A stretch of DNA of 37,656 nt from a bacterium (GTDB taxonomy: Bacteria > Bacillota_I > Bacilli_A > RF39 > UBA660). The position numbers and the translations under genes were made by a program. Each line of letters begins with the position of its first letter. The first letter of the stretch is position 1. The notes beneath the pieces were generated by a model, which had not been told where the DNA came from, did not search any database, and saw nothing but the letters and a program-made list of their open reading frames with translations. Shown here one piece after another: positions 1 to 37,656 of the stretch. The stretch is taken from contig JAUNFK010000010.1 in NCBI GenBank assembly GCA_030525085.1, positions 1 to 37,656 on the forward strand, read 5' to 3'.

Positions 1-1
1 A

Positions 2-3000
2 ATTAATACAAATCGTACAGTAGCAGCTCTTGCCACTAATGCAAATAATAGTACAATTAACAATATCTCACTTAGTGGAATCGAATATAACATTGCTGAA
101 GATGCAAATTATCAAACAACATCAGCTGGTTTGTTAATAAATGATAATCAAAATAATAATATAAATAACATTCAAGTAGATATGACAGATAATAATCAAA
201 ATTCAGCTATACTAATCTACAACTATAATAATAGTACAGTATCTAATATCATATATCATATCAATAACTTAAATTTATTTAATAATGCTGATTCATCAAA
301 TATAACATCTTATGGATACAACAAAACAGACAATATTATTACTTTTGAAAATCAGTACCCAGTTAAAAGTATTATAAATATCCTAAATAAAAATTCAAAC
401 CTATCATGGACTTATGCTAACAACACTATAAGACTTATGAATACCGGTGTAGAAGATGTAGAACCAGTAGCAGAAGTAAGTGGAATAACGTCCCATGAAA
501 GTGGCATAACAAATGATACAGTATATGTTAATGATTTTATTGCAGACTATGATTATTATATGGGACTTAATTACACAACAAGTACTAATCAGCATATTCC
601 AACAAGACTTTCAAAAAACATCTACAGCGATAACAATCTAGTATACGTTGCAACAACTTATAAAGGAGCAGACTACAACAATCAAAATATTGGTAATGTA
701 TCCTTAACTGAAACTCAAAATACATATATCTATTACAAAGTCTATGAAATAAATACAAACGGAACAGAAGACACATCAGATGACTATGTTGAGTTTGACT
801 TAATTGATAACCCATTTGCAGATAGACCTAACAACAAAGCATTTAATGGCTGGCTTACTGAGTATCCTAATGCAAATATCACTTTAGACCAAGACATCTA
901 TGTTAGAAAAGTAAAAATACCAGTAACCTATGATAATGATAAACCAAAACCAATTGAAATAACTTTTTATGCATCATGGATAACAGCAAGAACCTATAAT
1001 CTGACTGGTAACAATTGGAATAATGCATTCAATTATTTTTACGAAGCAGGACTAGAATTAGCAAACGGAACCATTTCATACTGGGATATCGAAGACTTAT
1101 ACTATGACGTTACAGTTGCAAGAAATGGTCAATTATTAGTTGGAGACTACCAAGAATCAAACTGGTATGGATGGCAAGAAGTCACAAGTAATACTACATG
1201 TCGTACCAATGGTGGCTGTCAAGTAAAAAGACCAGCAAGTGGAACTGATTACTCAGCATCAAGAACATATTATGCAAAATCAACAAACTCAGGTGGATGG
1301 AATAGTACATCATTTACAAGAACAACACCACAGTACATAACAGAAACTAACAACTTGGTAAACATTGGTGATTTAGCTGGTGGCTTATATAGAGCAGTAA
1401 CTCTTCCATATGGTGAATCATTAAATGGCTACTATAACGATAACGCTGTTCTTCAAACATCCGGAACATGCAATCAAAGAACTGGTTGTGCATATTTTGA
1501 ACTAATAAACCTAAAAAATGAAAATGGTACAGTAGAAACAGTAGTAGAAGGAGTAGAATATTACTTCCTAGTAACAAGAGATACTAACATTGCTTTTGTA
1601 ACAGGTAACATTTCCGGTGTATGGTCAAATCAAACAAAACCTTTTACACTAACAGCTATTAACAACGATACTAATAATATAAACTCAACATACTGGAACC
1701 AAAATAGTACAGTACAAGTTGGTGCAGACACCAGAATCGAAATGCTTAGAATAAGTTCTGGTCAAAACATGCAAAATAACGATAACACCCCATCATCAAC
1801 AAGAACAATCTACGGAAATTATCACAATCTTAAAATAGGCAGAGGTATAACGCAATATAACAACTATGCATCATTTGACTCAGCAGCAGGTGGTAGTACA
1901 TCTTTCTCAGGAACAACAGTTCAAACATATACCTTCATAGTAGAATCAGGTTTTTATAACAATCTAGGTCTAACCACAACAACATCTTCAAGTGGTACAC
2001 ATTACGTGATGGCATATGGAACATATGGTAATGACTATGATAGAGTAAATAATAACAACGATAATTTCATCGTTCAGTACTGTGCATCAGGTTCATGGGC
2101 AGGCACAATAAGAAGTACAAGCACATCAGCTGTTGCTTTAAATGTAACTGTAAAAAGTGGAAACATCGGAAAAAACAATTATGATTATGCTGCTGGCCTT
2201 TACGTAGGTGGCCGTAACAATGGTAATCACTATGTACTAAGAAGTGCAATCATTGAAGGCGGAACTCAAGCAAATGTAATCGGTGGACCGTTATCAGTTG
2301 AATCAAACGTAAAAAGTGGTAACACCTTCCTAAACGATACATTCATCTATATCAAAGGTGGAACTCCATCTATCATTGTAGGTGGCGCTGGAGCATCAAG
2401 TACATACGGTAACCGTGTAATTCAAGTTACTGGTGGAACAGTTGGGTATGCCGTATTTGGTGGCTCAAACGGGGTAACCGGATCAGATGGTGGCTCATAC
2501 CCAGGAATCCTTTATGGAGACTCATACGTATACATTGGAGGTCATGCTGTAATAGGTAATGACTCAAATACAAATCACTCAGTATCAGCAGTTGAATCCG
2601 GAAGCGTATTTGGTGCTGGTAATGGAAACTCATCATCAGTAGGTGTTGGTTCAGTTAACAATTCATACATCGTTATCGATGGTGAAGCAACAATCAAGAA
2701 AAATGTTTATGGCGGTGGAAACTATGGTGCAACCGGCTACGGAAATAGTACAACATATAATCCATCTAACACAGAAATTCTTATCGCTGGTGGAACAATA
2801 AATGGATCAGTCTATGGAGCTGGAAACAACAACGGAGCTGGAAACTATGCCCATACAATTACATCAGGTGGTGGATGGAATCAAACAAGAGTAAACTTCT
2901 ATGACATAGACTCAAATATCAAAATAAACATGACTGGTGGAAATGTTAAAACAGGTATCTACGGAGGCTCAAATATTTCTGGAATCGTTTATGGTAGTAC

Positions 3001-6000
3001 TGAACTTAACATCAAAAATGGTTCAGCTGCATCAGTATATGGTGGCGGAGAAGGACAAAATACATTCGTAAGAGACAACGTAGACGTCACAATAGGTACT
3101 ACTGAAGAGGGTCCAACAATAAGTGGAAATGTCTATGGTGGTTCAGCATACGGAACTGTAAACGCTAAAACAACTTCAGAATCATCAAACAATCAAACCG
3201 TAAATGTAACAGTTAATAATGGAACTATAACTGGCGACGTATTTGGCGGTGCTAAAGGAAACGCAACAACAGTCCCTTATGTCAAAGGTAAAATAACCGT
3301 TAACATTAATGGAGGAACAATCGCAAATGTCTATGGTGGATTCGATGCAAACGGACAGCCAGAAAACGACGACTATGTTTATCTAAATGGTGGTGTAATC
3401 GGTTCAGCCTTTGGTGGAGGTAAAAATACATCACAAACTGAAACCAACATTTATTTAAGAGGAGCACAAGCTGATTACATATATGGTGGCTCAAATCAAA
3501 GTGGTACAGTTAACCTAACAAACGTTTATATCGAATCAGGAACATCTAACTATGCTTTTGGTGGCAACAACTTAGGCGGAACCTGTGAAGAAACAAACGT
3601 AACTATGACCGGAGGTAAAATCACTGAAGGTGTCTTCGGTGGTGGCAACAAAATAGAAACACAAAACACAAACCTAACCATAAGTAATGGAACCGTAAAC
3701 AACGCCTATGGTGGAGGAAATAACGCAGGTGTAACCGGAAAAACAAACATAAACATAACCGGTGGTGACATAAGCAAAGCCTTCGGTGGTTCAAACGAAA
3801 CCGGAACAGTTGCAGAAAGTAACATTACCCTTAATGGTAGCTCAGCTACACAAAATCAAGATGGTGGCTTAGAAGCAATAATTACTCCAACAACAAGAGC
3901 AATTGCTGACTGGGAAAAAACAAACTATGGTACAAACTTCAATCAAGTCGTAACTGTAGACGTTGAAATAAAAAACAACTCAAGTAAAACAATTAGTTCT
4001 TGGGAAGGAACAATAAATATTCCTAAATCAAAACTATATTATAACTACTCATCAGATACAAACGTAGTTGATACAGACGGTAAATACACATTCACAAGTG
4101 CTGGAAGATGGACAAGTGGTTCAAATCACGTACTAGCTCCAGGAGCATCATACAAATTCAACTTTACCATTTTCCAAGAAAACACATACTTCACATCAGA
4201 ATACAAAATAACTGGTAAAAACGATGCCAATGAAGATTTAATTCATACAAATACTGGTTTTAAAATTTTTGGTGGAAACAACAAAGGTGGCATTACAAAT
4301 AATGCAAACGTCTTTATTAAAAACGGCTATGCCTTTGAAGTATATGGTGGTGGAAACGAAGCAGACGTAAATAATCCTAACGTATCAATTACTGGTGGAA
4401 CAATAAATAACGTCTATGGTGGTGGAAATGCAGCAAACATCATAAATGATACAAACGTAAACGTTACCGGCGGTGAAATCACAAATAACATTTACGGTGG
4501 CGGAAACTTTGGTGAAGTTCTAAAGAGTACATTTGTCTACATCACTAATGGAACAATCAAAGGCTCAGCATATGGTGGTGGAAACGGTGCACCAGCAATT
4601 GTAAATGAAAACACAAACATAACCGTAAGCGGAACAACAACTATAGGAACAGACGAGTGTACAAAGAAAGCCAATTGTTCACTATTCGGTGGCGGAAACG
4701 CAGCAGCAACAGGAAAAAATAACACATCGAAATCAACTGTTAATCTAGCAGGTGGTTACATATACGGAAATGTCTATGGAGGAGCTAATACATCAGTAGT
4801 AAATGGAGATGCTATCGTTAACGTAGCAACAAGTGCCCTAAGCGATAACACAACAAAAGCCCCAATAACTCTAAAAGGTACTATCTTTGGTGGAGGAGAA
4901 GCAAACGCCAGTGGTTCAGACACATACGACTACTCATTTATCAGTGTTACCAAATCAATCACCGTTAATCTAGATGCAACAGACTTCAATGGCATCGATA
5001 TCAAAGGATCAATATTTGGTAGTGGTAATGCATCAAGTTCATCTGGTACAAGTATTATCAACGTAACAAAATTTGGTAGTGATGAAGACCCTAAAAAAAT
5101 AACATCAATTCAAAGAACCGATATTCTAAATATTGATAACTCAGGTCTAATCCTTATTGGAGCAACAGATAGAACTAATGAATACTCAGACACACTATTT
5201 ACCTTATCAATCATTGGTAAGCTAAATCTAAAAAATAACTCATCACTATATTTAGAAAGTGGAACAAACTTATTACAAGAATTTAATAGTTTAGTTGATA
5301 ATGATACACTTGCTGAAGTAGTAATCGATGAAGAAACCGGAGACTATACAAGAAATGTAGACAATCGTATCTATGCTCTAGAAGGCGTAAAAGCCATCAA
5401 CATCGCTAAAGGTGAAACAATCGATGAAACAGCAACGGACTACGGAGAAGTAAACGGTATGACATTCTTTGGTTTATACACATACAATGCAAGCGGACAC
5501 GTTAATCCAGGAATCTATAAAAAATCAATTCAAAATGGTGACGAACTAAACTGGGGAGACATGCCAACTCAAGGTTCATACGTTCTTGGATTACACAAAA
5601 CAAACCATGACATCACAAAAGATGGTTTCTATAGTAACTTCATGGATGAAGAAACATCAAAAAACAAAGTTAACTATATTAATCCAACCCCAGAAAATTC
5701 AGACTTCTACATGTGGATTATTGGTGAACTTATCGTTGAATACAACATCGACCTTAGTGCATCAAAATACTCAACGCTAGGTATCAAAGAAGTAAGTTTC
5801 TATGACTTTGCTGATCCTAACACAAACTTCGAAATTCTAGGATTTGACTACTCTAATCTAAAAGAAGGCGTAGAGCTTGTTACAAGAGAAGAAGTACCAA
5901 GAATAGCTGAAACAACAACAGACGCTGATAACATCATGAGTCTTAAAATGGAAACTGGTTCAACTGGATGGTTAAATAAAGGAGAAACAGTCCTATTAAG

Positions 6001-7636
6001 CAAAGAGCCAAGCATTATTGGTGACAAAAAATATATTGGTGAAAACTCTAACTCAGTACCAACTCTAGCATTCTACTTATACCACTCTAAAAACTTAGGC
6101 TCTACCGATGACATGGGTAAAGTAAGTATCGTCGTAATGGCAATAAGAAGAATAGATGGGCTAACAAGTGAAACCAAAAGAATCGTTATTAACGTTAATC
6201 TATCAAGAGTTCAATATAACACTAACGATTATGAAGGTGCAATTACATCTGGAAGAAAATATGAAATCTTCCCAAGCACTGCAGTAGACATCACCGATAA
6301 AAGCTCAATAAGCGCATACTTCTCACTATATAAAGATGGTGAAAACGTCTACAAAGACGGTGACAATAGAGCACTAGTATCAACATCCGTATTACCACTT
6401 AATACTAAAATAACTATGATTGATTTAAGTGAAACAACTCCAAAATACTATTATCATACAATCAATCAAGCAGATGTAACAAGAGCAGAAACTGAATTTG
6501 CTTCTCATGGAGACGTATCTTATCCACTATCATCATTTGAAATAATGGGAGCTTTAAACAGTAACGTCTATTATAATAACGGTAATAACAATGCTGACTA
6601 CTATAATGCATCTAGAAATTCATCATCAGAAGAATTTATCTTTATACTAGACTTCGAAGACACAAACATTGAAGCAGACATGCTAAACAATCACCTAATA
6701 CTTGAACTAAAAGATAATCAAAATGAAACTAGAATAAGCATTTTAGGTAATCAGTATGACATGATGAGTTATGATATCTACACTGGAAAAGATGCAATCA
6801 TCGATATTGAAGGAACAATATCAAAAGACACAATCTATAGTGGGGAAGACTTCATGCTAGACTTAGAAACAGAGTATACGCAGTCAAAATCAGGTTCAAC
6901 AATTATCAATGATACAAAACTACTAGATTCTAAACTAGGAATTAAAATATCTCTAATTGATGAAAATGGTAAAGCAGTATCTGGAACAAGTTTAATGGGT
7001 TTATACTATGAAATAGATGGTGAAAAATACTATCCAAACTTAGATGGGACCGTAAGAATCAAAATTGCTGAAAAAATAGGTAACGTAAAAACATGGATTA
7101 CAGTTCATACAGAAAACTCAAATATTCCAACAGGTGCGTACACAGTAAGAATCGACTCATTCGGTTCACCTGACGGAATCTACTATGGTCTTAACCCATC
7201 TGACACATTGGAAATCCCAATTAATTACGTAAATGAAAAATATGGTTTAGACATTCAAATAGATAGTAAGGATCTTATAATAAATAAAGAAACTGGCACA
7301 AATATTGATGGAAATAGCATTCTTGAATTTACTATAAAATATAACTCAGTATTTGAAAATCCAAGCCTTGATATGAAGCTATACCGAAGAAGCTACAATG
7401 AAGTCTATGATACAAATTATGAACTAGTAAATCTTCAAGACTATCTAGATATGACACTAATCGAAAAGACTGGCATTGAAAATGAATACGTCGTATCAAA
7501 TAATCCGAGCGATAATGCGAAATTAAGATTAGCACTAAAACAAGGATTACTAAATGGAACATATAAATTAGAATTTATTCTATATGATAACGATTCAAAA
7601 ATAGGAACTGTAGAAAAATATATTATAATAAAATAA
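2..7636 (+). CDS. Giant repetitive surface protein (adhesin-like), 5' end missing
   Basis: The frame is open from position 2, so the gene begins outside the window; the TTG at 131 is internal. The visible part is 2544 residues. Residues 263-330 resemble an InlB-type (Listeria-Bacteroides) repeat with FNGWLTEYP and a final FYASW. Residues about 757-1680 carry some 20 or more repeats ending in VYGGG, AFGGS or IFGGG-like turns every 20-40 residues, a pattern expected of a parallel beta-helix. A beta-sandwich-like insert (about 1289-1416, with SSWEG and LAPGAS) interrupts the repeats and resembles carbohydrate-binding CBM2-type modules. The C-terminal 850 residues look like several beta-sandwich domains. 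No LPXTG signal or C-terminal membrane segment is present, so how it is held on the surface is unclear. A role in adhesion or matrix is inferred from architecture only. Many codons are Asn, Thr, Gly and Ser. Confidence 0.85.
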   Translation: MNTNRTVAALATNANNSTINNISLSGIEYNIAEDANYQTTSAGLLINDNQNNNINNIQVDMTDNNQNSAILIYNYNNSTVSNIIYHINNLNLFNNADSSNITSYGYNKTDNIITFENQYPVKSIINILNKNSNLSWTYANNTIRLMNTGVEDVEPVAEVSGITSHESGITNDTVYVNDFIADYDYYMGLNYTTSTNQHIPTRLSKNIYSDNNLVYVATTYKGADYNNQNIGNVSLTETQNTYIYYKVYEINTNGTEDTSDDYVEFDLIDNPFADRPNNKAFNGWLTEYPNANITLDQDIYVRKVKIPVTYDNDKPKPIEITFYASWITARTYNLTGNNWNNAFNYFYEAGLELANGTISYWDIEDLYYDVTVARNGQLLVGDYQESNWYGWQEVTSNTTCRTNGGCQVKRPASGTDYSASRTYYAKSTNSGGWNSTSFTRTTPQYITETNNLVNIGDLAGGLYRAVTLPYGESLNGYYNDNAVLQTSGTCNQRTGCAYFELINLKNENGTVETVVEGVEYYFLVTRDTNIAFVTGNISGVWSNQTKPFTLTAINNDTNNINSTYWNQNSTVQVGADTRIEMLRISSGQNMQNNDNTPSSTRTIYGNYHNLKIGRGITQYNNYASFDSAAGGSTSFSGTTVQTYTFIVESGFYNNLGLTTTTSSSGTHYVMAYGTYGNDYDRVNNNNDNFIVQYCASGSWAGTIRSTSTSAVALNVTVKSGNIGKNNYDYAAGLYVGGRNNGNHYVLRSAIIEGGTQANVIGGPLSVESNVKSGNTFLNDTFIYIKGGTPSIIVGGAGASSTYGNRVIQVTGGTVGYAVFGGSNGVTGSDGGSYPGILYGDSYVYIGGHAVIGNDSNTNHSVSAVESGSVFGAGNGNSSSVGVGSVNNSYIVIDGEATIKKNVYGGGNYGATGYGNSTTYNPSNTEILIAGGTINGSVYGAGNNNGAGNYAHTITSGGGWNQTRVNFYDIDSNIKINMTGGNVKTGIYGGSNISGIVYGSTELNIKNGSAASVYGGGEGQNTFVRDNVDVTIGTTEEGPTISGNVYGGSAYGTVNAKTTSESSNNQTVNVTVNNGTITGDVFGGAKGNATTVPYVKGKITVNINGGTIANVYGGFDANGQPENDDYVYLNGGVIGSAFGGGKNTSQTETNIYLRGAQADYIYGGSNQSGTVNLTNVYIESGTSNYAFGGNNLGGTCEETNVTMTGGKITEGVFGGGNKIETQNTNLTISNGTVNNAYGGGNNAGVTGKTNINITGGDISKAFGGSNETGTVAESNITLNGSSATQNQDGGLEAIITPTTRAIADWEKTNYGTNFNQVVTVDVEIKNNSSKTISSWEGTINIPKSKLYYNYSSDTNVVDTDGKYTFTSAGRWTSGSNHVLAPGASYKFNFTIFQENTYFTSEYKITGKNDANEDLIHTNTGFKIFGGNNKGGITNNANVFIKNGYAFEVYGGGNEADVNNPNVSITGGTINNVYGGGNAANIINDTNVNVTGGEITNNIYGGGNFGEVLKSTFVYITNGTIKGSAYGGGNGAPAIVNENTNITVSGTTTIGTDECTKKANCSLFGGGNAAATGKNNTSKSTVNLAGGYIYGNVYGGANTSVVNGDAIVNVATSALSDNTTKAPITLKGTIFGGGEANASGSDTYDYSFISVTKSITVNLDATDFNGIDIKGSIFGSGNASSSSGTSIINVTKFGSDEDPKKITSIQRTDILNIDNSGLILIGATDRTNEYSDTLFTLSIIGKLNLKNNSSLYLESGTNLLQEFNSLVDNDTLAEVVIDEETGDYTRNVDNRIYALEGVKAINIAKGETIDETATDYGEVNGMTFFGLYTYNASGHVNPGIYKKSIQNGDELNWGDMPTQGSYVLGLHKTNHDITKDGFYSNFMDEETSKNKVNYINPTPENSDFYMWIIGELIVEYNIDLSASKYSTLGIKEVSFYDFADPNTNFEILGFDYSNLKEGVELVTREEVPRIAETTTDADNIMSLKMETGSTGWLNKGETVLLSKEPSIIGDKKYIGENSNSVPTLAFYLYHSKNLGSTDDMGKVSIVVMAIRRIDGLTSETKRIVINVNLSRVQYNTNDYEGAITSGRKYEIFPSTAVDITDKSSISAYFSLYKDGENVYKDGDNRALVSTSVLPLNTKITMIDLSETTPKYYYHTINQADVTRAETEFASHGDVSYPLSSFEIMGALNSNVYYNNGNNNADYYNASRNSSSEEFIFILDFEDTNIEADMLNNHLILELKDNQNETRISILGNQYDMMSYDIYTGKDAIIDIEGTISKDTIYSGEDFMLDLETEYTQSKSGSTIINDTKLLDSKLGIKISLIDENGKAVSGTSLMGLYYEIDGEKYYPNLDGTVRIKIAEKIGNVKTWITVHTENSNIPTGAYTVRIDSFGSPDGIYYGLNPSDTLEIPINYVNEKYGLDIQIDSKDLIINKETGTNIDGNSILEFTIKYNSVFENPSLDMKLYRRSYNEVYDTNYELVNLQDYLDMTLIEKTGIENEYVVSNNPSDNAKLRLALKQGLLNGTYKLEFILYDNDSKIGTVEKYIIIK
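2270..5040 (+). repeat. Degenerate in-frame repeats coding for GG-turn beta-helix units
   Basis: Within the giant gene, short units ending in codons for V/I/A-Y/F-G-G-G/S recur, for example near 2605, 2705, 2810, 3033, 3128, 3236, 3403, 3478, 3630, 3700, 4338, 4408, 4488, 4565, 4682, 4768 and 4880. Spacing is irregular (about 60-120 bases) and the DNA is diverged, so this is an old protein-level repeat rather than a recent DNA tandem array. The stretch 3866-4255 is a non-repeat insert. Confidence 0.8.
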
Positions 7637-7645
7637 GGAGGACTT

Positions 7646-7756
7646 ATGAATACAAATTTAGAAGAACTAACAGATAAAGAACTATTACAACTTTATAAAC
7701 ACATTTCAGAGTTTATAAAAGAATTAGAAGATATGCAAAAGAAAGAGAGTGAGTAA
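7646..7756 (+). CDS. Small 36-residue helical protein of unknown function
   Basis: A 36-codon ORF begins at ATG 7646, with a strong site (AAGGAGG) overlapping the stop region of the giant gene 9 bases upstream. It ends at TAA 7756, one base before the likely ATG of the next gene. The product begins MNTNLEELTDKELL and is rich in Glu, Lys and Leu in a heptad-like pattern, suggesting one amphipathic helix or short coiled coil. The good ribosome binding site and the snug placement between two genes support it as real. It has no signal peptide or membrane segment. Function is unknown; it could partner the downstream helical protein or be translated mainly to couple the two genes. Confidence 0.65.
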   Translation: MNTNLEELTDKELLQLYKHISEFIKELEDMQKKESE

Positions 7757-7757
7757 G

Positions 7758-9269
7758 ATGATTGATAAAATAAATGATGATATAACTAAAATTCGTGAAA
7801 ATATAAACATATTACCTCACACTAAAAAAGCAGACAAGAAAAAATATATTGAATATTTAGAAAAAACGATTTCTGACTATCAAGTTATTCAGCAAGAAAT
7901 AAAAACAGAAATTATTAAAAGAAAAAATAAATATTTAGAAATAGTTCAAAACCCTAAAATAAATGAGCTATCAAATCTTGAAATCGATTACAACAAAATA
8001 TTGTGTCTTAGTCCTCTTACAAGTTCCTTAAATAAAATGGAGTTAGATATCAATCTATTTAAATTAAAATACTACTACAAAAATAATATTAATGAAGTAA
8101 ATGATGCTATCAAAACAATAATTAATTTATTTAAAAAGGGTGGTATCATAATAACTATAGATGACTTTAATTACCATAATTATGTCAAAGAATACATGAA
8201 GATGGTCTTTACAAAAAGCATTGAAGAAAAAACGCTATATACTGAATTTGAAAAAATATATTGGGCATGCCCCGAAATAATTAGTATCATTAGACTAAAC
8301 TTTTATAATATTTATTTTAAAAATAAAAAGAAAATAGACGCATACTATACAAAAAAATATAAAGATGCTAATCTAAACACATATACAGATAAAATAATTA
8401 ATCAGCAAAAAGATTACTCAAAACTAATTCATAATGACAAAAGGTATATTATAGATAAATTCCTAAATAGTGAATTACTAATAAATGACTACAGTGAAAC
8501 TAACATAACTAAACTATTTAATAGATATTTAAATGATAAAGAAAACGAACACAACTATGATAATCTTCTTAAACTATCACTAAATTTAAAAGAATATAAA
8601 GAATTTACCGACTATAAGCCAATACTAGAATCAATTACAAATCTATACAAAGATAAAAATACCTTTCAAAATCTTTATAATAACAAATTAAAAGAAATAA
8701 ATAAAAATGAAAGTACGCTGTTCTCCTTAAATAAAAAACTAAACAAAAAAGGTTTATTTAAACCAAAAGAAGATAAACAAAGAGAACTTTCATTAAAGAT
8801 TGATAATCAGCTAGAAACTCTTAAAAATCAGTACAATGAACTAGAAGAACTAAGCATAAAAGACCAAATCTATAATAACATTAAAGATGATACAGATTTA
8901 AAAGAAATTCTAGAAATAATATCAATAAATATCAAATACTTTTATGATTTCTATAAAGAAGAATATACAAATCTAACCATTGAAGAACTAGTAAAACTAA
9001 TTAATAAATTAAAAAATTACTTATATACAAATAATTTAAATATAATATCTAACGTTAAAATAATCGATAATGAAAACATCTGTCAAAACATTACTGACCA
9101 TTACTCTTTATTAAATATAAACATTAATGAAAATGACCTTAATGAAGAAATTGACGCAACAATTAAAAATATTGATACAATCATAACTTACTATGATATG
9201 AAAAAACTTAATCTCGATATAAATGAAGTAGATTTCTTAGTTCAAACGCAAAAAAATAATATCGCCTAA
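7758..9269 (+). CDS. Helical, coiled-coil-rich hypothetical protein
   Basis: A 503-residue protein if started at ATG 7758; a GTG at 7749 in frame would overlap the upstream small gene and is less likely. It is very rich in Lys, Asn, Ile and Glu, with no signal peptide or membrane helix, so it is probably cytoplasmic. Predicted helices dominate. The clearest coiled-coil stretch lies around residues 300-365, between LYNNKLKEINKNES and NQYNELEELS. I recognise no catalytic motif or named family. It follows the giant surface gene and the 36-residue ORF without a visible terminator, so these three are probably co-transcribed. A new promoter lies just downstream at 9281. Function unknown. Confidence 0.75.
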   Translation: MIDKINDDITKIRENINILPHTKKADKKKYIEYLEKTISDYQVIQQEIKTEIIKRKNKYLEIVQNPKINELSNLEIDYNKILCLSPLTSSLNKMELDINLFKLKYYYKNNINEVNDAIKTIINLFKKGGIIITIDDFNYHNYVKEYMKMVFTKSIEEKTLYTEFEKIYWACPEIISIIRLNFYNIYFKNKKKIDAYYTKKYKDANLNTYTDKIINQQKDYSKLIHNDKRYIIDKFLNSELLINDYSETNITKLFNRYLNDKENEHNYDNLLKLSLNLKEYKEFTDYKPILESITNLYKDKNTFQNLYNNKLKEINKNESTLFSLNKKLNKKGLFKPKEDKQRELSLKIDNQLETLKNQYNELEELSIKDQIYNNIKDDTDLKEILEIISINIKYFYDFYKEEYTNLTIEELVKLINKLKNYLYTNNLNIISNVKIIDNENICQNITDHYSLLNININENDLNEEIDATIKNIDTIITYYDMKKLNLDINEVDFLVQTQKNNIA

Positions 9270-9280
9270 TAATTAGTGCC

Positions 9281-9309
9281 TTGTTATAATTTTATTATTA
9301 TGATATTAT
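9281..9309 (+). promoter_or_regulatory. Sigma-A-type promoter of the first SipW/TasA operon
   Basis: TTGTTA at 9281-9286 and TATTAT at 9304-9309 are separated by 17 bases, and a TG one base before the -10 gives an extended -10. It lies 29 bases upstream of the ATG at 9338, which has a GAGGAG ribosome binding site. Confidence 0.65.
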
Positions 9310-9337
9310 TTTAATAGAAAAAATAGAGGAGAAAAAC

Positions 9338-9955
9338 ATGAAATATATATTAAACTTTATAAAAGGAACATTATTTACTTTATGGCTTATGATTGCTATA
9401 TTTGCCACAGTTTGCTTACTATCATATAACGACTATCAAATAAGTGAATTTGGAAAATATAGTCTGCTTATAATAAACAATAAAGAACTAAGAAGTGTTT
9501 ATGAACAGGACTCATTAGTTATTATTAAAAAAGCCAATGAAGAAGAATACAAAAAAGGCGACAAAATTTTATTCTATTCAGGAAATCCAGAAGTAGTAAA
9601 CTATATCAATCTTGGGGAAATCACTGATGTTCAAACCGTAAATGGTGCTCAAGCATCTTACTACATTGGCGACTACAAACTAAGCTATGATGATATTATT
9701 GGTAATGTAAATGGCTCAATTGTATACAAAAAAGCTGGTTTAATATTATCAATTATTGAATCACGTTGGGGCTTTATGTTCTTCGTTATTCTTCCAACAA
9801 TCTTCTTTGCAGTATATGAATTATATGCGATTATTAACGAAGTAAAAAATAATTCTAAAGTAGACTTAAAAGAAGAATTAAGAAAAGAAATTGAAGAAGA
9901 AATGCGACAAGAAGAACTAAAGAAAAAAGCAGAAAATGAAAAAGAACAGAACTAA
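9338..9955 (+). CDS. Signal peptidase I-like protein lacking catalytic residues
   Basis: 205 residues with the layout of S26B (SipW/ER-type) signal peptidases: an N-terminal membrane helix (about 5-28), a beta-rich middle, a second membrane helix (about 144-168) and a charged tail. Middle segments such as YKKGDKILFYSG (71-82) and YDDIIGNV (117-124) line up with the intact paralogue at 19935, where the same places read IKVGDVITFNS and YDDIIGKV. The TGSMEP box is replaced here by INNKELR (46-52), putting Lys49 at the serine position, and the THRV histidine box is replaced by NYINL. It should therefore not cleave peptides by the usual Ser-His mechanism. As the first gene of an operon with TasA-like genes, it may be a chaperone, scaffold or docking subunit; that is inference. 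Its 3' end overlaps the next gene by 20 bases. Confidence 0.75.
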   Translation: MKYILNFIKGTLFTLWLMIAIFATVCLLSYNDYQISEFGKYSLLIINNKELRSVYEQDSLVIIKKANEEEYKKGDKILFYSGNPEVVNYINLGEITDVQTVNGAQASYYIGDYKLSYDDIIGNVNGSIVYKKAGLILSIIESRWGFMFFVILPTIFFAVYELYAIINEVKNNSKVDLKEELRKEIEEEMRQEELKKKAENEKEQN

Positions 9956-10535
9956 AAAAATATTGTGGATAACTGCAATATTCTTTGCATTTATAGCAGC
10001 AACTTACATAATAAACGAATCATATGCACTACTACAAACTATTGCATCTGGAAATGCTGAAACTAATACAGGAAGCTGGACAATAAAATTAAACGAAAAA
10101 AATATCTCCAATGGAGTCACCGAAAGCTTCACCTTAAACAACATAATATACGATGAATCAGATGATAACATTGAGAACGGTTATATAGCTCCAGGAAAAA
10201 GTGGTTACTTCGACATTATATTGGATCCAAGTGGTACAGATGTAGCAATAAGTTATGAAATAAACGTTAGATTAGATGAATGTGATTATCCAGATAATAT
10301 AAAGCTCAGCGTAGAAAACACTAGTGCAGACGGAAAAATAGACCAAGATGGAAACACATTTAAAGGATTAATAAGTTTAGATGATATTAAAAGTAATAAG
10401 ACAATCACTTTAAAATTAACTCTAATTTGGGAAAACAATGAAGAATTTAATGAAAGTGATACAAACTTAGGAATTGAAGAAGCAAACAAACTTAAAATAC
10501 CAATTACTGTAACTCTAAATCAATACCAAGGTTAA
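9936..10535 (+). CDS. TasA/CalY-like secreted protein (SipW-dependent type)
   Basis: 199 residues with a hydrophobic export segment (about 9-30) ending near NESYA, followed by the SGNAETNTGSWTIKLN stretch typical of camelysin/TasA-like proteins, in which the mature beta-sandwich starts just after the signal. The rest is predicted beta strands with conserved elements such as IAPGKSGYFDI and a late LTLIWENNEE. It is a clear paralogue of the minus-strand gene at 17667, which has SRWNIKLN and IAPSSEGTFDI at equivalent places. The start overlaps the upstream peptidase-like gene by 20 bases, so translation is probably coupled. In Bacillus, TasA-type proteins are cleaved by SipW and form extracellular fibres or surface layers; a similar role is inferred here. 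Confidence 0.8.
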   Translation: MKKNRTKKILWITAIFFAFIAATYIINESYALLQTIASGNAETNTGSWTIKLNEKNISNGVTESFTLNNIIYDESDDNIENGYIAPGKSGYFDIILDPSGTDVAISYEINVRLDECDYPDNIKLSVENTSADGKIDQDGNTFKGLISLDDIKSNKTITLKLTLIWENNEEFNESDTNLGIEEANKLKIPITVTLNQYQG

Positions 10536-10552
10536 GAAAAGAAGGGATAAAA

Positions 10553-11230
10553 ATGGGAGTACTAAAAAAAATAGTTAAAATAATAACTAATACAATACTT
10601 GTTATTTTATTTATTATTCTAGCAGTCATTATATTTGTTAAAGCCAAAACTCTGCTTAATGGCAATAACTATTTTTAACTTTTTGATTACTCCTTATTTG
10701 ATGTTGAAACCGGCAGTATGGAGCCAGAAATAAGCAAAAACGACATTATCATAACTAAGAAAAGTAGTAGTTATGAAATAAATGATGTTATCACATTTGC
10801 TAAAGACAAAAATTATATAACTCACCGCATTTTAAGCAAAAATAATGATACATATATAACAAAAGGTGATGCCAATAACACTGCTGATAATCCCGTAACT
10901 AATGAGGCTATTATTGGTAAAGTAATAAAAGTATATCCCAATCTAGGTATATGGAAAGAAGTATTTACTAATCCTAAAATATTAGTAATTATATTTGTAA
11001 CTTTAGTAATATTTGATATAGCTTTCTCCTATGAACCTAAAACTAATAAAAAAATTAATATTAAAAAACTAAATAAAGAAGAACCAGAAATAACAAAAAA
11101 TGAAATAAAAGAAATCAAAGATAACATAGATGATTTAGAAGAAGACTACACTATAAGGTTAGATTTAACTCAAATTCAAAAAAACATCAACAAAAAAATA
11201 AATAAAGAGGATAAAATAAACAATGACTAA
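10553..11230 (+). pseudogene. SipW-type signal peptidase interrupted by an in-frame TAA
   Basis: ATG 10553, after a GAAGGG site, opens a frame coding an N-terminal membrane helix of 41 residues ending at TAA 10676-10678. The same frame then continues without any shift to 11230 and carries the full catalytic domain: TGSMEP (Ser55 counting the stop as 42), ITHR (His91) and TKGD (Asp106), then a second membrane helix and a charged tail. No ATG, GTG or TTG lies between the stop and the catalytic serine; the first ATG, at 10718, is the Met just after that serine. A separately started product would therefore lack the nucleophile. Everything else in the frame is intact, so this is a recent nonsense change, a read-through stop or a sequence error. 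If read through, it is a 225-position S26B peptidase serving the flanking TasA-like proteins. Confidence 0.75.
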
Positions 11231-11804
11231 CATAATTAAAAATATAAATAAAACAAAATTTTTATTCTTTTTTAAATACATTGCTATATTTATTTTAGTT
11301 GTTTTTATCATTAATATAATGGAAATAACTTACTCAAAATATTCTTCATCCGCAGAAGGAAATGCCGCTGCAAATATAGCATTTTTCATCGTTGATGTTG
11401 GTACATACGAAAATACAATTTCACTAAACGATTTAGTACCAAGTAACTCAGACTATATATACAAATTTAATGTTAATAACTTTAAAAATGGGAAAAGAAC
11501 AAACGTTAAACTAGACTATAGTATTGAATTTACCACTACTACAAACCTTCCACTAACATATAAAATATATAGAGGGGAAGGGACAGAAAACGTTATAACT
11601 AGCAGTGAAATCATTCAAGATGGTGACATGTACTTTAATAAGCTAAACACAAACCAAGTAGGATCATTCTCATATGAAGAAAATCAAACAGACGTCTATA
11701 CATTAGTAGTAAACTTTCCAATAACATACAACGATAAACCAGACGAATATCAAGGTCTAATCGATTCATTTATAATCAAAATAAATGCAGAACAAAGAAT
11801 ATAA
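11223..11804 (+). CDS. TasA/CalY-like secreted protein
   Basis: 193 residues with a long hydrophobic segment (about 14-36), the MEITYSKYSSSAEGNAAANI junction seen in SipW-dependent TasA-like proteins, and a beta-rich mature part with no cysteine. It begins 8 bases inside the interrupted peptidase gene, with a GAGGAT ribosome binding site, and is the last gene of the operon before a hairpin terminator. The family forms extracellular fibres or surface layers; here the role is inferred from the signal region, size and pairing with a peptidase gene. It is diverged from the other TasA-like proteins of the window, sharing mainly the N-terminal pattern. Confidence 0.7.
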   Translation: MTNIIKNINKTKFLFFFKYIAIFILVVFIINIMEITYSKYSSSAEGNAAANIAFFIVDVGTYENTISLNDLVPSNSDYIYKFNVNNFKNGKRTNVKLDYSIEFTTTTNLPLTYKIYRGEGTENVITSSEIIQDGDMYFNKLNTNQVGSFSYEENQTDVYTLVVNFPITYNDKPDEYQGLIDSFIIKINAEQRI

Positions 11805-11830
11805 GAGAGATATTTTAATCTCTTTTTTTA
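11805..11830 (+). terminator. Intrinsic terminator after the first SipW/TasA operon
   Basis: AGAGAT (11806-11811) pairs with ATCTCT (11818-11823) over a 6-base loop and is followed by a run of T. It starts at the stop codon of the preceding gene. Confidence 0.65.
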
Positions 11831-11842
11831 ATTATATTTGTA

Positions 11843-11851
11843 TGTTATAAT
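11843..11851 (+). promoter_or_regulatory. Extended -10 promoter of the ATPase/DUF2357 operon
   Basis: TGTTATAAT is a perfect extended -10 element; no good -35 is visible, only the T-rich tail of the preceding terminator. It lies 25 bases before ATG 11877, which has an AGGTGA site. Confidence 0.6.
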
Positions 11852-11876
11852 ATAAAATGTAAGAGTAGGTGAAGAT

Positions 11877-12785
11877 ATGAAGTTTATTAAAAAACACAAA
11901 ATTATTTTTTTAAGCCTACTTATTATCATCATGTTACCACTTACAATAACTTTCTCTAAATACATCTATTCCAAAGTAATAGACTATATCTTAGAAACCA
12001 AAAAGTTTTACTTTAACAGTGATAAACTAACCAAGGACGGTAAAATATATGAGATAAATAACTGGTCAGGAACAGACCCTTTTAATATTGAGTTTGATTT
12101 AAACAACAGAAAAAATAATCTTCTTTATAGTGATAGTGATATTGAATATGAATTAAATGTTGAATGTGAAGAAGAAACATTATGCTCAATAACTAATAAA
12201 ACTGGCGTAATATACAAAGAAGAAAACAGTGAAGTCTTTAACCTTACAATTACACCTAAAAGAGTATTTAATGTAAATGAAGAAATAACCGTTAAAGTAG
12301 CTGGAAAATCTTTATCACCTTATAAAAAAACTTTATCAGCTACTTTTAAAATAAAAGTAGGAACCCAAGGATTAACTTATGAAATAAAAGATGCAAGTCT
12401 TCAGCCATACTTAATGTTTAACATAACTAACACAAGGCAGTCATATTTTGCAAGAACAGCCTTTGGTAACTATAATGTTGGTGATGAAATCATCGCAGAA
12501 GATTATCTTGCTTTATCAGATGCTGATAAACAAAACTTTAGTAGTGCTCGCATAACTCTATCATTTGATCCAAACGTTGTCATCTTAGATACAACTGCAA
12601 ACATTACTGAAAGTAGTGACAAACTATACACAACAGTAGATGGTGTTTCCTACATAAGCTCAATCACATTCGATATGGATGCGGTTAGTAGTAAAGCTAT
12701 CAGATTCTATAAAAAAGACACCAGCAAAGATTACACATATCCAATAACTACAACAACACCAATTATTAATTTTAGTGCATTATAG
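11877..12785 (+). CDS. Secreted or membrane-anchored beta-rich protein of unknown function
   Basis: 302 residues. A basic N-terminus is followed by a membrane/export segment (about 9-26) ending in TFSKYIYSKV, faintly like the SipW-type junction of its TasA-like neighbours. The remainder is predicted beta, with two or three sandwich-like domains (about 40-100, 100-160 and 165-300). One pair of cysteines close together (CEEETLC, about 97-103) could form a disulfide outside the cell. I do not recognise a named family. It is the first gene of the operon that carries the McrB-like ATPase, DUF2357-like protein, SipW and another TasA-like protein, so an extracellular substrate or receptor of that machinery is a reasonable guess, no more. 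The next gene starts 9 bases downstream. Confidence 0.65.
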   Translation: MKFIKKHKIIFLSLLIIIMLPLTITFSKYIYSKVIDYILETKKFYFNSDKLTKDGKIYEINNWSGTDPFNIEFDLNNRKNNLLYSDSDIEYELNVECEEETLCSITNKTGVIYKEENSEVFNLTITPKRVFNVNEEITVKVAGKSLSPYKKTLSATFKIKVGTQGLTYEIKDASLQPYLMFNITNTRQSYFARTAFGNYNVGDEIIAEDYLALSDADKQNFSSARITLSFDPNVVILDTTANITESSDKLYTTVDGVSYISSITFDMDAVSSKAIRFYKKDTSKDYTYPITTTTPIINFSAL

Positions 12786-12794
12786 GAGGTAAAA

Positions 12795-13766
12795 ATGGGT
12801 AGTAAAATAGAAATATACACAAACTACATTGAAAATTGTTTATTTACTTACTTTAAATATCTTTTAGGTAAAACATATAAATATAGTATAGTAAAAATCT
12901 TTATAACGAAATACATAGAAGTAAGATACTATAACAATGCAATTTACAGAGACAAGAATCTATCAGACAAACTAGGAAAAGAATTTAAATTAATAGCTAA
13001 AGAACTAATGAAAGAAGATGATTCTGATAGTGAGCTAATTAAAAATATCTGCGCATTATTTGGTTATGTTTTATATTTTGATGATGCCTGTGAGTATACA
13101 GACCTTAATATATTAATTGATTCACTATTTGAAGAAACTTATGTTTTAGCAGATACTGATATTAAACCTGAATTTACTAATTTCATCAAAGAAACAATAA
13201 CTAAAAAAGAAGCATATCACAAACTATTCACTACTAAAGAGTTTGACCTAAAATATAAGAGATATAAGAAAAATGTTTACAAAGTAACTATTGAAAACAA
13301 CATAGATGTAGGTAAGTTATACAGTGACTACGCTAAAGAAAAAGCCTTTAATGAAGGAACAATAAATGAAGATAAAAACTATGTTTTAATTAGAATACTA
13401 TCTGAAAAGCTTTTGCAAGATGCTATCAAAAGTGATTTCACTCAAAAATATATCATTGAATTACCAGAAACATTCTTTGCAAAGCCTAAAAAATACAAAA
13501 AACTAATATCAATGTTAGATAACGATTTAATTAGAAGCAGAATAAATCTTAAGATAACTTATGAAGAATACATGAATCATAAAGAAATAATAAACGAATC
13601 AATTAATTTGGGAATAAGCTTTGCCCTAGAGTTAGATGAAACATTTGACAACTCATTTAATACTCTAGTATTATTTAAATATGTTATTGTATATGAACAT
13701 CTTGACTGTTACGATGCTCTAACCGAAGACAAAAATGCTTTTGGAACAACAATAATTACACTATAA
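12795..13766 (+). CDS. Hypothetical soluble protein co-encoded with the McrB-like ATPase
   Basis: 323 residues, mixed alpha/beta, without a signal peptide or clear membrane helix. It is preceded by a strong AGGAGG site and followed 10 bases later by the membrane-tethered AAA+ ATPase, so the two are surely co-expressed. I do not recognise the N-terminal two thirds. The C-terminal part (about 250-305), with NLKITYEEYMNH, LGISFALELDE and later FKYVIVYEH, has the spacing of the closing strands of an EAL-type TIM barrel, but the metal and catalytic residues of a working phosphodiesterase are not seen. That resemblance is weak. A role as adaptor or regulator of the ATPase module is inferred only from gene order. 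Confidence 0.6.
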   Translation: MGSKIEIYTNYIENCLFTYFKYLLGKTYKYSIVKIFITKYIEVRYYNNAIYRDKNLSDKLGKEFKLIAKELMKEDDSDSELIKNICALFGYVLYFDDACEYTDLNILIDSLFEETYVLADTDIKPEFTNFIKETITKKEAYHKLFTTKEFDLKYKRYKKNVYKVTIENNIDVGKLYSDYAKEKAFNEGTINEDKNYVLIRILSEKLLQDAIKSDFTQKYIIELPETFFAKPKKYKKLISMLDNDLIRSRINLKITYEEYMNHKEIINESINLGISFALELDETFDNSFNTLVLFKYVIVYEHLDCYDALTEDKNAFGTTIITL

Positions 13767-13776
13767 GGAGGTACAT

Positions 13777-15306
13777 ATGAACACATTTTTAAGATTCCTA
13801 TATGAATTACTAAGCCAGTTCTTTTCTGGATTTAAAAATATCTTTGTTGGTCTATTTAGTGGCATTGTAACAATCTTTAATGTAAACAAGTACATAAGCA
13901 TTATTCAAGACTATAAAAAAGACCTAAGCGTAGGCGAGTGGATACTAGTTGTTCTAATAATGTTAATTATTGTCGCAATCTTAGCTTTAATAATATTCCT
14001 ATTTGTTATCTTAATTAAAAAGATATTTAAATTCAAAAAAACACTTGTCGAACAAGAATCTTTAATTGAAGAAATTGGCGATTTAAATGGCAAAGTAGCA
14101 ACAATGATGAAAGAAAAAGAAGAAATTCTCGCAATGAAAGTAAGTCAAATTGGCTTAAAACCTAACGAAAGTGCTACTGAAGAGCCGGGCTCAGAAGAAA
14201 ATGAAAACGAATTAGGTGATGATGCAAACATCAGATTCTCAAAATTAAACGAAATAGATATCGAATTTAAAAATTACAAAATTCAAAACTACAATAATAG
14301 TTTCACCTTACCAGAACTTGTTGAGCTATTTAGAAACTTTGCCGCATCTCAGTTAAAACTATACTATTCACCAGAAATGATTAGATTATTTATATCAGCA
14401 CTAGCGTCAACAAAAATCGTTATTTTACAAGGTATTTCTGGTACAGGTAAAACATCACTTGCATACGCATGGGGAAAATTCCTTAAACATGACTCATGTA
14501 TCGCATCAGTTCAGCCGTCATGGAGAGACCGTTCTGAAGTATTCGGTTACTTCAACGAATTCACACGCAAATTTAATGAAACAGATATCCTAAAAGAAAT
14601 ATACAAAGCAGGATATACCGATGACGTGTACACGATAATTCTAGATGAAATGAACATCTCACGTGTAGAATACTATTTTGCCGAAATGCTATCAATTCTA
14701 GAAATGCCAAACCATGATGAATGGATAATCGAAATCGTATCATCTGCCTGGAAAAATGACCCAGTTCACCTAAAAGGTGGGAAACTACACATCGCTGACA
14801 ACGTTTGGTACATTGGTACAATCAACAACGATGACTCAACATTTATGGTAACAGATAAAGTATACGACCGTGCCATGCCAATCGATATCAACGACAAAGG
14901 TAAAGTATTTACACCAATCGATACACCAGCTCAGGATATCAACTACTCATACCTAAATAATTTATTTCAAACGGCAATTGAAACATACCCAATGTCAGAT
15001 GAAATGTATGCTAAAATCGAAGAAATGGACAACTACGTTATTAAACATTTCCGTATTGCTTTCGGTAATCGTATCGTAGCTCACATGAGAAAATTCGTAC
15101 CAGTATATGTAGCTTGTGGTGGAGAAGAAGTATCTGGAGTAGATTACTTCATCGCCCGTAAGATCTTAAGAAAATTCGAGCAGTTAAACATCTCATACAT
15201 TAGAGATGAAATAGATGATTTTGTAAAATACTTAAATACAACATTTGGACAAGACAAAATGCATGAATGCATCGAATACGTTCAAAGACTTAAGAAGATG
15301 TCATAG
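13777..15306 (+). CDS. Membrane-tethered McrB-like AAA+ ATPase
   Basis: 509 residues. A hydrophobic N-terminus (possible reentrant or membrane segment about 8-33, strong membrane helix about 54-81) is followed by a short coiled coil and an acidic linker (about 85-150), then an AAA+ domain of the McrB/MoxR-dynein group. Walker A is GISGTGKTS (219-227), Walker B is IILDEMN (287-293), and a sensor-1 region GTINNDDST (347-355) leads to KVYDRA (361-366), which supplies the probable arginine finger. The STF...KVYDRA form fits McrB-like ATPases that pair with DUF2357 or McrC-like partners. Such a partner is encoded 8 bases downstream. McrB itself is a soluble restriction motor, so a membrane anchor is unusual and suggests work at the membrane, perhaps on export or assembly of the surface proteins in this operon. 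The role is inferred. A strong GGAGG site precedes the ATG. Confidence 0.85.
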   Translation: MNTFLRFLYELLSQFFSGFKNIFVGLFSGIVTIFNVNKYISIIQDYKKDLSVGEWILVVLIMLIIVAILALIIFLFVILIKKIFKFKKTLVEQESLIEEIGDLNGKVATMMKEKEEILAMKVSQIGLKPNESATEEPGSEENENELGDDANIRFSKLNEIDIEFKNYKIQNYNNSFTLPELVELFRNFAASQLKLYYSPEMIRLFISALASTKIVILQGISGTGKTSLAYAWGKFLKHDSCIASVQPSWRDRSEVFGYFNEFTRKFNETDILKEIYKAGYTDDVYTIILDEMNISRVEYYFAEMLSILEMPNHDEWIIEIVSSAWKNDPVHLKGGKLHIADNVWYIGTINNDDSTFMVTDKVYDRAMPIDINDKGKVFTPIDTPAQDINYSYLNNLFQTAIETYPMSDEMYAKIEEMDNYVIKHFRIAFGNRIVAHMRKFVPVYVACGGEEVSGVDYFIARKILRKFEQLNISYIRDEIDDFVKYLNTTFGQDKMHECIEYVQRLKKMS

Positions 15307-15314
15307 GGGTTAAC

Positions 15315-16439
15315 ATGAAAAGGGATTTAAAAATATTTGAACTTTATGATACTAGTAATAAAAAAAGAATAGATGAATTTAATGCTAATGTAAAATCAAA
15401 CTATACAATTGAAACCAACTATGAAAAAAATGATGTCGACTTCGAATGGCTAACTATTATTGAAGAAACCGTTAGATATCTAGATAATATCTTAAGAAGC
15501 CCCAACCGTTTTATCGTAAACGAAGAAGAAGTTGTTCAAATTGAAAAAGCTAGAAAAATAACTGTAGAAAGCATTAAACACTTATCTAAACATACTAACT
15601 TTATTCAAGAAATAGAAGCAAATGGTGACGTTAAGCCATCAAAAATATTAAACATCAATAAAGAAGAAAGCTACAACACATACGAAAATAGATTTATCTA
15701 TACACTTATTTTAAATACAGAACAATTTATTATAATGAGAAAAAAGAAACTTATTCTATCTTCATCACTAAAAGATTATAAAAACTGTGAATATAGTGGA
15801 AGTAGTAGAGTAGGAAGTGAAAATGTTACCTTTAGTTTAAACATTAATTCTAGAGTATTTAGTAAAGAATCAACTAAACAAGAAGAAAATGAATTACTTG
15901 CAAGAATTAAAAAAGTAGAAGACAAAGTAGCTGATCTTAAGAAAAGTGAAGTCTTTAAAACACTTACTAAATTACACGTTGCAAAAGTAGTTCCACCAAT
16001 CAAGAAAACAAACTTAATTCTTAAGAATCCAAACTTTCAATATGCTACAAAATTATGGGATTATCTTCAATCATATAATGAAAAAGTATCATTAAAAAGT
16101 GAAAAAAGCAAAGCAACAATTAAAGATAATCCAGAATTACAAAGTTTGTTAGACAATGCAATCCTTCTTCAGTACTTAGTTCTTAATAGTACTGGTAAAT
16201 CTAAAGATAAAATTTCTGAAGAAGATAGAAGACAAAAAATAGAAGAAATAACCGAAGAAATGATTACTAAAATTGTAGAACTAAATTCTGATTTGCCAAT
16301 GACAAAACTTGAAGAAATAATTGGAGACAAAATAGCAGTAATCCGAAATAAAAAAGAAGCTTCTATTGAAGAAATTCAAAGTAAGTATGACGTTAAAATA
16401 AGACAGTTCTTAGATAAAATAGAGAGCTTTAGATTTTAG
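15315..16439 (+). CDS. DUF2357-like (McrC-type partner) protein
   Basis: 374 residues, soluble and largely helical. Two stretches are typical of DUF2357/McrC-like partners of McrB-type ATPases: YNTYENRF (120-127) and PPIKKTNLILKNPNF followed by LWDYLQSYNE (about 220-250). I do not see a PD-(D/E)XK nuclease signature; the C-terminal 120 residues are charged helix ending in RQFLDKIESFRF. In McrBC systems the C partner stimulates the ATPase and usually carries the nuclease. A nuclease-less partner argues that this module does not cut DNA, or that the nuclease is elsewhere. It lies between the ATPase (8 bases upstream) and a SipW gene (8 bases downstream). Family assignment is from remembered motifs, so moderate. 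Confidence 0.7.
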   Translation: MKRDLKIFELYDTSNKKRIDEFNANVKSNYTIETNYEKNDVDFEWLTIIEETVRYLDNILRSPNRFIVNEEEVVQIEKARKITVESIKHLSKHTNFIQEIEANGDVKPSKILNINKEESYNTYENRFIYTLILNTEQFIIMRKKKLILSSSLKDYKNCEYSGSSRVGSENVTFSLNINSRVFSKESTKQEENELLARIKKVEDKVADLKKSEVFKTLTKLHVAKVVPPIKKTNLILKNPNFQYATKLWDYLQSYNEKVSLKSEKSKATIKDNPELQSLLDNAILLQYLVLNSTGKSKDKISEEDRRQKIEEITEEMITKIVELNSDLPMTKLEEIIGDKIAVIRNKKEASIEEIQSKYDVKIRQFLDKIESFRF

Positions 16440-16447
16440 GTGATAAC

Positions 16448-17017
16448 ATGAAACAATTTATAAAAAAAATAAAAGAAAATAAAATACTTAACATTATTAC
16501 TAAGATAATAAAAACAATCTTATATGTAATTTTAATAGGGCTATTATTTGTTATACTAGTTCAAAAAGTATCTAGAAATAACCTTTCACTAGGTGGAATT
16601 AAGATATTTACTGTAGTAACTGGCTCAATGAAACCTGAATATGTTGAAGGAGACATGCTTGTATCAAAAGAAGTTGCTCCAGAAACAATCAAAGTAGGTG
16701 ACAACGTAGTATATCAAGGTGAAAAAGGAGATATGAGTGGCCTTATAGTAACCCACAAAGTTATTTCAGTAAGAGAAGAAAATGGTAAATACTATTTTAA
16801 AACCAAAGGAATTGCAAACGAAATAGGCGACCCAGAAATAAGTGAAGACCAAATATATGGAAAAATTATTTATAAAATGGGTTTCTTAAGTATTTTAAGT
16901 AGAGTAATGTTAAATATATATGCATACTACATTCTTGCAACAATAATGGGACTTTTAGTTTCTATTCAAGTTGTAAAAATAATATACGATAATGATGATG
17001 AAGAAGAGCAAGAATAG
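16448..17017 (+). CDS. sipW: SipW-type signal peptidase I (S26B), intact
   Basis: 189 residues. An N-terminal membrane helix (about 20-40) is followed by the catalytic domain with TGSMKP (nucleophile Ser60), IKVGDNVVY (81-89), VTHKV (His103, the general base that replaces Lys in this subfamily) and an acidic GDPE (127-130), then a C-terminal membrane helix (about 153-176) and an acidic tail. All catalytic elements are present, unlike the paralogue at 9338. It should cut export signals at the outer face of the membrane. It is preceded by an AGGTGA site, follows the DUF2357-like gene by 8 bases and overlaps the next TasA-like gene by 26 bases, which marks that protein as its probable substrate. 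Confidence 0.88.
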   Translation: MKQFIKKIKENKILNIITKIIKTILYVILIGLLFVILVQKVSRNNLSLGGIKIFTVVTGSMKPEYVEGDMLVSKEVAPETIKVGDNVVYQGEKGDMSGLIVTHKVISVREENGKYYFKTKGIANEIGDPEISEDQIYGKIIYKMGFLSILSRVMLNIYAYYILATIMGLLVSIQVVKIIYDNDDEEEQE

Positions 17018-17678
17018 CGAAACAGAAAGAAGAATAAGAAGAAAAGTTTTTCTAAGATTACTAAAAAAATCTATTAAACCTAAAAATCTTATTTTTCTAA
17101 TAATAATTTTATCTGCAAATACCTTTGCTTGGTTTGTTTACGTTAAAGAAGTTCACACAGACATAAATGTTAAGGTAAGAGCATGGAATGTAGTATTAAC
17201 AAACTCGGAAAGTGAAGTTGTAAACACAATCAATATCGATATAACATCAGCATACCCAGGAATGGAAGAGTTCTCAAATGAGACAAAAGTATACAATCAA
17301 GGAGAATCAAAGGCTGATTTTAAATACACAATTCTTTCAGTCAATGCTTTCGGTAATGAAATTTTCACAAGTGAAAAAATAATTGCCGATGGTGGAACTC
17401 CAACAGATGAAAATCCAACAAGTGCCGAATTAGAAAGTTACTTAAAAGAAGGTATTAAATACCCGTTTAAAATAGAACTATCAGCATCAAATGATAAACT
17501 AGAACCATTAAATGGTGAAGCAACATTCAACGTAAAAATGAACTGGCAATATGAATCTGGCAATGACGAACTTGATACAAAGTGGGGAACTGACGCATAT
17601 AACTACAAAAAAAACAATCCAGATGAACCTGGATTAAAAATAGTAGTAGAATTAAAAATAACACAATCAGTTAGCTAA
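16992..17678 (+). CDS. TasA/CalY-like secreted protein
   Basis: 228 residues. A strongly basic N-terminus with several Arg and Lys precedes a hydrophobic segment (about 32-48) ending in SANTFAWFVYVKEV, the SipW-type cleavage region. The mature part starts with INVKVRAWNVVL and is beta-rich to the end, which reads LKITQSVS. The same C-terminal KITQ is found in the convergent gene at 17667. Translation may start at any of three tandem ATG codons (16992, 16995, 16998) inside the end of the SipW gene; no separate ribosome binding site is obvious, so coupling is likely. Its last codons form the left arm of a shared hairpin terminator. It is a probable fibre or surface-layer subunit. Confidence 0.75.
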   Translation: MMMKKSKNSETERRIRRKVFLRLLKKSIKPKNLIFLIIILSANTFAWFVYVKEVHTDINVKVRAWNVVLTNSESEVVNTINIDITSAYPGMEEFSNETKVYNQGESKADFKYTILSVNAFGNEIFTSEKIIADGGTPTDENPTSAELESYLKEGIKYPFKIELSASNDKLEPLNGEATFNVKMNWQYESGNDELDTKWGTDAYNYKKNNPDEPGLKIVVELKITQSVS

Positions 17679-17691
17679 TTGTGTTATTTTT
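17655..17691. terminator. Bidirectional terminator built from the last codons of two convergent genes
   Basis: A perfect 13-base stem (17655-17667 with 17678-17690) encloses a 10-base loop. It has A runs on the left and T runs on the right, so it can act on both strands. Both arms code for Lys-Ile-Thr-Gln in the two TasA-like genes, which overlap by 12 bases here. Confidence 0.85.
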
Positions 17692-18251
17692 ATATTAACT
17701 GCCATTATAGCTTTACCATTATTATAAGCAGCAGTTGTATCATCAGCATTAGTCATTGTTTGAGTTTCTTCATCATCATTCCATTTAATAAAGAAGTGAT
17801 AAGTTATTACTTTATTATCATTTAACATAAAATCAGCAATTAAATTACCATTATAAGTATATTCCGTTGGTTCATCGTCGATTGTATACTTGGTAATAAC
17901 TAAATCTTTAACATCACTGTTTTCACTAATACCAATATCAAAATCTAAAGAATAAGCAGTATCAGTTTCTGAACCATCAATACTTATATCAAAAGTTCCT
18001 TCAGAGCTTGGCGCAATAATACCAGCTGCCGTATATTCATCACCATTAAAAGTGGGAACAATGGCATTACTAAAACTTGAACCATTAGTAATATCAAAAT
18101 CATTTAATTTAATATTCCATCTTGAAATAGTAATATCTGTATTACCAGATGCTGAAGTTACATACTTTGCATAAGTTTTTTCAATAGAAGAAAGGCAAAT
18201 AAACAATGCAATTAAAGCAAGTAATAATCTAAATTTCTTTTTAATTATCAT
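17667..18251 (-). CDS. TasA/CalY-like secreted protein
   Basis: 194 residues on the minus strand. A basic start and hydrophobic segment (about 7-24) lead into EKTYAKYVTSASGNTDITIS, the typical junction of SipW-dependent TasA-like proteins, then SRWNIKLN and a beta-rich domain with IAPSSEGTFDISI and a late FFIKWNDDEE. It closely parallels the product of 9936 in layout. Start: ATG at 18251 with AAAGGG upstream on the minus strand. It converges on and overlaps the TasA-like gene at 16992 by 12 bases, and both end with KITQ. It has no peptidase of its own, so it probably relies on the neighbouring SipW enzymes. TGA is used as its stop. Confidence 0.8.
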   Translation of the reverse strand: MIIKKKFRLLLALIALFICLSSIEKTYAKYVTSASGNTDITISRWNIKLNDFDITNGSSFSNAIVPTFNGDEYTAAGIIAPSSEGTFDISIDGSETDTAYSLDFDIGISENSDVKDLVITKYTIDDEPTEYTYNGNLIADFMLNDNKVITYHFFIKWNDDEETQTMTNADDTTAAYNNGKAIMAVNIKITQLAN

Positions 18252-18517
18252 TGTATCATCCCTTTCTTATCTAACTTAATTATAACCTATATAATGAAAG
18301 CAAAATTAATATAATTAAAAATAAAGAAAAAGTTTACACAATTTTGATACGTAAAATTTACACTACAATAATTTAAAAAAACAAAATATGAAATATATTA
18401 CAAAACCTGTACATTTTCGACAAAAATTCTCAGTTAAAAATAAAAAAATTAATTAAAAATTATTGATTTAATTTTTCAAAAATGATATTCTTGATATAGT
18501 AAAGGAGGATACAAAAA
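18252..18517. other. AT-rich divergent intergenic region upstream of the main TasA-like pair
   Basis: This 266-base stretch separates the minus-strand TasA-like gene from the plus-strand pair and contains no convincing ORF. A TATAAT for the minus gene lies at 18279-18284 (minus strand) without a clear -35. The direct repeat TTTACAC occurs at 18333-18339 and 18357-18363, 24 bases apart, and could be a regulator site. The plus-strand promoter is at 18463. It is the longest non-coding stretch in the window. Confidence 0.6.
18463..18491 (+). promoter_or_regulatory. Putative promoter of the TasA-like subunit pair
   Basis: TTGATT (18463-18468) and TATTCT (18486-18491) are spaced by 17 bases. A better-looking extended -10, TGATATAGT (18492-18500), would start transcription inside the AAAGGAGG ribosome site and is less likely. 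Choice between them is uncertain. Confidence 0.45.
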
Positions 18518-19144
18518 ATGGGCGAAGGGAAAAATAATACTGTAATGTTAACAATCATTGGAATTGCTACACTATTAATTGCTGTAGTAGGTGCAACATT
18601 CGCATACTTCAGTGCTCAAGTGTCTGGAATGAATAATGAAAAAGAATATACAGTTAGATCTGCAACAATCGGAACAACTTTCGATAGTGGTAGTGAAATT
18701 ACAGCAATCGGTATTTATCCAAAAGCAGAAGCATGGGGAACTAAAACATTCTCAATTAAATCTACTGCAACAGCTGGCGTAGCTACTAAGTATAAAATCA
18801 GTCTTGTTGTAGAAGATAATGATGCTTCAACTGATCCAACATACTCTGATGACGGAGCAACTATTAGACGTTTCCAAGCGAATGCATTATCTTATACTTT
18901 AACTGCAGTTGAATCAAACGCTGGAACAAAAGGAGTAATGCCTACTACTAGTGCCGAAACAAAAATTGCTGACCCATCTAAAACTATTGTTTTTGGTGAA
19001 GCAACAATTTATGGTAATGGTTCTCAAGAAGTAACTCAAGCGTATACCCTATCATTGTTCTTTAAAGATACAGGCGCTGACCAAAATGCTAATCAAGGTG
19101 CTCAATTTAAAGGACATATAGAGATAACTGAAATAACACAATAA
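18518..19144 (+). CDS. TasA-like major fibre/surface subunit candidate
   Basis: 208 residues. The N-terminus MGEGKNNTVMLTIIGIATLL carries a hydrophobic segment ending in VVGATFAYFSAQVSG, a classic SipW-type cleavage region (ATFA then YFSA). The mature part is Thr/Ala/Gly-rich, cysteine-free and beta-rich, ending in EITEITQ. A strong AAAGGAGG site at ideal spacing and a less AT-biased codon choice than the neighbours suggest abundant expression, as expected for a structural subunit. It is followed after 15 bases by a paralogue with nearly the same N-terminus, and both lie just upstream of an intact SipW gene. It is probably a TasA/camelysin-like polymerising subunit, by analogy with Bacillus. 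Confidence 0.85.
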   Translation: MGEGKNNTVMLTIIGIATLLIAVVGATFAYFSAQVSGMNNEKEYTVRSATIGTTFDSGSEITAIGIYPKAEAWGTKTFSIKSTATAGVATKYKISLVVEDNDASTDPTYSDDGATIRRFQANALSYTLTAVESNAGTKGVMPTTSAETKIADPSKTIVFGEATIYGNGSQEVTQAYTLSLFFKDTGADQNANQGAQFKGHIEITEITQ

Positions 19145-19159
19145 TAGAAGGAGGATAAT

Positions 19160-19819
19160 ATGAAGGATAATACTAAGACTAATACATTACTTTTAACTGT
19201 CATTGGCGTAGCAACATTATTAGTAGCTGTTATTGGTGCGACATTCGCATACTTCACTGCCCAAGTTGGTGGAGGAGAAAGTACAACTACAGTTAAAATG
19301 AATGCTGGAGTTTTAAAGATAGACTTTACAAATGGAAATGTAGTTCAATCAACTACTGGCTTCCAACCTACAAAAGCTGCTGAAGAATGTACTGAACAAT
19401 CAGGCGCATATTATTGTGATCAATCACAATACACTCCAGTTGCTACTAAAAAGTTTACTTTAACTGGTACAAATAGTACTTTAGCATCAGATGGTATGAA
19501 AATGCCTTACACTATTAAATTAGTTGTAACTCAAAATGAATTCTCTGATGGCGCAATTAAGTATACTTTAGTAGGTACAAAAACTGGTGGCAATGCTGCT
19601 ACTGGAGAATTAGCATCAGTTCCTACATGGGTTGATGTTAATTCTGGAGCTCAAGCTGCAACTGTAATTGGTAGCGGATACTTCTCTGCTGGATCTGATA
19701 TTAAACATAACTATGATTTAAATATCTACTTCCCAGATAATCATCAAAATCAAGATATTGATAAAAATAAAGTATTCGGTGCTAAAGTTGAAATTGGTAC
19801 TGCAGAAATTACAAAATAA
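19160..19819 (+). CDS. TasA-like fibre/surface subunit candidate, paralogue of the preceding gene
   Basis: 219 residues. The export region NTLLLTVIGVATLL...VIGATFAYFTAQV is almost the same as that of the gene at 18518, but the mature domain is diverged and has one pair of cysteines (EECTEQSGAYYC), possibly a disulfide loop. It is beta-rich and ends GTAEITK. A strong AAGGAGG site precedes ATG 19160 and a hairpin terminator follows 9 bases after the stop. The pair may be major and minor subunits of one fibre, made together and processed by the SipW encoded next door. This follows from duplication and gene order, not from direct evidence. Confidence 0.83.
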   Translation: MKDNTKTNTLLLTVIGVATLLVAVIGATFAYFTAQVGGGESTTTVKMNAGVLKIDFTNGNVVQSTTGFQPTKAAEECTEQSGAYYCDQSQYTPVATKKFTLTGTNSTLASDGMKMPYTIKLVVTQNEFSDGAIKYTLVGTKTGGNAATGELASVPTWVDVNSGAQAATVIGSGYFSAGSDIKHNYDLNIYFPDNHQNQDIDKNKVFGAKVEIGTAEITK

Positions 19820-19828
19820 TAAAAACAT

Positions 19829-19849
19829 AAAAGCCGTATGGCTTTTTTT
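19829..19849 (+). terminator. Intrinsic terminator after the TasA-like pair
   Basis: AAAAGCC (19829-19835) and GGCTTTT (19840-19846) form a 7-base stem with a GTAT loop, followed by T residues. Confidence 0.85.
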
Positions 19850-19874
19850 ATTTGTCTTAAACATCTAAAACATC

Positions 19875-19903
19875 TTGAACTTTATAAAAAGATTTTATAT
19901 AAT
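19875..19903 (+). promoter_or_regulatory. Sigma-A promoter of the second intact sipW
   Basis: TTGAAC (19875-19880) and a perfect TATAAT (19898-19903) are spaced by 17 bases, 31 bases before the ATG at 19935. Confidence 0.8.
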
Positions 19904-19934
19904 AGATATAGTAAATAGAGTAAGAAGGTGAGTT

Positions 19935-20672
19935 ATGGATTCTTTATCAAAAACTAATTATTTAAAAATTAAAGAAGCATTAACTTACGTAGGAAAATTA
20001 TTATCAACCGCTGTTTTAATTCTATTAATTATCATAGGTATGTTTTTAGTTTATTATGTTATTGCAGCTAGAATAGTAATTAAAAATCCTGAATATAAAC
20101 CATTATTTTCACTATATAACATTGCAACCGGTTCAATGGAGCCTAATATTAAAGTAGATGACGTTATTGTTAATATAAGAGTTAAATCTCCAGAATCAAT
20201 CAAAGTAGGGGATGTAATAACATTTAATTCAACTAGTTCAATCAGTAAAGGACTAACAGTAACTCACAGAGTAATTAATATTATTAAAAATGATGATGGT
20301 ACATATGAATACGTAACTAAAGGTGACTTTAACCCATCTGCAGATAGTGCTACTGCAAAATACGACGATATAATAGGCAAAGTAGCAATTAAGCTTCCTG
20401 CAGTAGGTAAAATTCAAGGCTTTATTGCAACTAAAATGGGATGGTTCATTGTTGTATTATTACCAGCTCTTGGCGTAATCATCTATGACGTTATGAAAAT
20501 TGTAAAACTACTTTATAATAAAAAAACTGCCGATGAAATAAGCCAAACAGGAAATGGTTCATCAGATGAAATTAAAGCAAATAAACAAATAGATATATCA
20601 CTAGAACATCTAAGAAAAAGTGATTATATAAATGAATTAAACAAACTAAAAAAATTCAACGAGCAAGAATAA
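19935..20672 (+). CDS. sipW: SipW-type signal peptidase I (S26B), intact
   Basis: 245 residues, longer than the copy at 16448 because of an extended C-terminal cytoplasmic tail. A membrane helix (about 21-45) precedes TGSMEP (nucleophile Ser67), IKVGDVITF (89-97), VTHRV (His111) and TKGDFNPSAD (acidic residue Asp131), then YDDIIGKV and a second membrane helix (about 165-190). All S26B catalytic elements are present. It has its own promoter and an AAGGTGAG ribosome site, and lies directly downstream of the two TasA-like subunits whose ATFAYF junctions fit this enzyme type. It is therefore the best candidate for processing them. Its last codons form the left arm of the following terminator. Confidence 0.9.
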   Translation: MDSLSKTNYLKIKEALTYVGKLLSTAVLILLIIIGMFLVYYVIAARIVIKNPEYKPLFSLYNIATGSMEPNIKVDDVIVNIRVKSPESIKVGDVITFNSTSSISKGLTVTHRVINIIKNDDGTYEYVTKGDFNPSADSATAKYDDIIGKVAIKLPAVGKIQGFIATKMGWFIVVLLPALGVIIYDVMKIVKLLYNKKTADEISQTGNGSSDEIKANKQIDISLEHLRKSDYINELNKLKKFNEQE

Positions 20673-20688
20673 TAAATTCTTGCTTTTT
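20662..20688 (+). terminator. Intrinsic terminator overlapping the sipW stop
   Basis: AGCAAGAAT (20662-20670) pairs with ATTCTTGCT (20676-20684) around an AATAA loop and is followed by T residues. The left arm lies in the last codons of the gene. Confidence 0.85.
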
Positions 20689-20708
20689 AATTACAATTCT
20701 GCTATCAT
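20680..20708 (+). promoter_or_regulatory. Promoter of the InlB-repeat membrane protein
   Basis: TTGCTT (20680-20685) and TATCAT (20703-20708) have a 17-base spacer. The -35 element sits in the right arm of the preceding terminator, so the two signals share DNA. Confidence 0.6.
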
Positions 20709-20746
20709 AAAACGTGATGAAAGTATTATGGAAAGCAGGGGACAAA

Positions 20747-21517
20747 ATGTACGAAGAATCAAAAATAAAATTTGACTGGAAAGGCTTCTTATTAAAATTT
20801 GCAATAATCATCTTAGTTGTAATATTAGTAATAAAACTTGTACCATTCCAAAAGAAAGAAAAAAGTGAAAGCTTTACTAGCAATCAAACGAAACTAAAAG
20901 ACGTTAGTATTAGTTATTTTCAAAACAAAAATCTACCAGAAAATGACGGTGACGAAAAAAAATTAACACTAAATGACCTTATTGTATCTGGCAAAATAAG
21001 TAAACTACAAGATGCCAAAGGAAATGACTGCGATGAAGATGCAAGTTATATTAAAGCAACTAAAAAAGATACTGAATATGAAGTTGATATATATTTAAAA
21101 TGTGGAAGTGAAGAAGAACATCTTTATGTATATAAGACTAAATGTGAAGAAACAAAGTGTGAACAAACTACAACTACTACAACAAAGAAAGCAACAACTA
21201 CTACTAAAAAAGCTAGTAATAATACAAATAGTTCAAACTCAAATACAAGCAATTCAAATACAACAACAACTAAAAAACAAGAATATATAACTAAAGTAGT
21301 TACAAAAGAGAGAAAATATTACGTAGTATTTGATACAGACAAAGCTTCAAGTATTCCTACTCAAGTATTAAAACTAGGTGAGAAAGCTACTATCCCAAGT
21401 ACTCCAGTTAAAACGGGTTACACATTTATCGGATGGTACTATAACGATAAAGAGTATGATTTTAATACACCAGTTACATCAAATATAATAATAACTGCAA
21501 AGTGGAAAAAGAACTAA
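20747..21517 (+). CDS. Membrane-anchored surface protein with C-terminal InlB-type repeat
   Basis: 256 residues. I chose ATG 20747 because AGGGG lies at the right distance; the frame also opens at GTG 20714 and ATG 20717, which lack a good site. A membrane anchor (about 14-32) is followed by a small domain (about 45-130) with LNDLIVSGKISKL and four cysteines (DC, KC, KC, KC). Next comes a Thr/Lys/Asn/Ser linker (about 130-180) and a C-terminal Listeria-Bacteroides (InlB B-type) repeat with VFDTDK, KTGYTFIGWYY and TAKWKKN. The small Cys domain resembles one in the lipoprotein at 21534 and, more loosely, the head of the pilin at 34884. It probably stands on the outer face of the membrane; binding role unknown. 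Confidence 0.78.
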   Translation: MYEESKIKFDWKGFLLKFAIIILVVILVIKLVPFQKKEKSESFTSNQTKLKDVSISYFQNKNLPENDGDEKKLTLNDLIVSGKISKLQDAKGNDCDEDASYIKATKKDTEYEVDIYLKCGSEEEHLYVYKTKCEETKCEQTTTTTTKKATTTTKKASNNTNSSNSNTSNSNTTTTKKQEYITKVVTKERKYYVVFDTDKASSIPTQVLKLGEKATIPSTPVKTGYTFIGWYYNDKEYDFNTPVTSNIIITAKWKKN

Positions 21518-21543
21518 AAAAATAGCCGAATGGCTATTTTTTT
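21516..21543. terminator. Bidirectional terminator between convergent surface-protein genes
   Basis: A 12-base stem (21516-21527 with 21532-21543) closes a GAAT loop, with A runs on the left and T runs on the right. It overlaps the stop codons of both flanking genes. Confidence 0.88.
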
Positions 21544-22661
21544 GTATCTAAATAAGTTTTAACAACATATGGATTTTCTTCAGTACCTTCTCCAGAAGCA
21601 TATAACACATTTTTATCTAAGTAAGCAACCGTTTTATAAGTAGCCATACCAGAAGCATTTTTAAGTTCTAAATCACCATTAGTTATCTTATAAACCTTAT
21701 AACTTGTATCCTTATCAGCTGTTATTGTCCAGCTATTACCTAAAGAAGATAAATAATTATAATTAACACACGCTTTATTATTTGTCCCACAATTTTCATC
21801 TAAACTAGTTTTATAGAAATCATTAGCAGTTAATAAGCTAAATACTTGATTGTCAAGATAGTTTGTACACGTAGAATTATTTTTAATTTCCTCGAAAGAA
21901 ACTTTATCAATACATACAGAATGAGTAGTAAAATAAGCTTTAATATCAGTAGGATATACTTCATCATCTTTATAAATATTTTCAATAGTATCTTTTATTC
22001 TACTATTAATATTATTAGCTACATAATCATTAATTCCCATTGAACCTTTTCTATCAACATTGTATCTATCATCCCATGATACAGATTGTCTTTTGGTTGT
22101 ATCAATAACTCTAATATTATCATTTTCATCAATACTCATAATCATATACTTAACTTCATTTAGAATAAGAATATTATTAACGTTATCACCTTTATAAACA
22201 TAAGAACTTCCATCTTTATATAATCCATTACCAGCATCTACGATATTTGCTTCATCTTTAATCACATCAACTAAATATTTAGTCTTATAAGCACTACCAC
22301 AATCTAAAAATGGTGAATAAAGATAATAACCATTATTATTAACAACAGTTACCTTACCAGTACAACTTGCTTTTTCCTTAGTTATTTTAGAAGTTTCTCC
22401 AACATAACCATTATCAATTAAAGTCTGTAATGATAACTCAACCTTATCTTTATCATTCTTTGGTAAATTCGAACTACTAGACTCATAATATTTCTTCGCA
22501 CTCGATACCATTTTTGCCTCTAACTCTTCAAAAGTATAATTTTTCCCACCTGAACATGAAGCAATAAGTACAATTATTAAAACTACAACAATAAATATAC
22601 CAAGCCCCATAACTGCATTTCTTGCAATTGGATTTTCTAATATTTTTTTAATATTATCCAT
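21534..22661 (-). CDS. Probable lipoprotein with small Cys domain and DUF6273-like C-terminus
   Basis: 375 residues on the minus strand. A hydrophobic segment (about 19-35) ends in LIASC, which fits a lipobox with Cys36, although the charged region before it is longer than usual. Residues about 45-130 form a small domain with LQTLIDNGYVG, then ASC and FLDC, matching the layout of the domain in the neighbouring convergent gene. The rest (about 150-375) contains NEVKYMIMSID, a Trp-containing SWDDRY and a later NSWTITADKD, which suggests the secreted DUF6273-type fold (tentative). Cysteines come in likely disulfide pairs. Function is unknown; location on the outer membrane face is likely. Its own sigma-A promoter is visible. 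Confidence 0.7.
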   Translation of the reverse strand: MDNIKKILENPIARNAVMGLGIFIVVVLIIVLIASCSGGKNYTFEELEAKMVSSAKKYYESSSSNLPKNDKDKVELSLQTLIDNGYVGETSKITKEKASCTGKVTVVNNNGYYLYSPFLDCGSAYKTKYLVDVIKDEANIVDAGNGLYKDGSSYVYKGDNVNNILILNEVKYMIMSIDENDNIRVIDTTKRQSVSWDDRYNVDRKGSMGINDYVANNINSRIKDTIENIYKDDEVYPTDIKAYFTTHSVCIDKVSFEEIKNNSTCTNYLDNQVFSLLTANDFYKTSLDENCGTNNKACVNYNYLSSLGNSWTITADKDTSYKVYKITNGDLELKNASGMATYKTVAYLDKNVLYASGEGTEENPYVVKTYLDTKK

Positions 22662-22680
22662 GTATTTTCACCTCAACATA

Positions 22681-22709
22681 AGTATATCAAAAACCTTTAT
22701 TTTATACAA
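22681..22709 (-). promoter_or_regulatory. Promoter of the minus-strand lipoprotein gene
   Basis: On the minus strand TTGTAT (22704-22709) and TATACT (22681-22686) are spaced by 17 bases, with TG one base before the -10. An AGGTGA site lies between it and the ATG at 22661. Confidence 0.65.
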
Positions 22710-22737
22710 TTTAAATATTTAAAAAATAAATACTTTA

Positions 22738-22746
22738 TGCTATTAT
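22738..22746 (+). promoter_or_regulatory. Extended -10 promoter of the DUF3048 gene
   Basis: TGCTATTAT forms an extended -10 element just upstream of the TTAGGTGA ribosome site and ATG 22763. No clear -35 is seen. The start point would lie very close to the ribosome site, so confidence is limited. Confidence 0.4.
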
Positions 22747-22762
22747 TAAGTTAGGTGATAAA

Positions 22763-23815
22763 ATGAAGAAAAAATTTAATTTAAAGAATAAAAAGAATGG
22801 GTATCTTTTAATAACTGTAGTAGTATTACTAATTGCAGTAATTGCTGTAAGCATCTTTAAAAAAGAAAGTGAAAGTGGAACTAGCTTAACAGGCAAAAAA
22901 ACAACAACTACAACAACAACCAAAAAATTAAAAATAGTAAACCTTGATAGTAAATCAAGACCATATGCCGTAATGATTAATAACATTGGCGTAGCTAGAC
23001 CATTACAAAGTGGCTTACAAGATGCATACATCATCTATGAAATGATTGTTGAAGGTGGATTAACAAGATACATGGCACTATTCTTAGACCAATCTACCGA
23101 AAGAATAGGTTCAATCAGAAGTGCAAGACACTATTATTTAGATTACGCTTTAGAAAATGATGCAATATACGTTCATCATGGAAGAAGTCCTCAAGCATAC
23201 GAAGACTTTAGTAAACTAGGAGTAGATAGAATTGAAGTAGATAATACCACAACAGGTTGGAGAGATAAAACTTTAAACGTAGCTTCAGAGCACACATTAT
23301 TTACTAGTATCGAAAAACTAAATAAAGGAATCGGTTCAAAAAGAACAGAACGTAAAAAAGACTTATTACTAAATTACAGTGTTGATTCATTAGACTTAAC
23401 AAAATATGAAGGACAAACTCAAGCAAACAGCGTTTCAATTAAATACTCTAGTTCAATGACATCATCATATAAATACGATCCAGAAACTAAATTATATATA
23501 AGAAGCGTAAATGGTAAAGAGCACACAGACTATGTAACAAAACAAACATATAAATTTAAAAATATTATTACATACCAAGTAAAAAACTATACTTTAGATG
23601 ACCCTGAAAATAAGGGAAGACAAGGATTAGAAAATATCGGTTCAGGAACTGGTTACTATATTTCAGAAGGAATAGCAGTACCTATTACTTGGGAAAAGAA
23701 GAGTAGAGAATCTCAAACAATTTACAAATTTAAAAATGGAGAAGAATTAGTTGTAAACGATGGCAATACATTTATTCAAATCCAACCTAAAGGACAGACA
23801 TTAACTATTGAGTAA
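22763..23815 (+). CDS. DUF3048 (YerB-like) membrane-anchored protein
   Basis: 350 residues. A membrane helix (about 13-32) is followed by a Thr/Lys linker (about 45-56) and then the conserved DUF3048 core: RPYAVMINNI, RPLQSGLQDAYIIYE, EGGLTRYMALF and IGSIRSARHYY (about 67-130). The C-terminal part has VPITWEKKSRES and GNTFIQIQPKG, also typical. The family is named for Bacillus subtilis YerB; its biochemical role is not established to my knowledge. Most members are lipoproteins, but here the anchor appears to be an uncleaved N-terminal helix without a lipobox. The domain is expected outside the cell. A small membrane protein follows after 28 bases. Confidence 0.88.
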   Translation: MKKKFNLKNKKNGYLLITVVVLLIAVIAVSIFKKESESGTSLTGKKTTTTTTTKKLKIVNLDSKSRPYAVMINNIGVARPLQSGLQDAYIIYEMIVEGGLTRYMALFLDQSTERIGSIRSARHYYLDYALENDAIYVHHGRSPQAYEDFSKLGVDRIEVDNTTTGWRDKTLNVASEHTLFTSIEKLNKGIGSKRTERKKDLLLNYSVDSLDLTKYEGQTQANSVSIKYSSSMTSSYKYDPETKLYIRSVNGKEHTDYVTKQTYKFKNIITYQVKNYTLDDPENKGRQGLENIGSGTGYYISEGIAVPITWEKKSRESQTIYKFKNGEELVVNDGNTFIQIQPKGQTLTIE

Positions 23816-23843
23816 TCTAGTATAATATATAAGGAGGAATAAA

Positions 23844-24095
23844 ATGGAGTTTATCGCAAAAAACTATTTTCTAATAATTATAATTGCAGCATTCTTATTA
23901 TTTGCTCTAATCGGTTACATGGTTGACAGTGAAAAGAAACGTAAAGCAGGAGGCAATGCAAAGTCAAACAGCCGCCAAGAAAATGTAAACGAAGAAAAAA
24001 ATGAACAAGAAGAAAATCAAGCAGAAAATGAAAGCTTTATACCAGAAATAGAAGAAATAGACGTCGAAGAAGAGAAAAAGGAAGGCGAAAAATAA
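23844..24095 (+). CDS. Small membrane protein with acidic cytoplasmic-type tail
   Basis: 83 residues. One membrane helix (about 8-27) is followed by a short basic patch (SEKKRKAGG) and then a strongly acidic, Glu/Asn/Gln-rich tail without structure-forming residues. The AAGGAGG site and 28-base spacing to the DUF3048 gene suggest one transcript with it. I know no named family; many Bacillota have such single-helix proteins of unknown function. The basic patch after the helix argues for the tail being cytoplasmic. The last codons form the left arm of a terminator. Confidence 0.7.
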   Translation: MEFIAKNYFLIIIIAAFLLFALIGYMVDSEKKRKAGGNAKSNSRQENVNEEKNEQEENQAENESFIPEIEEIDVEEEKKEGEK

Positions 24096-24109
24096 AACCT
24101 TCCTTTTTT
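24075..24109 (+). terminator. Intrinsic terminator overlapping the end of the small membrane protein gene
   Basis: AAAAAGGAAGG (24075-24085) pairs with CCTTCCTTTTT (24098-24108) over a 12-base loop holding the stop codon, with a T tail. Confidence 0.85.
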
Positions 24110-24148
24110 GTTAAGTCTACATAAAACATAGAAATTTAAATAATAATT

Positions 24149-24157
24149 TGTTATAAT
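24149..24157 (+). promoter_or_regulatory. Extended -10 promoter of cdaA-cdaR
   Basis: TGTTATAAT is a perfect extended -10 element 23 bases before ATG 24181; the -35 region is weak. Confidence 0.6.
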
Positions 24158-24180
24158 AAAAATGCTAAGGAGTGATAAAA

Positions 24181-24999
24181 ATGACTTTCACGTCAATATG
24201 GGAAATCATAACCAAAATAATTGATATTAGTCTTGTTTGGTTAATGTTTTACTATTTACTAAAAAATCTTAAAAACAATGTTAAACTAGTCCTTATATTT
24301 AAAGGAATTATCATTATAATTGCCATTAAGCTATTAAGTGACTGGTTAAACCTTTACACAATCGGTTTACTTTTAGAGTACGTAATCTCTTGGGGACCTC
24401 TTGCATTAATTATTATCTTTCAACCAGAAATTAGAACTGTCTTAGAAACAATTGGTAGAAGTCAACTTCTAGGAAGACATAAAGTATTAACCGCCGATCA
24501 AAGAGAAAGAGCAGTATTTGAAATTACTACTGCAGTAGAGTATCTAAAAAGAAATCGTATTGGCGCCCTTATTGTTATTGAAAGAAATGTATCTTTACAA
24601 GAATATATTCAACCAGCAAATAAAATCTACTCTGATATAACTGCACCTTTACTTGAAGCAATCTTCTTCCCACCAAACCCATTACATGATGGTGGTGTAA
24701 TTATTCAAGGAGACCGCATTACATGTGCTGGAGCAGTATTTAAAACAAGTATGAACCCTAATGTAAGCAAAAAGTTAGGAACAAGACACCGTGCAGCTTT
24801 AGGTGTAGCCGAAGAAACAGATGCTATAGCTTTAATCGTATCAGAAGAAACTGGTGCTATATCAATTGCTGTAGATGGTAATATTAACTATAACCTAACA
24901 CTAGAAGAATTTAAAATAATGTTACTAGAAGAACTTAAACCAAAAATGGAAGTCTTCTATGATGCAGACGTAAACGAAGAAGGTGAAGAAGATGAATAA
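24181..24999 (+). CDS. cdaA: Diadenylate cyclase CdaA (c-di-AMP synthase)
   Basis: 272 residues from ATG 24181, chosen because AAGGAG lies just upstream; the in-frame GTG at 24172 overlaps that site. Three membrane helices (about 12-30, 36-55 and 58-80) precede the DAC domain. Signature elements are HDGGVII (169-175) and GTRHRAA (200-206), with SEETGAIS behind. Most family members have DGA in the first motif; here it is DGG, a small but notable change at the ATP-binding turn. The enzyme joins two ATP into c-di-AMP, which controls potassium and osmotic balance and cell-wall homeostasis. It overlaps cdaR by 8 bases, the standard pairing. A following glmM, usual in Bacilli, is absent here. Confidence 0.93.
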   Translation: MTFTSIWEIITKIIDISLVWLMFYYLLKNLKNNVKLVLIFKGIIIIIAIKLLSDWLNLYTIGLLLEYVISWGPLALIIIFQPEIRTVLETIGRSQLLGRHKVLTADQRERAVFEITTAVEYLKRNRIGALIVIERNVSLQEYIQPANKIYSDITAPLLEAIFFPPNPLHDGGVIIQGDRITCAGAVFKTSMNPNVSKKLGTRHRAALGVAEETDAIALIVSEETGAISIAVDGNINYNLTLEEFKIMLLEELKPKMEVFYDADVNEEGEEDE

Positions 25000-26347
25000 A
25001 ATATTTAAACCAATTATACTCTTCTTTAAAGCCATTTATAAATTTCTAGATAAAATTCTAGTTACTCCAATAAGTAGATTAATTTATCGTATTAGTGAGT
25101 TATCTAAGAACAACAGTGGTAAAATAGAACGTCTACTAAATAGACCAAATGTCTTATTATATATATCATTATTTAGTGCAATTGCTTTATTCATTTTAAT
25201 AGATACAAAAGCAATCAACTTAGTAACAGATGAAGCTGAAATTCTATCAGACCAACCAGTAAATGTTATTTATAATGAAGAAGCATACGTAGTTGATGGA
25301 GTTCCAGAAACAGTAGACATTACCCTTATTGGTAGAAAGAGTTCTCTATACCTAGCTAAACAATTAGGTGAACATGAAGTAGTAATGGATTTAAGTGGAT
25401 ATGGAGTAGGAACATACAAAGTAAAACTAAAATATAATCACAGTGTCGAATCAGTTGATTATAAATTAGACCCAGGAACAATAACTGTAAAAATAAGTGA
25501 AAAAGTAAGTGACGTTAAAACACTTGACTATGACTTATTAAACGAAGATAAATTAGATAAGAAATTAAGTATTAAATCAGTTGAACTAGATAGAAACGAA
25601 GTAATCGTAAAGGGCAGCAAAGAAACATTAGACAAAGTTGCTAAAGTAAAAGCACTAATCGACTTAGAAGCAGCTAAATTAACTGAAAAAGGAACATTTA
25701 CTGTAGACTCAATCATGTTAGTAGCATATGGTTCTGATGGTAAAAAGATTGATAATGTTGAAATCGTACCAGCTAAGATAAGTGCATCAGTAACAGTTGA
25801 CTCATATTACGTTGAACTTCCAGTTAAAGTTGTTACAACAGGTACTATCAATAGTGGTTACGCACTAGCAAGTGTTACAAGTTCAGTAACTAAAGTTGGT
25901 GTATATGGTGATGAAACTGAAATTAAGAAACTATCTTATATTGAAGCAAGAATTGATGTTAATAAACTTAACTCAGATAAAAAATATAATGTAACCTTAA
26001 CAAAACCTGCTGGAGTAAGATATCTAAGTGAAACTAACACAACTGTTGAAGTTAAATTAGATACTGAATCAAGTAAAGAATTTAACGGTATTATCATTGA
26101 AACAATCAACTTAGGAACTAACTACTCAGTTAATGCTATCAGTGAAGAAGATAGAACAATTGAAGTTATCGCAAAAGGTGTATCTAGTGTTCTTGATACA
26201 ATCGACACATCTAAGATTAAAGCATACATTGATTTAAGTGGCTACGGTCCAGGAACATACGATGTACCAGTAAAAGTTAGCTCAGATGATGTAAGAATAA
26301 CTCTTGTACCAAAAAGAGCAACAGTAAAAATTAAGATTTATAGTTAA
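24992..26347 (+). CDS. cdaR: CdaR/YbbR-domain regulator of CdaA
   Basis: 451 residues from ATG 24992, with GGTGA upstream inside cdaA. An earlier GTG at 24983 is less likely. A basic amphipathic N-terminus and a membrane helix (about 53-71) are followed by tandem YbbR domains on the outer face. Domain repeats are visible as DLSGYGVGTYKVKLK and, near the end, DLSGYGPGTYDVPVK, each followed by a proline/valine-rich strand ending in TVKI. YbbR proteins bind CdaA in the membrane and modulate c-di-AMP production. The N-terminal extension before the helix (about 50 residues) is longer than I would expect for the family. A hairpin follows at the stop codon. Confidence 0.92.
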   Translation: MNKIFKPIILFFKAIYKFLDKILVTPISRLIYRISELSKNNSGKIERLLNRPNVLLYISLFSAIALFILIDTKAINLVTDEAEILSDQPVNVIYNEEAYVVDGVPETVDITLIGRKSSLYLAKQLGEHEVVMDLSGYGVGTYKVKLKYNHSVESVDYKLDPGTITVKISEKVSDVKTLDYDLLNEDKLDKKLSIKSVELDRNEVIVKGSKETLDKVAKVKALIDLEAAKLTEKGTFTVDSIMLVAYGSDGKKIDNVEIVPAKISASVTVDSYYVELPVKVVTTGTINSGYALASVTSSVTKVGVYGDETEIKKLSYIEARIDVNKLNSDKKYNVTLTKPAGVRYLSETNTTVEVKLDTESSKEFNGIIIETINLGTNYSVNAISEEDRTIEVIAKGVSSVLDTIDTSKIKAYIDLSGYGPGTYDVPVKVSSDDVRITLVPKRATVKIKIYS

Positions 26348-26373
26348 AAGAACATCTAAAGGTGTTCTTTTAA
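26346..26373 (+). terminator. Hairpin after cdaR, possibly leaky
   Basis: AAAAGAACATC (26346-26356) and GGTGTTCTTTT (26361-26371) form an 11-base stem with one G-T pair and a TAAA loop. The T run after the stem is short, so some read-through into the next gene is likely, which also lacks a clear promoter of its own. Confidence 0.65.
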
Positions 26374-26385
26374 TAAGGAGAAGAC

Positions 26386-26898
26386 ATGAAAGAAATAGAA
26401 GAGTTTTATAATAAATTACTAAAAATAAAATATGGTTGGCATGATAAAAAAGGAAACCTTCATCCTAAACTAGAACCTAAAATATTTGCAAAAGAATATA
26501 AAATGCAGCCCTATAACAAGATAGAAGAAAGCGGTTACGCTATCTGCTGGGAATTATGTGAACTACAAAGACAATTCTTTAATAAGCACAATATTGAAAA
26601 TCACACTATAATGGCCGTCATTAAAAATAAAAAGGGTGGTTCTCCATGCCACACCTTTACAGTAATAAAAGTTGATAACCAAATGTACTGGTTCGAAGCA
26701 TCTTGGGAAGGCCAAAAGGGAATTAAAAAATTTAGTGATATTGATAATCTTAAAGATTACTTTAGACTAAACTTTCAAGACTTTACTAAAAAGCCATACG
26801 ACCCAGATGCCATCGAATTTTATGAATACAGAAAACCATTATTCTGCTACAACTGCTATCTATTTTACATAAACGCTTATACAGGCACTAAGATCTAA
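26386..26898 (+). CDS. Putative transglutaminase/papain-fold thiol enzyme
   Basis: 170 residues with no signal peptide. Possible catalytic residues occur in the order Cys-His-acid: GYAICWELCELQ (Cys54), SPCHTFTVIK (His89) and YWFEASWEG (Glu104), the arrangement of small transglutaminase-like or related cysteine enzymes. The C-terminus is Cys/Tyr-rich (FCYNCYLFY). It sits alone between cdaR and clpB, with an AAGGAG site before the ATG, and may be expressed by read-through from cdaA-cdaR. Substrate and role are unknown; a cytoplasmic peptidase, amidase or inactive relative are all possible. The family call rests on motif order alone. Confidence 0.55.
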   Translation: MKEIEEFYNKLLKIKYGWHDKKGNLHPKLEPKIFAKEYKMQPYNKIEESGYAICWELCELQRQFFNKHNIENHTIMAVIKNKKGGSPCHTFTVIKVDNQMYWFEASWEGQKGIKKFSDIDNLKDYFRLNFQDFTKKPYDPDAIEFYEYRKPLFCYNCYLFYINAYTGTKI

Positions 26899-26923
26899 AA
26901 AAGAGGACTATTTGTCCTCTTTT
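26899..26923. terminator. Bidirectional terminator between the thiol-enzyme gene and clpB
   Basis: AAAAGAGGAC (26899-26908) pairs perfectly with GTCCTCTTTT (26914-26923) around a TATTT loop. It starts at the base after the plus-strand stop and covers the last codons of clpB. Confidence 0.88.
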
Positions 26924-29025
26924 ATTATAAGTTCATTATCTTTAACATCAATAATAACCTCACTATCATACTTAATTTCATCAAGAATAATAGCTTTAGC
27001 AAGCATAGACTCTAAATTACGACTAACATATCTCTTAATAGGTCTAGCACCATAATTTTCATCATAAGAATTATCTATAATAAAATCCTTTGCTTTATCA
27101 GTAAGAATTAACTTAATCTTCTTATCACTTAATCTAGCTTCAGTCTCTCTAATAATCTTATCTAAAATATCATAAACAACACTCTTAGATAATGAATTAA
27201 ACACAATAACCTCATCTATACGATTAATAAACTCCGGCTTAAATGTTTTTCTAAGTTCACCCATAACAAGTTCATTTTTATTCTCTTTATTATCTAAAAT
27301 ATACTCACTACCTAAATTAGAAGTCATAATAATAATTGTATTTTTAAAATCAACAGTTCTACCTTGTGAATCAGTAATTCTACCATCATCTAATATCTGT
27401 AGAAGTATATTAAAGACATCCTTATGAGCTTTCTCAATCTCATCAAATAAGATAATACTATATGGATTGCGTCTAACTGCCTCAGTAAGCTGACCACCTT
27501 CATCATAACCTACATATCCAGGAGGCGCACCAACTAATCTAGAAACAGAATGGGCTTCCATATACTCACTCATATCAATACGAACCATATGTCTTTCATC
27601 ATCAAATAATTCATACGCAAGGCTCTTGGCAACCTCAGTCTTACCAACTCCGGTAGGACCTAAGAAGATAAATGAACCAATTGGTCTATTAGGATCTTTA
27701 ATACCAGCTCTAGCTCTTATAATCGCTTCACTAACTAAATGTAATGCCTCATCTTGTCCTTTAACACGCATCTTTAAGTTATCTTCTAAATGTAATAACT
27801 TATCCTTTTCACTACTAGCAAGTTTACTTACCGGAATATTAGTCCACTTAGAAACAATTCTTGCAATAGACTCATCATCAACGACATCACTTAATATTGC
27901 ATTCTTATCTTCTAATTTCAAATCAGCAAGTTCCTTCTCAAGTTTAGGAATAGTACCATGTTGTAATCTAGCAACTGTATCTAAATCATATCTAGCTTCA
28001 GCATACTCAAGCTCACGTCTAGCATTCTCAATTTCTTCCTTCTTCTTATTTATAAGATTATTAACACGTTTTTCATCTTCCCAATCACTTCTAAGTTTAG
28101 CTTCTTTAGCTTGTAAGTCTTTTAACTTATCATCAATCTCATTAATTCTTTCCTTAGAAAACTTATCCTTTTCTTTCTTCAAAGCTTCTTTTTCAACTTG
28201 AAGTCTTAAAATACTTCTTGTTAAATTATCAAGTGAAGTAGGGACAGACTCTAGCTGGACCTTAATTGTTGCACAAGCCTCATCCACTAAATCGATAGCT
28301 TTATCTGGTAAGAATCTATCTGTAATATATCTATCACTCATTGTCGCAGCAGCAACCAAAGCCTTATCTTTAATAGTAACTCCATGATAAACTTCAAATC
28401 TATTCTTTAAACCACGAAGTATTGTAATCGTATCAATTACAGATGGCTCACTAACAAGTACCTTCTGAAAACGTCTTTCCAAAGCAGCATCTTTCTCAAT
28501 ATACTTACGATACTCATTTAAAGTAGTTGCTCCTATACAGTGTAACTCACCTCTAGCAAGCATTGGCTTTAAAATATTACCAGCATCCATAGCGCCTTCT
28601 AAAGCACCAGTACCAACTATCATATGTATCTCATCGATAAACATAATAATCCCGCCATCAGAATCCTTAACAGCTTTTAATACAGCTTTAAGTCTTTCCT
28701 CAAACTCACCACGATACTTAGCACCAGCAATAAGAGCAGACATATCAAGCTCCCAAATACGCTTATTCTTTAAACTACTAGGAACATCACCCTTAATAAT
28801 TCTTTGAGCAAGACCCTCAACAATAGCAGTCTTACCAACTCCCGGCTCACCAATAAGAACAGGGTTATTCTTAGTCTTTCTTGATAATATTCTTGTAATA
28901 GAACGGACCTCATCATCTCTGCCAATAACAGGATCTATTTTCCCGTCTTTAGCAAGAGCACATATATCACGTCCATATTTTTCTAAAGGATTCTTAAGTC
29001 CTTCTTCAAACTCATTGTTATTCAT
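26908..29025 (-). CDS. clpB: ClpB disaggregase lacking the N-terminal domain
   Basis: 705 residues from ATG 29025, chosen for the GGAGGGGTG site directly upstream; the frame stays open to 29067 without a better start. The first AAA+ domain starts at once (IGRDDEV, Walker A GEPGVGKT about 59-66), followed by the full ClpB-type coiled-coil middle domain (about 253-368, with [14 protein letters not shown]). The second AAA+ domain (Walker A GPTGVGKT near 455, then GAPPGYVGY) and the C-terminal region follow. The usual N-terminal Clp_N domain of about 150 residues is absent, like the short ClpB form made from an internal start in other bacteria. It uses ATP to pull proteins from aggregates with DnaK. 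CIRCE and a sigma-A promoter give HrcA-controlled heat-shock expression. Confidence 0.95.
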
Positions 29026-29056
29026 ATTCACCCCTCCAATCAAGTTTACATATAAT

Positions 29057-29084
29057 ATTATACTCAATAGTTAGCACTTGTCAA
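29057..29084 (-). promoter_or_regulatory. Sigma-A promoter of clpB
   Basis: On the minus strand a perfect TTGACA (29079-29084) and perfect TATAAT (29057-29062) are spaced by 16 bases. The -35 box and most of the spacer lie inside the CIRCE operator, so bound HrcA would block RNA polymerase. Confidence 0.92.
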
Positions 29085-29097
29085 TAGAGAGTGCTAA
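29071..29097. promoter_or_regulatory. CIRCE operator (HrcA binding site)
   Basis: TTAGCACTT, nine bases, then GAGTGCTAA. This matches the CIRCE consensus TTAGCACTC-N9-GAGTGCTAA with one change in the left arm. HrcA binding here represses clpB at normal temperature. It also lies about 60 bases upstream of gpmI on the other strand but is oriented with the clpB promoter. Confidence 0.95.
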
Positions 29098-29153
29098 AAA
29101 AATATATGTTTTTTTAAAAAATATTGTGATAAAATAATAACGAAGGTGACAAT

Positions 29154-30671
29154 ATGAAAAAAATACTTTTAATTATATTAGATGGCTTTGGCTTAAGAGA
29201 AGATGAACATGGAAACGCTATTAAAAAAGCCAATATGAAATACTTTAATAAACTATGGGAAGAATATCCACACAGCACTCTAGAATCATCTGGTGAAGCA
29301 GTAGGTCTTCCAAAAGGACAATTCGGTAACTCTGAAGTATGCCATGAAGTAATCGGTCTAGGTAAAAAAATAAAACAAAAAATAACTATCATTAATGAAA
29401 ATATTGAAAATAGAGAAATTCTAAACAATGAAAATTTTAATGATATGATATCTCACTTAGAAGCTACTGGTGGAACTCTTCACCTAATGGGCTTACTATC
29501 TGATGGTGGTGTCCATAGTAGTATAACCTATATGCTAAAACTTATTCCCTTACTAAAAGAAAAAGGTATTAAAAAGATGGTATTTCATGCCATAACTGAT
29601 GGAAGAGATACCGGAAGAAAAACAAGTGTTAAATACCTAAAACAAATGGAAGAAGTTCTAAAAGAAAATAATGGAATCATTGGTTCAATCTGTGGTAGAT
29701 ACTATGCTATGGATAGAGATAACAAATGGGATAGAACGCAGAAGTACTACGACCTAGTAATAAACGGCGTAGGCTTTAACATCCTAAACTATGAAACAGC
29801 TATAAATAATCTCTATAGAAAAAATATAACTGATGAATTCTTACCACCAATGCTTGTAAACGGTAAAAATCCAATAAGTGACAATGACGCACTTTTATGG
29901 CTAAACTTTAGACCAGATAGAGCAAGACAAATTCTAAATGAAATAAATGACCCAGACTTTAAAGAATTTAGTCAAAAACAATTATCTAACTTTAAATCAT
30001 ACATGATGTTTAAACAAGACGATGTCGTAAATGTTAAAAACTTCTTTATCCTAGCAAACCCAGATAACTTATACCCAATTGGCGAGTATTTCTCAGATCT
30101 TAAACTATCCCAAGCTAGAGTAGCTGAAACAGAAAAATATAATCACGTAACATACTTCTTCAACGCTGAAAAAAGTAAGAAGTTTCCAATGTGTACAAAT
30201 TATCTTATTCCAAGTCCTAACGTAGCAACTTATGATGAAACACCCCTAATGAGTGCAATCGATGTAACTAAACAAGTTAAAAAATGCTTAGAAAATGACT
30301 TTGACTTTATCCTAGTAAACTATGCAAATCCAGATATGTTAGGTCATACAGGTAATATGGATGCAACAGTTGAAAGCTTAAGTGCACTAGACAAAATTTT
30401 GCAAAACGTTGTTGAAACAGCCCAAGATAACTTCTATACTGTAATGATTACCGCAGACCACGGTAATTGTGACATTATGATAGATGATAACGAGGAGATA
30501 GTAACAACTCATACAACCAGTCCAGTACCATTCATTCTCCTAGACAAAAAAATAACTTTAAGAGAAAAGGGCGACATAACAAATATTGCTCCAACAATTC
30601 TTAAATATATGGATATTGCTATTCCAAAAGAAATGAAAGAAAGCAAAGACTTAATCTTAGAAGATATGTAA
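29154..30671 (+). CDS. gpmI: 2,3-bisphosphoglycerate-independent phosphoglycerate mutase
   Basis: 505 residues, close to the usual length. It interconverts 3- and 2-phosphoglycerate in glycolysis. Manganese and catalytic elements are present: LDGFG (Asp10), GNSEV (nucleophile Ser60), SDGGVH (His121), HAITDGRDT (145-153), GRYYAMDRD with Arg182 and Arg188, NFRPDRARQ, NPDMLGHTG, TADHGN and a final THTTSPVP. The segment after the serine is odd: GNSEVCHEVIGLGKK replaces the nearly invariant GNSEVGHxNIGAGR, and the usual histidine after SDGGVHS is Ser. Metal and phosphate ligands are otherwise kept, so it is probably active. It has an AAGGTGAC ribosome site and no strong promoter of its own; transcription may start in the short gap shared with clpB. 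Confidence 0.93.
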   Translation: MKKILLIILDGFGLREDEHGNAIKKANMKYFNKLWEEYPHSTLESSGEAVGLPKGQFGNSEVCHEVIGLGKKIKQKITIINENIENREILNNENFNDMISHLEATGGTLHLMGLLSDGGVHSSITYMLKLIPLLKEKGIKKMVFHAITDGRDTGRKTSVKYLKQMEEVLKENNGIIGSICGRYYAMDRDNKWDRTQKYYDLVINGVGFNILNYETAINNLYRKNITDEFLPPMLVNGKNPISDNDALLWLNFRPDRARQILNEINDPDFKEFSQKQLSNFKSYMMFKQDDVVNVKNFFILANPDNLYPIGEYFSDLKLSQARVAETEKYNHVTYFFNAEKSKKFPMCTNYLIPSPNVATYDETPLMSAIDVTKQVKKCLENDFDFILVNYANPDMLGHTGNMDATVESLSALDKILQNVVETAQDNFYTVMITADHGNCDIMIDDNEEIVTTHTTSPVPFILLDKKITLREKGDITNIAPTILKYMDIAIPKEMKESKDLILEDM

Positions 30672-30679
30672 AATTGAAG

Positions 30680-30718
30680 GAAAAGAGTAACAAAAACTAA
30701 AAATTACTCTTTTTTTAT
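30680..30718 (+). terminator. Intrinsic terminator after gpmI
   Basis: AAAAGAGTAA (30680-30689) pairs with TTACTCTTTT (30703-30712) over a 13-base A-rich loop, followed by T residues. Confidence 0.85.
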
Positions 30719-30742
30719 TATATAATGATAATAGGTGATACT

Positions 30743-32092
30743 ATGAACTACAATATATTAAGAGAAAACGATATAAGAGGAACATATCCACAGGATATAA
30801 ACAAAGAAATTGCTAAACGTATCGGTAAAGCATATGGAACATACCTAAAAAACAATGGCAAAACATCATGCATCGTAGGCCATGATAATAGACTAAGCAG
30901 TGAAGAACTAAACGAAGGTTTGACAGAAGGCTTACTTGAAACAGGCATTAATATAACTGATATCGGATTAGTAACAACACCAATGTTAAACTTCGCTTGC
31001 ATAACAAGAAAACAAGAAAATGGTATCATGATTACCGCAAGCCACAATCAAAAAGAGGATAATGGCTTTAAAATATTTGGTAAGGACTATCTTCATCTAA
31101 GAAAAGAAAAATTAGAAGAAATATATACTCTAATTAAAAATGAAGAATTTACAAGTGGAATAGGTACAATAAAAAAAGATGACATCAAAGAAGAATACCT
31201 ACATATGCTTTTAGAAAAATTCCCTAAAATAAATCAAAGAGTAGTAGTAGACTGCGGAAACGGAACCGCATCAATCATTGTTAAAAGACTATACTCAAAA
31301 CTATTTAAAGAAGTTACATTTCTAAACTGTGATAGTGATGGTTCATTTCCAATTCATAATCCAGATCCAAACGATGAAAATAATCTAAAATGGTTAAAAT
31401 CAGTAGTATGCATGAGAGGCTTTGACCTAGGTATCGGCATTGATGGAGATGCCGATAGAGTAGGTATCGTTACTAACACTGGTACTACCATTGGAACAGA
31501 TCTTCTAATCGGAATATTTGCTAGAGAAATCATTCCAAACTCTGAAAAGAAAAAAGTAATACTTGATGTTAAATGCTCATGCGCTTTAGAAGAAGACCTA
31601 AAAAAAATCGGGGCAATACCTCTAATGGTAAAAAATGGTTCAGCCTACATAGAAACAAAAACTCATGATGAAGATGCTTTAGTTGGTGGAGAGTTCTCCG
31701 GCCATATCTTCTTTAGAGACAACTACTATGGCTATGATGATGGCTTATACGCCGGGCTTAGAACCGCCGAACTACTCATGAAAAAAAATACTAAAGCCGA
31801 TAATCTTCTAGACGGGTTTACCAAATACGCTAGCACCCCAGAAATAAGACTTAACGCTCCAGACGATAAAAAACGAGAAATAGTTGAAAAAGTAAAAAAA
31901 TACGCCATGGATAAAAACTATGACTGCAATACATCAGACGGAGTTCGTGTTAACTATAAAGACGGTTTCGCTCTTGTAAGATGCTCTAACACTGGCCCGA
32001 TGATAACCCTAAGATTTGAAGCAAAAGATAAAAAAACACTAGAAGCAAGACAAAAAGAATATATGGACATAATCGAAAATGAACTTAAATAA
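30743..32092 (+). CDS. manB: Phosphomannomutase/phosphoglucomutase (alpha-D-phosphohexomutase)
   Basis: 449 residues from ATG 30743, with AGGTGA at the right distance; the frame also opens at ATG 30725, which lacks a site. Family elements in order are RENDIRGTYP (7-16), the phosphoserine loop TASHNQ (Ser100), the magnesium loop DGDADR (234-239), the sugar-binding GGEFSGH (315-321) and the phosphate-binding RCSNTGP near the end. The enzyme moves phosphate between C6 and C1 of mannose or glucose, feeding nucleotide sugars for glycans. The Gln after TASHN replaces the usual Pro, a small variation. Substrate preference cannot be told from sequence by eye; it is not GlmM-like in its sugar loop, since GEFSGH rather than GEQSGH is present. 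Confidence 0.9.
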   Translation: MNYNILRENDIRGTYPQDINKEIAKRIGKAYGTYLKNNGKTSCIVGHDNRLSSEELNEGLTEGLLETGINITDIGLVTTPMLNFACITRKQENGIMITASHNQKEDNGFKIFGKDYLHLRKEKLEEIYTLIKNEEFTSGIGTIKKDDIKEEYLHMLLEKFPKINQRVVVDCGNGTASIIVKRLYSKLFKEVTFLNCDSDGSFPIHNPDPNDENNLKWLKSVVCMRGFDLGIGIDGDADRVGIVTNTGTTIGTDLLIGIFAREIIPNSEKKKVILDVKCSCALEEDLKKIGAIPLMVKNGSAYIETKTHDEDALVGGEFSGHIFFRDNYYGYDDGLYAGLRTAELLMKKNTKADNLLDGFTKYASTPEIRLNAPDDKKREIVEKVKKYAMDKNYDCNTSDGVRVNYKDGFALVRCSNTGPMITLRFEAKDKKTLEARQKEYMDIIENELK

Positions 32093-32363
32093 AAAACTTT
32101 GGCCCACCCGAAGCTTTTTTTATTGGTTTGCTTCTAACTTTACTAACTATCTTTTTATCTCTAGGATAATCAATAATAATTTTCTCTTTAGGGCTATCAC
32201 TAGTACTAGATACAGGATTATTAAATCTATTTAAAAACTTTTTAGCTCCACTAATAACTGGTTTTGCTCCCTCATAAAGTGGAATAACATTTCTCGCAAC
32301 ATTAAGCCCCTTACTAATCCAAGGAAGATATCTTATAAAACTTCCACCAAACACATAAATCAC
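32085..32363 (-). CDS. YqfQ-like small protein
   Basis: 92 residues on the minus strand. The N-terminal half, with YLPWISKGLNVARNVIPLYEGAKP, has the pattern of the YqfQ/VrrA-type family of Bacilli (a helical stretch of LPxI..GL.TA..V.P). The C-terminal half is charged, Lys/Ser-rich and probably disordered, ending GGPKFFI. An AGGTGA site precedes the start. The role of this family is not established; Bacillus members have been linked with the envelope or spore. It overlaps the phosphohexomutase gene tail to tail by 8 bases. Confidence 0.6.
   Translation of the reverse strand: MIYVFGGSFIRYLPWISKGLNVARNVIPLYEGAKPVISGAKKFLNRFNNPVSSTSDSPKEKIIIDYPRDKKIVSKVRSKPIKKASGGPKFFI
32091..32121. terminator. 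Hairpin shared by the phosphohexomutase and yqfQ-like genes
   Basis: CTTTGG (32097-32102) pairs with CCGAAG (32108-32113), flanked by A6 on the left and T7 on the right with a single bulged C. The A and T runs allow action on both strands. It covers the last codons of the minus-strand gene. Confidence 0.75.
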
Positions 32364-32395
32364 CTAATATAATTTATGCAAGCAATTCTTTTTAC

Positions 32396-32424
32396 TTTAA
32401 CAACTTAAAAAACTATGCTATAAT
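32396..32424 (+). promoter_or_regulatory. Promoter of the pilus/competence-type operon
   Basis: TTTAAC (32396-32401) and a perfect TATAAT (32419-32424) are spaced by 17 bases, with TG one base before the -10. It lies 26 bases before ATG 32451, which has an AGGAGG site. Confidence 0.75.
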
Positions 32425-32450
32425 ACTTTTAGAATAAACTAGGAGGTCAA

Positions 32451-34112
32451 ATGAAAAAGCAAAGCCCAATAATTAAAATCTTGTTATTTCCAATAAATCT
32501 CCTAAAATATGAAGCACTTGGGATCTATTACACACTATACGCATTGCTATATCCATTTATCTTTATATTTAATAAACTAGGCGACGTAATATTTAAAAAA
32601 TACGAAAAAACATCTAAGAAAAACTCAGATATCAAAGAAATAGTTGAAGAAGAAGTAAACCTAGATAGTGGAACATCTGCATTTAAAGAAGAATCTAAAA
32701 CTAAAGTTGATGCCAAAAAAGAAATAAAACAAGATGACCCATACAAAATTGAATATACTGAAACGCTTGAAGACAAATGGAATAAATTCTACAATAATCT
32801 TTCATTTGTTAAAAAAAGAAAAGAAAAAGAGCTAGCACAAAATAGAAGTCTTTACGAAATCCTTCAAAGAGACACTGAAAGAAGTGAAAAACCTTTAACA
32901 TATAAATATGTAGCTCTAGATAGTTCAGGTAAAAAGGTAACAAATACTTTTTATGCATACTCAAAAATGGAAGTATACACGTACCTATCAGGTGAAGGCT
33001 ATACAGTACTATCAATTGAAACAAGTAAATACATTGAACTTTTCTATGGCCCATCAGAATTTAACAACTTCCGTTTTAAAAATAAAGACCTAATATTCTG
33101 GCTAACTCAGCTATCAACATATCTAAAAGCCGGAATAACTCTAACTGATTCAATGCGCATTTTAGGTAAACAAATGAGTAAAAGTCCTAAAAAGAAAAAG
33201 GTATTTGATTCAATAATTTATAATCTAACTCTAGGTGAATCGTTTTCAAGTTCCTTAGAAAAACAGCAAAACTCCTTTCCAGCCTTATTAATTAGTATGG
33301 TAAAAGCCGCAGAAGCAACTGGAGAACTTGAAGAAACCCTAGATGACCTAGCGAACTATTATACAGAACTAGAAAATACTAGAAAAGCAATGATTAACGC
33401 AATGAGTTACCCAGCAATTATCTCAGTATTCTCAATTGGCGTAATTGTCTTTATTATGTTATATGTAATTCCCCAGTTCGAAGGAGTATATGCATCAACT
33501 GGAGCATCCTTAAATGGATACACACTTTGGATATTAAATGTAAGTAAATTCTTTGATACAAACTTTATCCTAATAATGGGAAGCATCGTTGCTATCATAC
33601 TTATAACAGTAGTTCTTTACAAAAAAGTAAAATCATTTAGAAAAAATCTTCAAATATTAGGTATGAAACTACCAGTATTTGGTAATATTATAATCTACAA
33701 AGAAATGAATATCTTTGCTAAAACATTCGCTTCACTTTTAAAAAACAACGTATTTATCACTGATAGTATGAATCTATTAAGTGAAATAACTACTAACGAA
33801 GTATATAAAGAAATAATGTTTAGAACAATTAATAACATCGCAAGAGGAGAGAAGATAAGCACATCATTTAAAGACCAGTGGGCAGTACCAGAAGTAGCTT
33901 ATTACATGATTGTAACAGGTGAATCAACTGGAGAACTAGCCGCAATGATGAGCAAAGTAGCAGACTACTATCAAACAGAACACAAAACAATTATTAATAA
34001 CATGAAAAGTTTCATCGAACCTGTTATGATTATCTTCTTAGCAGTTGTAGTAGGTGGTATAGTTCTAGCTGTAATCTTACCAATGTTTAGTCTATACAAT
34101 CAAATTAAGTAG
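32451..34112 (+). CDS. pilC: Type II secretion/type IV pilus inner-membrane platform protein (GspF/PilC)
   Basis: 553 residues, about 150 longer than the usual 400. Two T2SSF domains are seen: residues about 203-325 (LTQLSTYLKAGITLTDSM ... AAEATGELEETLDDLANYY) and about 418-525 (TFASLLKNNVFITDSMN ... VTGESTGELAAMMSKVADYY). Three membrane helices lie at about 321-343, 372-391 and 525-546, as in the family. Residues 1-150 are an unusual extension: a hydrophobic start (about 8-45) that may dip into the membrane, then charged, coiled-coil-like sequence. The protein recruits the assembly ATPase and drives pilin extraction from the membrane. No assembly ATPase gene (PilB/GspE/ComGA) lies next to it. 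The prepilin peptidase follows after 7 bases. Confidence 0.9.
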   Translation: MKKQSPIIKILLFPINLLKYEALGIYYTLYALLYPFIFIFNKLGDVIFKKYEKTSKKNSDIKEIVEEEVNLDSGTSAFKEESKTKVDAKKEIKQDDPYKIEYTETLEDKWNKFYNNLSFVKKRKEKELAQNRSLYEILQRDTERSEKPLTYKYVALDSSGKKVTNTFYAYSKMEVYTYLSGEGYTVLSIETSKYIELFYGPSEFNNFRFKNKDLIFWLTQLSTYLKAGITLTDSMRILGKQMSKSPKKKKVFDSIIYNLTLGESFSSSLEKQQNSFPALLISMVKAAEATGELEETLDDLANYYTELENTRKAMINAMSYPAIISVFSIGVIVFIMLYVIPQFEGVYASTGASLNGYTLWILNVSKFFDTNFILIMGSIVAIILITVVLYKKVKSFRKNLQILGMKLPVFGNIIIYKEMNIFAKTFASLLKNNVFITDSMNLLSEITTNEVYKEIMFRTINNIARGEKISTSFKDQWAVPEVAYYMIVTGESTGELAAMMSKVADYYQTEHKTIINNMKSFIEPVMIIFLAVVVGGIVLAVILPMFSLYNQIK

Positions 34113-34119
34113 GTGCACC

Positions 34120-34875
34120 ATGGAAATAATGTTCTTTATAATTGGCCTAATATTCGGCTCATTTTATAACGTAGTTGGTCTTAGACTACCAAACAACGAA
34201 TCGATAATAAAACCAGGAAGTCACTGCCCTAAATGCAAACACAAACTATCATGGTACGAAAACATTCCAGTTATCTCATACATCTTCTTAAGAGGTAAAT
34301 GTAAAAACTGCAAACAAAAAATATCATTTATCTATCCAGCAATCGAATTACTAACTGGAATCCTATTTCTATCAAGTTATTTAGTTTTTGGTTTAACATA
34401 CAATTGTGCTATCGCAATCATCTTATCAAGTTTAGTATCAATCATCTTTGTAAGTGACTCAAAATACATGATAATTAATGACAGCCCATTACTTATTTCT
34501 GGTATACTAATTGTAATAATAAAAATAATAAGTGAAGGCTTAAAAGAAGGCTTATATAGTATCTTATCAGGTTTACTAATATTTGGTATTGTTTATGCTC
34601 TTATGCTTTTAGGAAACTTTCTATTTAAAAGAGAATCTCTTGGAGGAGGAGACATAAAACTATCATTTATTGCAGGGCTATCACTTGGCCCATCACTCGG
34701 AATATTCTATATAATACTAGCTTCATTTCTCGCTTTCCCATATGCAATGTATATTAGCGTAAAAGGAGAAGAAGGCATGCTTCCATTTGGACCATTCCTT
34801 GCAACAAGCATGCTCTTATTATATTTTAATAGTGGCCTAGCACAAGCCTTCATAAATGCTTTACTAGGACTATAG
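34120..34875 (+). CDS. pilD: Prepilin peptidase/N-methyltransferase (PilD/ComC)
   Basis: 251 residues with about seven or eight membrane helices. The N-terminal methyltransferase-type part has GSFYNVVGLRLP and the zinc-binding CPKC (Cys36, Cys39) and CKNC (Cys61, Cys64). The aspartyl peptidase core has its two catalytic aspartates in SDSKYMIIND (Asp113) and GGGDIKL (Asp178). It cleaves after the Gly of the prepilin leader and methylates the new Phe. The substrate is encoded 8 bases downstream (MKNKG then FTLVE), and the platform protein 7 bases upstream, so the three form one unit. The length is normal. Confidence 0.93.
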   Translation: MEIMFFIIGLIFGSFYNVVGLRLPNNESIIKPGSHCPKCKHKLSWYENIPVISYIFLRGKCKNCKQKISFIYPAIELLTGILFLSSYLVFGLTYNCAIAIILSSLVSIIFVSDSKYMIINDSPLLISGILIVIIKIISEGLKEGLYSILSGLLIFGIVYALMLLGNFLFKRESLGGGDIKLSFIAGLSLGPSLGIFYIILASFLAFPYAMYISVKGEEGMLPFGPFLATSMLLLYFNSGLAQAFINALLGL

Positions 34876-34883
34876 GAGGAAGA

Positions 34884-35378
34884 ATGAAAAATAAAGGATT
34901 TACACTTGTCGAATTACTAGCAGTATTAGTGATAATATCATTAGTATTAGTAATTGCTATTCCTGGAATATTTAAAATGCGTGACAAAATGAACGAAAAA
35001 GCACTAGATGCCAAAGTAAAAACAATTGAAAGTGCTGCAATAATGCATGTTCAAAACAACTCAAATAAATATAAAAAGTATTTCAGTTACCCATGCAGTG
35101 AATATGGAGAATATTGCGAATGTGATGAAAATAACAAATGCAAATATGTATTTGTTCTAAACATTAAAGACTTAATTGATTCAGGTGACTTAAAGCCAGA
35201 CTCACAAGACCCAAATGCAACATGCAGCATTACAAATCCATTAGATAAAACTCAGTGTATGGATTGTTTAGATATTAATATTACACTAGATAAAGATTAT
35301 AAAACCACTACTGCTAAAATGGATTTGACATCTAGAAATGTATGTCATGAAGCATACCAAGATAGAACGCCAAGATAA
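34884..35378 (+). CDS. Type IV pilin/pseudopilin with Cys-rich head
   Basis: 164 residues. MKNKG then FTLVELLAVLVIISL is a textbook class III prepilin leader: cleavage after Gly5, mature Phe1 and Glu5. The hydrophobic helix runs to about residue 27, as in ComGC-like pilins. The head carries eight cysteines (YPC, YCEC, NKC, ATC, QCMDC, NVC), many more than ComGC, so it is probably held by several disulfides. It includes LNIKDLIDSGDLKP, a stretch also found in two membrane-anchored surface proteins of this window. A strong AGGAGG site precedes it. It is likely the main subunit of a pilus or DNA-uptake pseudopilus assembled by the two upstream gene products. Confidence 0.9.
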   Translation: MKNKGFTLVELLAVLVIISLVLVIAIPGIFKMRDKMNEKALDAKVKTIESAAIMHVQNNSNKYKKYFSYPCSEYGEYCECDENNKCKYVFVLNIKDLIDSGDLKPDSQDPNATCSITNPLDKTQCMDCLDINITLDKDYKTTTAKMDLTSRNVCHEAYQDRTPR

Positions 35379-35419
35379 AAAAATACATTAGCTACTTCAT
35401 TTCGCTAATGTATTTTTTT
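35377..35419. terminator. Long bidirectional terminator between pilin and EIIB-like genes
   Basis: A perfect 16-base stem (35377-35392 with 35404-35419) begins with A7 and ends with T7 around an 11-base loop. It starts inside the pilin stop codon and covers the last codons of the minus-strand gene. Confidence 0.93.
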
Positions 35420-35703
35420 AATGTTTTAGCATTTGGCCCAAATATTATTTTAAGTTGGTTATCAATCTCAACAATTCCCTTAGCTCCAAGCCTTTGAATA
35501 GCTTCCTTATCAGCTAAAGTAACATCCTTTAAAGTAACCTTTAATCTAGACATTGTAACTTCACTATCTATAATATTTTCTTTACCACCTAAATACTGTA
35601 CTAACTTATTTATCTCATATGTAAAATTCTTTTTATTAAGTTTAACAACTACAAATGAAATAATTAACAGTACAAAAAATATAATTAAATATTGCCACCA
35701 CAT
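35392..35703 (-). CDS. Membrane-anchored EIIB-like domain without the phospho-cysteine
   Basis: 103 residues on the minus strand. An N-terminal membrane helix (about 4-20) is followed by a glucose-type PTS EIIB domain: KLVQYLGGKENI (33-44), SRLKVTLKD (52-60), LGAKGIVEI and a closing IIFGPNAKTLKKYI. In working EIIB domains a cysteine precedes the (I/A)-T-R-L-R motif and carries the phosphate. Here that position is Thr50 in SEVTMSRL, and there is no other cysteine, so ordinary phosphotransfer is impossible. The normal fusion to a sugar channel (EIIC) is also missing. It may be a regulatory or structural relic anchored to the membrane; a function is not known to me. AGGTGA lies before the ATG. 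Confidence 0.82.
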   Translation of the reverse strand: MWWQYLIIFFVLLIISFVVVKLNKKNFTYEINKLVQYLGGKENIIDSEVTMSRLKVTLKDVTLADKEAIQRLGAKGIVEIDNQLKIIFGPNAKTLKKYISEMK

Positions 35704-35722
35704 TTATTCATCACCTAAAAGT

Positions 35723-35728
35723 ATTATA
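35723..35728 (-). promoter_or_regulatory. -10 element of the EIIB-like gene
   Basis: TATAAT on the minus strand lies 20 bases before the ATG at 35703. Only a poor -35 is visible upstream. Confidence 0.4.
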
Positions 35729-35753
35729 CTATAATCTCATAAAAAATAAAATC

Positions 35754-35781
35754 ACTAAATACTAACCATTTACATAAAATA
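35754..35781 (+). promoter_or_regulatory. Possible mother-cell (sigma-K-type) promoter of the coat-like gene
   Basis: CATAAAATA (35773-35781) fits the sigma-K -10 pattern CATANNNTA, and an AC at 35754-35755 stands 17 bases upstream where the short sigma-K -35 is expected. No sigma-A promoter is evident here. In such AT-rich DNA a chance match is quite possible; the nature of the downstream gene raises its interest. Confidence 0.35.
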
Positions 35782-35809
35782 TATTGAGAAAATGAAAGGG
35801 TGAATTAAT

Positions 35810-36256
35810 ATGTGTAATAATACAGAAACAAACTCTGGCAACTGCATTGCTGAAACACTAAAAGTTATTCAAATTCTTCAGCAAAATGTTTGTCCTGAAA
35901 GTGGACTAGATTCATGTGATAGACCAATGTTAGGTGGCTCACCAAATTGCATAGTATGTAACACTAGACCAATAATGCTTTATACATGTGCTGGTAATGG
36001 AACACCATTTTCTATGCCAACAACTAAAGACGCTACAACAGATTGTACTGCCACTGGAGCAGAAAACTGTAGCACAGTATTTAGAGTAGAAAAAGTAGAC
36101 AATAACTGTGCAACATTTAGAGTATTAGTAGCAAACGCTGATAGCACTACAGAGCCATACTTAGCAACAACTAGCTTCTTCACAATGAACCTAAACTGCT
36201 GCTGTGCTATTAGATGTTTAAACGACTGTTTTGTAGACAACATATGCAATAACTAA
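35810..36256 (+). CDS. CotY/CotZ-like Cys-rich spore coat protein
   Basis: 148 residues, the same size as typical CotZ. It starts with a Cys-containing helical stretch (NCIAETLKVIQILQQNVCP) and continues with RPIMLYTCAGNGTPF, the family's VFRVEKVDNNCATFRVL and a final TMNLNCCCAIRCLND, matching the CotY/CotZ/ExsY layout of paired beta segments closed by a Cys cluster. It has about 18 cysteines, no signal peptide and no membrane helix. In Bacillus these proteins self-assemble through disulfides into the outer coat or exosporium crust, made in the mother cell. Its presence hints that this organism sporulates or keeps a coat-like layer. GGGTG lies before ATG 35810, and it is monocistronic with its own terminator. 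Confidence 0.82.
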   Translation: MCNNTETNSGNCIAETLKVIQILQQNVCPESGLDSCDRPMLGGSPNCIVCNTRPIMLYTCAGNGTPFSMPTTKDATTDCTATGAENCSTVFRVEKVDNNCATFRVLVANADSTTEPYLATTSFFTMNLNCCCAIRCLNDCFVDNICNN

Positions 36257-36279
36257 AATGCCTTAATGGGCATTTTTTT
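36255..36279 (+). terminator. Intrinsic terminator after the coat-like gene
   Basis: AAAATGCC (36255-36262) pairs with GGCATTTT (36269-36276) over a 6-base loop, followed by T residues. Confidence 0.87.
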
Positions 36280-36281
36280 AA

Positions 36282-36311
36282 TTGACAAAATATAATCATA
36301 TAACCTATAAT
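36282..36311 (+). promoter_or_regulatory. Sigma-A promoter of the C1A peptidase gene
   Basis: A perfect TTGACA (36282-36287) and perfect TATAAT (36306-36311) are spaced by 18 bases, directly after the previous terminator and 25 bases before ATG 36337. Confidence 0.85.
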
Positions 36312-36336
36312 TAATGTAGAATAGTAGGAGTAGGAA

Positions 36337-37656
36337 ATGAAAAAGAAATTAATATTATTAGTTGCACTTTTAAGCACTGTTCAAAGTGTAAATGCACTAT
36401 CTTATGTTAAAGAGAAAGATAATATATGTACAGAAACAGAAAGCTATAAAATCTGGAAAAATCTTAGTGATAAAGAAAAAGCAAACACATTAATGCCAGT
36501 TAGATGTAAAGAATTTTATACCAAAAATATGAACGTAACTTCCTCAGTAGGTAATGCATTTAACGTTGACTATAAAACAGCAACTAAATTCTCATTACTT
36601 GATTATAATAAAGTAAGCCCTGTATCAGATCAAGAAGATTCAAGCATGTGCTGGACATTTGCAACCACATCAGCAATCGAATCAGCATATTTAATTGAGC
36701 AAAATAAAACAATTAATCTATCAGAAAGACATATCGATTTTAATACACTAGCAACTTTAGATGATAACACGACAAACCCTTTCGGATATTATAATAAAAA
36801 GAAAGATACTGGTGGAACTTACTATCAATCAGGAACATATCTTGCATCTGGTAGAGGACCAATAATTGAAACTAAGCTTCCATGGAGTACTACTACAAGC
36901 TCAAAAGCAAATACTTTTAATCAAAAAATCGATTATTACGTTAATGAAATTGACTATTTATCAGATGAGTCATGTAGTTCAGAAATAATACTTGCTATGA
37001 AAAAAAATATTGTTGAATATGGTGCAATGGGCGCAGTAATGTACGCAGAAAGCCCAACATATATTTCAGACGATAAAACATCGTATTACTACAATGGAAG
37101 TAAATCAATTAATCATGCTGTCACAATCGTAGGTTGGGATGATAATTATAGTAAGACAAATTTTAAAACTACTCCAGCAGGTAACGGTGCTTGGCTTGTA
37201 AAAAATACATATCCAACAAGATTTGGTGGAACAAACAATCTACCAGCTGGATATCACTACATTAGTTACTATGACAGCAAAATATGTAACTTCACAATGA
37301 ATGTTCATAAGATAGAAGAACCAGCATTCGATAATAGTTATACAAATAATATTCATGGATTTAATAATTATGTTGGAATTGATAAGCCAACAATGTATTT
37401 TAAAAATGTTTATACAAGAACTAATAAAACTTCGGAACAAATAACCAAAGTAAATATATATACAGGTACAACTGGTGATAAATACGAAATCTATTTTTCA
37501 GGCGAAGATGACTTTACCAAGGCTGTTAAGATTGGTGAAGGAACGGCTGTTAAAGAGGGATACACAACAATAAACGTTAATAAAACAAGCATAACAACAG
37601 ATAAATACTACATCTATTTAAAATATACATCAATATATAAGGTAACTGATAGTGAT
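36337..37656 (+). CDS. Secreted C1A papain-like peptidase, 3' end outside the window
   Basis: 440 codons are visible without a stop up to the right edge. ATG 36337 follows a TAGGAGTAGG site. A signal peptide (MKKKLILLVALLSTVQSVNA, cleavage about residue 20) leads to a short propeptide-like stretch. The papain core follows with Gln99 and nucleophile Cys105 in SDQEDSSMCWTFAT, His260 in INHAVTIVGWDD and Asn290 in GAWLVKNTYP. Residues from about 315 onward, starting near NNYVGIDKP, resemble the lectin-like beta domain that often follows C1 peptidases in gut Bacillota. All catalytic residues are present, so it should be an active extracellular cysteine protease. More domains, possibly a surface anchor, may lie beyond the edge. 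Confidence 0.9.
   Translation, partial: MKKKLILLVALLSTVQSVNALSYVKEKDNICTETESYKIWKNLSDKEKANTLMPVRCKEFYTKNMNVTSSVGNAFNVDYKTATKFSLLDYNKVSPVSDQEDSSMCWTFATTSAIESAYLIEQNKTINLSERHIDFNTLATLDDNTTNPFGYYNKKKDTGGTYYQSGTYLASGRGPIIETKLPWSTTTSSKANTFNQKIDYYVNEIDYLSDESCSSEIILAMKKNIVEYGAMGAVMYAESPTYISDDKTSYYYNGSKSINHAVTIVGWDDNYSKTNFKTTPAGNGAWLVKNTYPTRFGGTNNLPAGYHYISYYDSKICNFTMNVHKIEEPAFDNSYTNNIHGFNNYVGIDKPTMYFKNVYTRTNKTSEQITKVNIYTGTTGDKYEIYFSGEDDFTKAVKIGEGTAVKEGYTTINVNKTSITTDKYYIYLKYTSIYKVTDSD

Follow-up and report, generated by a model that had tools for sequence, protein, structure and literature searches.

A McrB-type ATPase and DUF2357 gene pair without a detectable nuclease is linked to SipW signal peptidases in a surface-protein operon of Bacilli

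The window analyzed here, a stretch of 37,656 nucleotides of contig JAUNFK010000010.1 from a member of the RF39 lineage of Bacilli, contains a block of closely spaced genes extending from position 9338 to 17678; genes are referred to by the coordinate at which they start. A preliminary description had listed six open reading frames as one tightly spaced operon, and all six lie on the forward strand at the positions first given, with gaps of 9, 10, 8 and 8 bases along genes 11877, 12795, 13777, 15315 and 16448, and a 26-base overlap between 16448–17017 and 16992–17678. The extent of the operon was nonetheless drawn too narrowly: it begins further upstream, at 9338. Short spacing is kept in 73–79 relatives, with median gaps of 11 (between 11877 and 12795, in 73 relatives), 9, 14, 4 and −4 bases; the block is held together in approximately 70 related genomes, and most of the 80 loci fetched carry the whole of it. 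It is flanked in the window by housekeeping genes (cdaA, ybbR, a phosphoglucomutase-type gene, gpmI and clp), and no defence cluster was found in these flanks.

The upstream part of the block is composed of genes for SipW-related and small secreted proteins, all on the forward strand. The first, 9338 (9338–9955, forward strand), encodes a SipW-like membrane protein of a family found upstream of genes 12795, 13777 and 15315 (the trio) in most relatives; neither the SM nor the TH motif, with the catalytic Ser and His, is kept among its 73 orthologues, and we regard it as a putative pseudo-peptidase. It is followed by gene 9936 (9936–10535), whose small secreted product has no significant family match, and by gene 10718 (10718–11230), a SipW-type signal peptidase with a cytoplasmic tail. 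The match of the latter to TIGR02228 contains one in-frame TAA in the assembly studied, so that the N-terminal membrane segment is missing from the called open reading frame; the copies in relatives are intact, and SM, THR and GDANNT..D are kept in 53 orthologues. Gene 11223 (11223–11804) encodes another small secreted protein, to which family profile searches gave no match. The products of 9936 and 11223, both of which keep their positions in relatives, are candidate SipW-type substrates. Gene 11877 (11877–12785) encodes a secreted or anchored protein of 302 amino acids, matching no known family and situated directly upstream of 12795 in relatives.

Downstream of the trio, gene 16448 (16448–17017) encodes a signal peptidase of the SipW/archaeal type (TIGR02228, E 2.8e-22) that is intact, as had been proposed, with the Ser, His and Asp positions of its SM, TH and DP motifs kept across 78 orthologues. 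The last forward-strand gene, 16992 (16992–17678), codes for a secreted protein with a TFAWF-type signal region, also a candidate SipW-type substrate, and a homologue is kept downstream of SipW in 75 relatives. The block ends against a convergent gene on the reverse strand (17667–18251) for a secreted protein related to 9936, and most relatives have an opposite-strand homologue in the corresponding position. The earlier label of ‘TasA-like’ for the secreted product is not sustained, as searches of the secreted proteins with Pfam, NCBIfam and PDB profiles gave no significant match to TasA or camelysin, the single camelysin profile match being weak (0.022); a fibre as the product of the operon is thus a guess from context.

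Gene 13777 (13777–15306) encodes an AAA+ NTPase of the McrB group with an N-terminal membrane helix, in agreement with the preliminary description; its family profile matches structures of Escherichia coli McrB (E 2e-6), and PADLOC reports PDC-M26A (1.9e-33). The membrane segment lies at about residues 55–82, and for 87 of 88 homologues the charge pattern predicts a cytoplasmic AAA domain. The N-terminal part consists of this segment and a linker, with no modified-DNA-binding specificity domain found on the protein, and its match to FtsL is weak (E 0.047); heptad analysis for coiled coils gave no excess over shuffled sequences. The Walker A motif GxSGTGKTS, the Walker B motif LDEMN and N.DDST are common to 16 diverse homologues. 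The signature motif of 13777 is of the NxD type (NNDD), and N-x-D-[DE] is present, mainly as NNDDST and NKDDST, in 175 of 178 ATPase sequences with the GT.N pattern, some of which are near-duplicates. When the sequences are aligned to E. coli McrB without gaps, the second D can also fall on the McrB NxxD position, so that a deletion giving rise to NxD is not proved. In the ATPase tree the branch of E. coli McrB is too long to be placed.

The partner gene, 15315 (15315–16439), encodes a DUF2357 protein, as first proposed (PF09823, the McrC N-terminal domain; E 7.8e-14), without a nuclease domain. A structural model of moderate quality (pLDDT 76.8, pTM 0.49) predicts a long beta-hairpin at residues 151–184 and C-terminal helices; comparison of this model with PDB folds gave low-probability matches only and did not recover McrC. 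Distant homologues have long Lys/Glu-rich tails. The preliminary description saw no nuclease and took a PD-(D/E)XK domain hidden in 12795 or 15315 as evidence that would count against its reading. None emerged: profile searches detected no nuclease domain in any of the trio, no nuclease family was matched by 15315 and 40 homologues (41 sequences, within the sensitivity of the profiles), and neither the operon nor its flanks gave a nuclease, HEPN or methylase match to domain and family profiles.

The product of gene 12795 (12795–13766) is instead modelled, with confidence, as an EAL-like fold. It is predicted to be a cytoplasmic protein with N-terminal helices, and the AlphaFold2 model (pLDDT 93.6) has EAL domains as its top 43 PDB matches in Foldseek, the best being FimX (4ag0; E 5.6e-4, probability 1.00); only this match falls below E 0.001, and TM-scores are approximately 0.3–0.5. 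A sequence search with Pfam EAL (PF00563) gave no match, and the EAL catalytic motifs, as generally known, do not coincide with any column that is invariant or nearly so among 50 homologues, so that on the modelled structure the protein is a pseudo-EAL. Its family was seen only in genomes carrying the ATPase (23/23) and lies adjacent to the ATPase gene. In five relatives (L112–L116) it forms a single protein with a SipW peptidase of the 10718 type, joined to the cytoplasmic tail of the latter, with E-values of ∼1e-22 to 1e-26 for the SipW domain and ∼1e-70 to 1e-76 for the 12795 domain, and this fusion predicts that peptidase and ATPase module are in direct physical contact; a search for the same domain on SipW tails of other families found none. 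Comparison with the nearest relative gave dN/dS values of 0.03 for 13777, 0.07 for 15315 and 0.09 for 12795, with dS near saturation, a pattern of substitution indicating that the trio is under strong purifying selection.

The preliminary description had also named a usual residence of the trio in defence islands, unrelated to sipW and tasA, as evidence that would count against its reading. The neighbourhoods are otherwise: a SipW gene lies within 6 kb of 26 of the 33 full-length ATPase loci (0.82 expected) and of all six loci of a 600-amino-acid ATPase type (0.11 expected), and in 30 genomes 58 of the 90 SipW genes are within 7 kb of an ATPase. All 24 fetched loci of the SipW type, which span many families, have SipW as an adjacent gene, and the order SipW-ATPase-DUF2357-SipW occurs in other families. 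No SipW was found near the tandem and 12–14-TM ATPase types. The ATPase is found in 32 of 117 genomes of the family, and SipW genes are present in 18 of 20 related genomes that lack it, indicating that SipW function in general is independent of the ATPase. The hosts are for the most part uncultured Bacilli of the gut and rumen, with largely uncharacterised attachment machinery.

Relatives of the set occur in other surface contexts. A paralogue in the same genome adjoins CpaB/CpaF/TadB-C-like (Tad-pilus) genes, and the gene upstream of it belongs to the 12795 family (hhalign E 6e-16). In another lineage the ATPase-DUF2357 pair is accompanied by a transmembrane GGDEF-EAL-like protein and a giant surface protein; EAL was identified in all nine such membrane proteins (best 4e-20). 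Alignment of the 12795 and GGDEF-EAL families by hhalign was not significant, and their kinship therefore rests on the fold and the common gene position.

We consider it fairly probable that the trio makes up the cytoplasmic part of an envelope machine that is powered by nucleotides, is coupled to SipW and drives or gates the way in which surface proteins are processed and assembled. The setting, which recurs in many gut Bacilli, in an operon for the production and trimming of surface proteins, the loss of the nuclease and the membrane anchor suggest that this McrBC-related set, having no DNA-cutting part, is probably a motor or switch for surface fibres rather than for defence. The membrane-anchored ATPase would form a ring like that of McrB on the cytoplasmic side; the DUF2357 protein, by analogy with McrC, would dock in this ring and switch on or transmit hydrolysis with no nuclease involved; and the pseudo-EAL protein may link the ring to the cytoplasmic tail of SipW, the position that it has in the fusions. 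Hydrolysis would then drive or gate the processing, release or ordered surface assembly of the secreted proteins of the operon. The reading draws on gene content, conservation, SipW linkage, the fusion, the fold, the lack of nuclease signatures and topology by the charge rule, all of them observed; from these we infer ring formation, complex formation, the direction of force and the surface-fibre product.

An unlikely alternative is that the set is a sensory switch and not a motor, in which a nucleotide second messenger bound by the pseudo-EAL protein acts through the AAA+ ring to toggle SipW cleavage or surface-protein release, with a logic like that of LapD and FimX. The EAL-like fold without catalytic motifs is consistent with it, as are the GGDEF-EAL-like membrane protein that takes the same place beside a giant surface protein in the other lineage and the GGDEF genes in all 12 genomes examined. 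However, EAL enzymes proper are present in only two of the 12, leaving the c-di-GMP reading weak, and most of the GGDEF matches are approximately 680 amino acids long, which we take to be the size of GdpP, a c-di-AMP enzyme. Against it also stand the non-significant hhalign alignment of the 12795 and GGDEF-EAL families and the putative nature of any conserved set of ligand-binding residues in 12795. About as unlikely is the reading that a nuclease-free AAA+ motor derived from McrBC, gated by a cytoplasmic pseudo-EAL receptor for a nucleotide second messenger, drives or permits the SipW-dependent steps by which surface fibres are processed and assembled; if true, an envelope-assembly machine of a new class would have arisen from a restriction system and would serve SipW operons, Tad pili and giant surface proteins at the least.

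The preliminary description had offered two readings, and they have fared differently: that of a fibre or surface machine gains from the kept SipW linkage, whereas that of a membrane-based defence module is weakened by the absence of a nuclease and by the housekeeping flanks. A defence role, in which a McrBC-type ATPase at the membrane detects phage or foreign nucleic acid and responds by provoking damage or dormancy while the surface genes hitch-hike, is unlikely, and we give it little credence. McrB and DUF2357 homologues are known from restriction, soluble relatives approximately 35% identical to the ATPase occur on plasmids in AAA-X-ATPase-DUF2357 sets, and the authors of PMC11090510 treat the class most similar to this one, CoCoPALM, beside the CoCoNuT defence systems. 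Nevertheless, no nuclease, HEPN or methylase was found in operon and flanks, the genes form a conserved chromosomal block among housekeeping genes, the linkage and fusion to SipW are close and a paralogue is Tad-linked, and only two weak matches were found in phage records. Equally improbable is a chaperone for membrane-protein quality control or cell division, of the MoxR/RavA or FtsB kind and co-transcribed with surface genes by chance, for although MoxR-like proteins of the same broad AAA+ clade are assembly chaperones (RavA-ViaA, PMC3893208) and the N-terminal region of the ATPase has its weak FtsL-like match, across families it is SipW and secreted proteins to which the linkage is specific, and the set, unlike a division factor, is missing from most genomes of the family.

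Should the envelope machine be confirmed, a restriction-type NTPase pair will have been put to use in constructing or regulating the cell surface, and many McrB/DUF2357 genes filed as defence would be misfiled.

Several known systems share parts of this arrangement. McrBC of E. coli K-12 likewise consists of an AAA+ protein with Walker A and B and N..D motifs and a neighbouring DUF2357 gene, but the set described here is without the PD-(D/E)XK nuclease and DNA-binding specificity domain, is membrane-anchored, has the N-x-D-(D/E) motif and lies in a surface-protein operon. PDC-M26, a PADLOC candidate defence system, and the plasmid relatives (such as L177 and L178) share an ATPase of approximately 35% identity followed by a DUF2357 gene; the plasmid ATPases differ in being ∼800 amino acids long and preceded by an AAA protein of ∼1100, and no SipW or secreted-protein genes are annotated in the stretches read. 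LapD and FimX have EAL folds without catalysis that are tied to surface adhesin or pilus function, and FimX is the best fold match of 12795; as differences, 12795 has no GGDEF half, any ligand site in it is putative, and its partners, by fusion or co-transcription, are a signal peptidase and an AAA+ ATPase. The tapA-sipW-tasA operon of Bacillus subtilis and sipW-calY of Bacillus cereus similarly co-transcribe a dedicated SipW with small secreted proteins, yet they contain no ATPase, DUF2357 or EAL-like gene; TasA in the former system is assembled by donor-strand complementation with TapA (PMC10151520).

The closest counterpart is CoCoPALM, to which Bell et al. 2024 (eLife; PMC11090510) devote one paragraph of their main text, without functional data or mechanism, describing McrBC relatives with an NxD motif, an FtsB-like TM and coiled-coil region on the NTPase, a coiled coil on the McrC homologue and neighbouring signal-peptidase genes. 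The earlier claim that no described system has this gene set does not stand, as that paragraph already covers the core: an NxD McrB-type NTPase with an N-terminal membrane region, a DUF2357 partner and signal-peptidase-family genes nearby. The motif is in 175/178 ATPases and a signal peptidase at 26/33, 6/6 and 24/24 loci; of the FtsB-like region the membrane segment is supported, with the FtsL match weak and heptads as in shuffles, and where a coiled coil on the McrC homologue would be expected, distant homologues have Lys/Glu-rich tails and the moderate 15315 model has C-terminal helices. The pseudo-EAL partner, the SipW fusion and the secreted substrates, as well as the Tad-linked paralogue and the lineage with GGDEF-EAL and giant surface proteins, are found here and are absent from that main text. 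The locus thus largely matches CoCoPALM and is best regarded as a variant of this named but uncharacterised class, which would, if the trio indeed serves the cell surface, gain a testable mechanism.

All six genes that the preliminary description joined in one operon (11877-17678) are present in the window, placed and spaced as claimed, but the extent was drawn too small, as the block begins at 9338. Of 80 loci retrieved from related genomes of gut and rumen origin, most repeat one gene order (genes named here by start coordinate): 9338, 9936, 10718, 11223, 11877, 12795, ATPase (13777), DUF2357 (15315), SipW (16448) and 16992, followed by a convergent secreted gene. Intergenic gaps are short along the whole block, and dN/dS is 0.03-0.12 across 11877 to 16992, with dS near saturation. 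Gene 16448 encodes a signal peptidase of the SipW/archaeal type, and 78 orthologues retain its Ser, His and Asp positions. The product of 9338, kept upstream of the 12795-13777-15315 trio in 73 orthologues, is SipW-like without the catalytic Ser and His positions and is therefore a candidate pseudo-peptidase. Gene 10718 encodes a SipW of the active type, intact in relatives; its frame runs on upstream through a membrane segment (10536-10718) and carries one in-frame TAA in this assembly, the copy here being either a genuine pseudogene or wrongly assembled.

Elsewhere in the window, a 2501-aa ORF (131-7636) with no Pfam match is possibly a surface protein; its homologues in many relatives (1150-2100 aa) lie upstream or downstream of the operon. 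A 506-aa protein (7749-9269), matching no Pfam or PADLOC model, also recurs close to the operon in relatives. At the window's end, a type II secretion F-domain protein (T2SSF, 32451-34112) suggests a set of type IV pilus-like genes.

The 13777 product is a McrB-type AAA+ protein, matched by PADLOC model PDC-M26A at 1.9e-33, and its family profile retrieves E. coli McrB structures at 2e-6; 15315 carries a DUF2357 domain (E 7.8e-14). A nuclease family was sought, and none found, in the trio and in 41 DUF2357 proteins of all architectures. Of 117 family genomes, 23 have a gene of the 12795 family; all 23 are among the 32 ATPase carriers, and the gene adjoins the ATPase. The predicted structure of 12795 is confident (pLDDT 93.6), and the best 43 PDB matches are all EAL domains (top match E 5.6e-4, probability 1.00); catalytic EAL motifs were not found among the family's conserved columns. 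At five related loci (L112-L116) a member of the family is fused, through an acidic linker, to the C-terminal side of a SipW-type peptidase. From the two-membrane-segment topology of SipW, its C-terminus is expected in the cytoplasm, on the same side as the AAA domain, for which the anchors of 87 of 88 homologues conform to the positive-inside rule.

Linkage was counted in 30 genomes selected for carrying the ATPase. Of 33 full-length ATPases, 26 have a TIGR02228 gene no more than 6 kb away (expected, 0.82); for a 600-aa, 5-TM type the count is 6/6 (expected, 0.11), both expectations assuming uniform placement and rounded genome sizes. In the same genomes and at the same distance none was found for tandem-type ATPases (0/7), a 900-aa, 12-14-TM type (0/4) or Tad-linked paralogues (0/2). 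Five of the seven full-length misses belong to a giant-surface-protein lineage; L143 has an adjoining SipW detected by our own profile, and at L175 the ATPase lacks DUF2357 and has a giant secreted protein as its neighbour. Genes ordered SipW, ATPase, DUF2357, SipW were found repeatedly across families. Since SipW genes also occur in 18 of 20 relatives lacking the ATPase, the dependence proposed here is that of this ATPase type on a SipW context and not the reverse.

The genome from which the window comes also has a second ATPase-DUF2357 pair, a paralogue of the first, which is accompanied by a 12795-type gene (hhalign E 6e-16) and adjoins CpaB/RcpC-like, CpaF-type and, by size and membrane pattern only, TadB/C-like genes. 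Downstream lies a membrane protein with Asp-rich repeats, whose C-terminal end, judged by eye, resembles SipW-linked secreted proteins. Genes for a giant protein of 2000-2900 aa and for a membrane protein precede the pair in other families; the membrane protein has GGDEF-like (8/9) and EAL-like (9/9, best 4e-20) domains without the signature motifs. In an AAA-domain tree of uncertain root, in which E. coli McrB is not placeable, the Tad-linked and giant-protein groups branch inside the SipW-linked group or next to it and are separate from the 12-TM and plasmid groups.

Further arrangements were seen. L152-L157 (L152:7832-17991) run SipW, 5-TM ATPase, DUF2357-like gene, the ATPase and permease of an ABC transporter, and secreted proteins, an order that ties the ATPase pair to an ABC exporter. 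L147-L151 (L148:6627-12656) have two or three ATPase genes around a single DUF2357 gene, adjoining giant secreted proteins; where there are three, the first is highly divergent. L131 and L175 have a SipW-type ATPase with no adjoining DUF2357 gene and a secreted protein of >2300 aa nearby. The 900-aa ATPases of L158-L162 (L158:9252-11960), with 12-14 predicted membrane segments and a DUF2357 gene but neither SipW nor consistent secreted neighbours, are a further membrane form.

We read the set as an envelope machine driven by nucleotides. From the genes as found we infer a complex in which 13777 would be a membrane-anchored ring, 15315 a McrC-like activator without nuclease, and 12795 a pseudo-EAL coupler reaching SipW, the whole acting on the operon's secreted proteins, and likewise a direction of force and a fibre product. 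TasA homology of those proteins was not established by sequence searches, and the genomic context supports the surface machine proposed in the preliminary description. A switch sensing a cyclic dinucleotide is a live, if rather unlikely, variant of the envelope machine. Membrane-based defence, the other reading first offered, is weakened and, like a general chaperone, is less likely still, each being improbable. The window also encodes a 719-aa Clp-type ATPase (26908-29067), matched by the PADLOC models PDC-M37B and DolB and by Pfam an ordinary ClpB/ClpC-like protein.

McrBC relatives with signal-peptidase neighbours have been named CoCoPALM (Bell et al. 2024, PMC11090510), and the kind that this set largely fits is therefore already known by name, though uncharacterised; no follow-up work was found in the literature searched. 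N-x-D-[DE], the stated CoCoPALM motif, is present in 175 of 178 ATPase sequences here, and a crude test for the coiled-coil feature gave no confirmation. What the present analysis adds to that kind is a putative pseudo-EAL coupler, its fusion to SipW and a wide range of surface settings.
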